Source of the DNA: Dillenia suffruticosa
Lineage: Eukaryota > Streptophyta > Magnoliopsida > Dilleniales > Dilleniaceae
DNA: 64,000 nucleotides
Direction: 5' to 3'
NCBI GenBank assembly: GCA_033439265.1
Contig: JAVTVX010000012.1
Coordinates: 30,574,761-30,638,760, forward strand
The first letter of the stretch is position 1. Each line of letters starts with the position of its first letter. The translations under genes and the position numbers were made by a program. The notes beneath the pieces are model-generated. The model saw only the letters and a program-made list of their open reading frames with translations. It did not search any database and was not told the DNA's origin. Below, piece by piece: positions 1-64,000 of this stretch.

Positions 1-475
1 GATGTACAATATTTATCAGAAATCAAGATTTTGCTATACTCCAGAGTCTTTACTATTGATAGCCTCTATTTAACATAAAATTTTACCATCGGTGGATGAT
101 GCCTAAAAAACACACTCATGACACAAGACTGCCATCCGTAATTGCTGAATTGAAGCATTTCTCATACTACAAAATAAATATTCCATTTTCCACTAATTAT
201 CCTTGTATTTCATTAAAGCTGCAGTTTAATTTTGTTCATGCACTGTCTTCTTTCTTTGTAATAGTCATCCCCCCCCCCAAAAAAAAGCAAATTTGAATTA
301 AATAATTTCACCCCAAGCAACTTTTTCCTTTGCAGCTAAACACAAATTATAATAATAAAAAGAAAAAAAATTAAAGGAAAAATCTAGCAACGGCGGGTGA
401 ACTTGCTGTAAGATGTTAAAATTACTTGTATTTTTACTTACAACAGGTTCGATTTTTGAAAATAGGTTCTTAACT

Positions 476-479
<4 letters not shown>

Positions 480-506
<27 letters not shown>
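480..506. repeat. (AC)n microsatellite
   Basis: An uninterrupted run of AC dinucleotides. It is probably length-variable. Confidence 0.95.
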
Positions 507-510
<4 letters not shown>

Positions 511-1530
511 CGGTTCGTGTATTGTCAGGTCCATTTTAAGGGATAACTCTCCCGACACAGTCTTTTCCATTCCCAAAGAGCCATATTTCAGTAACATTGT
601 TGATATCTCACCCATTCAACATTCTCACCTATTTAATTTCAACATTAAGGCCATTCATTTCAATGAACCAATTTCAAGGAGCAGGAATTATTTGTTTTGA
701 CTCGAGATACTAATTTACTTGAACAAGGAGAATGTGTACCATAAAGCAAACCCCGACTGATTCTTTGGCACTATAAAACAATTCAAACATAGAATTTTCT
801 TTCCCTAAAGCACACTCTGAAAATGACCCCATCATTTGAAGCAACTGCACTTCACGGCAACCACAGTACCCAATGAGAAAAAGGAATACATATAAGTGGA
901 ATGACATGCACAAAACATTGCAAATCCAAGGACTTACAAGTCTTTCTCAATGTGGCTGCCCCCACCAACAATTGAAGCCATCAATGATGCTTACTAAATG
1001 TGCCGTTGTCGAGGGCATGTGAAAAAAATGGTTCATGTGGAATTCAAGACTCTTGATAAAGACGACTCCCAACTACTCATGGAGGGGCTAGATTTTAGAT
1101 CAAGGTGATTAGGCATGATTTGGATGAAGAACAGCCCATGTCGAACGGAAAATGGCCCACTGCAAACATGATAGGGAAAGCTCACATCAAAGGGAAGAAA
1201 ATGCCTAAAACTTATGGTATAAAGTTTGATGAAGACATGATCTGAGATGGTAGCATGATGAAAGAGGAAACTAAAGACTACTCTACATAAACAACGAGGA
1301 TTGATTTTTAAGGAGCACTAATGCACTGGAACGAATGACCAAAAGCACTAAATTTGGGGTCATTTGACATAAAACATAGTTTGCATGCCACACTTGTTGT
1401 TCATTCAGTCATTTTGATATCATGTCATGCAGCCATGTGACACTTTCTCAGTTCAAGTAATGAAAAACTTGCTCCTTCTTTGCTTCAGCCTCCTCCCTTA
1501 TTTAGTCTTGCTCCTTTTGTTGTTTGTTTT

Positions 1531-1557
1531 GTGTGTGTGTGTGTGTTTTTTTTTTTT
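1531..1557. repeat. (GT)n plus poly-T tract
   Basis: A short GT run passes directly into a T homopolymer. It is a simple repeat with no gene nearby. Confidence 0.85.
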
Positions 1558-2139
1558 ATATTTCTCTTGTACTTGGCCCTCCCAGAGAGAGAAAAAAAAA
1601 AAACAGGAAATAAAGAATCTAAAACATGATAAAAAAATATAATTAAGATAAAATATAAATTCTTGAACATTTCTTCAAGGGTAAGATGCAGAGGAATAAG
1701 TGAAAACCCAGTGCAATCGCGTCAAGCCTTTCTACAGACTGATATACTAAGTTTTATCATGCTATATTTACTCAAGGTCATTTATTCTATGAATTTAACC
1801 TGATAGTTTTCATGACTCCGAGAGCATTTCTCTGCCAAAATTTCAGAAAAATTTGGCATATGGATCATGCACTAGATTATGGGACCTCAAAAATGAAAAT
1901 TACAAAGTAAACTGCATAAACCACAAGGTTAACATGGCATATGGAATGAAAGGAAGCTTAGAACAAAATCACAGACAAGATATTATAGTCAAGAATACGG
2001 TTTCCAGAAAGTTACCATCCAAGCCTTGTAATCTGGCAGGCAAATAGGTACACTCATCCAAGCTGAAGAAAAAGAACATAGAAAAGTATGAGGTAAAACA
2101 TCTTTTAGACATAGTTTAATCAAACAGACTAGGCAGAGG

Positions 2140-2180
2140 CAGAGATGCCCTTGGAAATACCAATTTCCTAAAGAAGTGAC
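2140..2180 (-). pseudogene. Weak candidate for a further DUF1365 exon
   Basis: On the minus strand a good acceptor (ATTTTAACAG) is followed by a frame reading TSLGNW, and LGNW follows the SPFM-like motif in the plant DUF1365 proteins I recall. The phase (0) fits the exon ending at 6450. The frame loses similarity after LGNW, so this exon, if real, is degenerate. It would place the gypsy fossil inside one long intron. Confidence 0.25.
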
Positions 2181-3100
2181 CTGTTAAAATTCATTGAGAT
2201 TTAAATGACATATCATGACAAGAGAACCAACTTAGATGAAGAACCCTAGTAGACATGTCATGGTGGCACTTAGTCAACCATACAAATGATGATAAACACT
2301 TCACATAATAACAGAAGTAGGACTTCACCAAGTGCCTTGTTCTTTCATCATGAAGACAAGCCACAGTACTGGCTTATTCTAATCAATATCAATTGTATAC
2401 CTACACAAGATCATGGAAAGACATGCCATTACAACCAACAACCTCTTTACTGAATGGAAACTACACCCTGAGAACTGACTGATCAAGTGAATCACATTAA
2501 ATTTCCACTAGCTTCACTGTCACAAATGCATAGAGATGATCCAAAGACACATTGTCTGAGGTTTAATGCAACCATCATATTAACAGTATCACCATTCAAT
2601 CACTACTTGACTAGCGGTTGAATTATAAATCTCTTATTTTTACTTTTTTTTTGGGGGGGGGGGGGGAGTTCCAGTTGTGATGAGTCTACTGAGGTTGTAA
2701 GCATCACTACATAATACATGAGATCTAACATGGGAACTGCATGGACACACGACAACTATACTGTCATGTATCAATTTTCAGAACAGCAAAGGAAAGATTC
2801 AGGACGGTTAGAGCAACTAAAAGCTCCTTTCCATTGATAAACTCAAATCAGAATTACAGAAGAAAAAGCACATAGTCTGCTGTCAGAGCAAAACCGCCCA
2901 ACTCATAGCCGAATTACACATTCTGTTTCTTTTTCCCCCCCAATTCCCATAACCCCCACACACTATATATATTCCTTTTACCCCATATTCCCTCTCATAA
3001 TAGCTCTAGATTCCCATAGGAAGTTGGTTACTCTTTAACATTTGCTGTTTCAGTTTGCCTCTGCGTTGATAGACTTTTAGGCCCTTTGGCTCCATATCAC
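2181..3100. other. Non-coding; possible LTR remnant near the gypsy fossil
   Basis: No gene is seen. A G homopolymer lies near 2655. The part at about 2880-3050 sits just beyond the 3' end of the minus-strand gypsy pol and contains a TATATATA stretch, so it could be LTR-derived. No partner LTR was found on the other side, and this is only a suggestion. Confidence 0.3.
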
Positions 3101-3119
3101 CATCCACTTGTCTAGCTGC

Positions 3120-5730
3120 TGCCACCTCATCATCCAGCTGGTCTTCTACTCCTTTCATAACATTGCCCCTGCTGAAAATTTAGCCATGTCCTCAAGGCTG
3201 TAACCGGGAAACTATCCTCTAAAATTTGAAAGGTCAAGACTGGTTGCATTCTCCTTTGTACCACCCTCCCGCAGACAAGCAACTGCTTAGTTGTTTGGCC
3301 CCCTTTTGAGATCACCTTCCTCTCTAATATTTCAATAGGTTTACACAGCCTGCTATCAGTCTCAAGGGTATGGGGCATTGCTGGTTCTGGTGTGTGATTC
3401 CCAATCATTTTCTTTAGCTGTGACATATGGAAGATGGGGTGTATCAGATCACCTTCGGGTAGATGTATTTTATAAGCCACCTCTCCTATATTTTTTAAAA
3501 TAGGGAATGGTCCATAGTATTTAGTAGCCAATTTTGCTTTGCTCTTGTCTTGGACTGAAGTTTGTTTGTAAGGGCGAAGCTTAAGGAAAACCAAATCTCC
3601 CACATTATACTATAGGTGCTGCCTATGAGTATCGGTAAATTTTACCATTTGTTGTTGCGCCTTTCTAAGATCATACTATAGTTGTTTCAAAATTTCATCC
3701 TTATTCGAGAGCTCCCTGAATACCGCTTCCACTCTTGTTTCTCCCAGAAGAAATCTGTGTACCATGGGAGGAGGTCATCCATACACCCCTTGGAAAGGGG
3801 TCATCCCTATGAAGGCATGAAAATTTGTATTATAGCTAAATTCTGTCCATGGTAACCAACCATATTACCCCTTCGGCTGCTCTGAAGTAACACAGCGAAA
3901 GTGTCTCAAGTCCCTGATTCAGAATTTCTGTCTATCCATCCATTTCGAGATGATAGACACTACTCATTTTCAGTTTCGTGCCTTGCAATCGAAACAACTT
4001 AGTCCAAAAACTACTTAGGAAAATTGGGTCGTGGTCACTTACTATGGATTTTGGAACTCTATGTAATTTGACCACCTCCTTAACAAACACCTCCGCAACT
4101 AATTTTGCTGTGTAGGGATGTTTCAGGCTAATAAAATGTCTATATTTCAACAATTTATCAACAACCACAAAAATACAATCCTTCCGTTGAGACCAAGGAA
4201 GTCCATTGATTATTGATATATCCTCCCAAACCACCACAAGAATAGGTAAAGGCTGCAAAAGTCCCGTTGGAGATCTAACCTTATATTTTTGTCGCTGACA
4301 CACAAGATAAGTTGCCACAAATGTTAGGATTGACTTCATCATTCCTTTCCAATACAAATTAGCAGCCAATCTCTTATAGGTTTTCAAAGCGCTAGTGTGT
4401 CCCGCCCCAAGAGTTTCATGAAATTGAGCTAACAAAATAGGCATTCACTTTGAATTTTCCGGAATCACCACCCTATTGTTATACAACAACGTCTCATTTA
4501 CCAAAGTATATGGGGGTCTACAATTTGGATCACTTTTCAGCTCTTGTTTTAAAGCGGACAGCTTTGGATCTCTAGCAATTTCCTCTATTTCTTTCCGATC
4601 CTTCCATAGCTGCCATGACACCACTGCACACTCAGATTCCTCCTACAACCTTGATAGACAATCTTCTACTCTATTTGTGCGTCTGGGTTTGTATTGCATC
4701 TAAAAATCATACCCCACGCTTGGAAATCCGATCCTGCTGTGCTGGAGTTGTAATTTTTTGCTCCAACAAAAATTTCAAGCTTTTCTGGTTAATCTTTACC
4801 ACCACAAAGTGTCTCCCTATTAGGTATAGACGCCAGTGTTGAATTGCCAGGACAAACGCCATCAACTCTTTTTCATAGGCTGATTTGGACAGAGATTTAT
4901 CTGAGAGAGCTTTACTAAAGAAAGGAAAGGGCCTCCCATTTTATAGGAGAACAACCCCTACACCTTGTCCCAAAGCATCACACTCAATTATAAATGGTTG
5001 AGTGAAGTTCGGCATGGCCAACACTGGGGCAAGAATCATCGCTACTGGTGAGGCTTCAAAGGCTCTGTTGGCTTCCACCAACCAAACAAACTTGTGTTGT
5101 CCATCTCTTTTTAACAATTCTGTGAGGGGTCTTGCCATCTTCCCATAATCATGCATGAACCGCCTATAGTAGCCGGTTAATCCCAAAACCCACGTACATC
5201 CCTTGAGGAGCGAGGAATTTACCAATTTAAAATACAAGTTATTTTTATCGAATTCATCTTCACCCTTTCCGTAGAGATTACATGGCCTAAATATTCGATT
5301 TTTGCCTCCCAAATTGTCATTTCTTCCTTTGGCCAGCAAATAGTTCGTTGCCAAAGTTCGTAAGGCTATTTCCAAATGAACCAAATGATCATCCCAAGTG
5401 TGACTATATTCAAAAATGTCGTCAAAGAATACCAGGATAAATTTCTGAAAATAGGGTCGAAATACGTCGTTCATTGTGGTTTGAAAACTGGTAGGAGCGC
5501 TCATGAGTCCAAATGGTATCACAATGAATTCATAGTATCCAAAATATGTTTGGAAGGCTATCTTAGGAATGTCCGATTCCTTATGGCAAATCAAGTTTGG
5601 AAAAGTATTGAGCGCCGTACAACTCATCGAGTAGCTCATATAATACCGGATTTGGGTATTTATCCAGAATGATGGATTTGTTCAGTTCCCTGTAGTCAAC
5701 ACAAAAACACTAGCTTTTGAGCGATATTTC
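3120..5730 (-). mobile_element. Ty3/gypsy retrotransposon fossil (chromovirus-type pol), broken
   Basis: Pol-derived domains lie in order on the minus strand: reverse transcriptase at about 5730-5000 (YYEFIVIPFGLMSAPTSFQ, FFDDIF), an RNase H region at about 5000-4580, integrase at about 4450-3930 (zinc-binding type N-terminus and the DHDPIFLSSFW core), and an integrase C-terminus ending in a chromodomain-like tail at about 3603-3130 (YYGPFPILKNIGEVAYKI, IHPIFHMSQLKK). These motifs are typical of plant Ty3/gypsy chromoviruses. No gag or clear LTR pair was found. The copy is old and carries several breaks. It lies between two exons of the DUF1365 gene if the weak downstream exon is real. Confidence 0.9.
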
Positions 5731-5739
5731 AGCGATACT

Positions 5740-6449
5740 CTTCTCCAGGGATTCCAATTTAGTTTCTATTCTTGTTTCAGTCATGAATATTGTGTTTGAT
5801 TCAATATGGAGAAGGTGTTGAAATGAAGATAAATTAGGAATCCTATTTGTAAGATTTCAAAGGGACAGTTTTTTCCCTGTCTTTGTTCAGTCTTTCCAGC
5901 CCATTTAGGGATCCAAATTAGGCCCTAAATGAGCTTTTTCTTTCCCTGTCTTTGTTCAATAAATATGACCAACAATCATATTTTTCTTCTTTTGGAGACA
6001 AACATTTTAATCTCATCAGCATATTATCAACTTTAAAATGTTTGAATTTTTCTAGATTGAATGCCCGATAAAATTGATGAAAATGGCAATGAACATATAA
6101 CTGTAAGGTACTTGCAACAATTTTTTTTTTTATGAATTAACATGATTAAGCTATTAGCACATATGCCTAGAGGGGGCAAAGAATATGTGAACATGGACAC
6201 GAGTCATGACACATGAATTTCTCCACAATCAACAGCTGTACAATAACAGACTTAATTTCCCTTAAAAATTGAGATCCATGGATGCAGCTTATTAGGACTG
6301 TTGATTTTGTACTAATTCATCAAGCACGAATGAAAGGTAATAACAAGAAAAGAAAGCAATTGACAGATTTCATGGGTATAATCTTGATGTTGGTATTCAT
6401 TTGAACCAAGAAATGACTGATAAATCAGCAACGCTATTTTGAGACATAC
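5740..6449. other. Intron-like non-coding stretch
   Basis: This is AT-rich sequence between the gypsy fossil and the nearest DUF1365 exon. No coding similarity is seen on either strand. It probably belongs to the intron that follows the exon ending at 6450. Confidence 0.5.
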
Positions 6450-7034
6450 CATGAAAGTGCTGACATGCAATGATTTTTCCACTAGATCACTGTGTGGGAC
6501 AAAAACAAAAGATACTCTCTCGCCCCATGGGGTATTAGTTACCTACAAAAAATACAGAGGGCATTTACAAGGGTTTTGAGTACATCAAACATGGAAAATC
6601 AAATTCATTGCATCTTGAAGAAAATGAGAATTGTTAAAAAAAAAAAGGCTTGTTGATGTCCAAGAAATGTGAAATCACAATTATCATGGCATTTGACAGA
6701 TATACTATATCCAACATAACTACAGAAGAAGCAAAAGATCCATGTACCTAGGATTCATACGAGGACATGCAGAGTAGTCCATCTCTAGAGTCACCCATGC
6801 AAAGTACTATGGCCCCTGATTGTAAGATAGTGATAACCACCCAACAGAAAACTCTTGATATTCCAAGTCTTACCGCCTTGAAAAATAAAATAAAATAAAA
6901 TAAAACATTTAAAGCAACACATCCAATGAGGATTTCCAGACTCAATTACCTCAGCAATGCACTTTGTCCGATACTGAGTAGACCCAACCGGATAATAGCA
7001 ATAATACAAACTCAAAGGATTCTGTTCATAACCC
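6450..7034 (-). pseudogene. DUF1365-family host gene, two recognisable exons, likely degraded
   Basis: Two minus-strand exons encode the most conserved core of DUF1365 (PF07103), a family of unknown function. The first (7034-6950) reads VGYEQNPLSLYYCYYPVGS and ends in CIAE before a GTAATT donor. The second (6542-6450) reads VTNTPWGERVSFVF and ends in LHVSTFM before GTATGT. Its acceptor is TTTGTAG, both junctions are phase 0, and the 406-base intron between them is 6543-6949. DUF1365 proteins characteristically show NPLS(V/L)Y.CY, then NT.GERH/V, then HVSPFM, which is the order here. An in-frame TAA lies just upstream of the IPPSVGYEQ stretch, and the N-terminal exons and most of the C-terminus were not found, so the copy is probably broken. 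Transposons crowd both sides. The frame between the two exons (6748-6945) does not fit the splice phases and is probably intron. Confidence 0.6.
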
Positions 7035-7079
7035 ACACTTGGAGGTATTGTTTACAGCAACCTAAACAATCATAGAAAG

Positions 7080-8560
7080 CAGTAATCAGCAAACTCGAGG
7101 GGGGAGAACAACTAATACTCCATATGCTAGCAGTAAACCCAACAAAGAAACCATAAAATTCAAGAAAACTGCAGATTTCATCCCCCCCCCCATTGCTGAT
7201 ATGGCTTTATTGTGTATCCCAATGACATTTTAAAGTTAAATTTTTTATCTGTACACTGCCCAGTGTCCTTTTTCAAGAAACATAACAGAAAACTCAACAT
7301 TCTAGAATAGGAAAATCCAAATGGGACACAAAATGAGAATATGTTGTATTGGCAGAAAAATGAATATATGTTGCAATAAGATACTCCATGGACAAGCGGC
7401 AAACCCAGTGAAGGACAAAAAGTGCAGATTTAGGCAAGATTCTTTTGTCGTGCAACAAGCATGTACATGGGAACAAGTAGGGGTTGGTTTTCATAAATTC
7501 ATCCCATTCTGATTACCATAATGGCTTTATGGTGCCCCTTAATTGATCTTTAACTTTATAGATCAATTATATCCAAGTACAGCCCAAAAACAAACCATTT
7601 TTAAGAAACCTAAATGATCAGAAAATTCAAATTGAAATACAGACTGGAAATGAGATGAAGGTAAATTACACATCACAAAAAATAAAGTTATGGTGTGTTA
7701 GAATTACCATTTCTCTACAAATGTTATTATTCAGAAATGACCCAAAGTCGAACTACTTTCAAGAAACATAAAACGCCCAAAATTAACATTCTAGAACAAA
7801 GAAATCCAAATTGATATACAAAATGAGAACGTATTGTTATCAAATACCCAATATACAGGGCATAGACGCAAGGAGTGGGACTCTAGTGTACCAATCATAA
7901 GGACAGAATCTTAAAATCATGTAAGAATTTCAGTCAATTTCGAACCCTATCATTTACAACATTGTAATCATGTCAAGATTTTAACATGTATACAAAGGAG
8001 AACCAGAAATTGCAAGAAAACTGCAGTACAAAACAAAATGGTCCATTTCTGAAACAAAACTAGATCCAACCCCCGGTTACCAAAATGGTTCAAAATCAAA
8101 CATTTCTTAAGGAACCTAAAAAGAGAAAAGCAGCATTTTGGAACCACGGATACCATAACTACGGTACAAATAAAAAAAGAAATAAAAGCGTGTTGCTACA
8201 TAAGTATCCATGGGCCAGCATAAAACCCAACAAAGAAAAACTAAAATATCAAGAGAATTGCAAATCCCGACCCCAATTATTTCCACAAAAACATTAAAGA
8301 AAACGACACCTATTGGCTGACTACACTATGAATTGACAGACTTTCAAGGAGTTAGAAAACCTATTTGTAGAACACCCAACATTATAAAACAAAACTAAAT
8401 ATTGGCCATTTCTAAATTCATGAAACAAAAAAAAACATTAAAATTCTAATATTGATGAATCACGTTAACTAACATAAGGATAATGCTGGGTCTCAAACAA
8501 TGTTAAAGAAACCTAAAGAAGCAATGTCAAACAATGTTAAAGAACCCAAAATTCAACATC
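7080..8560. repeat. Diverged tandem repeat field
   Basis: Similar phrases recur several times in the same order. AACCCAACAAAGAAA followed by TCAAGA and a C-rich stretch occurs near 7137 and 8225. AACATTCTAGAA followed by AATCCAAAT and ATGAGAA occurs near 7298 and 7786. A TTTNAAGAAAC/CTAA phrase occurs near 7272, 7600, 7758 and 8103. The repeat unit seems to be a few hundred bases and the copies are well diverged. No protein-coding similarity is seen, so the block is probably an intron that grew by duplication. Confidence 0.55.
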
Positions 8561-8689
8561 GTATAAATTTATAATTTTACCATATTACCAAGTTAAATTC
8601 CATTCAGAATGCACGAGATTCCTAACCAGATTCCTGAACGTCTGAAGGAAACTCTGAAGTCGACTATTGAGAAGCAGAATTTAGAGATT

Positions 8690-9287
8690 TGTACGGAAGT
8701 TATTTGTTTTTTTTTTAAAAAAAATTTAAAATAACAAAATTGAGAAAATAATTTCAAATATACCGTTCATATGCCGAGTTTTGAAAACTCGACATGTACT
8801 GTTCATACCGATTTCATGTCAAGTATTCAAAACTCAACATGCACTGTACATGTCGAGTTTTGAAAACTCAATATGGTATTATTAAATGAACAGTGTCACC
8901 GTACAAGACTCGAATGTGGGTGTTCGATTTCGAATTATTTTCGCGAGTGTATTGTTTTTATTTTTTTTATGTTAGTTCGGAACAAAACTCTAGAATTTAA
9001 AGTTTACTTCACAGAAACTTCTGAGCTACATAAACCTATCCCCCAACCTTCTCTTCACATCATGAAACTATCTCTTCTCTCCCAAATTATCAAAGCCCTC
9101 TCTACCTTGAGGCCTCTGCGTCCGACTCCATATAGATTTCTCAATGACGTTTGGTGCATTCCGGTGGTGACATCTCCTTTGCCGCGGTCACGAAGCAGAA
9201 GGTATGATTTCTTGCTCCCATATATAAGTTAATTTTTCTTTTTTTTTGGGATTCTTGCTTCTTCGCCGGCGGTGACGTCTCTTTTGT
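8690..9287. other. Palindromic-motif cluster and exon-like segment flanking MULE 1
   Basis: At 8765-8880 the motif TCGAGTTTTGAAAACTCGA (self-complementary) and variants occur three times. They match motifs inside the terminal inverted repeats of the neighbouring MULE. At 9061-9200 a plus-strand frame begins MKLSLLSQIIKALSTLRP, runs 47 codons and meets a GTATGA donor-like site. It looks like the first exon of a nuclear gene and may be a gene fragment carried by a MULE. I cannot identify it. Confidence 0.4.
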
Positions 9288-9435
9288 AGCTCTATACAGA
9301 TGTATCCCTGAGAAAAAAAGAATTTAAAACATCTCCCACGAAAAAAAATTTTCGAAATTGACATAACATGTTGAGTTTTGAAAACTCGACATGTACTGTT
9401 CATGCATATCGAGTGTTGAAAACTGGACATGCTTA
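9288..9435 (+). repeat. Left terminal inverted repeat of MULE 1
   Basis: This pairs with 13921-14110 in inverted orientation. Shared landmarks from the outer edge inward are GATGTATCCCTGAG, TTTAAAACATCTCC, and GTTTTGAAAACTCGACATG followed by CTGTTCATGCAT. Confidence 0.75.
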
Positions 9436-9573
9436 TTAACTGCCAGCATATCGAGTCTTCACTACTTTACCCACACCACACACCTACATTTTCTATGCCA
9501 ACCCTAAATACAAACTGATATACTGGAGGAAGGTGGGGATGACATCAAGTTCTCATGGCCCTCATGGGCTGGG

Positions 9574-11263
9574 TCACACACGTGCTACAATGGCAATTAC
9601 AATGGGAAGCAAGGCTGTAAGGCGGAGCGAATTCTGAGGGAAGTCATCAAATACAAGCGTGTAGAAATCTAAAAACTCACCGAACATAGTAGAAGGTCTT
9701 GTGACATCCTCGGGCTGTTGAGACGGTGGTAGTGACGCATGATCGGGTGAGGGTGGTGGTCTCATAATCGTCCTCGTCCTTGTCGTCGCCCACGTGGTCA
9801 GTCTGCATCACCACCATTATCGCCACCTCCAGCAGGTCTACGTTTGAAAAGATAAGTCATGTCATCTGCCAAAATCGAGATGGCTGAATCAACAACTCCT
9901 CGAGCATCGACACACAAAGTGTCTCGTAACTCATGCAACGTATCCCATTGCAATAAAAGATGTTAAAGTTAGTTTAAAAAGCAACTCAAAATTATTGATC
10001 GATAAAGAAAATGAAGAAAACCATGTAATATAGGCAGAATCGATGGCAGGTCTGAATGAAATGTCTAATAAATCTAGATAATCGTGTTGGTGCCTCCAAA
10101 GATCAATATAGACTATATGCTTCACCGTCCAATCGACCTCTAGTGTACCTCGACTACTCGTATCGTGGAGTCTATCCTCTATGTCACAATGAATCGGAAT
10201 GTGTTGATATGCTTCAAATTGTCGTAACACTCTATTTGGAAAGTACTACTCCACGATACTAAAATAGATTAATAGGACTCGCGCGTATCAAATGTCCCTT
10301 CCCTTATGATAGTAGCCGGGGAGGGATACCAGTAAATCCTTCATGTGCGGTACCCATACGACATGTTTGTCTAGTCCCTCTCTATACACTAAGACTACGT
10401 GTGTAAGAAAAGAAGTGACGTCAAAATCTGCCCTCCACCGCAAAGCAAACGAGCCATCCCAATCTCCGTGCAACGACCGTCAAATAGAAATCATATAAGG
10501 GAACTGCTCCCACCCCCAAATTTTTAACAAAACTAATGCCCTTCCTATCTCACGTGAGTTTACGTGTGTGACAACACAAAACTGTCTATACAAATATACC
10601 AGACATACAGAACCCCAACTATAACTACCCGAAACCTCTAAATCCTCTAACAATACTAAAAATTATAAATGTACATAATATACTGTTTTATTACAAAACA
10701 ACACACCTCCTAACAGAAGTAAAATATAAACTCATGTCTATTGTGCAATATATATATCATCAACTCTATCAGTCAAATAAGAAAAAAAAAAACTCGACCA
10801 ACCACGACATACTCAAAGTATAACCTCTAAACGTAATCTATGGAGGTCTAACACCTAATAGTCTCTCACATACATCACCACATGATACTCCCGTAGTCCT
10901 AGTGACTACAGGATGTCTATCCACATGTAATCCTAGGAGTACCTCTATGTCCTGAAGTGTAATAGACAACTCACTATGGGGGAGGTGAAAAGTGTGCGTC
11001 TCCGACCTCCATCGATCTACTAGGGCCGTAATCAGGTGTCAATCTAACTGAATAAATAACAGTAGGGTAACACCAAAAAATCTTGATTGCTCGAGAAAAG
11101 GGAGAACTCGCACGTCGATCTGACCGTGCTCCTAACGGCATCGCACGGCCTCACGTCACCAACAAGTGAGGGCAACGGTTGTGTCGTCTCCTTGCTAAAC
11201 TGTAGAAGAGCGGTGGCATCACTGTAACCGTAGAAGACTCGGATCAGAAAGTTTAGGATCCAT
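9574..11263 (-). pseudogene. Plant mobile domain (PMD, MAIN-like) gene of MULE 1, broken
   Basis: The frame starts MDPKLSDPSLLRLQ at 11263, which is the typical opening of the aminotransferase-like plant mobile domain (PF10536) proteins carried by MULEs. Further blocks are ETHTFHLPHSELSITLQD and LLGLHVDRHPV (about 11010-10910), VVWVPHMKDLLVSLPGYY..GRDIW (10378-10285), and LRQFEAYQHIPIHCDIEDRL..DTSSRGTLEVDW (10227-10130). A proline- and serine-rich tail lies at about 9765-9574. Several in-frame stops and shifts separate the blocks, so the gene cannot make a full protein. PMD proteins (host examples MAIN and MAIL1) act in transposon silencing and genome stability in the nucleus. The role of transposon-borne copies is not settled. 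Confidence 0.8.
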
Positions 11264-11639
11264 CTGCAAAAAATTTATAAGAAAAATTAATTAATACTTC
11301 AAATATTATACATAACATATAATATGCGGTAAGAAAAATATACGGCACTAATAAATACATATGGAAAGTCAATGACACATTAATATCTGCAAATGTACAT
11401 TAACCATTAAAAGAAAAACAAAGGACTCGAAAGATTGACAAATTCACAATATACGGCATAATAACAAATATATCGAGAATTGTAATTAAAAGACAAATAC
11501 AATCAATTTTCACATGATAGGGTGGGACAATGTCGTCAATTATGTCCTTGTGCGCCATAGAGACCACATCCAATTTGTTTTGTGCATCTTCTCCGATTAT
11601 GACCCTCTGCACTATAACAGCCACATGATAACGGTGAAA

Positions 11640-12883
11640 ATGACTCTCGAAGATCTATTTGCACTACAACTTCCATAAAACTTGTGATTTTGAATTCCTT
11701 TGAACTATTGCATCCAAAACTCGAGAGAGCTCTTTGTATGATTCCTCACAATTCTCGTATACTATCTCTATGGTCATTCTTTTCACAGTCCAAACACATT
11801 TTCGGGAAACTGCATATGTTGTTTTTTCGTCATAACGGTTCGTAGGAAAAAAAATTTCACATTTGGGTCTTCCCTTGCGTAGTTAAGAAAATTTTGGGTC
11901 ATCAAATTTGAATCCAATTACCTATGATCATGCGTTAACCCAGCATTGACACATGTGTATGGTCCCTTTACAACAATTATCACAAAGGCACTAAGGAGTC
12001 TTGTTTTACGTGCATGCAATCTTCACCTACAACCATCATCCCTTTGAATACATATCGCTATCTATAGTATAAAGGATGATCTCTCAACACGAAATTAATA
12101 GTGATACTCTACATGATGCATTTTCACAAAGTATAAGTTATTCCTTTGACTCAAATCTCATTTCTTTCTTCAATTTATCGCTAAAATTCGCACTATCGTT
12201 TCTCAATCTACAATCTTCCTCGAATGTCACATAACTATCTCCTCCCGGTGCAGTTCTCATGAAAGGAATTGAGTTATCAACTCCGCTATTGACATATCTC
12301 CGACCACCACCAATGGGTGGAGACGCTGTAGAGGATGCCGATATTATTTGGTTCACAGAACTACCACCACTACCACGATGAACTTCTCCAACATCTTCAT
12401 CTTCATCATCATCATCATCCTCTTCTTCCGCCATTTCTTTCTTGTCCACATCATTATCTACATCTGCGCTAGCAAAATCCACTTGACATTCGACATGTGG
12501 ATATTCATCCGTATAATCGTAATCTTGTTGCATCGATATACTAGCATTGTATGTCTTCACATATAATTCATACGTCGTATCCACACCCATACTCACCGCA
12601 TACTCTATCAATTTCAAAACGTCGTCGTCATCACTAATTGGTGTCAATTCATACTGTACATTCCCCCTTGCATGTGTGACACAGGACAACGATAATAAAT
12701 ATTTACATATTATCTCATTAAATTTATCTGAAAACTCTTACACATCACGGAAACCAACTCATTAAAAGATACATTTCTCCTGACCCGAATCAATGTCGAA
12801 GATCCACAGTCATAACCGACTCCATTCTCAGCCGTCACAACTTCACAATTTGTGTAACATAACAATTTTACTATTTCCGTCAT
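11640..12883 (-). pseudogene. MuDR-type MULE transposase, N-terminal half only
   Basis: A start at 12883 opens a frame beginning MTEIVKLLCYTNCEVV. After an apparent intron the frame continues at 12689 through CVTHARGNVQYELTPI, SDDDDVLKLIEYA and TTYELYVKTY, which is the usual beginning of plant MuDR transposases. A long acidic run (EEEDDDDDEDED) follows. Farther on, at about 12000-11690, pieces reading GPYTCVNAGLTHDHR, LDSNLM.QNFLNYAREDPN and ESYKEL match the MuDR zinc-binding region that precedes the catalytic core. The DDE core and SWIM finger are absent. Stops and shifts are present after 12138. Transposase of this class cuts and pastes MULE DNA in the nucleus; this copy cannot. Confidence 0.75.
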
Positions 12884-12889
12884 TTCTAC

Positions 12890-13920
12890 TCAATATAAAA
12901 AAATGATTTATTACTATTATATGCCAATTTTTATTTAACAGAACAATAAGTTCAAATCAATTTTCAATTTAAAAAAAAATATTAAAATTAAATCTAAATT
13001 AGAGCTTAAAACCTAAACCCTAATTCGGTTCTAATATTAAATTTCAAAGAAATCAACAAACAATTAACTAAATTAGTTAAATAATATTAATTGAACTACT
13101 AATATTAACTTTTCTAAAATTACAAATAATTGAGTTTTTTAAAAAACGATAAACCTTAATTCGGTCCTAAATTTAGAAAACCCTATTTTCTAAATGCATA
13201 TTAATTTTCAACATACCTAAACTCTATACTAAATTCAATTCATTTATCAATCTAACGATAAATAATAAATCTAAATATATTAAATAATAAATTTACTAAA
13301 TTTTTAAATTTAAACCCTAAATTTCAATTTTAAACAAATTAACAAACAATCTACCAAATTAGTTAAATAATTTGCATTAAACTACTAATATTACATTTTT
13401 TTAAAATTACTAATAATTACAATTTTTATGAAACCCTAAATTCTAATTCGGTTCTAAGTTTAAAAAATCCTAATCACTAAACAAATCAACATGACAAAAT
13501 TAATCACTCTAAGTAAATAATATTAATTAAAATACAAATAATCAATTTATTATTTATTAAATATTTTATAAAACCCTAACCCTAATTTTTCTTATTCAAT
13601 CTTTGTAAAATATTGTTCAATGAACTAACAACATCCTAATTTAATAATGTATATAAAAATTTAATCAATATAAACATATCAAATTTTAGGGTTTGTAAAA
13701 GATAAACAAGCTTTTACCTTCGCAAGAATTGACTATACAGATCTTCCAAATGCTTGTATCACGTTCAATTAAGTACCCCAAGGTTGCAGATCTCCTTAGA
13801 TGCTATAGATTGTCTGCTTAGTAAGAGTAGAAGCAGTCGTCCGCAGCGGAGGAGGAGAGAAGAAGACAAAGGGAAGAAGAAGAAAGAAGAAAGAAGAAAG
13901 AAAGAAGAGGGGCAAGGGGA
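12890..13920. other. AT-rich 5' region of MULE 1 with AAACCCTAA-like motifs and a GA-rich tract
   Basis: No coding similarity is seen. The sequence repeats phrases such as AAACCCTAA and CCTAATTCGGTTCTAA near 13010, 13150, 13310, 13435 and 13570. These resemble plant telo-box motifs found in promoters and leaders. A purine tract of GAAGAA units lies at 13850-13912, next to the inverted repeat. Confidence 0.6.
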
Positions 13921-14110
13921 TAAGCACGAACATGTCGAGTCTTCAAGACTCGACATGCACACTGTTCATGCATGTTCAATCTACTCAACATGCATGAACA
14001 GTGTGCATATCGAGTTTTGAAAACTCGACATATTGTTTCAATTCCTGAAATTCTTTTTCGCAGGAGATGTTTTAAATTTTTTTTTCTCAGGGATACATCC
14101 GTATAAAGCT
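13921..14110 (-). repeat. Right terminal inverted repeat of MULE 1
   Basis: The reverse complement matches 9288-9435. It also contains a nested palindrome: 20-base arms GCACACTGTTCATGCATGTT at 13957-13976 and their exact complement at 13987-14006 around a 10-base loop. Copies of the TCGAG..CTCGA palindrome flank it on each side. Confidence 0.75.
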
Positions 14111-14485
14111 CCTCATATATAAATTATGTTCGGCAAAAAAAAAAAAAAATTTTGCAAACGATAATTTTTATTTTTTGCAAATATTTTTCTGCCCTAAAAT
14201 TTTTGGTTCTGGCTTTTATTTTTGTACAGCTTTTTGTTCTCCATTTTTTATGTTCAGCATTCTTTGGTTCTGGAAGTTTTCTGCAAATGACCCAAATTGG
14301 CTTGTGCTTTGTCCATGTGCCAATTTTTGCAAAATGGTTGTATCCATGTGCTCTGTCGATGTCGTGGCCAAAATTTATTTGAAGGAAAAGAGTGAAGAAA
14401 AATATTAAAAAAGGCTTGATCATAAAATAAAAGACAGGTTGTGATTCCGGACCTGGCTTCTTAGGTTGGCTGGTAGACTGTTCTT
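14111..14485. other. Spacer between the two MULEs
   Basis: About 375 bases with an A homopolymer and overlapping short open frames on both strands that match no family. No gene is seen. The spacer is rich in TTTTTGCAAA and TTGGTTCTGG type phrases. Confidence 0.5.
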
Positions 14486-14565
14486 GGGTTATTTCCTAAA
14501 ATATTGTACGGGGTCTAAAAAATGTGGGTTTATTTTTTTCTCCCAAAACTATCAAAGAAATCAAT
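14486..14565 (+). repeat. Left terminal inverted repeat of MULE 2
   Basis: This pairs with 19838-19916. The outermost 20 or so bases differ at one position, and similarity then continues with small gaps. Confidence 0.7.
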
Positions 14566-15800
14566 TTCAAAAGTATCCGGTCAGTCTATCTTCCAAGAAA
14601 AAAAATAGAAGTCGATTTTGCTAAAATCAATTTTAAGCCCATGATTAACATCAACGACACTTTCCGGTATGGCAAGTACAGAGAGAAAATTCTGATTGCC
14701 GTGGGCTCTGATAGTGCAAATCATATTATGGCATTGGCTTTTATTGTAATCGACGAAGAGATTTTGGTAAACTGGTCATGGTTCTTAAATAACTTGAGAG
14801 TTCACGTTATTGACGATTGTCAAGGTGTTTACATCATTTTTGATATGCACCTAGAATTCTCCTATCTATCCAGAGGGATCCCAATTTACAATCACCGTTT
14901 GTTTACCATCAAATTTGTTTGCAGCACTTAAAAGCAAACTTTAGCAAATGGTTCCGAAATATGCCGTTAATGGAATTAATACATAGGGCCACTGTAGCTC
15001 ACAAAATTTAGAAATTTGATGTGATGATGTACAAGATCAAAGAATTGAGTGAGTCCGCATATCGATGGTTAATGGATATTCCACTTGACAAGTGGATCAT
15101 GTGTTACAATGGTGGAAGATGATGAAACAACCTGACGACAAATAGATCGGAGAGTTTTAATAGGGTGCTGAAAGGGGCAAAAAGTTGTCGATCATTGCAT
15201 GTATTCGGATGACATTATATCGTATGGTTATTTATTTCAATAAATATCGAAATAAAGTGAAAAATTATCTAAAGGATGACAAGAGATGGCCAACAATTGT
15301 AATGGATAGAATACTTTGAAACGAACAGAAGTCCAAATACCATCAGTGACTGCTTTTAATAGGGCAGTAGGGGAGCATGAGGTAATGGGGTAGAGATGGA
15401 AACAAGCACAAAGTAATTTTGAATGAATATTCCTGTACCTGTGACAAATTCGAGATATTTAAACTTACTCCCATATGTGGAAGGTCTATGAAATTATAGG
15501 CATTAGATCATGGTTGACAACTTCCACAGTTTGTAGTAGATAGTCCTTACGGATGTTAGCGGATTTTGTCCCTTGGGATATTAGGATTACTAGCCCCTAT
15601 CTCTCATTTAGTGGCCAATATTTCGTGTCTAGCTATCAGTTTGGATGATCACAAAACACCAGGATTACGAATGAGATGAATGGACGAAGGACTCAACGTT
15701 GCAAGGCAGGGCCATAACCAAAACAATTTCTCAAATATGGAATGATTGAGAGAGACAACCTATTTAAACCAATAAGCAGCTTCATTTTCATGTAAAGAAA
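14524..15800 (+). pseudogene. MULE transposase, catalytic core and SWIM region, broken
   Basis: The first 136 codons (14524-14931) read FRYGKYREKILIAVGSD, then IMALAFIVIDEE, then WSWFLNNLRVHV, the core pattern of plant MULE transposases (GKYKGKLL..A.., LAFA.VDEE, WSWFL..L). Where the family usually has the first catalytic Asp, just before GT/NDT..GKY, this copy appears to have Asn. Later fragments read KFDVMMYKIKELSESAYRWL, IPLDKWIMCYNGGRR, TNRSESFNRVLKGA (about 15010-15180) and EYSCTCDKFEIFK (about 15420-15465), the last being SWIM-like. Many stops and shifts interrupt the frame after 14931. The N-terminal MuDR domain is missing. The start given is simply the first ATG of the open block. Confidence 0.75.
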
Positions 15801-16077
15801 GATTTGAAACGTAATAAATTATTAATGTTTAATAGATCATATTAATGATTGAATGTTCAATATATAATTTTAGTTATTACACTATTAATTTTAATATAAA
15901 ATTTTACATCGAACAAAGTCAAATTCATGCTATTTTAGTCTAGGTACGGTAATCAGAATTTGTGTGGGGTTAAGCAAAAATACACAACATTTCTATCATA
16001 GTGTTTCAATCTTTCAATTTTTGTACCCTTATGTTTCAAGTTATGCTTCAACCATGAAGTAATTGAAGCATTGTACT

Positions 16078-16312
16078 CAATGGAGACAAAATTATAGCCA
16101 CACTTATTGCTGCTTTATGAGCTCTTGGTCCAACTTCCTTGGCTTTGAGACTTCTTCCTTAAAGATGCTCATCTAGTCCTATCTTGAATGACGAAGGACT
16201 ACATGAGCATCTTCAACGAATAAGGTACAAGGCGTAGGATGATGGATTGAGAGCACAAAAAAGCAGTAACAAGTCCGATAATAATCTATTTCCATTGAGT
16301 CTGACGCTATGA
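16078..16312. repeat. Foldback hairpin 1 in MULE 2
   Basis: The two arms of about 100 bases are imperfect inverted copies around a short loop. The outer ends CAATGGA..AATTAT pair with ATAAT..TCCATTG, and the inner ends AAGATGCTCATCTAGTCCT pair with AGGACTACATGAGCATCTT. The transcript would fold into a long stem. No TSD or coding content is seen. It is related to hairpin 2, sharing CACACTTATTGCTGCTTT-like and CTTCTTCCTT phrases. Confidence 0.7.
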
Positions 16313-16535
16313 TTATTTCATAATTGAAGCAGGATTTCAAACAGGAGAATGGATAGCGAAATGTAATGAATGTAAAACATGTTTAATAGATATTGATATG
16401 TAATGGACCTTATGAATGTTCTTGATGATGTAATGATAGATGTGATGTTTTATGACTTTTGTCATTCTATGAATGATTTTATGTTTTCTGCATTCTGTCA
16501 TATATTTTCTTAAAATATTGTCGGGCTTATTATGT

Positions 16536-16722
16536 TTTTATATTTGGTTAAAAATATTATCACACTTATTGTCTCCTTTTTATGGTCACATGCAACCTTG
16601 GCCTTGTGCCTTCTTCCTTGGAGAGAGCATCTCCAAGGAAAAAGGCGCAAGGACAACGAAACTTGCGTGTAACCGTAAAAAGGAGGCAATAAGTGTGGCA
16701 ATATCCCTTCCAAATATAGAGA
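16536..16722. repeat. Foldback hairpin 2 in MULE 2
   Basis: The arms are about 90 bases each and pair over almost their whole length. TATTTGG at the left end pairs with CCAAATA at the right, CACACTTATTGTCTCCTTTTT pairs (with one mismatch) with the complement of AAAAAGGAGGCAATAAGTGTG, and the inner CCTTGGAGA pairs with TCTCCAAGG. The loop is only a few bases. Because of this symmetry, open frames on the two strands give similar peptides, which shows that neither is a gene. Confidence 0.8.
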
Positions 16723-16969
16723 CATTGTAAAATGTTGGACGCTTCATTTTATGGTTTCTCATTATGCACAAGACTTTATTTGGATGCAAACTTTAATTGT
16801 TAAACATATATTCATTGATAAGATTAAACTAATTTTGTGAATTATAAAATCATTGCGAAGATTGAGTTTTTTTTTTTTTATTATGCACTAAACTTTGATA
16901 AGACTGAACGATTTTATTGGTTTTGTAGATTTTGATGATGACAACAACACATGATTATCCATACTTATA

Positions 16970-19020
16970 GTCAGGTTCACGAGATCTCAGTGTATTATAC
17001 CCCTAGTTAACACATCGTTCTCAGCGTATCTAGGAGACTGGGACCGATGCACCTCTAGATAAACGTCATGCTGATCACGGGTTTTGGTTTGTATGCACAT
17101 TGGACATGCGTGTACAACATCTTCTATTCTAGCAAATTTCTATGGGGTGTACTGGTGTGGTCATATCTAGTTTGACCATGCTCTTATTACAGCCTTGGTC
17201 AAGCGATGGACATAAGAGTCACATACATTCCATCTGCCCATTGGTGAGGCGATCGTTACGTTGTAGAATGTCGAGGTCCTATGGGGGCTTACCCATTGAT
17301 AGAGAGTCAACTACTGGCATCGATGTTTAGCGGAGCCTTGTTGAGTGGCAGAAGCTGTGTCTTGAACTTATGGGCTTCATCCTTAATCCTAACGACTTCA
17401 ATGGTGACCGGCTTAAGGTGAGGACCATTACGACTGCATTTGATTTGCAACCCCTACACCCTGACTCCGAATGGCCAATGATTTTATTTCATGCGCGAGG
17501 GCGCATCATGTAGTTGTTGGGCAATCTACTTAGATACAAGTCAGGGTCGAAGGTCAAGTAGATATATTTGGAGTTGTTTCGAGATATAGACACATTCGAT
17601 CACTTCAGTTGGGACACTACAGTTTTGGCTGCACTATACAGAGATTTGTGCCAGGGGGTATACTCTTGGAGTCAAGTAGATTATGGGACTACCGTTACTT
17701 TTACATGTATCATATTTTTTGGCAAACTTTCTTTTGATGATTTTATGTGAATTTGATCTTTAACTTCATTTTTTTTTATCTGTCACCAACTTTGAGCATG
17801 GAAGAGATTACTCATATTCAGACGAATCAGACGCCATACTGCTTATCCCACTTCCACTACACTAGATTTGCTGAGTGGTCCATAAGAATCACTGTAAGTT
17901 ATATTGAGATATAGTGAGAGATAGTATTTATTATCACTTGTATATATTTACTTTCGAATGTTTTGAAACAGATGAAATGTTCGACATAGTTTTGCTGACA
18001 TCAGACAATATGTCCTTAGGTGTTATAGAGATCGATGGATCACATAAGGGAGGATGAGGTAGGTTAACTTACTATGTGCATGAGATCATATGACTATCGA
18101 GTTTTCTATTGAGTTCACTAATATATGTCCAATTTACATTTTGTTTTTTCATTTTCAGTTCATCTGGATGTCATATTCGAATTTTGATTTAGATGCGTTG
18201 TCACCTTACTATCATCAAGGTAGTAACATTTGGCGTGCATATGTTTCGCTGACTGCTTTGAGGTTGTGGAGTACCATCTTTCTGAGAGAATTCTCAGACA
18301 GTTTGGCATTCAGCAGGGTGTATTGGTTGATGTAGATACTTGATTGGATTTGCATTGTATCGATCGACATGAGAGAGTGGGATGGAATTGGAGGAACATT
18401 CATGCATCCCATATAGAGAGGTGGGAGGATAGTTGAGATTACGTTATCCATGGACACTTGTTCTACGATTATGTGACGATGTCTCTGGAGTATATGCCTT
18501 GATATTGCGTCATCATGCATACATATGTGGGCAATCTAGCACATAGTTATATAGTCGGTTTTTGCCCTACGATATCATGTCTTTTATTTTTTTCATTGAT
18601 TAGCCGATCAATATTGTATTTATTGTATGGTCAAATCACTTGAACACATACACTAGATTGTTGGTGATGTATTGGTCTTAGATGCATTTGAAGCTATAGC
18701 TATCAAGATTAGAGAATCGCATGCACTATGAGTTTTTGGTGGTGATCGATACTCAGCCTCTGCACCAACGGACAATTGGGATCATTCGTCGACATCTGGC
18801 CTGATAGATAAGGATGATGTGATATTAACTCTACATAGATGATACTAGGGCATTCTATGCCTGCTTTCGACATTGGTATTAATGATGTTTCACCTACTAT
18901 TCCTCCTAGCATGGATGGCTACCACTGGTACCGTAGTAGATTATCTCATACCATAGAGCTAGAGACAGTCGTTCCAAACTTTGATGAGACTGCAAAATCC
19001 TTGCGTCTTCCTTGTGATAA
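16970..19020 (+). pseudogene. PMD (MAIN-like) gene of MULE 2, broken
   Basis: Blocks occur in the normal PMD order. There is an N-terminal SVLYP/HRSQRIW-like piece (about 16990-17040), then GGLPIDRESTTG (about 17280-17320), LCLELMGFILNPNDFNGDRL (about 17357-17415) and ELFRDIDTFDHFSW..LAALYRDLCQGV (17571-17660). Farther on come FIWMSYSNFDLDALSPYYHQG.NIWRAYV (18160-18245) and a C-terminal NWRNIHASHIERWED (about 18385-18430). The final reading block ends at 19024. Stops and shifts separate the blocks. This PMD is distinct in sequence from the one in MULE 1 (for example SPYYHQGSNIW against PGYYHKGRDIW). The position downstream of the transposase in the same orientation is the same. Confidence 0.75.
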
Positions 19021-19184
19021 TTAGTGTTATTCATATCAGTTGTATATTTATATTTGTAAAACTCACTTTTATATATCTATATATATTTTTCATTTGTTCA
19101 CTAAGCATGTTTATTTCGATTTAATTAATTTGAATATTAATTTGTTCATCAAGTTCTTGAATATTCAATCATTCACCACGTTTG

Positions 19185-19835
19185 TCCTCCTTCTGGGGCA
19201 CCATACTAGTGTTTTCCTCTGGAGTGACAGAACTGTGGAGCAAATGGAGTCTTTGAGATAAAGTAATTCGCGCAATTGATAGATCTCAAGGAATTGCTCA
19301 ATGAAATAGAAATTCACTTGTGTTCTGGCTGTTTGCTCCTAGAGCATGAAAACATTAAGATAAGGTAATCAGAGTATTGAAAAGATCTCAAAAAATTGTA
19401 TGTGTAAACTAAAATTCACTTTGAGATAAAAATATTTGCTCGAAGAATACAGAGTCGCTTTGAGATAAAATGTCAAGTGGTGCTAGTCCATTTGTAGAAT
19501 GAGATTGTTCAAAAGAGTCAAGAAAACAGAGTCTCTAAGATAATGTAACTCGAGCAATTAATAGATGTCAACGAATAGCTCAAGGGAAAGAAAATTGGTT
19601 CTCTCCAGACACTTTGCTCCCAGTACATGACGTGTCTTTGTGGGCCACGACACTAGCGACGCAACCATTGAGCAAATGGAGACTTTGAGATAAAAGAATT
19701 CAAATAATTCGAGCATTCAAAATATTTCAGAAAATTGCACAAGTAAACCAAAATTTACTTCAAGAAAAGAAGTTTTGCTCGGACAACCTGAAACCGCTTT
19801 GAGATGGAAGTGTCCAAGTGGGGATATTGTAAGTC
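19185..19835 (+). repeat. Imperfect direct repeats in the 3' part of MULE 2
   Basis: The phrase GAGCAAATGGAG followed by CTTTGAGATAAA occurs near 19238 and 19670. Each is preceded by a GGGC/CACNA..ACTAG phrase and followed by AATTC..CAATTGATAGAT or AATTCGAGCATTC. Several extra copies of TTTGAGATAAA and TCTAAGATAA lie between. This looks like a duplicated subterminal block of roughly 430 bases. Confidence 0.6.
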
Positions 19836-19837
19836 AA

Positions 19838-19916
19838 TTTCGAGGGGCAGTTTTGGAAAACAAAATTCCACTTCTCAGATTTTGTGCCACATTCCCAATA
19901 TTTTGGGAAATAACCC
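19838..19916 (-). repeat. Right terminal inverted repeat of MULE 2
   Basis: The reverse complement begins GGGTTATTTCCCAAAATATTG and matches the left end at 14486. Confidence 0.7.
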
Positions 19917-20179
19917 GAGGAAAGGGCGTCCGGCTTGGCGCTTTCCTGTAGATTCTTCCGACTAATTTTGTACCTAATACGCTTTTAAGCCCCTAAAAGC
20001 CTCTTTTAGCACATCTTGGTGCAATAAGCTTGGTAAGGCCCCAAGGTTAGGATACTATAGGTTGGTTGGATCTCTTTAAACATTTTTTGGGGTCTTTTTA
20101 AAACCAATTGGGGTTGCTTGCAGTGATAATGTCTAGGTGTTTTACTCGATTTGTTCCACCTTTCCCTCCCTTTGTTGAT

Positions 20180-21100
20180 ATCTTGTGTGACCAATGTTTT
20201 AAATTTAAGGTTCCACGAGATTTTAGTTTGATTTTATTTGGCGCATAAGGCCAATACTCTGACCAACTGAGCTAGGAGACTGATTTGTTTTGTAAATGAT
20301 AGCTTCTTTATCTTTTTTTTTTTTTTTGTGTTTGTAATGTAAGATTTATTTTATTCCACATTTTTCAACTTGAGAGGGAAAATTTGGAAAAATCAAACTG
20401 ATGGGACTTGAAAACAAATGTTGATTGACTCGAACTGTGGTCATTTATGGGTAGAGGATGAGCTTAATCGAAGCTTGGGTATGACCCTAGGTTAGGATAG
20501 GTAGGAGCTGGGTTGCATCTCGCAAGGCTGTTTTGGGTTTTTTATGAAGCCAATCTAGGGTTGCTTCCTCTCGTGGTGTCTAGGCGGGCTTGTTCCCTCT
20601 TTTTCTTCCTTGATTTAGTTTATATCTTTCACTTGTCTATAAACTGAAAAAAAAAGAAATATATTTTTTTTTCTGTTAAATCTTACTTGGTATTGATCCT
20701 GTCTATAAATTTAAAAAAAAAATACGATTTTTTTTTGGTGACAAAAGAAATATAAATTTTGTCCTTTTTAATTGAGTAAGAAAACAAAAATCTAAATTAA
20801 GATATTTTCTACGTGGAAGTTAATATAGATATTCATTAAATTTTTATTTAATTTTATTCTTTTAAATGTCTCCTCCATTTCTGGTCTAGGATTTGAATTA
20901 ACAAATTTTCATTTTAAGGGTTGAATGTGTGACCTTCGGCCCATAAGATCAATGCTCTGACCAGTGGAATCAATTTGCTAAATAGCCTTTTAACCCTATT
21001 TTTGTGTTTGTGACTCCTGAGATCTGCATCATTGCCATTGAGAGGGAGAATTCAAAAACTGAAATGGTAATATTAGATTGATTGGTAACTTGGATGTGTA
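20180..21100 (-). repeat. Duplicated block with tRNA-like (SINE-type) segments
   Basis: Read on the minus strand, about 20285-20215 begins CTAGCTCAGTTGGTCAGAGT, a tRNA D-arm/A-box sequence. About 20990-20925 has TGGTCAGAGCATTGATCTTA followed by GGTCACACATTCAACCC, resembling A and B boxes. Both are flanked by matching phrases (TTTTTGTGTTTGT and TTGAGAGGGA), so the two segments are diverged copies. Neither forms a complete tRNA cloverleaf. They are best read as tRNA-derived SINE or pseudo-tRNA remnants. Confidence 0.5.
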
Positions 21101-21493
21101 ATTTTCATTTATGATAAAATTTAAAAAAGAGAAAAGAAAAGACATCGGATATTAAAAAAAAGATGGATAGTGCCAAATGCACGAGATTATTATCCCAAAT
21201 TAGGACATTAAAACGAGCTGTTTGTTAGGGTTAGGCCACCAAATTCAAAATACCTCCATGAAGAGCTCAACCCAGGCCGATCTCCTGTGAACAGTCTCAA
21301 TATTGTACCTTTTAGTAATTTCGCTGCTTCCATATGCATTTTTCATTGCTAATTTCACTCCGCCGATCAAAGCGAAGTGAAGAAAAAGGCCCTACAGAAA
21401 GCGCTAACGTGAGGATCTTCTCTCTCTTCTCCCTGTCTCTCTCTCCTCAATTCAACCGCCATCTGCTGAGAGCCTGAAAACATAGAAATCTCC

Positions 21494-21536
<43 letters not shown>

Positions 21537-21639
21537 GAACTCATAATAAATTCGATTCATTTTCTCTCCAACACTTTCGTCTCATTTCTCTCTCCATCTC
21601 TTCGCTGTTTCTTGAGAATTACAATTCCAGTTCACTCAA
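21101..21639 (+). promoter_or_regulatory. Promoter and CT-rich leader of the PDH E1 beta gene
   Basis: This is the upstream region of the start codon at 21640. It ends in a leader with a long CT run at 21495-21535 and further TCTCTC patches, a composition common in plant 5' leaders. I cannot place a TATA box or transcription start with confidence. The region above about 21240 is AT-rich. Confidence 0.5.
21495..21535. repeat. (CT)n microsatellite in the PDH leader
   Basis: An uninterrupted CT run about 100 bases upstream of the ATG. A second CT run lies in intron 1 at about 21733-21760. Confidence 0.95.
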
Positions 21640-21734
21640 ATGGCCGCAATTATACAAGGAATTGGAGCTACTGCCAGTTCTCTTAATTCCGATAAATTTC
21701 AATTGCCTTCTCGCAGATCGTTCTCAGGTTTGAT

Positions 21735-21766
<32 letters not shown>

Positions 21767-24700
21767 CAGGGCTTAATCGATGTTATATTTAATTATGAAA
21801 ACAGAGAGCAAAGGAAGATTCTTTGCGGTGAGATCTGAAGGAAAAGTGATTGGGGGTTCTAGACATCGTAATGTTGGTCCATTTGTTACCAATGCAGTTG
21901 CAGTTAAGATTTCTCTCTCTCTCTCTCTCTTAATTGATGTGATTGTGATTGTGATTGTGATTGCGATCGTGAGTATGGTGTTGTCTGATTTGTGTTTTGT
22001 GGTATTGTTAGTCTAAGGGAGAGAGTGCTACAGCCTCAACTTCGGCGAAGCCTTGGTATGTTTCTATGCTTCTAATAGGAATGTGTTTGATTTGATTTTT
22101 GTGAATGGTTATTGGTTTCTGGATTAGCTTCTTTGGATTTTTAGAAAGATATAAGAAGTATGAAATTGTTTATATGGTTGCATTAGCTGTAGGATTGGAT
22201 TGGATTAGATACGATTTTATATGCAAATTAGTTAAATTCGGCCCTTTGTTTATATGGTTGCATTAGCTGTAGAATTGGATTGGATTAGATATGATTTTAT
22301 ATGCAAATTGGTTAAATTCGGCCCTATGTTTGGTGGTTGTACATCATGGATTAATTGATTAAAAAGTACTGAATTTGAAGTGGAATTTTCTTAAACTGCT
22401 AATGGTGAAGAAAATATGGATATTTTGAATTATGCAATTACAACCACAAGCACTTTGGTAGTGCTTTGGTGATGAAGTCACCAAATCTAGCAGCTATGGC
22501 TCAAACTGGACATTGAGGATAGCTATGCTAGTATTCCCCTCCATCCATTTTTCCTTAACGAAAAAAAGGGGATTTTATTTTCTAAAAGTCATTTAGATGT
22601 TTTAGAAACTTTGAAGAATTATACTAGATTGAGGTGTGTTGGTGAAACAATTTCAAGGTGTCTTCTGTTAAGGCCTTTTTATAATCTTAAGTAGATGAGA
22701 AATGTATCTTCTAGTGAAGTGCTAGGCATTACTCCGGTCCAAAATTAGTTTCAAGACAAAAAGAACCTCCTTAATGGGTGAGTAAAAAGTCTTCGTAATA
22801 ATCCTTTTTTTGGGACAGAAGAAATCTATTTAGGATTAGTTTTGCTATGAAATAGTTCAGTTGTGGATATGTTGTTAGTGTTGGTTAATGTTTTATCATG
22901 TTGTGGGTGGCCTGACTAAGGGTATTGATATATCTTGTGTCAATGGTCTTCAAATTGTTTTAAAGGATCATATCATATAAAGTCATTAACTAGTTAGTAT
23001 CGCAAATACCAAATATGAGTTTTGCTTATGTTGCAGTTTATGCTGCAATTGTTGACAAGAAAGCTAGGAAGAGTTCTTGGTTCATATTTTCTTTTTAGTT
23101 ATGTTGATGAGTAAAAATTAATTTTATTAAAGTTGCATAGATGTATCCATATCCCCATGTTTATGGTATGCATTTGAGAGCTAACTTGTGCTACACTTTT
23201 CCATTTTATATGCCAAGACTACAAATATGGAAATTCAAACTGGAGATATGTAGACACAATTGTTGGCAGAATATGCAAAATTTAAATGCAACATTTTGTT
23301 TTGTTTGTTTTTAAATAGAAAGAAAAAAAAAAAACATTAAGGGAAGAAGTGTTGATGACCAAAGAGGATATCTTTAAAGCAATGAGTACAATCCCAAGGT
23401 ATAACAAAACATTTCATTTAAAAGAGCCCTCCAATCAATAGAAACCTCTTGAGGAGAGTTTCTCTACAAGTTCCAGCCACTGAAGACCACGGAGGTGTTC
23501 AGAAAGCTATTTTATTTCATCAAAATTTAAAAGGTCGATCACATTGGAGCTTTGGATATTTCGCCCTTTACAGATGTAAGAATATTTTTGTTCCACATGC
23601 CAAATCTTGGTCTCTATGAGATCCCGAACGGGAAAACCTGGATATGTTATAGGTTCAGCACTCTTACTGTGCTCTTTAAAGATCATCCTAAGATTCATTC
23701 GGATATTGCACTTAGATTTGTATTGCTATTGTTATTGTTATTATTTGTTTTGTTTACAACTTGCAATCCTCTCCATGGCTAAGCTTATAGAAGTTCTTGA
23801 ACTCAAACAACTCTGGCATCTTTCTAGATTGCCTGGTTCATTTTATTTGAAATGAACATTATGCTACTCAAAAAGCTCAAAGAAAGAAACTAAGCTCTGT
23901 AACTTAAATTATTCACAAGCATAATAAAACCATATTCTATTGCAATTAACTACTTTGATAAGGCAAAAGATGATTTATACCATGCTTTAAGAACAAAAAA
24001 TCAGGTAAATGATCTTTTAGCACGGCAGAGTCATGCCTAATATGCTTCCAAAAAGTAATCATCTCCCTGCTCCCAACTTAGAATCTAATGCCTTAAGAAA
24101 AAACTCCAACCTCCCATTATCTTTTTCCATCCCTTAATTAAACCCATTCCCATATTTGTAGCTCTTCTTCAAAGTTGGCTTGTTTCTACCATAAATCTCC
24201 AAAGTCGGTTCCCAAGTATGGATCCATTGAACTCCACCAAGGATATGATTCCCATATGATAGTAAGAGGTCTTTGATCATGAAATACTTGACAAGGAGAA
24301 ATTTATGAACCCTGCCCCCTTGTTCCATGAAAACATTCTTTAAATACTCTCAGTTCCTTTGCCATTGGACATTGGATGGAGAACAAAGATATGAAATAAG
24401 TTGGGATATCTGATGGATTACTTTCTATAAATAAAAGTCCCTCCTTTTGATGGATAGTCACTCTTCTAATGAGCTAGACTTTTCCTTGTTTCATCTTATT
24501 TCACAGTGTTGTCTTCCTGCTTGAGAAAAACTTCCCATGTTGAACCCTAGATGCCAGATGACAAAGCCCCATTAGTATTTGTGCCAATAAGAATTTTCTG
24601 TCTTTGACAAATTCAACATGAAACCAGACACAAATTCAAAACAAACAAGACATGTTTTAGGTTAAGAATGTGATACACACTGGTTTCACAACATATTATG

Positions 24701-25423
24701 GTGTTATCTGCAAATAAAATGTGGAACATCTGGACCACCTTAGAAATGTTACCGCACTTGAAAAACCGTCATTCTACTCAATTCCTCTGCCTTAAACAAC
24801 ATCATTCTCAGCACTTCCAACTAGAATAAACAATTGGGAGAGTGGTTTCCCTCGTCTAAGGCCATGAGGGGACCAAAAGTTTTTTGTTGAGATCTATTGG
24901 TTGAAGAAGAAATGGGAAGGTAGATATATGCCTCACGCCATCCTGTCCATTTAGCTCTCTAATTTATTATTTCTATCATGTGAACCAAAACATTCCAAAC
25001 AACATGATTGTAGGTTTTTCCTATATCCACCTTGCAAGTTGATCTCCCAACTTTTTCTCTCATTCTAGCATCATTGTGCATGAAAATTTATCTTCAATCA
25101 GGGAGATAATTTATGGAATGAACATCTGTTTGTAGAATATCAATTAGTTCTTAGTATTTTTGGAATTATTTCAATTAGTTCTTGGTATTGTAGGAAGAAT
25201 AATTTAGTGTTTTGTTGAAAGTTTTTCATTGTCATCATTATTGTTAATAATGGATCAAGTGTAACACACTTGGAGAGTGTTTGGATGCACTTATGAGAAG
25301 TGCTTATTGACTTTGGTTTAGTTTTATAATTTTTAACTTTCTGACCAAAACGGTTTTAGAGTAACAATAATTAGAAAGCATTAATTCAAAAATTTTAATC
25401 TAGTATGAAAAACCATATCTTTA

Positions 25424-25456
<33 letters not shown>

Positions 25457-27408
25457 AGTTAGCAAATAATATATTTATAACAAGGCAAAGTTGACTGTTT
25501 GTGCTTTTTAGAAGAGGAATCAACACCCCTTTGGTACTGTCTGCAATCAAACAAGTTCAACAGGGAATGGCAAATGAAGAGTAAAAAGGGAAGTAGACAT
25601 ACTGAAGAGGGGGAAGATTTATGCCTTCTTGAGCCCACATAAGTGGCCAGATGTAATACAATTTTTTCCATAAATTTACTTCTCCAATTTAAACAACACA
25701 ATGTGGAGGTGGGAGTATAACCGGCATAATGGACACAAGTTGTCTAATTGAGGTCTTGTAGTTTTGCAGAATGTAAACAATCTTTCCCTAAATAAAACCC
25801 TTAGGATAAAAGTGCCATGTATTTTTTTATTTCTTTCCTTTTTGTCAGGATGGATGAGAGTTCCATGTCTTATTAAAGCCATTAAGGAAGTGACTTTCTT
25901 CTAAATGACAAGGTGATCATATGTTGTTTCTATCACTTGTGCTAGTTAGACTGAGCTCTAAATGATACTATTTGGAAAAGCGACTGCTTTAGAAAGCGGC
26001 TTGAGCTAACATGAAACGGTGGTGTTTACATCCCCATCACATGTGGATTCAGGATGGCTTATGAGAGGGATGTGGAATAATAAATGGAATTGAAGGGCCT
26101 GGCAATTTTCATACTCAATACTGCTTTCTCTTTAATATGCAAAGGATAACATTGTGTATGAGTTTACTCCTTTCTTTAGTATATCTTTTCTTGACAATTA
26201 TAATACATCTGTTTTGAGAAAGTCTGGGATTATGCTTCAAGTCTACTCTTGTTGTGTAAGTGGAGGAAAACTGGTTTGCTTGTCATTACATTTACTCAAA
26301 ATTGGACCTGCATGCTCTTGCTTTGTGTGAAAATAGTTGTCGCTCCCTGTTTTGGTGTGTTTATCTTTTGCATATTAACGTCTTTAATGAGGCCCGGCCA
26401 ATTAATAGTGGATTCAATGTTCTCTTCCTCCTCAGGCATGAGGTCTTGCTTTTTGAGGCTCTAAGAGAAGGCTTGGATGAAGAAATGATGAGAGATCTCT
26501 CTGTATGCGTCATGGGTGAAGATGTGGGTCACTATGGAGGTTCATACAAGGTAACCAAAGGCCTTGCTGAGAAGTACGGTGATTTAAGGGTTCTTGATAC
26601 ACCCATTGCTGAGAATTCATTTACTGGCATGGGAATCGGAGCTGCTATGACCGGACTTAGGCCAGTAATTGAGGGTATGAATATGGGTTTTCTGCTTCTA
26701 GCTTTCAACCAGATCTCAAACAATTGTGGCATGCTTCACTACACTTCTGGTGGGCAATTTAAGATACCAGTGGTCATCCGGGGACCAGGTGGAGTTGGCC
26801 GACAACTTGGGGCAGAACACTCTCAACGTCTTGAGTCCTACTTTCAGTCAATTCCTGGAATTCAAATGGTGGCGTGCTCGACGCCATATAATGCTAAGGG
26901 CTTGATGAAAGCTGCAATCAGAAGTGAGAACCCGGTGATTCTTTTCGAGCATGTTCTGCTCTACAATCTCAAGGAGAGAATACCAGATGAAGAGTATGTC
27001 TTGTCACTTGAGGAAGCCGAGATGGTTAGGCCTGGGGAGCATGTTACCATCCTAACTTATTCCAGGATGAGATACCATGTGATGCAGGCTGCAAAGACCT
27101 TGGTGAACAAGGGTTATGATCCTGAGGTGATTGATATCAGGTCACTCAAACCTTTTGATCTTTATACAATTGGAAATTCAGTGAAGAAGACTCATCGTGT
27201 TTTGATTGTGGAAGAATGCATGAGAACAGGTGGAATCGGGGCTAGCTTGACGGCTGCCATCACTGAGAATTTCCATGATTACTTGGATGCCCCAATTGTA
27301 TGCTTGTCATCACAAGATGTGCCTACCCCATATGCTGGGACATTGGAGGAATGGACTGTGGTTCAGCCTGCACAGATTGTGACTGCTGTTGAGCAGCTCT
27401 GCAAGTAG
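21640..27408 (+). CDS. Pyruvate dehydrogenase E1 component subunit beta, chloroplastic
   Basis: The exons are 21640-21727, 21805-21902, 22012-22055 and 26436-27408, all with GT/AG introns and phases that join cleanly, giving 400 residues (close to Arabidopsis E1-beta at about 406). The N-terminus ([17 protein letters not shown], rich in A/S/R) looks like a plastid transit peptide. The enzyme core runs from about residue 78 ([12 protein letters not shown]) through [13 protein letters not shown], the thiamine-diphosphate contact Glu136 in [20 protein letters not shown] with its conserved His, and the C-terminal TTP-binding half ([30 protein letters not shown]) to EQLCK. With E1-alpha it decarboxylates pyruvate and passes the acetyl group to E2, feeding plastid fatty-acid synthesis. 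The ATG chosen is the first in the spliced frame and opens the transit peptide. An earlier in-frame ATG at 26260 lies in intron 3. Introns 1 and 2 are short; intron 3 is 4380 bases. Confidence 0.95.
22168..22327. repeat. 80-bp tandem duplication in PDH intron 3
   Basis: Two nearly identical 80-base units (22168-22247 and 22248-22327), each beginning GTTTATATGGTTGCATTAGC, differ at only a few bases. The duplication is recent. Confidence 0.9.
23500..25110 (-). mobile_element. L1-like LINE relic in PDH intron 3
   Basis: Translated on the minus strand, scattered frames match the reverse transcriptase of plant L1 LINEs in correct order. [13 protein letters not shown] lies at about 25030-24990 (family: LDIEKAYDHVNW), [17 protein letters not shown] at about 24870-24820 (family: GLRQGDPLSPYLF), and [11 protein letters not shown] at about 24720-24690 (family: LFADDT..F). 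A C-terminal-like frame [15 protein letters not shown] follows at 24328-24134. Stops and frameshifts are frequent, so the copy is old and 5'-truncated. Its orientation is antisense to the host gene. The lower boundary (about 23500) is uncertain. Confidence 0.8.
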
Positions 27409-27650
27409 AAGCACAAGCAGAAGCAGCAAGAAAGATGGTATTGCGAGTCCTAATTCCAGTGCACTTTTGTCACGGGTTAGACAAGAATTTTTATCCTGCC
27501 GTTTCTTTATTAAATTGTTAGTTAATTTGAAATTTGGTTAGAAATTTTGTGCTGCCAAAAACTTGCAACTTCTCACTGAGGCTCTTTGTACCTTTCGTTG
27601 TCTATTGAAGATCTGTAGGATTTTGTTTGTTCTTCATTGAAACTTTGGGT
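27409..27650 (+). other. 3' untranslated region of the PDH gene
   Basis: T-rich sequence follows the stop at 27408. No canonical AATAAA is obvious. Plant polyadenylation signals are loose, so the cleavage site cannot be fixed. Confidence 0.5.
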
Positions 27651-29395
27651 AATTTCTATATGTCAAGATGTTGTCATTTGCCTGCTAGCCACAACAGTTT
27701 TTCCTTTTCTGGTTGTTTTATTCTCGAAGGGGGCTGTAAATTGTATGCTGTGGGGGCAAGAGCGGGATTTACTGAATAACCAAATGCAGCACAATATTGT
27801 TATATTCAATCCTTTTCTTTGTTTGTCCATCTGTTCCTTAAAACCATTTATTTTTGGCTATTGGCTGAGTTTTTTATGCATATGATGTGGCTGTTTAGTA
27901 GACAATTTTAGAAGCTTAGGTGGAAGGCTGCACCTCTTTGGTGCTCTTTATTTACCTATACTATTTTCCTCTTCCATATCAAAGCAGATAGTGGAACAAA
28001 ATGGTCTGCCTTGATAGCTTCACTGTGCACCTGCTGCTCTGAAACTTCAGAACTAACTGCCAGACGATGAGAGATTCATAATCTAATTCAACACAGTGCA
28101 GCTTCAAAATCTAAAACAAAAACTTTTTCTTTTGATGTTGAGGGGAGAAGTATCATTGGGGTGTGAGAATTCACCTTCAAGGAAGTCAGATCATAGTGTT
28201 TGAAAAGCAATGCTGTTCAAAACATTTCATAATTCGAACACAAAACCTAGATATTGAAGGTAAAGTTCAAATGGAGTCTTACAAAATAAACCAACTGCTG
28301 AAAAAAAAAACCATTCTTAACTTTCAACAATATCTAATTATTGGACATGTAAACATATTGTGTGTACTGTATTTCTCACAAAGGCATGCTTCACCCTTTT
28401 TATAGGAAACAAAAGGAATTCTCATTAAGAAGGGCAAAAAATACAAGGGAGGACAAGTCATTCTCGCAACGAAAAAGAGAACAAAATCTATTCAAGAACT
28501 TTCTTATCTGTACTAATATCTCAGAAAGAATAGTTCAGCAGCTCCCCAGCTGTGGCCCTGGAAATAATAATCTTATTGGACAAATGATAAATGAGGAGGC
28601 CTTGATGTTTGAAAATCTAAGCTTTTAGTTTTATCCAAATGCAAAACAAAAGCACCATTGTTGCATAAATTCCTGGCATCGTTACTTTCCTACAAATACA
28701 AAAATATGAAAATTCTAACTGTAAGATCTTGTCACCATGCAGAGGTGGTTACCGCAGCAAATATGTGAAGCGTTATTTGGAGAGAAAATGCCCTTTTATC
28801 ATTTTACGGACAAATTAGCCCAATTTTCTCGTGGGACAGAATTAACTTCTTAAGACTAATCAATTTTTTCATACAACAGACTCACAAATCCCCACATGCT
28901 ATTATAGCTCAAAAGGAAAGGGCATCCTTTGCCACAAGACGGAGACTTTTTCCCCCTTTTTTGTTTATAAATAAATAAAACAATTTTCCCAAATAAATTT
29001 CCCTTTGAATTACTTTGTAACCACTCTCTTCCTTAATCAATCTACATAAATTTTGATGATAAAACCCCACCCAAGCCTAAAACCCCAAGAGAAATAAATA
29101 AATAAATAATAAACCCCACAATGTATATGTGCTCCATGCCTGTGTGTTCATCGCAATAAATCCACACAATAGAAATCAAACTATTAGGGGATGAATCCTT
29201 ATTTGGCTCCCTTACCTATAGCAAGATGTTAGTATTGATCTATCTAGCAGAACAATCCAAACAAAAGCTTCTAATTATAGGAGATTCTTCATCACAAAGT
29301 CAGGAATTAAATTTTTCCTAAATGTTTCAGTGCCCAAAATCTAGTCCCAAAAATCTAGCATTCCCCAAGGTCCTTTTCAATCAAATTATATTTGG
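27651..29395. other. Non-coding, no gene recognised
   Basis: AT-rich sequence with short open frames on both strands, none resembling a known family. AAATAAATAAATAAATAA near 29090 is a small A-rich repeat. Confidence 0.5.
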
Positions 29396-29980
29396 AAGCC
29401 AAAGGTTCCTACAAAGCTAAAGCTTCTACTTGGTCATGGTGCTTAACAAGATTAATACTGATTGCCATAAAAGAGGAGGCTTCTAAAACTATCTCATTGG
29501 ATGTCTCTGAATGTTTGTGTCATGTGGTTCAAGGATGTTGAAAAGAGAGACCATATGCTACTGCATTGTCCCATTGCATGGTGTGCATGATATTAACTGG
29601 ATTTGTCCTAGAAGCTTCCATGCATTATTTCTCATAAAATTTAGAGGTTTTGGAGGGTAGAAATATGCTGATATGCTTTGGAGATATGCTTTTATGGCTA
29701 TTCCTTAGTATATTTGGAGTGAGAGAAAGTCAGGATTTTTATGAATCACACTGTTTGTTCCTCTTATCTATGGTATAAAATTATACTTTATGCTTCTCTA
29801 TAGATTCACACCTCAAAGATTTGTAAATAAAGATTTTGGACTTAAGGAGTTGAAGAGAGACCAGAGGGCAACTATTCTTTAGTTCATGTATCTTTCTTCT
29901 AGGATTTCTCATCCTTAAGAGTTTTGGTCAATCTTTACTTCGTCTAATACAATTGTTTTTCTATTAATAGATATATATTA
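29396..29980 (+). mobile_element. L1-like LINE 3' relic (zf-RVT region)
   Basis: Plus-strand frames read CVMWFKDVEKRDHMLLHCP at about 29517-29575, matching the zinc-binding zf-RVT motif at the end of plant L1 ORF2 (CxxC..E...HLLLHC). A little downstream YIWSERKSGF appears at about 29710-29740, equivalent to the usual C-terminal W..WKERN.R.F. Stops interrupt the frame. It is a 5'-truncated, old copy. Confidence 0.65.
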
Positions 29981-31396
29981 AGCTTGTTGGGAACAGCATT
30001 CTGTGGCATTCTACCAACTCCAGCTTCTGAATTGTAGGTTGATCAGTTTTTCTATTAGTGTTCAAGGGCTTTGATTGACCAGTAGCATCCAACCAATTTG
30101 TTCTCTGACCAAACAATTCTTACATTGCCCTTTGTGATAGGTTAGTTGATAAGTCATCAGTCATTTATAAGTGCAAGCAATATTTTATTATTATTATTAT
30201 TATTTTTTAGCATCAAGAACTTCAATCCCCCAGCAGTCTATTCTTGCGAATTTACAGCTGCCGTTTCTCTTGTTAATTTGAAGCTATTTTTCCATGTCAA
30301 CTTTAGCTGTTTGCTTTGAGGTTAAGAAATGCTTCGAGCTAAAAGAATTAAGTAGTAGAAGAGGCATTCCTTCAAAATTTTAAGGTTGAAATAATTTTCG
30401 TGGGATCTCTCATAACTCAATCAGCCAAAGGTACTTGTTAGTTTAATTGGCCAACTTTTTTACTTGTCATATTAAAGGCTTGACATCAACTTAAGAGAGC
30501 ACACTCTTCACCATCTGGTTTAAATTCTAGCCGCAAAAGGAAAAAAAAAAATAGAAAAGATGAAGCAATGAATGGAACCATGCATGTCTCCTTATTGATA
30601 TTTTGTTGCCTCTCCATGTGATTGAAAAACTATAGTGTGTGACACTGCTGGTCATGGTGCAAGCACTGTGGGACAAAGTAGGCCACAGCTTTCAATGCCC
30701 ATTACAACCAGATCAGTGTCTCAAAATCGATTAAGCCAAGGCTAAGTTAACAATATTATTATAAACATATTGCTAGTTTGACAACACACATTTTGTTCCC
30801 AAAGAAATATCTCTGTCCCATGGTTTAGGAGGGAATTGATTATGAACATGATTGATCTGTTACATAAAGTCTTTCTGAATTGGTTCTCAGATCTTTCCAT
30901 GTGGAATACAGGTAGAATCGGATCTGATATTGGCAAAGTTGGCATTTGATATTCTGTTTAGGTGAATGTCATGTTCCAATGTCTGAAAGCTTTTCTGTAG
31001 ATTGCGATTCAAATTGTGAATATGTATTCTTCTTTTTCCACTTATCATGTACTTTCTTCTTATTTTTTCATGCCATTGAAAGCTGTATCGACGTATTGAT
31101 ATGCCATTGTCTGTATAGTCTGTATATTATTTTATATTCATTATTGACTCTAGCCTCTTTCTCATGCATGATCAATTCCCTTTTTGATCTACCGTACTAA
31201 GTTGCTGGGGAGCAAAACTTCTAATTGAATTAGATGTTATATTTCTTCATATGCATACGATATCATCAGATCTCTATAGCCCCAGCAACGACCTCAATTC
31301 TTATCATGTTTATTCTTGTTACATTAATTAATTTGCTAGTGTGGATGATTGGGTGGTTGAGAGAATTTCCTTTGCATATTCTTTCACACTTTTCTG

Positions 31397-31436
<40 letters not shown>

Positions 31437-32620
31437 ACATAAACACACAGACACTGCATTTTTTTGGATATCTACGGCTCCATGTTCTTATAGATCTCAA
31501 AGATGAGATAGATTTGTGGAGGCAATTTGGCCAGGTCAGTGGTCAAGTTGATCAGCCGAAATAAGTAAAGGCTGAATGTCTAATGGGGATCTCTCAACTT
31601 GACTAAGCCAGAGAATAGTTGGTCACCCACAAGATAAACCAAAACATATAGATACATAACCTCAAATCTATTTACTCTTTATTGGACTAACAAATAAAGA
31701 TCATTAAAAGAAGTCATTGCAAATTTAATTTCTCAGCAACATGTGATACTTGTGCTTGAAAGATTCCATGGTTCATGTCACGTATGCTAAACTATCCACA
31801 CACCAGTAGAAAACTTGTCTTTTCTCTTATGTTTATCTGAGAAATGCTAGAATTTGACATTAATTTTGGATCATTTTACTAGTGCTTATATTCTTAAGGT
31901 TATCTTTTCATCCATCTGTTGCCGATAATGGGATGAAGAAATCTATGCATGTCTGATTCTTATCATTGTGAAAGGTTATGGTATCTTTGCATATATCTTT
32001 GTCTGTGTATTTATGTTTACGTCTTCTGTCCCCATATCAATCTCTTGCTTTGACCATGGACCACCTTAGTTTGGGCCCCCCAGTCAAGGGTTGAACCTAT
32101 AAGTGCTATGTGATCTGGACCCCCATTTGAGGGCGCTGTATGTTCTATCAACATCATCATGCAGCAAGGCAGTTGCAATAGCCCTTGGTTTGTGTCTACA
32201 TCACTGTCTTAACATGTCGAGTAATATCCTGCTCTGCCTTTTCATGTGACTGAATGACCCTTGAACATGGCCTTGCTTAGTTTCTTCCTAGCACAGTCTG
32301 CAAATTTTCCTCCATTCTCAATCGCTAGCTGCTCTTGGTGCAGATCCAAATGGTTGAGTTGATATATCTGTGTGCCATGCTTGCAAAATAGCATGCACTT
32401 TTGTCCAAGATATTTGGTGTTTTTCAGCTTTAGGTTAAATGAAGTAATATATTCATTTATTTTGACATGATTGGCTTTCTAGCTAGCTCTTCCAAATTGC
32501 AGTGAAATGTAACCATGTGAGACACCCAGAATTGGCCCGTCCAAAGAGAGGCATTAGGAATAACATAAGATTTATGACATGTTCTGTTGTCTAGACACTT
32601 TTGGTATTCATAACTTGCAA
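29981..32620. other. Non-coding, no gene recognised
   Basis: No coding similarity is seen. The stretch contains a short ATT repeat near 30185, a (CT)n microsatellite at 31401-31433 and several AT-rich patches. Confidence 0.5.
31401..31433. repeat. (CT)n microsatellite
   Basis: An uninterrupted CT run in non-coding DNA. Confidence 0.95.
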
Positions 32621-32624
32621 AAAT

Positions 32625-33070
32625 GTGTTTCTAAGCTTTAGTTAGCATTTTTAATTATGATGATATGCAGCCCGGGGAAGATTAAATGTACATAACCTTA
32701 GGCCCACAAGTGAAAGACTGTAACTTTTTTTTTGTTTTTTTTTGGTACAATGAAAGACCTAACTATCTTCCTAGATTGATGCCCCATTCTAAATTATATG
32801 GTCCGTCCTAAATGAGTGACGTGTCTGTCTCTATAAAAATGTGATTGTTCTTTTTCCCTTTTTCCCGTTATTTGCTTTTAGATTTCTATGTTTTAGCTCA
32901 CATTTTTCAATTTCGATGATATGCGCAGTTTGGGGAGGATAAAGTATGTATCCTTATTCCTGTAAGCAACAATGTAACCATCTTATCCTAGCGTGAAGCC
33001 TCCACCCTAAATTTTTATTGTGGGCTATCTTAATCAGTGAAGTGTTTTGTCTCTACTTGACTAGAGAAAG
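32625..33070. repeat. Diverged tandem duplication, about 250-bp unit
   Basis: Two blocks share a run of phrases in the same order: ATTTTTAATTATGATGATATGCAG / ATTTTTCAATTTCGATGATATGCGCAG in form, then GGGGA(A/G)GAT(T/A)AA, GTA..ATAACCTTA / GTATCCTTATTCC, and later GTGACGTGTCTGTCTCTA / GTGAAGTGTTTTGTCTCTA. The first block starts near 32640 and the second near 32890. The GGGGAAGATTA..GTACATAACCTTA core recalls the conserved part of tobacco-TS-like SINEs, but that is weak. Confidence 0.55.
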
Positions 33071-34400
33071 GTGCTGTGTGGTGGGGTCCTGCTGTTTTTG
33101 CAGTGAACTCTTTCTTTTTTGGGGTGAGTGAAGACTGAGGGCTCACTAATGCTTACAGTTATTGTTCTTAGGTTTTGCCACCATTTCCCATTTCCTCATC
33201 CCTGTGAAGATTTGTCCATCTATCCTTTCCTTGCATGTGATAGGAAAAAACACATTGAAAATGTATCTGTATTCTGTTCATTTTGAAATGATAATGACCA
33301 TAAATTGGAGTATATTCTTTTGTTTGGGATATTTAGGTGCAAGGTGGATCATGTGCACAATAATGTGAGAAGACAATGTCGGGAGCCACACACATGGGTG
33401 AGGCCATAAAAAATCATTGCATGGGAATTGTATGTAACAGTTGCGGCCCTATTACGCAGATCGCTTTGACCATTCCAAGGATGACACGTGGCCTAATCAA
33501 AACAAGAAGTTGCACGAAGTTTCTAGGTAACCCTACCTCTCCCCTTATATTATATAAGCTTTTGATAAAGGTTCTGTCTTTTATGAAGTGTTCCCCTGCG
33601 AAATATGAGCCTTCTTTTGATTTCCATCTTTTCTGCATTTGCTTTATTATTCCATATCTGCTGGGGACATGACTGGGATGGATGTAGGGACATGACTTAT
33701 GTGTATGATGTGGCTGAAAACATATAGTAACGGGGGTAGATTCATAGAAATGGAGGTTGTGACAATGAAGGGAGATAAAATAAAGATAAAAGAGAATTTT
33801 CGATGAGACGTTGATTCAACCAAACGTGTCACATTTTACAGAATTTTGCTTTAGAATCTGATATATTTGTTGCATGAAGAAAAAGATGGCCGGCAACTTG
33901 TGGGGTCGTAGTCTTGTGAACATGAAACATCTAGTAAAAGGTGCACAGTGCATATGCAGTGGATAGTGTCCTTCGTAAAATTTCATTTTTTTTCCTTTAT
34001 GTATTCCAACCTGTGAATAGACCTCTTTTTGTTTGCATCTCTTTGGCTCTGGATTCTGAGACTGATTGCAATTGCAACCCTGGTACTGTTTTGTTTACTA
34101 CATTACTTCCAAACGTGGATTCTTTCTCGTCTATGCAGATGAAATCTTCACATGAATTACTCGGTGACCGTGTTTTGATTCACGACATGAATGTTAACTT
34201 GAAATCTATGCGCTATTGCAGAGAGAGATGCTCGTGATATATATAGAGTATGGTTTGGCGCATTATTTCTGCAACGTTTTTTTTTTCCTTGCAAACCCGT
34301 GTAGAGAGACTCTTGTTAAAAAACAATTCATCAATTGAGTAGAACTTTTCTCAAGATAAACACCAACTTATCAAAGGATTGTAACATTCATGGATGTGCA
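33071..34400. other. Non-coding, no gene recognised
   Basis: Short open frames only. A G-box/ABRE-like GACACGTGGC lies at about 33484-33493 but no nearby coding start justifies calling a promoter. Confidence 0.45.
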
Positions 34401-34404
34401 TAAC

Positions 34405-34585
34405 ATGTATATAGTCACAGATGGACATGTAATCTAATGGAAAGGGCGTTAAGTTGTTTAATTAAAATTTAGATTCAAAATTTAAAAATGAAAAAAATCT
34501 ATTTAAAAAGGATATGATAATAGTTTGTATGGAATATGACTCCGAAACTAATAGGTACAGTAAAAAAAAAAAATTAACATATAGT
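34405..34585 (+). mobile_element. Probable tRNA-derived SINE, decayed
   Basis: The stretch starts GGACATGTAATCTAATGG, which resembles a pol III A box region. It has a B-box-like TTTAGATTCAAAATTT about 50 bases on and ends in TAATAGGTACAG plus a 13-base A tail. AACATGTATATAGTC upstream and AACATATAGTC just after the tail look like a decayed target duplication. Confidence 0.5.
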
Positions 34586-36180
34586 CGTCCCCACACGCAC
34601 TAGATAAGCACGCGAGGTATCAAATAGCTTTGTCTCGGATAGTAAGGCATGTGACTGGCTATTTCAAATGGGGTCTTGCACTCAACTCCCCCAAGTGTGA
34701 ACCCGAAGCTTACTCTAAACAAAAGAAGCCGGCAGATTTTGGTGTCTGCAGCAAAATAGGGAGCTGTAAACAGCAAAGCCCAATATTAATTTGAATAACA
34801 AAAACAGCAGCATGGCACACACCTGTGCATTCGACATGACGTAGAAGTCTGCTTTCAAGGGTGACAATTTTTGGCGCGGGAGAAATAATTATATAATTGG
34901 CTTAACCATTGCTCCAAGAGCCAAACCTCAAACTTTGATATGATTGCTTTATTACCATTTCATCACTTGTTCATTGTCCTTTTCCTCTCTAGCTTTGGAA
35001 TTTGTTGCTTTCTTTCACCTGCGAAAAGATCTCTGGACTATTCTCTCTCTCTCTCTCTCTCGTGTGTTTGTGGCCCCCTCGATTCCGGGTAGCCAAGCCA
35101 GTGAGATGTTGAGATCCCCTTGGGTTAACCACTCCAAGTTACTAGGAATCTTAGAAAAGTGTCATAATTTTCTACTCTCTCTCTTTTTTTTTGGGTGCGT
35201 ATTCTACTCTCTCTCTCTCTCTCGCTGCCAATAATATTAAGGGAAGGGGCGCTGAACATTTTAACTTTGTCGGCATTGAATACGAGGACAAATGAAATGC
35301 GGTAAAAGAAGCCTCTGGTTTGGCCAGCTTGGGTTTTTTATTTACTCAATCTCTAGAGTCTTCCCACCCGACGAACAAATATGATGAGCTGTGAATGGGA
35401 GGGAAGCCTTGAAATCAGCATTGATTTGTTTATTAATTGGTCGGGAACAAGAACTTAATTATTATTTATTTTTTAAATTGTGGATTAATTTAGTATTATC
35501 TTATTCAGATAGATAGGTAGATTAGTCAACAAACACCTTTCTCTTTTTGTTGGTAAATAGGTCATGCAAATTTATTTTTTTTATTGAGTATTCGGATTAT
35601 CCTAATCTGACTAATATAATTTGAGTATTATGGTATTTAATTTAAGAAGAGAAACTCTCTCCATGTCTATTTTTTAACTTTTAAATTTTAAAATCAAGAT
35701 TTTATCGTTAAACCTATAGGATTTTGGCCCAATAAGTTTTAAACCGCAAACACACAATTTCTCGGGTCATTGATAAAGTTTCAAGAAAGATCTAGGTGTA
35801 TGCCATTTGGTGTGGACTACATGATGGCATTCAAATGATGGTCTACCGTAAAGCGCATTTCATTTTTTTTAAACGGAAAAACTTTATCATCATTCCCTAT
35901 TAAATAATTTAAGCTTAAGTATGGTGCATAAATATGAAATACTCCACCATAACAGCTAAATTTTAAAGTAAAAATATGGTTTTTGTTTAATATGGTAGTA
36001 CAATTATTTTAAAATATTTTAATGTAAATATCGGGTTCTCTTGTTATCATAATTACTTTAAAAAGTTCATACAGCTGAACTTTGTTGAAATTAGCTCGAA
36101 AACATACTTTTTCTCATATCAACTAATTCAGTTTTCTTAATAGTTAATTTTTAAAATAGAAATCAAGTTCTCTTTTAATA
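34586..36180. other. Non-coding, no gene recognised
   Basis: CT-rich patches at about 35040-35062 and 35205-35222 and otherwise AT-rich sequence. No coding similarity is seen. Confidence 0.5.
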
Positions 36181-36402
36181 ATATCAATCGAATATATCAA
36201 CGGTCATTTGGATTAGTGGTATGTGATATTAGATCCCTTAATCAAGATTCTGAATTTGACTCGCGATTTGGATATGGAGCAAACTATATTGGGAGAATAG
36301 CCCTCTAAATGGATCATTATAAATTCTAAACCGGATTAGTCAAATTATAATTTCAGATACCGTTTGTTATAATACTAAAAAAAAAATATCAATAGAATAT
36401 AT
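36181..36402 (+). mobile_element. tRNA-derived SINE with target duplication
   Basis: The body at 36198-36385 has an A-box region (GGATTAGTGGTATGTG), a B-box-like TTCTGAATTTGACTC about 35 bases later, the CCGGATTAGTCAAA motif found near the 3' end of a common plant SINE group, and an A tail. It is flanked by 17-base direct repeats, ATATCAATCGAATATAT (36181-36197) and ATATCAATAGAATATAT (36386-36402), with one mismatch. Confidence 0.8.
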
Positions 36403-37282
36403 GCTAATAGCTATGGTCACAATAATAGATTATACAAACCAAATTAACTAAACCTTTACATGGGAATAAGCATTAGATTCACCTCTTCGAGTTCAAAAAA
36501 TGGAAAACTTTCTTCGGCCTGTAAGTTCTATTTTACAAATTATCTTACGTGAGAAATTTTAGCCCCTACTTTGAGCACTACGCTGCATGCTTTCTTCACA
36601 CACGCAGATGGACAGCGCATACAATGTGTAAGATAAACAAGGCAAGATCTCATGCAAACACGTGGCTAGCTTCTTGGAATGCAATGTTTGACTTTGTGAC
36701 GCCATGAAGATTTCAATATCATGGTCTCCTCTAACTTTGAAGTGTCATGTTTGAAATCATGCTTCAACTAGCTAGCCTAGTTGTTTGTTATGCAGCAGCC
36801 TAAATTATGGGAGGCGTAGTTCGTCGTCTTTTTTTTTTAAACATATAAATAAATAAATAAATGCATGGTATGTTGAGTTTCATCGGAGGTGTTGGCTCTT
36901 GTATTCCATGGCTATGGGAGAGAGAGAGGGTGTGCTGATGCTCATGTAAACATGACCGAAAATTCACGTGGTGATGCTAGTAGCACAAGGGCGATTTCTA
37001 TGAAATTTTTAGGGTTTTGAGGGATCCTTCTGGCTCAGCTATTTCTAACTTAGGCAAGAGAGAATAGAGTAAGAGATGATCTAAATCATATTGCCTACTA
37101 TTAAACGGTAACATGGTCATTTCGATATTTGGGGTTTCAATAGCTTTCTCAAGTATAATCCCAAGGCCGTTCATGGGTTTAACTAAAAAGGTTCAAAATA
37201 AATCCTCCTTTAATTACCTAAATATTTCTTTCTTTCGTTACCCAAAAAGTGAAAATTGGGAATATAATACTCCAAAATAACT
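36403..37282. other. Non-coding, no gene recognised
   Basis: AT-rich sequence with an (AAAT)n patch near 36845. No coding similarity is seen. Confidence 0.5.
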
Positions 37283-38289
37283 AGAGAGGGATCACCGGTT
37301 GTTTTTTGATTTTTGTTATTTTTGACCGAGTAAAACTGAAGAAACAAAATTAAACAAATTGAAAGTAAAGAGGAGATCAAATACAAAAATTTTTATAGTA
37401 ATTTTATCAACTCAGTGTACGTCTACTCCAAGACAACTCTTTTTAATTTTCATTATTTCTTTGAATAATACAACCACTTGTTTTGTAAGTACAAGTAAAA
37501 TTTTTACAATCCACTTATTTTACGGGTGCATGTAAAACCTCAAAAGTACTTCTCCCCAAAATACTCTCTCTCAAAACCCAGATCATGAATCTACATGATT
37601 TTCAGACTCCTTTAAGATATAGGGAGGTGTCACAGAGTGTGAGACTAACCCTCGGATGTAACGAAGTTGAATACTTCCTCATATGAGAAGAATTTAATGT
37701 ATAGTAAATGAAAAACATAGAGAAAGAATACAAAGTGAGTTTAATGCATTGTGTTCTTTAGTGACAAACTAAAAGTGTTTAATGTGATCATGATTTTGCT
37801 CGCAATAGTTGTTCTTTCTATTGATTTCCTCATTACTCTATTCTTTTTCGGCATTTAAAATTCTTTTCAAGAATGTCGTTGAATGGTAGATAAATTTGAA
37901 TGTTGGAAATTAAACAATTTTCATCTTTCTCGATTAATATTTTCGGCTGCTTCTCAACTAATGCTTATGTCCATTATCATCCTTGAAGCAATTGTTTACT
38001 TCTTTCCATCAAGCAAATCCTGTTCTAAGAGGATTTGTAGTGTCTTTTTTGCTGCAATAGGAAGGTTAGTTTGACAAATAAAAGAGATTTTCAAAATAAT
38101 GCAGCATGTTGACTTGAATTTAAAAATAAAGAATTAGATTAGTTCATGTTATCAGTTTTTAAAAAGTCAACAAATATTTTTAATGTCCACATAGTTTCAT
38201 TCTTAATCTGTCTCTGAATAAATGATTAATTGAGAATTGCTAGATTCTGGAATGTGTTTGAATGATGAAAAGTTTCGATCAGCCTTTGA

Positions 38290-38795
38290 TTTGGTTTGGT
38301 TGACTTATAATGTTTGGCGGTTGACCGCTCAAATCATCGTTCGACTAAATGAGTAGAATAGATTGGTCGTTTAGATTTATGATTTGCCGTATGAGCATAT
38401 CAGGTTGATTGCTCATGTTCAGTGGTTGATTGCTCGTGTGTGCTAAGGCACTTGCCATTGGCCGCTTGTGTTAAGCGGTTGTCTGCTTGAGTTTACAATG
38501 CATTCGTGTTCTCCAGCTTGAGCATACTTGTGAACTCATGGTCTACCACTAATGCGCCTTAAGCACATGAGGTTGGCCACTTGAGTGCTTTAGAGCACCG
38601 TAGCTAGTTGCCTATGTACACTACACATGTGTGCGGTTGACCACATTGTGTGCATGGTTGACTGCCCGAGCACACTTGGCATATTCAATCGACCATGCAC
38701 TGTGCATGGTTAACTGTGCTGTGCACCTTAGGCATACGCAAATGGCCATATGTGGTTTGCCACACTACTCATGCGGTTGACCACACATGCACATG
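38290..38795. repeat. Degenerate GGTTGACCGCTC-type repeat array inside the solo LTR
   Basis: Variants of GGTTGA(C/T)(C/T)GCTC and GCGGTTG recur every 20-40 bases. The array occupies the same position as the TTAGTCGACTA array of the other LTR, but with a different unit. Confidence 0.65.
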
Positions 38796-39399
38796 CACTA
38801 CAAAAAAACACGGTTTTAGCGACGGATTTAGTAACGAAAATTTTAGAAAAATTCGTCGCTAAAAACATTAACGACGGATTTAGCGACGAACAACTTTTCA
38901 TAGCTAATGACGCGTCGCAAATATTTAGGGACGAAAAACAGAAATCCGTCGCTAAAATAGCGACAAATTTAGCGAAGAAAAATTTTCATCGCTAAATTTA
39001 ACGACGGATACAAAAAATCCGTTGCTAATTTTAGCTACGGAAATTCAAAATCCGTCGCTAAATTTAGCGACGGATCCGAGAAATCCGTCGCTAAATTATA
39101 TGATATATAATTATTTTTTTATTTATTTTATATATTTTATTTAATTATTATATTAATATTTTATTTTATTTAATTAGCGACGGATCCATGAATCCGTCGC
39201 TAAATTATATTATATACAATTATATTTTTTATTTATTTTATACATTTTATTTAATTATTATATTAATATTTTATTTTTATTTAATTAGCGACGAATGCTT
39301 GATCCGTCGCTAAGCCCCTGGATCCCGCGCACGAGCGTCATTGCTCCAACTCACGAGGCTACCTGGCCCACCTTGGGCCCCACCCGCGTACGAGCCCAA

Positions 39400-39890
39400 C
39401 CGCCCGCCCGCATCACCAGCCTCTGCCCCTACCTTGCACACGCCTGCTCGCCCCTGTCCTGCCCCAGCTCGCCCCTGCCTGCTCGCCCCAGCCCAGCTCC
39501 AGCTCCCTGCTCGCCCCTGCACCCTGCCTGCTCGCCCCTGCACCCTGCCCAGCTCCAGCTCCCTGCCTGCCCCAGCCCAGCTCCAGCTCCCTGCCTGCTC
39601 GCCCCGGCACCCTGCTCCAGCTCCCTGCCCACTCGCCCCTGCACCCTGCTCCAGCTCCCTGCCTGCTCGCCCTCCCTGCCCCAGCTCGCCCCTGCCTGCT
39701 CGCCCCAGCCCAGCTCGCTCACCTTTGCACCCTGCCTGCTCGCCCCTGCACCCTGCCCTACCCCAGCCTGCTCGCCCCAGCCCAGCTCGCTCACCTTTGC
39801 ACCCTGCCTGCTCGCCCCTGCACCCTGCCCTGCCCCAGCTCGCCCCAGCCCCTTGCACACGCCTCGCCCCAGCCTGCTGGCCCCTGCTGC
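39400..39890. repeat. GC-rich minisatellite inside CACTA-1
   Basis: Units related to CTGCTCGCCCCTGCACCCTGC and CCAGCTCCAGCTCCCTGC repeat many times. Stops are rare on both strands, so long proline/alanine-rich (plus) and glycine/arginine-rich (minus) frames appear. These are by-products of composition rather than genes. Confidence 0.9.
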
Positions 39891-39907
39891 CATGCAAAAA
39901 ATCCTTG

Positions 39908-39998
39908 AAAAAACCCTCAAAATGCCTACAGCCCGATTCGAACACCTGCACAAGAGTAAAATGTTAGTAAACCCAACCACCAGACCACATCTTACCTT
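39908..39998 (-). other. tRNA-like sequence inside CACTA-1
   Basis: Read on the minus strand it has GATGTGGTCTGGTGGTTGGG (A-box-like) and, about 35 bases later, GTGTTCGAATCGGGC, close to the B-box consensus GGTTCGAATCC. The acceptor stem does not pair convincingly, so it is probably a tRNA-derived relic rather than a tRNA gene. Confidence 0.45.
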
Positions 39999-40002
39999 TA
40001 AT

Positions 40003-40960
40003 CATACTTCTATTTTCTTTTTACTTATTATCTAATTCTAAATATTAATTAAAAAAATAAAAGTTTATATCAAATAATAAAATGCTAATTAAAATAAACT
40101 AATAAATTAATTAAAAAATAAAAAATATTATTCTTTAAAAAGATTTAAAAAATAAAATAAGAAAATATTTAAAAAAATAAAAAAAATATTATTATGTAAA
40201 AAATAAAAAGAAAAAAGAAAAAAAAATGTTAATTTAAAATATTAAAAAATAAAAAATATGATTATTTAATATAAATTAATAACATAACAAAATAAAATAA
40301 AATATTAAAAGTTAAATTTAAAAAATTAAGTTTAGCGACGAATTTTAAAATCTCTCGATTATTTAATATACTTCTATTTTATTTTTACTTATTATCTAAT
40401 TATAAATATTAATTAAAGAAATAAAAGTTTATATCAAATAATAAAATGCTAATTAAAATAAACTAATAAATTAATTAAAAAATAAAAAATATTATTCTTT
40501 AAAAAGATTTAAAAAATAAAATAAGAAAATATTTTAAAAAAATATTATTCTGTAAAAAATAAAAATAAAAAAGAAAAAAATAAAATGCTAGTTTAAAATA
40601 TTAAAAAATAATAAATACGATTATTTAATATAAATTAATAAAATAACAAAAAAAATAAATTATTAAATGTTAATTTTAAAAAAATTAAGTTTAGCGACGG
40701 ATCGTTGAATCCGTCGCTAAATCAGCGACGGATTCCTTTATTCGTCGCTAAACTTAGCGATGGATTTCAATTTGTCGCCAAATCCGTCACTAAATAATAA
40801 AATATTAAAAAATTTTATTATTTAAAAATTAAAAATATTAAAAAATAAAATGATAATTTAAAATATTTTAAAATAATAAATATGATTATTTAATATAAAT
40901 TAATAAAATAACAAAAAAAATAAATTATTAAATGTTAATTTTAAAAAAATTAAATTTCGC
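40003..40960. repeat. AT-rich direct repeats inside CACTA-1
   Basis: A block of about 360 bases starting ATACTTCTATTTT(A/C)TTTTTACTTATTATC at about 40003 is repeated nearly unchanged at about 40366. A partial third copy begins near 40800. Each ends in a GCGACGGAT/CCGTCGCTAAAT-rich patch, so the subterminal motif occurs also in the middle of the element. Confidence 0.8.
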
Positions 40961-42408
40961 GACGGATCGTTGAATCCGTTGCTAAATCAGCGACGGATCG
41001 TTGAATCCGTCGGTAAATCAGCGACGAATTCCTTTATTCGTCGCTAAACTTAGCGACAGATTTCGAATTTGTCGCTAAATCCGTCGCTAAATAATAAAAT
41101 ATTAAAAAAAATAATTTTAGTCTTTAAAAAATAAAAATATAAAATAATAAAATTAAATGCTTATTTAAGATATTTTAAAATATTAAATATGATTAGTTAA
41201 TATAAATTAATAAAATAAAAGAATAATAAAATAAAATAAATGGATTACCGTTTATCAGTAGTTATCCGTTTCACTGTTACCATCCTCCGAAAAATACTGT
41301 TCGATCTAATTGCCAGACGAGATAGAACGTTGGAAGTGAATGTATTATATATTGTGTTTTTTACTGATAACAATAACGAATGAATATGAATAACTGAGTT
41401 TTCACAAACAATTGAACTATATAAGAGAATCGAATGGATGTAGAAGACAAAAACACGAATGGTGAAATCGACAGCTGCGACTAATTGAAAATTATTTGTC
41501 ATAGATTTGTTGAATTATTTATTGTTAAAATTATCAAATTGATGAGATTTGTAATATTTCATATGTATTTAATTCGATTTTGTTATTTAGAATATATTAA
41601 AAAGGGAGATACGATTAAAAAAATTTCATAATAGAGTATAGAAGAAATTTTGTTCGGAAATTATTCATGAATTTTGAAATTCCGATAATAAATTAGTGAC
41701 GAATTTAGCCACGAATATTTTATTTGTGGCTAATTAGCAACGAATTTTACCACGAATATTTTTTTGTGGCTAATTAGTGACGAAATTAGCCATGAATTTT
41801 AGAGTTTGTTGCTAAATTTTGTGACAAATATTTTTACCGTGACTAATTAGCGATGAATTTAGCGACGGAAATTTTTGTAGCTAATTAGTGATGAAATTTG
41901 TGACGAAATATTTTCGTCGCTAAATTTAGGGACGGATAAGAGTATCCGTGGCAAAATTTAGTTACAAAAATATTATTCGTCACTAAGTAGCGACGAATTT
42001 TGCAACGAAAAATTTTTCGTCGTCAATTGGCGACGGATTTAGCGACAAAAATTTTTTCGTCTCCAATTAGCAACAAATTTAGTCACGAATAATCTATCTG
42101 TCGGAAATTTAGCCACGAATAATTTTTCGTCGCTAATTTCGTTGCAAATTAGTGACAAAAAAATATTCGTCGCTAAATCCGTCGCAAAATAGCAACAAAA
42201 TTTTTCCGTCGCTAAAATCCGTCGCCAAAACCGTGTTTTTTTGTAGTGATGGTTGACCATTGTAGTTCATATTGTTAACCATTTGGACTTCTTCGATCGG
42301 CTTTTCGTAGATTATACTTAGCACAATTTTTAAATCGTTTCTCATTAACTCCATAGTTTTTTTCCCTCTTAAATTAATTTGATCACCATTAAAACTTTAT
42401 TTGTCAAT

Positions 42409-43267
42409 AATCTTTCATTTTTTATGATGAGAAAACCTTTAATGATTTGAAAATTATTTTTCTATTCGTTCAATAGTTTTCTTCCCCTTTTTATCTTTCT
42501 ATTAATCCTTAAACTTTCTCCTCCTATTTTCGATAATTCTTCTTCTCCTTCTTCTTATCATCAATAAAAAGGGATATCGATTTAAAACTAAGAGGGCAAA
42601 AAAGACTCAAAATTAAGGTCATTAACCTATTTTTGAGGAAACAAAACTTCCCCTTACAATTTTCCTATGTGCCATATCAAGGACTTTAGATAAATATAGT
42701 TCCAGGCACACTTGAAAATTGATAGAGAATAGATTATGAGAATTTAGCATATGAAAGAGAACTCAGATTTTGGGATATGGAGATGGGTTCAACTCATTGC
42801 CCATTCATGCATGGCATAAAGGAGATGGGTTCAACTCATTGCCCATTCATGCATGGCATAAACTTATATGCATGCTCACTACATGCAAGTTTGACACTTA
42901 AATTTCCTTTATTCTTATATTTGTCTCTAGAATGGACACGAGAATTTTATGAGTGAGACACATGTCCTATATTCACTCCCTCTTTTTGTCATAAATCCAT
43001 TTCTTCTTCTTTCCTTAGTCTCTTCTAATTCGGACAACAATTAGCAATTATAACAGTTGAAATTATGATTTGTCTAATTGCTAAGGAATGTGATGAGTTT
43101 TGGTATAATTTGGGAGAGGGTTGAGTTTATAGGATCCCGATAGATTAACATTTTTACTTGAACCACTAGCTAGGGAAGCAATAAGCTCTCAATCCTATTG
43201 AGATGATCTTCTGACTTAGTCAGATTTTCAATATAATTCTTTGAGATTTCAGCTTCCATTACTTATG
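42409..43267. other. Non-coding, no gene recognised
   Basis: AT-rich sequence with a TCTTCT-rich patch near 42535 and the 42-base tandem duplication described separately. No coding similarity is seen. Confidence 0.5.
42779..42862. repeat. Perfect 42-bp tandem duplication
   Basis: Two identical 42-base units begin GGAGATGGGTTCAACTCATT (42779-42820 and 42821-42862). Their identity means the duplication is recent. Confidence 0.95.
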
Positions 43268-43514
43268 CTTCTCCTTTATTTTATTTTTTTTTGTACCATG
43301 TCTTGGATATGACTCGATATCCGGGATTTCGCCCTAACTAATCCGAATCGACCGTTGCAATGGCTTCTTTCGGAGGGTGGGTCTCCCAACGGGGAACGCT
43401 CCATACACATGAGGGCCCGATACTCCTAGCGGAAGTCAAACCTCAGTCATGTTTAAGGGTACTCAACCCCACATTCAGTTGAGCCAATCCACGTTGGTTT
43501 CTTCTCCTTTATTT
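43268..43514 (-). mobile_element. tRNA-derived SINE with perfect 14-bp target duplication
   Basis: Read on the minus strand, the 219-base body starts with a tRNA-like head (GTGGATTGGCTCAACTGAAT, then GAGGTTTGACTTCCGC as B box). It continues with a GC-rich body and the CGGATTAGTTAGGGCGAAAT and GGATATCGAGT motifs typical of a plant SINE group, then ends in an A-rich tail. CTTCTCCTTTATTT is present on both sides (43268-43281 and 43501-43514). The intact duplication indicates a fairly recent insertion. Confidence 0.9.
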
Positions 43515-44218
43515 ATACTATGCTAACTAGTATTCTTATTTTTCTTTTATCTTTCTTCCCTTTCATTTATTATTTTTTTTCATATTCTGGTTAATATTAG
43601 TTTAGTCTTATTGAGAGAAGATGCTTTAATAGAGAATTTAGGGTTTAATTTTAATCCCATTTTCTCTGGCTAGAATTTGATGACATTGAAGAGTATATTG
43701 AAGAGTGTGATGTTGATGATCAAGGAAGGAAAGGATGACATTTTTAATTCTAATCCTATCATTGTTCCTTGTATTATACAAGCCATAATCCAAAAAGAAT
43801 TTTCTATGTTCTAAGGTATGTATTCCAACACCCCTTCATGAGTGTGTACAGGATGATTAGTGTTGAGATAATTCAATTTGCTTAGGGCTTCTAGTGTTGG
43901 GCTTTCCGGCTTCTTTCCTATTTTCTCTTCTTTTTTTTTTTCAAATTCTATATTATTGTTTTGATTACTGAGAAAGCTCTAATGTTATTTTTCATCTTTA
44001 CCTCCATTGCTACCTCTTTTTTTACTTTAGTTCTATTGGCAGAGAGAAATTTAGAGGTCAAGAAGGAGCAAAAAGGAATTTAGGATTGAAACTTTGTTCT
44101 TTTATCTTATTATCATGTTGTTATCTAGAAATCTTCCTAAATGATAATTGAATGAGTTCCTTCACTAGAAGTATTCTTTCATTTATTACTAGAGAGTTTA
44201 TATTAGTACTTGCTATCT
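43515..44218. other. Non-coding, no gene recognised
   Basis: T-rich single-copy-looking sequence between the SINE and CACTA-2. No coding similarity is seen. Confidence 0.5.
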
Positions 44219-44985
44219 CACTACAAAAAAACACGGATTTTGCGACGAAATTTTATAACAAAAGTTTTTTGTTGTTATTTTGCGACGAATTTATCGACGA
44301 AAATATTTTTCGTAGCCATTTTCCAACAATATTAGCGACGAAAACAAATTCGTAACTAACTTAGCGACAACTACAAATTCGTTGCTGATTTTGCGACGAA
44401 AAAATTATCCGTCGTGAACTTTGCGACAAAACAACATATTCGTCGCTAATTTATAGACCAATACATTTTTTGTCGCTAATTTTAGCGACGAACATATTAA
44501 TTCGTCGCTAAATTTGTAAATTAATAAAATAAAATAAAATATGAATATATTTATTAAATAATAATTTAATTTAGCGACGAATTTATGATTTTGTCGCTAT
44601 TTTACGACAAATAAAGCGACAAAATATGTATTCGTCCTTGATATGTGCGACGAAACAAGGTTCGTCGCAAAATTCAGCGACAAAGAGAGCATTTGTCCCG
44701 AAATTTAGCGACGAACAGGTAGTTGGTCGCGAAATTCAGCGATGAACCACTTTTTCGTCGCTGAATTAGCGACAAAACCAATATTCGTCGCTGATATCTA
44801 TGACGAAAATAAAGTTCGTCGCTGATTTCAGCGACGAAAACAATGTTCGTCGCTGATATCAGCGACGGAAACAATGTTCGTCGCTGATATCAGCGACGGA
44901 AACAATGTTCGTCGCTGATTTCTGCGACGAAGAATCGATTTGTCGCAGATTTCAGCGACGAGAGACTGTTTCGTCGCAGATTTAC
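44219..44985. repeat. Left subterminal repeat array of CACTA-2, outer part
   Basis: Short units built on GCGACGAA/TTCGTCGC occur on alternating strands. At about 44828-44905 nearly identical 31-base units contain TTCGTCGCTGATATCAGCG, a self-complementary core. Such subterminal repeats bind the TNPA-type protein in En/Spm elements. Confidence 0.85.
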
Positions 44986-45225
44986 ATAATGTTGACCCAT
45001 CGGGATTTTTGCATTTTATACGTGCAATTTGATTGTGTTCCACCTTACCAGTGATATCCATTCCATAATGTTGACATGGTACCTTTGCAAAATTCCTTGG
45101 GATGTAATGACATTTTTCTGAAGTATTGCACATGTTAGTGTATACAAATCGAGCAAGCTTCCTGCTTATGTCAATTCTGCCTTCTGAAAAATCATCCAAC
45201 TCTTTAATTTTGTCAAATTTGTTTT
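44986..45225 (-). pseudogene. Unidentified coding-like segment inside CACTA-2 (possible captured exon)
   Basis: A minus-strand frame of about 75 codons begins with KIKELDDFSEGRIDISRKL and includes LARFVYTNMCNTSEKCH and KVPCQHYGMDITGKVEHNQ. It then runs into the subterminal repeats, where similarity to protein ends. Codon composition looks coding and the sequence is unlike the surrounding repeats. I do not recognise the family. It lies next to the captured kinesin piece but on the opposite strand. Confidence 0.4.
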
Positions 45226-45316
45226 GGTACTGAGTGCATCATGATTCAAGTATCCTAATTTTACTTACTACTATTCCTCCTAAGCCATTTACACTATATG
45301 ACTTTGATTGATGCAG

Positions 45317-45659
45317 CAAGGGAAAAAATGGGCATATACCATATAGAGACTCTAAATTGACACGCATTATACAAAGCTCAGTTGAAGGAAATTGTAGAAC
45401 GGCCTTCATTTGCACAATGAGCCCAACCCGCACTCATGTTGAGCAATCGAAAAACACTCTCTTCTTTGCAAGTTGTGCTAAAAAGGTGTCTACCAGTGCC
45501 CAGGCCAATCTTGTAATGTCAGATAAGGCTTTGGTAAAGCATTTGTAGAAACAGTTGGCCAGACTGCAAAATGAACTGAGGAGTTATCATATAGGAGCAA
45601 ATTTTGTCACCTCTGACCCTGATGCATTATTGAAAGAGCTAGATATTCTAATGAAAAAG
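45317..45659 (+). pseudogene. Captured kinesin-7 (KIN-7/NACK-like) gene fragment
   Basis: One exon of a host kinesin gene is bounded by an intact acceptor (TTGATTGATGCAG) and donor (GTGAGA). It encodes the end of the motor domain: [54 protein letters not shown], then [10 protein letters not shown] and QLARLQNELR of the neck. The combination of [35 protein letters not shown] is characteristic of plant KIN-7 kinesins such as NACK1. One in-frame TAG (45546-45548) follows VKHL. The upstream ATP-binding part is absent. Introns on both sides show capture at DNA level. It lies between two blocks of CACTA subterminal repeats, so it is cargo of the transposon. Confidence 0.85.
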
Positions 45660-46065
45660 GTGAGAAATGGATCCCTGTTTTTGTTTCAACCGTACATAGA
45701 TATCATTGGTTGCCAAGAATTAAAGCTTTTGCAGTGGGAGCAAACTTTTTTGCTATCATGGAACTCTTATGGCACTTGGAAGACATATGAGCTGTGTTTC
45801 TAATAATTTCTGTTATGATTCTAAAACCGAATTTGAAAAAGGAAAAACGATGTGAAATCTAATTAATGGAAATAAAATCAACAAAAATAAAAATCAGATA
45901 CAATGTTGGACCAAAGGGAAGTAGAGGGGATACCAAATGATTTTCCATGACAAGTTGTTCAAAAAAAGATAGACTTTAGAATCAAATTTCTTTGCCCCGG
46001 AGATATTTGCTAATTGTGAAAATGTTAGGGAAGAATACAGAATACAATAAGAATAATTATTTTAG
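45660..46065. other. Probable captured intron sequence next to the kinesin exon
   Basis: Follows the GTGAGA donor. AT-rich, with no further kinesin exon recognised before the subterminal repeats resume at about 46070. Confidence 0.5.
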
Positions 46066-46690
46066 TCAATAATCAGTGACGAAAAATTCAGCAACGAAAA
46101 AGGTTGGTCGGGAAATTCAGCGATGAACAGGCAGTTCGTCACGAAATTCAGCGACACAAATGCAGTTCGTCGCGAAATTTAGCGACGAACACATAAATCG
46201 TTGCTAAAATCAACGACGAAACCAAAGTTCGTCGCTGAAATCAGCGACGAAGTCTAAGTTCGTCATTGAAATCAGTGACGAAGACAAGTTTCGTCGCTGA
46301 AATCAGCGACGAAAACGTGTTTTGTCGCTGAAATGAGCGACGAAAAGATGTTTTGTCGTTGAAATCAGCGACGAAAATAGGTTTTGTCGCTGACTTTAGC
46401 GACGAATCAAATATTTGTCGCTGAGTTTGTTGATATGTTACGACAAAAAAATTTTTGTCGCTGATTTCAGCAACAAATATTAAATTTGTGACTAATTTAG
46501 CGACAAATTTGTAATTTGTCGCAGATTTTAGCGATAAAAAAGAAAATTTGTCGCAAAATTTAGCGACAAAATTAATAATTGTCCTTGATTTTGTTGCTAA
46601 TTTGTTAATTTTGCGACAAAATTAGTTTGGTCGCTGATTTCAGCAACAAATTACAAAATTTTCGCTAATTTCATCACTGAACATTTTTTA
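46066..46690. repeat. Left subterminal repeat array of CACTA-2, inner part
   Basis: Dense units of about 35-40 bases, each with GTTCGTCGCTGAAATCAGCG-type self-complementary cores and a variable A-rich spacer. Confidence 0.85.
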
Positions 46691-47195
46691 ATCACACCCT
46701 CCTCCTCCGAACAAAATTCCTCTCCCTCTCTTCCCCACTTTGCCTTCCCTCTCTTCCCCGCGTTGCGTCTCCCTCTAATTCGCGGGTTCAAGGTACTCTC
46801 TCTCTCTCTGTCTCTACATCCGGCAGCATCGGGCGGTGCCGCCGGAACTTGGCGGGGGAGGGGCGCTGCCCCTCCCCCACCTTTGTCTCAACAGCGAGGG
46901 AGGGGTAGCGCCCCTCCCCCGCTGCCTTTGTTTCAACAGCGGTGGAGGCACCGCAGCGCCTCCCCCTCTGAGATCCGGCCATAGAGGCCGGATCTAGGGA
47001 GGGGCCCCTTTCCCCTCCCCGATCCGGCCGCAAGCGGCCAGATCTGGGCAGGGGATGGCCCTGCCCGGATCTTCGCAAGCGGGGGAGGGGCAGCGCCCCT
47101 CCCCCTCCCCCGACCTTGTCTGATTAGAGGGGGAGGCGCCGCAGCGCCTCCCCCTAGGAGATCCGGCCGCGCGGCCAGATCTGGGGAGATAACAT
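46691..47195. repeat. GC-rich block of CACTA-2
   Basis: Units such as GGGGAGGGGCAGCGCCCCTCC and GATCCGGCC(N)GCGGCC recur on both strands. Open frames here on both strands are due to composition. Such GC-rich blocks next to the subterminal arrays are typical of CACTA promoters. This one lies about 1 kb upstream of the transposase start. Confidence 0.75.
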
Positions 47196-48240
47196 TACCA
47201 TTCATGCCCCCTGCCTTTATAATAAACTATATATATATATATACATATTAGTCAGTCGTGTACTTTGGTGCTAGCTAATTGAATTATGCAATAATAGACC
47301 CACATTGGCCACACACAGAGGTTCTATATATATTCTTTACTTTTGCCTCTATGAGAAGTTGATAACATTTCACCTATGATTTTACAAATTGTCACTATAT
47401 TCTTCGATAGTTACAAAACGGTCACTATGCCCCAATTCTATATTGTTTTCAAATTGTCACTTCTTTTACTTTTAGTTTCAGTCATTTTATGTCTCCATTA
47501 CCATTGCCCTTTGCGCCTTACTTTGTGATTTACTTACTTAAAATGTCATTTCGCACCTTATATAATTTTAACATTATAACATATATTATATTTTATAATA
47601 TTATAATATTATGTATTATAATTATTTTAACTTATTTTATATATTATATATTATAATTACGGTAATTATAACATAATTATAATTATATAATTTTATATAA
47701 TGTTTCTAATATATATATAATAATATATAATATATTTAATGCAGAATTTTAAATTGATAATGTTATCTACATATTTAAAAATTTATAATACATATAATGC
47801 TATATATAGTTAATATATATTGTTAATCTTATATAATATATTTTAATATTAGATTAATTCTAAATAACATGAATGGTTTTGTATTGCAGGACGTGTTGTT
47901 CAATTAAAGGGGAGAAATTCTTATCTTGAAACGGTCGAGGTATGTATTTGTTTTTCGCATATTTTCTTTTATTTTCTTTGTTTTATATCTCTTGTTCCTA
48001 GTTTCCATGTATGTATGTTGTATATTCGCGAAATGCAATAGTTATAAATTATTTTGTTATTTTTTCCGACTCAACGTATTTATTATTGTTAAATTTTCTG
48101 AAAATATGTTAATATTTATTAAATGTTTTGTTATTAGATGTTCATTATTTTTTATTAATGTTTTTTTTCAATATAATATATAGTTTGTTAATATTTTATT
48201 TATTAATATTTTATAAATTTTATTTTTGTAAGTAGCGACA
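47196..48240. other. AT-rich leader or intron of the CACTA-2 transposase gene
   Basis: Very AT-rich with TATATA tracts. A splice-like TTGTATTGCAG at about 47880-47890 followed by a short segment and GTATGT at about 47939-47944 suggests a small 5' non-coding exon. No protein is recognised. Confidence 0.45.
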
Positions 48241-51200
48241 ATGCAAAACGAAAGAAATTGGATGTATAATAAGAATTTACCTGATCGTCGTGGTTTAACT
48301 GATGAGTTTATTTGTGGGGTGGAACAATTCTTGAATTTCGCTATTAGTAAAGTTGAGTTTATGGATGGGAATAAGTTAAGGTGCCCTTGTAGAGTATGTG
48401 CGAAATATGGATTATTCAGTTAGAGGGGATAACAATTATTATGATCAGTTAAATTCATATCAGCAGATGGTATTTGATGCAGCGGGTCAAAATTTTGTTC
48501 CCCATTCAAACAATGCAAGTTTTAGTTTCGTACCAACAAATCAAGATGTACCTACAAGTTATGCATCACCATTGGAGGGGGTAGAAGAAACATGTGTCGA
48601 TGAGAATGTGCAAGATGAAAATTATTTGTCTAACCAATTTCAAGAAATGTTGAGAGCTGCAGATGAACCGTTATGGGTTGGTTGTGCCACTCACACTAAG
48701 TTGTCATTAACGGCTAGAATGTTAAATGTTAAGACAGAGCATAATTTGTCTGAAAATTGTTTCAATGATATTGTTCAAGTAATGGGAGAAGTATTGCCTC
48801 GTGATCATATAATACCGAATGACTTTTATAGTATGAAAAAGTTGGTGAATGACTTGGGTCTTCCGGTGGAAAGAATTGATGTATGCAGAGATGGTTGCAT
48901 GTTATTTTGGGGACCTGATGAAAATGTACAATTTTGTAAATTTTGTAACCAAAGTAGGTACAAGAGTACTAGGAGAGCAGGTCGTAATCAGCGACCTAAA
49001 CCATTCAAGCAAATGTTTTATTTGCCCTTGACTCCTAGATTGCAAAGACTTTATGCATCGAAAGCTACTGCTGAATATATGACTTGGCATGCAAATCATC
49101 AAACAGAAGAAGGGTTAATGTGTCATCCTTCGGATACAGAGGTATGGAAAAATTTTGATATGACATATCCTGAATTTGCAAGAGAGACTCGAAACATTAG
49201 GTTAGGTCTTTGTGCTGATGGGTTTGCTCCATTTGGAAAATCAGGGAAAACTTATTCAGGCCAGTGATATTAACTCCGTATAATTTTCCTCCGGGTATGT
49301 GTATGAAAACACCCAACATGTTTTTGACATTGGTTATACCGGGCTCGCAAAATCCGAAGAAGTTGATAGATGTTTATATTCAACCATTGATTGCGGAGTT
49401 AAAACAATTATGGGATGACGGTGTTCTTATGTATGATGTTAACACTGATCAGATGTTTGTAATGAAGGCAACTCTTCTTTGGACGATAAATGACTTCCCA
49501 GCTTATGGCATGCTATTGGGATGGAGTATTGCTGGGGTTTTAGGATGTCCAATATGTATGGAGAGATCTAAGTCATTCAGATTGAAATATGGTAAAAAGA
49601 CGAATTATTTTGATTGTCATAGACAATTTTTGCCACAAAATCATAAATTTAGACGAAATAAAGAAGAGTTTACGAAGAATAAAGTTGAAAAAACACCTCC
49701 TCCATTGAGATTAACTGGTCAACAAATTTGGGAGCGAGTGTCTCATTTCCATCTGTTATTGAAGACCCACATGGTACAACGTATGGATATGGAAGTGTGC
49801 ATAAATGGACCAAATGGAGTATATTTTGGGATTTACCATATTGGAAGACCCATCTGATTCATCATAATCTCGATTTGATGCATATCGAGAAAAATGTTTT
49901 TGAAAATGTGATTAATATATTGATGGATGTCTCTGGAAAAACGAAAGATAACTTGAATGTGAGAAAAGATATGCGACTTCATTGTAATCGGCCTACACTT
50001 GATGTGGATGGAAGTAGTAAGGGGCCAAAACCAAAGGCTATTTATACAATAAAAAAGGATTAGAGACAGAAAGTTTGTGAATGGTTGAAATCGCTTAGAT
50101 TTCCTGATGGTTATGCCTCAAATCTTGGGAGATGTGTGGATATGAAAGAATGCAAGTTGATTGGTTTGAAAAGTCATGATTGTCACATATTTATGGAAAG
50201 ATTGATTCCGATTGCTTTTAAGGAACTATTACTAGATTTTGTATGGGGCGTCATTACAGAGTTAAGTATTTTCCTGCATGATATTTGCTCGACAGTATTA
50301 AAGGAATCACATATGGCAAAATTAGAGAAAGATATCCCCATCATTTTGTGTAATTTAGAAAGGATTTTTCCTCCATCATTTTTTGATTCCATGGAACACC
50401 TTTTGGTTCACTTGCCTTATGAGACCAGAGTTGCAGGTTCCGTCCAATATCGATAGATGTATCCATTTAAAAGGTAAATTTTGCACCTTCTCTTCAAAAA
50501 AATATTTAGAGTGCATGCCATTGTACTAAATTAATTATATATCATTTTCTGATACACTTTATTTAATTACAATTAGATTTTTATATGATTTGAAGAGAAA
50601 AGTAAAAAATAAGGCACGGGTTGAAGCCTCTATTGTTAATGCATACATTGCGGAGGAAGTGACAACTTTTGCTTCATATTATTTCGAGCCTCATGTCCAA
50701 TGTAAGAGACGGCGAGCGGGCAGAAATGATGAGGGTCCTGTTGATCCTAATTTAAAATCATTCTCTATTTTCAACTATCTCGATCCACCAAGTGGGTCAT
50801 GTAAGGTTAGATATTTAACTGCTAAAGAATAGTGGGCAGCCCATACATATATTTTACTGAACTGTCCAGAAGTTGCGCCATTTTTCGAGTAAGTCCTTTT
50901 TTCTGAAATATAAAAAATGTATTCTTTGTTTTGTTAAGATTTTTGACATAAATCGTCTTCTTTAATCGTACAATTTTTCAACATTCACGGTCTGAACTAT
51001 CGATGCATGAGTTCAATCGTGTGTGCGATGAAGAATTTACAGCATGGTTCAAAACATATGTTAGTTTTGTGAATGTTAAATTTTATAAATATTTGATTAT
51101 TAAAAAAATAACACATTTATTTACTTCAAATTCAATGTAATCAAGATCAAATTGAACAAGAATTGTTAATTAATCTGTCATGGGGTCCAAATTCAACGGT

Positions 51201-51669
51201 ACGAACTTGGTCATCATATTTTATAAACGGGTATAATTTTCACACTCAAGAATATGGAACCGAAAAAGCTACTATGAATAGTGGTGTTTGCGTTCAGTCA
51301 TCCAACGATGGAGGTGTAAAAGATGAGTTTTATGGTTTGTTGGATGAAATTATTGAGGTAGAGTACATTGGAACAGAGTTACGAGTCGTTTTATTTATGT
51401 GCCAATGGTTTGACCCCATAAAAGGGATAGATGTGCATCCAAAGTTTAATTTGATTGATATAAATCATACAAAATTTTATAAAAGATATGAACCATTCGT
51501 ATTGGCACAACAAGCGATTCAAGTGTATTATGCATCATATCCTAGTTTGAAACATGACAAAATTGATTGGAGGGCTACTTGTAAAACGAAAGCACGAAAG
51601 AAAATTGAGGAACGTTGGGAAGACATGGCATATCAACAAGAGGATGTTGCCAACACGTTTCAGACATAG
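48241..51669 (+). pseudogene. CACTA TNPD-type transposase, nearly complete, a few breaks
   Basis: The ATG at 48241 opens the transposase-associated domain (NWMYNKNLPDRRGLTDEF, CPCRVCAKYG; PF13963). The frame then shifts at about 48400. The next block to 49267 carries EPLWVGC, FCNQSRYK, RLQRLYASKATAEYMTWH and NIRLGLCADGFAPFG. The 49264-49857 block has PYNFPPGMCMKTPNMFL, DVYIQPLIAELKQLW and LLWTINDFPAYGM (Tnp2 core, PF02992). After another shift at about 49740 comes YWKTHLIHHNLDLMHIEKNV. A TAG at 50061-50063 and a TAG in place of the usual Trp in VQYRWMYPF follow. A DUF4218 region (50085-50456) and DUF4216 (51163-51669, EVEYIGTELRVVLFMCQWFD) complete it, with introns at about 50475-50575 and 50890-51150. 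It would cut CACTA ends in the nucleus. As written it cannot make a full enzyme. Confidence 0.88.
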
Positions 51670-51968
51670 CATATCGTCCGTAAGTATTGTTTTTTTAAGA
51701 TTTATTATAATTGTCTAATATCATATTAACTTTTATTTTACTGTTTGAATGTGAAAATATATTTAAATTTCTATATTTCATTTCTCAATTTGTAAGTTAT
51801 ATTTATTGTCTCATAATTCATTTTCGAAATATTATTTGCTAATACGTTGTTTTTTTTTTAGATCATTTCGGACGACAAATTAAATATGGTATGTATCTTC
51901 ATATACTCTATTATATTTTTTATAAACATGTAATTTTCATTACTTGCAAGAAAAAACTCTTGTTACAG

Positions 51969-54160
51969 TTTCAACGTAGAGGACATAGACGATTTTTTGA
52001 TACAAGACCAAACTCTTTGGCGTCACCGTCCGTTTCAGCTACACCTTTCCATGCCCCTTCACCTTGTACTGATACACCTTCACCGTTTCCTTCAGTTGCA
52101 CCTTCAGTTGTACCTTCAATGCAAGATTCACACGTTGAGGGGGAAGATACGCGAGAGGTGATATCCCCTTGCGGAGATTCGTAAATAGTAAAATTTGAAA
52201 TATTATCATAATAGTTTCTTTATTTATATAGCTGATTAGTTTATTTAAATTTTTTTTTTTACTAACCATTTTTTTGTTTTTAATTTTATGATAGATTCAC
52301 AAATTCTGTATATATTATTCATGAGCTAAATAGAATCATTAACAACCATTGGGGAGGAGCATCGATGTCTTACACAAGTACTGCAGATGATATCAAAGAG
52401 TTATGGTGGAGAGAATTTAAGATAAATGAGGCCTCTAAGTTTAAATATAAAAATAAGTGTATAATTTAAATATAACTTTTTGTTGTTTTTTATTGAAGCG
52501 AAAGTTTAATTGGGATGAGACCGAGGAGCTTGAAATAAGAAGAATTTTTAAGAAAAAATGCGGTCATCACATCCGAGGTGTACTAAATCTGCAAAAAAGA
52601 GTCGAAAGAAGCCACGCTGTATCACTGAAGAAAATTGGCTCAAGATTTTAAACTTCTGGGATTCCGATAAGAGTCGACGGAGGAGTGAACAGAATAAAAA
52701 AAATCGATCTTATAATTCTGGGGAATCATCTGCTACATATGCGGGAGGCTCAATCAATATTGATGACCATAGAAATAGAATGGTAATTTCTTTCAATTAT
52801 TATTTTTTTGAATTTAATTCATTTATTTTTTCATTATTTCATCTAACAGTGTTTTGTTTTTTTAGACCAAGAAAATGGGATCACCTCCATCATTTAGAGA
52901 GACTTTCGCATAGACTTTTTAGAAAAAAGACAAGATCGGGAGTAGGGAGAGAGCTAGAGCGGTTATGGTATGTAATTTCAAAATTTTAAATTGTTTTATA
53001 AAAACTTTGTAACAAAGATTTTAACATATTATACTCAATTTATCATAACAATATTAGAACAAGAATTTAATAGATTTATCTATTTCAATATTTTTTCCAC
53101 TACTTAAATTGAACTTTTCATTTCTAATTTTTTTATATATATTTTTTTCATTATTAATTAAAATTAGAGAATATATAATATCAAATTTGTTACGTCATTT
53201 CCAAATGGTTGGTTCATTATGTTGCGTACTAATATAACTTTTTCCTTTATTCGATCTGTTATAGTTTCAAATTTGTAATAGTAGTTAAATTTTAATTTCA
53301 ATTACAACATTCCTCATTATCTAAATATCATTCTAATGGATTAAGCAACTAAATAGATAACTATAAATATGTGTAATTTTAATTCCATATGTCTATTAAA
53401 TTTATAATAATCGATTCACATATTAATTTTTGTGTCTTATTCTTTATTGTCAATCGCTTAATGAGGAATACAATTTTGTAGTTTGAATTTATTTGTTGGA
53501 TATTTTATTATATTGTTAAATTGTTAATTGACACTTGTATTTCTTTTGTTGGATATTTTAGTATATTGTTATTTTATTTATCTTCTAATTTCTTTTATGA
53601 AAATGCAGGAGAAATATGATCAGCTTGTACTTAGAAATTCCGGTGGTAGTGATGATGCTGCTACGTCAGAGCCATCTATTAATGATATGACTTTATGACT
53701 CGAGGCAACTGGTGGACCAAAGCACGGAAGAGTACTTGGGATGGGCTTGTTGAGTACAACTTGCAGACTCAGTGGTCTATGTTCTTCCTTCTAGACACCA
53801 GTAAGAGCAGAATTAATGCAAATGAACCAAGAGCTGAGCCACATGAAGGAGCTGTTAGCAGAAAAAGACAATGAACTTCAAGCCATGCACGTAGAACAGC
53901 GTCGAAGAGACAATGAACTTCAAGCTATGCGCGTAGAACAGCAACGAAGAGACAATGAATTTGAAGAGTTTCGCGCACAGCAGAGCCTTATAATACAACA
54001 TCTTCAGTTAGTTTCCGCTTCAAGTTCGATTCCCCCTTTTCTATCTCCTCCAAATGATGGTGATAATGATTTTGACATATTTGGTGATGGTGATGGTGAT
54101 GGTGATGGTGGTGGTGACGGTAACGGTGATGGTGACGATGATAGTGCTAATATTTCTTGA
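51969..54160 (+). CDS. CACTA second gene, PF03004 (Ptta/En-Spm) type, probably TNPA-like
   Basis: Exon-like blocks on the plus strand run in order. A P/S-rich head (QFQRRGHRRFFDTRPNS..) ends near 52183. A block NSVYIIHELNRIINNHWGG follows at about 52295, then KFNWDETEELEIRRIFKKK at 52503. Next comes the plant transposase PF03004 signature RKKPRCITEENWLKILNFWD..KSRRRSEQNKKNR..YAGGSINIDDHRNRM (52600-52780). Pieces RETF..RLFRKKTR and EKYDQL lie at about 52890-52960 and 53610. A coiled coil (53816-54010) repeats RRRDNELQAM(H/R)VEQ and ends in a GDGDGDG run. This protein type binds subterminal repeats and assists the transposase. At least one stop near 53695 and uncertain splicing leave it open whether the gene is intact. 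The exact start is unsure. Confidence 0.6.
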
Positions 54161-54494
54161 AACAGTTTTTATTTCACGTTTATATTTAATTAGACTTGTC
54201 ATTAGAATTTGCTCTATATTTCTATATATTTGATATTCTGTTACTTATTTATTACTGTTTATTATTATTTCATAACGATGGTAGTGCTTTTTTAATTATT
54301 ATTTGATTGATACTATTAGATGGTTAGTTGTTTGAATGAGTAAAGACTGCATAAATGTCGTATTATTGGCTGTTGGATGGTACCCTGGATGGTTTGTTGA
54401 TGATGATATTGGCGGTTTTGTTCATAAACTGGTTGGCTGAGACTATCAGGGAGGGATATAATATATATGGAAATTTGGTGCAAAAATTAAATAA

Positions 54495-55341
54495 ATGATA
54501 TTTTTTTGTCGCAAATTTTCCCGATTCATCGCTGATTCTGATATTCGTTGCAAAATTTGTTGCTGAATTTTTTAAATTTCGTCGTAAAATACGTCGCCGA
54601 TTTTGTTGCAATTCTGCGACAAATTTTACGATAAGTAAATATTCATCGCACTTCAGCGACGAATAAAATTTATCGCAAATTGCGACACAATTATTTTCGT
54701 CGTAAAATTTGTTGCAAATATTAGCAACAAAAAATCTTTGTTGGAAATTTGCAACGCAAAAAATTCATCGCTAATTTGTGACAGAGAACAATTGTGCAAA
54801 ATTTGTCGCAAATTTGCAACAAAAAATTTTTTATGCTAATTTATTCGACGAATTTTGCGACGACTATTTTCGCAACAGAATTCTTCGTGGCAAAATTCGT
54901 CGAAAAAATGCAACAAATATGTTTTGGTTGCTTATTTTTACGACGACTTTTACAACAAATATTTTGTTGTTGGAAATTTTTCCAACGAATTTGAGGACAT
55001 TTTTTTGTGGTAAAATTTGTCGGAAAATTGCAACAAAAAAGTATTGGTTGCTAATTTTTGTGACAAATTTTGCTACGAATATATTTGCTACAGATTATTT
55101 TCGTCGCAAAATTAGTTGGAAAATTGCGACAAAAAAAATTTGAGTTGCTAATTTTTGCGACGAAATTATATCCGTCGCTAATTTGCGACAATTATGATAT
55201 TTTTTGTTGCAAAATTTTGCGACGAGTTATTAGCGGCGAATTATGTTTTGTCAAAAAATTTGTCGTAAATTTATTTAGCGACGAATTTTTTCTAAATTTT
55301 CGTCGCAAAAGTCGTCGCAAAATAACTGTTTTTTTGTAGTG
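54495..55341. repeat. Right subterminal repeat array of CACTA-2
   Basis: GCGACGAA, TTGCGACAAA and TCGTCGCAAAAT units on both strands continue to the right TIR. The repeat core (TTGCGAC) differs from the left array (GCTGAAATCAGCG), so the two ends are asymmetric. Confidence 0.8.
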
Positions 55342-56050
55342 TCTCCAAAATAGGTTTTGTGAACACTATATTTTTACATTTGCTAAGTGCTCCTCTTCCA
55401 TGGGTTTGGGAGAAGACTCAGCTATAATAGAAGGATAGTAGAAATGAAGACAAGAGATGGAATAGTGAATAGGGTAGGAGAGAAGATGAGAGAAACACTA
55501 GATAATTGCGTTATCGGTTCCTCACTATTATCGCTTGAACTTTCACTTTTTCTCGGTTCAATTTTTGCTTTTTAGTGAGTTTCTGACCCATTTTGCCCTA
55601 CTTCTTTATGAAGTTTGTATTTTGTTTTTCAACTATTTTAATTCTCTCCGGATTGCAATGTTCCTCCTAAAAGTGTATCTATTTGCCCTAAGAGAGTGTC
55701 ATTGAGCCTATGTATAGAACATCATATTCCCCTAAAACTGAGCCTGTATGTGTTAGACTACAATACATGTTATAGTATAAGCATGAATAATCATTGGACA
55801 ATAGATGGATGTAATAAACTATTAGTATGAATATGAGCATACGAATCTTCAAAGACATAAATTATCAATTTTAAATCACTAAAATACTAGTACATCAAAG
55901 TATTCAATTCATCTAGTCATGTAAAATCATATTTAAAACAAGTTTAAAGAACATCAATTTCAATAGTCTACAATTCAGATCAATTGCAACAATATTTAAA
56001 TATCATCAAAATATAAGCATTTTTGAGAAGAGTGTATGTAGATAATTCTA
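55342..56050. other. Non-coding, no gene recognised
   Basis: AT-rich sequence to the right of CACTA-2. No coding similarity is seen. Confidence 0.5.
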
Positions 56051-56059
56051 CTGGCCTTT

Positions 56060-56700
56060 TATCATTAATCATTTGTTGAATATCTATCCTCGAGAATGTT
56101 TAACTTTGTTTCTACTTTGGCAACTCTTTCTTCTAGATGGGATTACTCGTTTTGGAGTTGAAAATTTTCACTGTGTAGATCTTCATCTTCCATTGGTTGA
56201 AGTAAGGTTTGATTTAATGTTTGAGGAGCATTTTGTGGAACTGAGAGTTGCTAAGATTGACATAGTTCAAGAACTTCATAGTTTTCACAAAGAGAAGAAA
56301 TTCTAATTCCAAGAGTTGGATTGATTAATGGAGCATATGGGAGATGTCCTCTTTTCACCATTCCTACCTTTATCATTTTCAGAGGAATTAGATAATAGAG
56401 TTTGTGATTTTTGTTTTTTAAAAAACACTTACTACTCTTGGCTTAAGACAGAGAATAACAATTTTACGGTGCAATTTTTCATAGGGAGATAAGGATGAAG
56501 CTCTGGTTTCTATTGTTGTGACCTGATTGTTGTTGTGCACAATCTTTACAACATCTAGAATATTTATTCTAAAGTATGGCTCACAAGCTCCACTAAGCAC
56601 CCATTTCATGTCACTGATATTACAGATACGATTAGGTATTATGATCAACTCCATTCCTGGTCGGGTTGTTGAAACCTTCAAATTAATACTGATTTCCCCA
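56060..56700 (-). pseudogene. Unidentified coding-like relic
   Basis: A minus-strand frame at about 56690-56420 reads INLKVSTTRPGMELIIIPN, then ISDMKWVLSGACEPYFRIN and LDVVKIVHNNN, with balanced codon use. Lower down (about 56150-56070) a frame reading LEERVAKVETKLNILEDRY could be a coiled coil of the same protein. Stops separate the two. I do not recognise the family. It directly adjoins the probable LTR at 56702, so it could be a gene piece hit by that element or part of an element. Confidence 0.35.
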
Positions 56701-56701
56701 A

Positions 56702-58046
56702 TGCAATAAACTGTAGTAATAGTGGTTACCAGGTCGAATCCCAAGAGAACTATGTTAACTTAACTCCTTAGTAAATGCCAAAACAAAATGGGGGGTTTAT
56801 AAAATATATTTCTAAATCAAAAATTAAATAGCTAAAATTAAAAGACAAATCAAATATGAAAAAATACTAAAAATTAAAGAAGAAATCCAATTTACCAAAC
56901 TCCGATCCAAGGGTTCATATATTCGATTGTCTTATTGATCATTGGTTGAAAATATTATTCTTGCAATTCAAGCATTTAACCTTAAATCTATTAGGATAGC
57001 CATAATAAATTTTGTATTTTCCTAAAATAATTGACCAAACCCAGCATCCAGTCAAAACTTATCATTAATCGATTGGGCACGATAGCGTTCCATATCAAAT
57101 AATGACAGTATTAAGTTTTGTGAAAATAGTTAAATCAAAATACAAATAACCAGGATAGCCGTACAATTATTCGATTTTGTTTCATCGATTCCTTAGGTTA
57201 AAATGAATATCGGCAAACGACCCATAAACATATATAACGTATTTGCTATTCGTACCAATCATTCATGACAATTACGGATCACTGAAATTCTGGATGCAGT
57301 AGAAAAATTGATATTGAATTAAATAGTCAGATTAACCAATACCAATCATTCATAAAAAATAAATCAATAATCGATGAATACTTGAATTAAAAATGCAAGA
57401 AATTAAATAAAATACATAACTTCACAATGAAAAACAATCGATTAAAATTTTCCTTGAATCAGAATAAAAGAACTAGCCACTCATGGTGGTAAGTGTCAAC
57501 AAAAAAATTAAAGAAAACTAAATGTTCCTAAGAAAGAAATAAAAACCTAATAGAGAATGATTTCTCTCTCTTCCAGAAAAAATGCAGCCGCCTCCCTTGG
57601 AGTATATTTTAGAGAATGTACAGCCCTGCTTTTTGGAAAAATATATGAATTGGTTTGATGCAACTTCTTGTGTGTTTAAATAAGCAAGGGCAGCCGACCC
57701 TTTGAATGAGAGAATAATTGCTTTCCTTCCATGTAGACTTCTAAATCAACTAGGAGATCTAAAATTAGGTAAATATTAAAACTTTTCTCCTACTAAAATA
57801 TTTTTACTAAAAGTAAAAATATTACTAAAATGTTGAAATTAGAATTCAAACTCCACTTCTTCAAAGCCCAATAAGATGTCTTGACCCAATTAGTTCCAAA
57901 ATTGTCTCATTAAGCCCAATTTGCTCCAAATCTTCAATTTCAATCTCCTAAAAATAAAATTCAATAAATACAACCATTAGGGCATTAAACAATTCAAAAT
58001 CAAACCATAATATTAACAATAAAAATGACAATTTGTGCATTATCAA
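56702..58046 (-). mobile_element. Probable Ty3/gypsy LTR (solo or partial), fossil
   Basis: Read on the minus strand it begins TGATAATGCACAAATT and ends CTACAGTTTATTGCA, with the TG..CA borders of an LTR, about 1.35 kb long. The start and the GGGATTCGACCTGGTAACCAC phrase near the end recall LTRs of plant gypsy elements of the TAT/Ogre kind. No partner LTR, pol or exact target duplication was found. Read as an old, incomplete element. Confidence 0.5.
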
Positions 58047-58702
58047 TTCCCTAAGAAAAGTTTTAAACATATAGTTGTGAGGATAAGTCTATATAAATAT
58101 CTTACCGTCTTTCTTTTCTAGAATAGTTCCATCATACTCCTCTAAATTATTGTAGACTAGTTTTACTAACCCATCGTAAAATGCTGAGAAAGAGAAATTG
58201 AGGCTAGGAGAACACATATGTCTTATATATGCTCCATAAGGAAAACCTATGTTTTCTAGAAAGTCCCAGTTTATAATCCTATTCAGAATAATAGGTTTAA
58301 AAAGAAAGTTGGGGATAAAGGACTTATTGTGACATTTTGATGGGAAATCTACTTGTTGAATCCAAATCGCTTTTAGCTATGGAAAATTGAGGCATAGGAA
58401 AAGAGATGTGTTTTTCTTGGGTGAATCTGAAGCTTTTTGAGAGAGAGAGAGAGAGAGAATTAATTTTAGAGTTAAATTTGTAGAATAATAAGAGGGATTT
58501 CAGCTTGGGGTTAATATGATTTGGATGTTGAAGAAAAGCAGATCTTTTGCAAATGTTGGAAATCGAGGAGATCTATTTTGGTCGAAATAAGGAAATAAAT
58601 TGATTTTGAACATTGGATATTTTTGGATTTTCAAAGTCAAGGAAGGATTCTCCAATTGTGATTATTAACCTCGGGTCAACTTAATTTTTCTTGGGTTGAC
58701 CT
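58047..58702. other. Non-coding, no gene recognised
   Basis: AT-rich sequence with a GAGAGAGAGA patch at about 58440-58460. No coding similarity is seen. Confidence 0.5.
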
Positions 58703-59469
58703 TGAAGAACAATCTAGAGGGAGGTGAATAGGTCGTTTGGTCCTTTTTTAATGATTTGAAGGCTTTTCAATTTATTAAAATTGACTGAGGAATGAAGGAG
58801 TTGAAAAATGAAAGAAAAACAAAGAATGAAAGGAAGATAAAAATTGAAACAGAACACATAAAAATTTTATAGTGGTTTCACCAAATGCGATGTATGTCTA
58901 CTCCCATGTTTCACATGGATTTTCATTATTTACAATTCAAATAGTACAACAAATTTGCTTCTAGGTGCAAGTGAGACTTTTACAGCATTTTCGCTCAAAA
59001 TACTATCAAACCTAATCACACATGTTGTTTCTATCTCTAAAACTCCAGACCAAGAAACCCGTCTCTGGTCTTTGAACTTTTGGTATAGGAGGAGAATAAG
59101 TATTATAGTGAATGAAGCTACAAGTTCTGATGTAACAAATTTAAAACTCACAAAAGGAATTTTATAAAAGTAAAAAAAAAAACAAAGTATATCGCTTAAA
59201 GTTCAGAGTGTTGTAAGTTTCTGAATGTTCAACACTTCTCCCCCTCTTTTTCATTCGAAGATCTGGTGAGGTACTTATATTCTCATTTACTACTTTCAAT
59301 TAGAGAACTATTGTGGTTGATGAGTTTTTAAATGTTGTTCATTAATATCTCAATAAATGCCTTCAACCACCTGTTTGCTTTACTATAAAAATAGAGTTAG
59401 AAACAATGTTGGCTAGAATGAGCATTCTGTCGAGTTCAATTTGAAATTCAAATTTTGTTCCTTTCACTA

Positions 59470-61500
59470 TTGATATCTTTTTTTGCTTAGTCGACTATGT
59501 CACATTTGATATCTCTTGGTAGTTGACAGTTTTAGAAACTTAGTCGACTATGTCGTATTTGATGTTTCTTATTAATCTGAAACTTTATAAACTTACTCGA
59601 CTATCATATGAGTTATTATAAGTTGTGTCGACTAGTGTGTTAGGTTAGCAGAATATTATTTGAATTTTGATATACTTTTGTTGACTGCCTTAAACGTCAG
59701 TCAACTATCTACCTTTTTCTTTAAAATAGTCGACTACTTTTTAATCTTAATAGACTGAGTCTTCTTCGAATGTCTGATTAGTATGAGACTAAATATGGTT
59801 AGTCGACTTGTTGTATTTTGTAGTTGAAGGTTTGACTATCTCAATTGACATCATGTGTTAGCATTCGTTATGTGCAGACTAAAATTCATTACATGTTGAC
59901 AAAGTTCCTTACTTCATTGAAAGATCTAAAGATTTAGTTGATTGGTAGATATTGTGGTCCATAGAGAGTAGACTAAACTTAGTTACATATCAACTATTTC
60001 AACCAATGTAGTCGGACACAACACTTGTCGACTAACTTCTATGCAAAGGAAGTGAGTGCAAACTATGTTTAAGTATTTGTCGACTACTAGAATTAGTCGA
60101 CCATATTAAAGTGTTAGTCAACTACTTAGCAACTCTAAGTGTATTTAGTCAAGTTTTTGTTCTTTTGAACATGATAGTTGACTAATATGAGTGTCCCGTT
60201 GACTATTCCTTTTGAAATTTAAATTATATATCGTTGCTAATGACACTTTTAATCATTTAGTTGACTTAGCGTTTTTCTACAATTAATTAGTCGGTTAGCA
60301 CAGTTACTTAGTCAATTATGTTTCTTTTCATGTCTCTAGTTAATCTGCTAGTTTGAAAGATTAGTCATCATGGCTTCTGGATTTTTTGTGTTTTAGTTAA
60401 AAGAATTTAAACTTATGTTGACTATTATTTAAGAACAATAGATGTTGTGTCGACTATTGTGTTGGAATAGCTGGTTAAGTTCCGAATTAAATGATGATCC
60501 TGTCGAATGTGCTTACATTGTAGTCAACTAATGTTTGTGTTTACTCTAAGTGCTTGTTGACTATTGTTTGGATCCTTTTTGACTAATATTTTGACAGTGA
60601 AGTCCTTATCAGCTAACTATAATCTTTTGTCGATAGCTTTCTGGACATTAGTCGGCTAATCTTCCTGATTAGTTGACTATTCAATACTTATTTAGTATAT
60701 TAGTCGATATCTCATAACGCCTTGTTGACTAATTTTCTTGTTTAGTTGACAGTTTTGATATTTTAGTTGGCTATGCCTGTGTCTTAAGCTTTTGGGTGCA
60801 GACTACCTCTAATCATATGTCGATAAATATATATATATATTGTTCAGTTGAAAGTGGTAACATATTATTTCACTATAATGTGTTTTAAGCATTTGGATGT
60901 AGACTAAGACTTAGTATCTGTCGACTAATATTTTTAGTTAGCATTTCTTATGTTTTAGTCGACTGCCTTGTCAGAAACCAAAATATTTTCTAAGTGTGGA
61001 GGTCCTTAATTGACATATTTTAAGTGTTAGTCGACAATTTTGTTAGAATCTGAAATTTTTCTAAAATTAGAGAATTTTAGTTGACGGATTCATAGACTTA
61101 GTCAACTAATTTACAACTATGATGGTCTTTAGTTGACTAGATTTAATATTTAGTCAACTATGCTAATGCATCGTTGGACTCTATTGGCTAACATGATGGT
61201 TTAATTGGCTAACTCATAGGTTTAGTTGGCTAAACTTGAAGAGTAGTCGACTAATATTAGTGTTTCCTTGAACTTAGTTGGCTATCACAATGATTTAGTT
61301 GGCTAGCATAATGGTTTAGTTGGCTAAAACGATGGTTTAGTTGGCTAGTACAATAGGTAGTTGACTAACTTCAAAATTTAGTTGGTTATTTCGTAGACTT
61401 AGTTAGCTAGCATATATGTTTAGTTGGCTAATATGTGTCATGTGTTGACTAACCTATAAAATTAGTTGAAGACTCATTCTTTAGTGAAGCTATTTTGTCA
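59470..61500. repeat. Degenerate TTAGTCGACTA array in the copia LTR
   Basis: Dozens of variants of (T)TAGT(C/T)GACTA and AGTTGGCTA(A) lie 20-60 bases apart through about 2 kb of the LTR. Near 61190-61430 the variant TTTAGTTGGCTA predominates, a local homogenised patch. The unit core GTCGAC is a palindrome. Confidence 0.85.
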
Positions 61501-61949
61501 ACTAATTTAGAACATCTGTCATCAGCTTATGTGAATTGGTTATTTTAAAACTCTAATTTTATTCTCTCAATTTTTGCTTCACTAATTTGACATGTTTTGT
61601 TCATCATCAAAACACCTATGTGCAACAGATAAAACCATTTGTATTTTAGTCTTTTGTTATTACTTCTTCATTTTTGTTTATTTTTATTGATTTTTGAACT
61701 TGACCATCTCTAAATTTCCTTAGCCTTTGTGATAGTTGGCTTTTGTGTCTTATGATGTCTAACATTCGACTAGCCCACCTATGTGATTGTTGAGTATGGT
61801 TCACATAAGACTTAACCAAGATTCAGTACTAGTCATGAAAAGAGCATGTTTGAAATCATAAATGAACAAATAAAATGAAAACCATGAAGACATGTAACAA
61901 GTTCAATCAAAGTTTCCTCAAACAATGCAGGGAAAAGGCATTTAGATAT

Positions 61950-63090
61950 TACTTTCCAATAGCCCCTTGCCTTGATTATTCTCACATACTTCCACTAAGC
62001 ATTATACTTCCTATATTCTTTTTGTCGATTACATCTACAAGACATACTCAGATCTTGCTCTTTGGTATCTAGATTTTCTTGAGTCTGACATTTTTAGTGC
62101 TTAATAAATCTTTATATACCCATTTTAATTTTGTCTTTCCTAATGTTTTGTTTATAACCGAGCATGCATTTAAGTTATGTCCAAATTTATGGCAATGATT
62201 GCATCTTCGATTTATTGCTAGTCTTTTAGTTTTTCTATTAGTGGTCTACCTTCTAAACTTATAATAATAAGCATTGTGTCTAATTTTCATACAGTAATGA
62301 TATCTCATTTCTGTTTTGGGATTTTTTGAGCTAAGTACAAAGAAATTATGAAGTTTCTTCTGGGTAGTGGTAGAATTGTAAACTAGTTTGGCTCTGTCAT
62401 ACACTGCTTTTTGAACTCCTAAAATTAATTTGATTTGTTCTTATCCCTTAGAGAATTTGTGGAGCAATGAGCTCCGTCTTTTATTCTTTTTTTTTTCTTG
62501 TTTCAGTTTATCTTCTAGGTTATCTTCATTAAGTACTTGTTTCCCTTTATAGTCTTTCAAGTTTTCATTCATATGTAATTTATTCTCTTTTGATTTTCAT
62601 CTTTCATTCTCCCTCTTTAGTATCTCAGTTTCTTCCTTAATTTTGTTCTTTTCTTCTTCCAGAAGTTTGTTTCTTCTTTCAATTCATTCAAATCATTATT
62701 TAAGAAGTAGATGTTTTCATCCTTTATATTCTTTTACACTTCTAGCATGTGTTTTTCTTCTTTTAGGTCTTCATTTTTTGTCCTAAGATTTTGGTTTTCT
62801 ATTTTGAATCTTTTGTCTTCTTCAACAAGTTTATTGTTTTCAATTTCTAACATGTTTATCATGTGTTTTAGATTTGCGTTATTATCAATTTGTTTGTTAA
62901 GTTCATTAAGTGCCAGAAATAGAGCTTCTTCCACTGAGAGTTCATTGTCACTATCATCATTAGAATCATTATCAAAAGAGTAGGATAAGTGACGAGAGCA
63001 ACTTACCTCGTTTTCATCCGTGAAGCATGGTTGTTGATCATTTCTCTCCATGGCTTTCACATCTTCTAGACATCCTCTTTGGACGTGCAT
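61950..63090 (-). pseudogene. gag-related region of the SIRE-like copia fossil
   Basis: A minus-strand stretch at about 63090-62734 reads acidic, serine-rich sequence (SFDNDSNDDSDNELSVEEA) followed by a predicted coiled coil (NKLVEEDKRFKIENQNLRT). This is the C-terminal layout of plant copia Gag. Farther on a zinc-knuckle-like CNHCHKFGHNLNAC lies at about 62215-62168. It is part of a fossil and is broken in several places. Confidence 0.65.
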
Positions 63091-64000
63091 TCACTTTTTG
63101 CTTTCAACAGTACTTTTTCTTCTCAGGAGATCATGTTTCTTGCTCCTCTTTGAACCATTTGTGTTTCTTCTTTTAGTTTTTGTAAGATGTTCTCTATTTG
63201 AATGAGGAGGCTCAAAGTGAGGAATTGAATCTCTCTATTGTTATTTGTGTTTTTGAGAATGCGAAGAGGATTTTTAGTTTAATGTTGTGTGACCTAGAGC
63301 TAAACACCTATTCTGATATTAATTGTAAAACAACTAGAGAGGGTGAATAGCTATTTTCGGATTTGTGTGATTTTTGACCGAGTAAAATTGAAGAAATAAA
63401 ATTAAAGAAACTGAAAGTAAAGAGGAGATCAACACACAAATTTTTATAATAATTTCACCAATATGATATACGTCCACTCCCATACAATCCTCTTAGATTT
63501 TCATTATTTCTCCGAATCGTATGACCCACTTGTTTCATAAGTGCAAGTAAAATCTTACAACTCACTTTTCATGGGTGCATGTGTAAGCTTACAGGTACCT
63601 CCCCCTCGAAATATTTTTGTTCTCAAAACTAGATTGTGAATCCACACGATCTTCAGACTCCTCTAGAATATAGAGAGGTGTTACAAATTATAAGGCTAAT
63701 TCTCGAATGTAACAAAGTTGAATATGGAGAATATTATAGAGACTGTTACTTAGATGAGAAGAATTTTATGCACAGTAAATGAAAAACACACAGAAAGAAT
63801 ATATAGTGAGTTTAATGCAGTGTGTTCTTCAGTGATAGAGTAAGAGTGTTTAATGTGATCATGATTTTACTCACAACAGTTATTCTTTCTCTTGATTTCT
63901 TCATTACTTTGTTTTTCATCACTTTGGCATTTAAAACTCTCTTCATGAATGCTACTGAGTGGTAAGTGAATTTGAATGTTGGTAATTAAATGCTCTATAC

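Follow-up and report, generated by a model that had tools for sequence, protein, structure and literature searches.

In a 64,000-nucleotide stretch of the Dillenia suffruticosa genome (the window), we found two decayed MULE relics lying back to back, each with a transposase remnant followed by a plant-mobile-domain (PMD) gene on one strand. We read them as two dead MULEs from lineages in which the PMD gene has been under selection and most likely serves counter-silencing, and we put the probability of this whole reading at about 0.5. Whether PMD genes borne by transposons have any role has hitherto been a matter of speculation, and this one plant offers a test case that includes a recent open family, an old decayed family, host-type PMD genes, and genes that join a PB1 domain to a PMD.

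The two relics in the window

The relics are 375 bp apart (14110 to 14486) and their orientations diverge, 5' to 5', both pointing outwards (left on the minus strand, right on the plus strand), as the first-pass annotation had described. Relatives of both were sought in the window's own 596-Mb genome. Judged by homology, the left element is an old member of MULE lineage A and the right one is a member of an older, decayed lineage B. Stops or frame breaks interrupt the transposase and the PMD of both, and so both elements are dead. Gypsy-like frames, read by eye, lie at 3133-5681 of the window. An Rfam search of the whole window at gathering score gave 0 matches. The features are as follows.

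9288-14110, minus strand: left element, decayed lineage A MULE, transposase remnant then PMD (TIR pair and A-family protein matches)
9288-9466: left 3' TIR (78% over 181 columns to 13938-14110)
9526-9636, plus strand: bacterial-type SSU rRNA fragment inside the left element (Rfam RF00177, E 1.6e-12, 46.5 bits and so under the gathering threshold of 50; boundaries judged by eye on the alignment)
9619-9765, minus strand: remnant of the third frame that family A has downstream of PMD (residues 60-115 of A orf3, tblastn E 2.6e-5)
10006-11263, minus strand: left PMD gene, broken (family A PMD residues 1-421, 52-61% identity)
11521-11661, minus strand: left transposase C-terminus (family A residues 800-846, tblastn 62% identity)
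11667-12883, minus strand: left transposase N-terminal part with frameshifts and stops (family A residues 1-408, tblastn 49-65% identity)
13938-14110: left 5' TIR with palindromic subterminal motifs (inverted-repeat search)
14486-19916, plus strand: right element, decayed lineage B MULE, transposase remnant then PMD (family-B homology and termini)
14486-14506: right 5' TIR core, GGGTTATTTCC... (inverted repeat to 19896-19916; terminus shared with the family-B copy L030)
14563-15556, plus strand: what remains of the right transposase, from the catalytic to the SWIM region (residues 275-605 of family B, 42-56% identity to L030)
16032-16343: MITE-like foldback inserted between the right transposase and its PMD (70% self-complementarity across 315 columns)
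16527-16730: second foldback (MITE-like) insertion between them (self-complementary, 76% over 209 columns)
17034-18463, plus strand: right PMD, broken, with intron-like gaps (parts at about 17034-17657 and 18111-18463)
19896-19916: right 3' TIR core (inverted repeat and comparison with L030 termini)

Pfam and the lineage A and B matches bear out that each element holds a transposase remnant and then a PMD in the same direction. The MULE domain was recognized directly in the right element (PF10551, E 2.1e-6), and the left is placed among MULE transposases through its lineage A homology. Residues 1-408 of the left transposase comprise PB1-like and MuDR/DBD regions and end just short of the MULE domain, and tblastn found no match in the left element to the catalytic middle (family A residues 409-799). 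The first-pass annotation had credited the left with the N-terminal MuDR part only; residues 800-846, in which two degenerate CCHC knuckles were read by eye, are kept too (11661-11521). The right retains the catalytic and SWIM part, as had been claimed, and no match to the N-terminal transposase part was found in it. What looked like complementary halves reflects independent losses, one in each lineage.

In the left PMD, three separate minus-strand frames matched PF10536 (E 5.5e-20, 4.7e-9, and 2.2e-7, the third under the curated cut-off), the family score was 72.3 bits against a cut-off of 34.9, and the ATG stands immediately 3' of a GCAG acceptor-like site. The right PMD by itself gave one Pfam frame under the PF10536 cut-off (18.3 bits, E 0.0014); it is homologous to the gene L029 (46.5% identity to PMD exon 1, 50-61% to the last PMD exon, and 66-71% in DNA), whose PF10536 match reaches 152.8 bits. 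The rRNA fragment in the left element is probably of mitochondrial origin.

Chance similarity of the TIRs, a possibility raised at first pass, is dismissed for the left pair (0 of 200 shuffles reach its score). The right arms (29 nt, 86% complementary) are weak by themselves, with their score reached by 23 of 200 shuffles in a wide search and 0 of 200 in a narrow one; L030 has TIRs that start, at its 5' end, with the same GGGTTATTT. When sampled window 40-mers (n = 18,276) were compared with the L030 5' TIR, none outscored the right 5' end and 0.13% reached the right 3' end; against the L030 3' TIR the values were 0.15% and 1.6%, and against the A TIR, as a control, 21% and 17%. Homology to L030 supports the right TIR. 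No TSD was seen at the right element's ends, and the best TSD candidate for the left was rejected as no better than chance (of 3000 position pairs drawn at random, 926 reach its score); the TSDs of both may have decayed.

Transposase-PMD pairs across the genome

We fetched 20 high-ranking PMD matches (ranks 2-21 of the PMD search), and 19 of them were lineage A MULEs of about 8 kb with transposase then PMD, bounded by TIRs and 9-10-bp TSDs that are perfect in 18 copies and carry a mismatch in the remaining one. These copies encode an 848-aa transposase (PF03108 at residues 238-302; PF10551 at 440-540, E 7.2e-16) and a 438-aa PMD protein with a full-length domain, and all frames are open in 11 of the 19. 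Intact copies encode the PMD in a frame of its own, whose start codon comes 229 bp after the transposase stop codon and directly 3' of a splice-acceptor-like site. The start codon and the acceptor-like AG are kept in A, its open subfamily A2, L037, and the left relic, and the sequence suggests that splicing may occur there. Coding differences among the young A copies are only about 0.5-0.6%; lineage A spread recently as a burst of near-identical copies.

The same order recurs beyond the fetched copies. Among the matches listed, an A transposase half lies upstream of 81 of 117 A PMD places in the same orientation, and a B PMD lies downstream of 55 of 112 B transposase places, likewise in the same orientation; other arrangements numbered 0 in both lineages among these matches, as did pairs in the shifted controls (for A, three controls with the N-half). 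Of the transposase places among the matches listed, 38 of 106 in lineage A and 57 of 112 in lineage B had no PMD. A MULE transposase also adjoins PMD in L030, L035, L036, and L037, and L030 has TIR termini and a TSD with one mismatch, whose score is reached by 18 of 3000 random pairs. The earlier proposal of a transposase-PMD cassette in at least two MULE families is supported: the pair, in one fixed order, occurs in two separate MULE lineages and recurs across the genome. Each lineage has long kept a PMD gene beside its transposase, on the downstream side.

Transposase and PMD agree in assigning the left relic to lineage A and the right to lineage B; the proposed check for shared topology covered this split between the two lineages. 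Lineages A and B are long separated. A clade of the left and right PMDs was rejected (AU p 4e-90); in PMD trees, A, B, and the PB1-PMD genes as one clade gave p 0.17, and A with the host-type genes gave p 0.30, values compatible with one or with several captures of PMD by MULEs.

Selection on the PMD gene and its possible role

Between A and A2, dN/dS was 0.187 (0.131-0.250) for PMD and 0.143 (0.113-0.174) for the transposase, with no stops in either pair, and the PMD changes by codon position (116/71/213) showed a third-position excess. A against the left PMD gave 0.21 (0.14-0.28). In family B (L030 against L035 and L036), dN/dS was 0.22-0.41 for PMD and 0.29-0.44 for transposase parts, and the A against L037 PMD value of 0.64 (0.38-1.16) was uninformative. 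Among young A copies, pN/pS was 0.97 (0.57-1.81) for PMD and 0.76 (0.44-1.55) for the transposase, indicating that the burst itself bears no sign of selection. A PMD value of 0.19 beside 0.14 for the transposase means that PMD is an accessory gene under selection and not a passenger. Since the pair recurs genome-wide and PMD is under purifying selection, PMD most likely works for the element in some way, as the first-pass annotation had suggested. Purifying selection on PMD shifts the question from whether it serves the element to what it does.

Our first choice among the readings, held at slightly less than an even chance, is that PMD serves the element by countering silencing. The element PMD resembles the host PMD proteins MAIN and MAIL1, which interact with the phosphatase PP7L and act in transposon silencing (PMC5418596, PMC7156037, PMC8616336). 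The element PMD would compete with or divert the MAIN/MAIL1-PP7L complex at element copies. A sub-threshold resemblance of some PMD proteins to DUF1985, a domain of VANC anti-silencing proteins, is a further point in favour. Against the overall reading count the lack of this resemblance in the A PMD, the transposase places without PMD, the absence of selection within the young A burst, and the antisense PMDs published for other MULE groups. When PDB sequences were searched using the A PMD, a single match at chance level came back (E 0.67).

We consider it distinctly less probable, at odds clearly below even, that PMD is an accessory transposition protein for integration, targeting, or transposase assembly, unrelated to silencing, as MURB is an accessory transposition protein of maize MuDR. 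The retention of PMD beside the transposase in two lineages and under similar constraint would fit a transposition partner equally well, and both genes are present in the young A copies whose TSDs are perfect; against this, the PMD proteins of the host function in silencing and in gene expression (Ikeda 2017, PMC5418596; Nicolau 2020, PMC7156037), and the available parts of the Dupeyron 2019 table (PMC6446971) list several MULE groups with no PMD, which suggests that PMD is not generally needed. It is improbable that PMD serves as a self-limiting regulator or holds host silencing engaged so that copies spread without host harm: host PMD relatives do repress transposons (PMC5418596, PMC7156037) and the gene is under selection, but strong self-limitation does not predict the recent near-identical burst. 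Passenger capture of a host gene without benefit is very improbable overall and is ruled out for lineage A by the comparison of A with A2; MULEs can capture gene fragments (Ikeda 2017, PMC5418596) and the left element also contains the rRNA fragment, but the low dN/dS between two open subfamilies, the third-position excess, the full-length domain, and the conserved start codon and acceptor-like AG all speak against it. Finally, the first-pass annotation had allowed that an inversion might have split one element into the two relics or that the PMD frames might come from a non-MULE element, and although PMD occurs in gypsy elements (Ikeda 2017, PMC5418596) and gypsy-like frames lie in the window, the chance of either is negligible, with inversion ruled out by the clade test and gypsy origin by the MULE transposase beside PMD in the window and its relatives and by the MULE-type termini with TSDs in the 19 A copies and L030.

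PB1-PMD genes and known systems

Two single-copy genes, L029 (C11:19836964-19838088, a 378-aa open frame) and L038/L034 (C13:1589561-1591176), combine a MULE-type PB1 domain with a PMD and are without a catalytic domain. The two ends of L029 both match lineage B, which gives the impression of a B element with an in-frame deletion of about 2.4 kb, and no TIR was seen at it. We tentatively suggest, at less than even odds, that PMD-MULEs gave the host two new genes by loss of the catalytic domain and retention of PB1 and PMD; such proteins might be pieces captured from elements and now used against them. The open-licence literature searched showed neither a PB1-PMD gene nor a test of selection on the PMD of MULEs, and both the selection test and the two genes are apparently new here. 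L029 and L038/L034 share PB1 and MULE origin with the domesticated MUSTANG genes MUG7 and MUG8 (PMC8616336), but unlike these they join PB1 to PMD, with no transposase match beyond PB1 in the stretches examined.

The host PMD-C proteins MAIN, MAIL1, MAIL2, and MAIL3 have the PMD domain in common with the element PMDs. L031-L033 look like host PMD genes of this kind, with no transposase match beside them in the stretches examined (9.5 kb for L031), whereas the element PMDs lie inside MULEs; the PMDs of A, B, and both relics are 23-38% identical to L031-L033. VANDAL21 is similarly a MULE with an extra gene (VANC) beside the transposase, and DUF1985 is part of the VANC proteins with which VANDAL MULEs counter silencing (Hosaka 2017, PMC5735166). 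In contrast, no DUF1985 was above cut-off here and the VANC-type combination of DUF1985 and DUF287 was not found: DUF1985 matched weakly in 3 of 8 PMD proteins tested (best E 5e-4; one at 19.6 bits against a cut-off of 35.1), gave no match in the A PMD itself, and gave none across this genome, where the controls were silent as well. PMD-carrying Ty3/gypsy elements differ in that here PMD stands beside a MULE transposase between MULE-type termini.

PMD-carrying plant MULEs are said, by authors citing Babu 2006, to have been reported there. They are described in Dupeyron 2019 (PMC6446971, Table 1, groups 42 and 45-50) and Ikeda 2017 (PMC5418596), and both the MULE-PMD association and the counter-silencing idea have been published (PMC5418596, PMC6446971, and the 2021 review PMC8616336), with further background in a tea phasiRNA paper (PMC10673657) and in PMC9289625. 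Like the published elements, those found here have a transposase with SWIM or CCHC, TIRs, a 9-10-bp TSD, and a PMD. Where Ikeda 2017 describes MULE PMDs fused to the transposase in grasses and Amborella, PMD here is a separate frame, and where Dupeyron 2019 notes for several other plant MULE groups that PMD is antisense in some or many cases, it is in sense orientation in every pair we found.

Structure of the two MULE relics in the window

The window (C12:30574761-30638760 of a searched genome of 596 Mb in 37 contigs) is, judged by its content, plant nuclear DNA. We confirmed by protein matches to relatives that it contains, as the first-pass annotation described, two outward-pointing MULE relics, LEFT and RIGHT, which lie 5' to 5' with their 5' ends separated by 375 bp and each have a transposase remnant followed by a plant mobile domain (PMD).

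9288-14110, minus strand: LEFT MULE relic, TIRs of about 180 bp (78% identity)
14486-19916, plus strand: RIGHT MULE relic, 29-nt TIR pair (86%)
14563-15556, plus strand: RIGHT transposase remnant, family B residues 275-605
16032-16343 and 16527-16730: MITE-like foldback insertions in the interval from the RIGHT transposase remnant to the PMD, with a 79-column piece common to both (70%)
17034-18463, plus strand: RIGHT PMD, downstream of the RIGHT transposase remnant

Three LEFT frames, all on the minus strand, matched PF10536, and relative to intact relatives LEFT retains PMD residues 1-421 and transposase residues 1-408 and 800-846. The N-terminal transposase part was thus correctly recognized at first pass, but it is not the only part kept: LEFT lacks the catalytic middle (391 residues) and retains the C-terminal zinc knuckles (800-846). 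Elsewhere in the genome, an A-lineage copy (C20:21767478-21769510) has its transposase N-half just 135 bp before the PMD match, a gap from which its catalytic region seems to be deleted as in LEFT.

Chance similarity had been considered for both TIR pairs. The LEFT pair is beyond chance (score equalled in 0/200 shuffles), whereas the RIGHT score was reached in 23/200 shuffles of a wide search and 0/200 of a narrow search, so that on its own the RIGHT pair is within chance in the wide search. The RIGHT 5' TIR shares the start GGGTTATTT with the 5' TIR of L030, a lineage B element. With the L030 5' TIR as query, 0/18,276 sampled window 40-mers outscored the RIGHT 5' end and 0.13% reached the score of the RIGHT 3' end; the corresponding proportions reaching the score were 0.15% and 1.6% for the L030 3' TIR, and 21% and 17% for the A TIR used as control. 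The RIGHT pair gains support from this apparent homology with the L030 termini. No convincing target-site duplication was found at the ends of LEFT or RIGHT.

Several further features were observed. A palindromic stretch outside LEFT (8717-8888) repeats the LEFT subterminal motif CGAGTTTTGAAAACTCGACATG, is about 69-81% like the LEFT TIR and may be read as a solo end or MITE; a bacterial-type small-subunit rRNA fragment, probably mitochondrial, lies between the LEFT PMD and 3' TIR (9526-9636) and was not found at the corresponding end of L009, an A copy; and direct repeats of ~120 bp (72%) occur near the RIGHT 3' end (19223-19826). Open frames read by eye resemble gypsy pol (3133-5681), a plastid pyruvate dehydrogenase E1-beta exon (26260-27405) and a CACTA transposase (48380-50453). 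Many tandem arrays with a GCGACGAA-type palindrome (38989-46583 and 54708-55195) are perhaps subterminal repeats of CACTA-like elements.

The transposase-PMD order in lineages A and B

LEFT was assigned to lineage A by its PMD, which shares 56-57% identity with A and 33-36% with B copies. Among 20 PMD loci sampled (ranks 2-21 of the genome's PMD match list, a choice of high-ranking matches that leans towards young, open copies), 19 were one MULE family of ~8 kb, whose main BLAST pieces share 96.5-99.7% identity with L009; the remaining locus, L025, and the rank 1 locus, L001, were other PMD genes with no transposase match within the 10 kb and 3.9 kb examined. In 19/19 A copies the transposase and PMD frames share one strand with a third frame behind, probably the 3' exon of the PMD gene, and all three are open in 11/19 (a split transposase match placed L026 among the broken copies). 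Target-site duplications of 9-10 bp, scored with boundaries movable by up to 4 bp, are perfect in 18/19 copies and carry a single mismatch in one. In Pfam the A transposase (848 aa) has MULE, MuDR-type DNA-binding and SWIM domains, with PB1 sub-threshold, and the A PMD is a full-length domain. Its start codon lies 229 bp downstream of the transposase stop, and an acceptor-like AG directly precedes the PMD ATG in A, the open subfamily A2, the further relative L037 and LEFT.

RIGHT belongs to lineage B, since within the B clade (100/99) its PMD clusters with the PB1-PMD gene L029 (96/96) and its best transposase match is B; its exact position is less certain because of a long branch. B elements L030, L035 and L036 have transposase then PMD on one strand, and L030 possesses TIRs of 78% over 134 columns and a 10-bp target-site duplication with one mismatch (score reached by 18/3000 random pairs). 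With L029 as query, at least 109 PMD places (113 rows minus 4 second pieces) were found, of which 5/109 are stop-free among the matches listed; two of these five have a match of at least 200 residues, both PB1-PMD genes. Lineage B looks old and decayed.

The proposed recurrence of transposase then PMD in two MULE lineages held genome-wide. Among the matches listed, 81 of at least 117 PMD places compared for A (125 rows minus 8 second pieces) were preceded on their own strand by an A transposase half, with the N-half no more than 6 kb and the C-half no more than 3 kb away. For B, 55 of at least 112 transposase places (141 rows, less 27 of A type and 2 second pieces) were followed within 5 kb by a B PMD (median gap 1186 bp); unpaired places mix true absence with partners beyond these matches. 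No other arrangement occurred in either lineage among the matches listed, and shifted controls gave 0 N-half pairs for A (PMD places moved 100, 250 or 500 kb) and 0 pairs for B. The A transposase N-half was found at no fewer than 116 places (119 rows; 3 second pieces merged or dropped) and the C-half at no fewer than 106 (108 rows minus 2 second pieces). Among the matches listed, 68/106 C-half places had a PMD partner: 30/31 at 95% identity or above, 23/31 at 85-94%, 11/26 at 75-84% and 4/18 below.

PB1-PMD genes and PMD trees

L029 (L029:5943-7883) has an open frame of 378 aa that joins a PB1-like part to a PMD, of which Pfam reports just the PMD, and is the sole high-identity copy among the matches listed (next 62%). 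It aligns with L030 at 3567-4012 and then from 6411 onward, as though 2.4 kb including the catalytic domain had been cut out. Its PB1 part best matches B elements among the loci compared, and no TIR was seen at L029. A second PB1-PMD gene (L038:4259-5000 plus L034:1-2301) is single-copy and open, with a PB1 match under the cut-off of 23.6 (20.3 bits, E 5.5e-4) and a PMD match of E 9.7e-52; its PB1 has no close copy, the nearest being L029 (31%). Beyond PB1, no A or B transposase match was found at L029 (10 kb) or L038/L034 (7.3 kb). Judged from sequence, both could be host genes derived from PMD-MULEs or element remnants open by chance.

A single clade of LEFT and RIGHT PMDs was rejected (AU p 4e-90), which disposes of the earlier concern that one element had been split by an inversion. 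A B plus RIGHT clade excluding L029 was weakly rejected (p 0.043). With sampling of PMD-carrying MULEs, PB1-PMD genes and host-type genes, A and B PMDs as a clade apart from host-type genes gave p 0.17 including both PB1-PMD genes and 0.12 with L029 only, and A PMD plus host-type genes gave p 0.30, values compatible with PMD having entered MULEs a single time or repeatedly.

Selection on the PMD and comparison with known elements

Between A and A2 (open copy L039), dN/dS was 0.187 for the PMD (bootstrap 0.131-0.250; 437 codons; 0 stops) and 0.143 for the transposase (0.113-0.174; 844 codons; 0 stops), and between A and LEFT 0.212 and 0.271, all rough values because the informative A pairs have diverged strongly at silent sites (pS 0.52-0.64). 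In the decayed B copies, L030 against L035 and L036 gave 0.41 and 0.22 for the PMD first exon and 0.29-0.44 for transposase parts; B against RIGHT gave 0.42 (0.22-0.68) for the PMD, with the transposase saturated or 0.18. Ratios of young A copies (PMD 0.97, transposase 0.76) had wide intervals and were not different from 1, as expected if divergence arose only after insertion, and the A versus L037 comparison was uninformative.

We favor, at a probability of roughly 45%, a counter-silencing role for the element PMD. Host MAIN and MAIL1 work with PP7L in transposon silencing (PMC7156037), and the element PMD, as their relative, could titrate or mislead the PP7L complex at element copies. DUF1985, which is contained in VANC anti-silencing proteins (PMC5735166), matched 3/8 PMD proteins below threshold and points weakly to counter-silencing; it was not seen in the A PMD, and no match occurred elsewhere in the genome in a search whose controls gave none either. 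A role in transposition itself, which the selection data fit equally well, is the runner-up and seems to us somewhat less likely. A passenger gene would not give the selection pattern observed.

The counter-silencing idea is not new: anti-silencing use was suggested by Ikeda 2017 (PMC5418596), who describe MULE transposase fusions with PMD-C in grasses and Amborella, and it was restated in a 2021 review (PMC8616336). PMD genes of tea are described as giving rise to phased siRNAs (PMC10673657). No earlier MULE-PMD selection test or PB1-PMD gene was found in the open-licence literature searched. MULE-borne PMD is already published, and LEFT and RIGHT belong to that kind. However, the PMD is fused to the transposase in the MULEs of Ikeda 2017 and is a separate frame here, and in the several plant MULE groups of Dupeyron 2019 (PMC6446971, Table 1) it is sometimes or often antisense, whereas it is sense in every pair found here.
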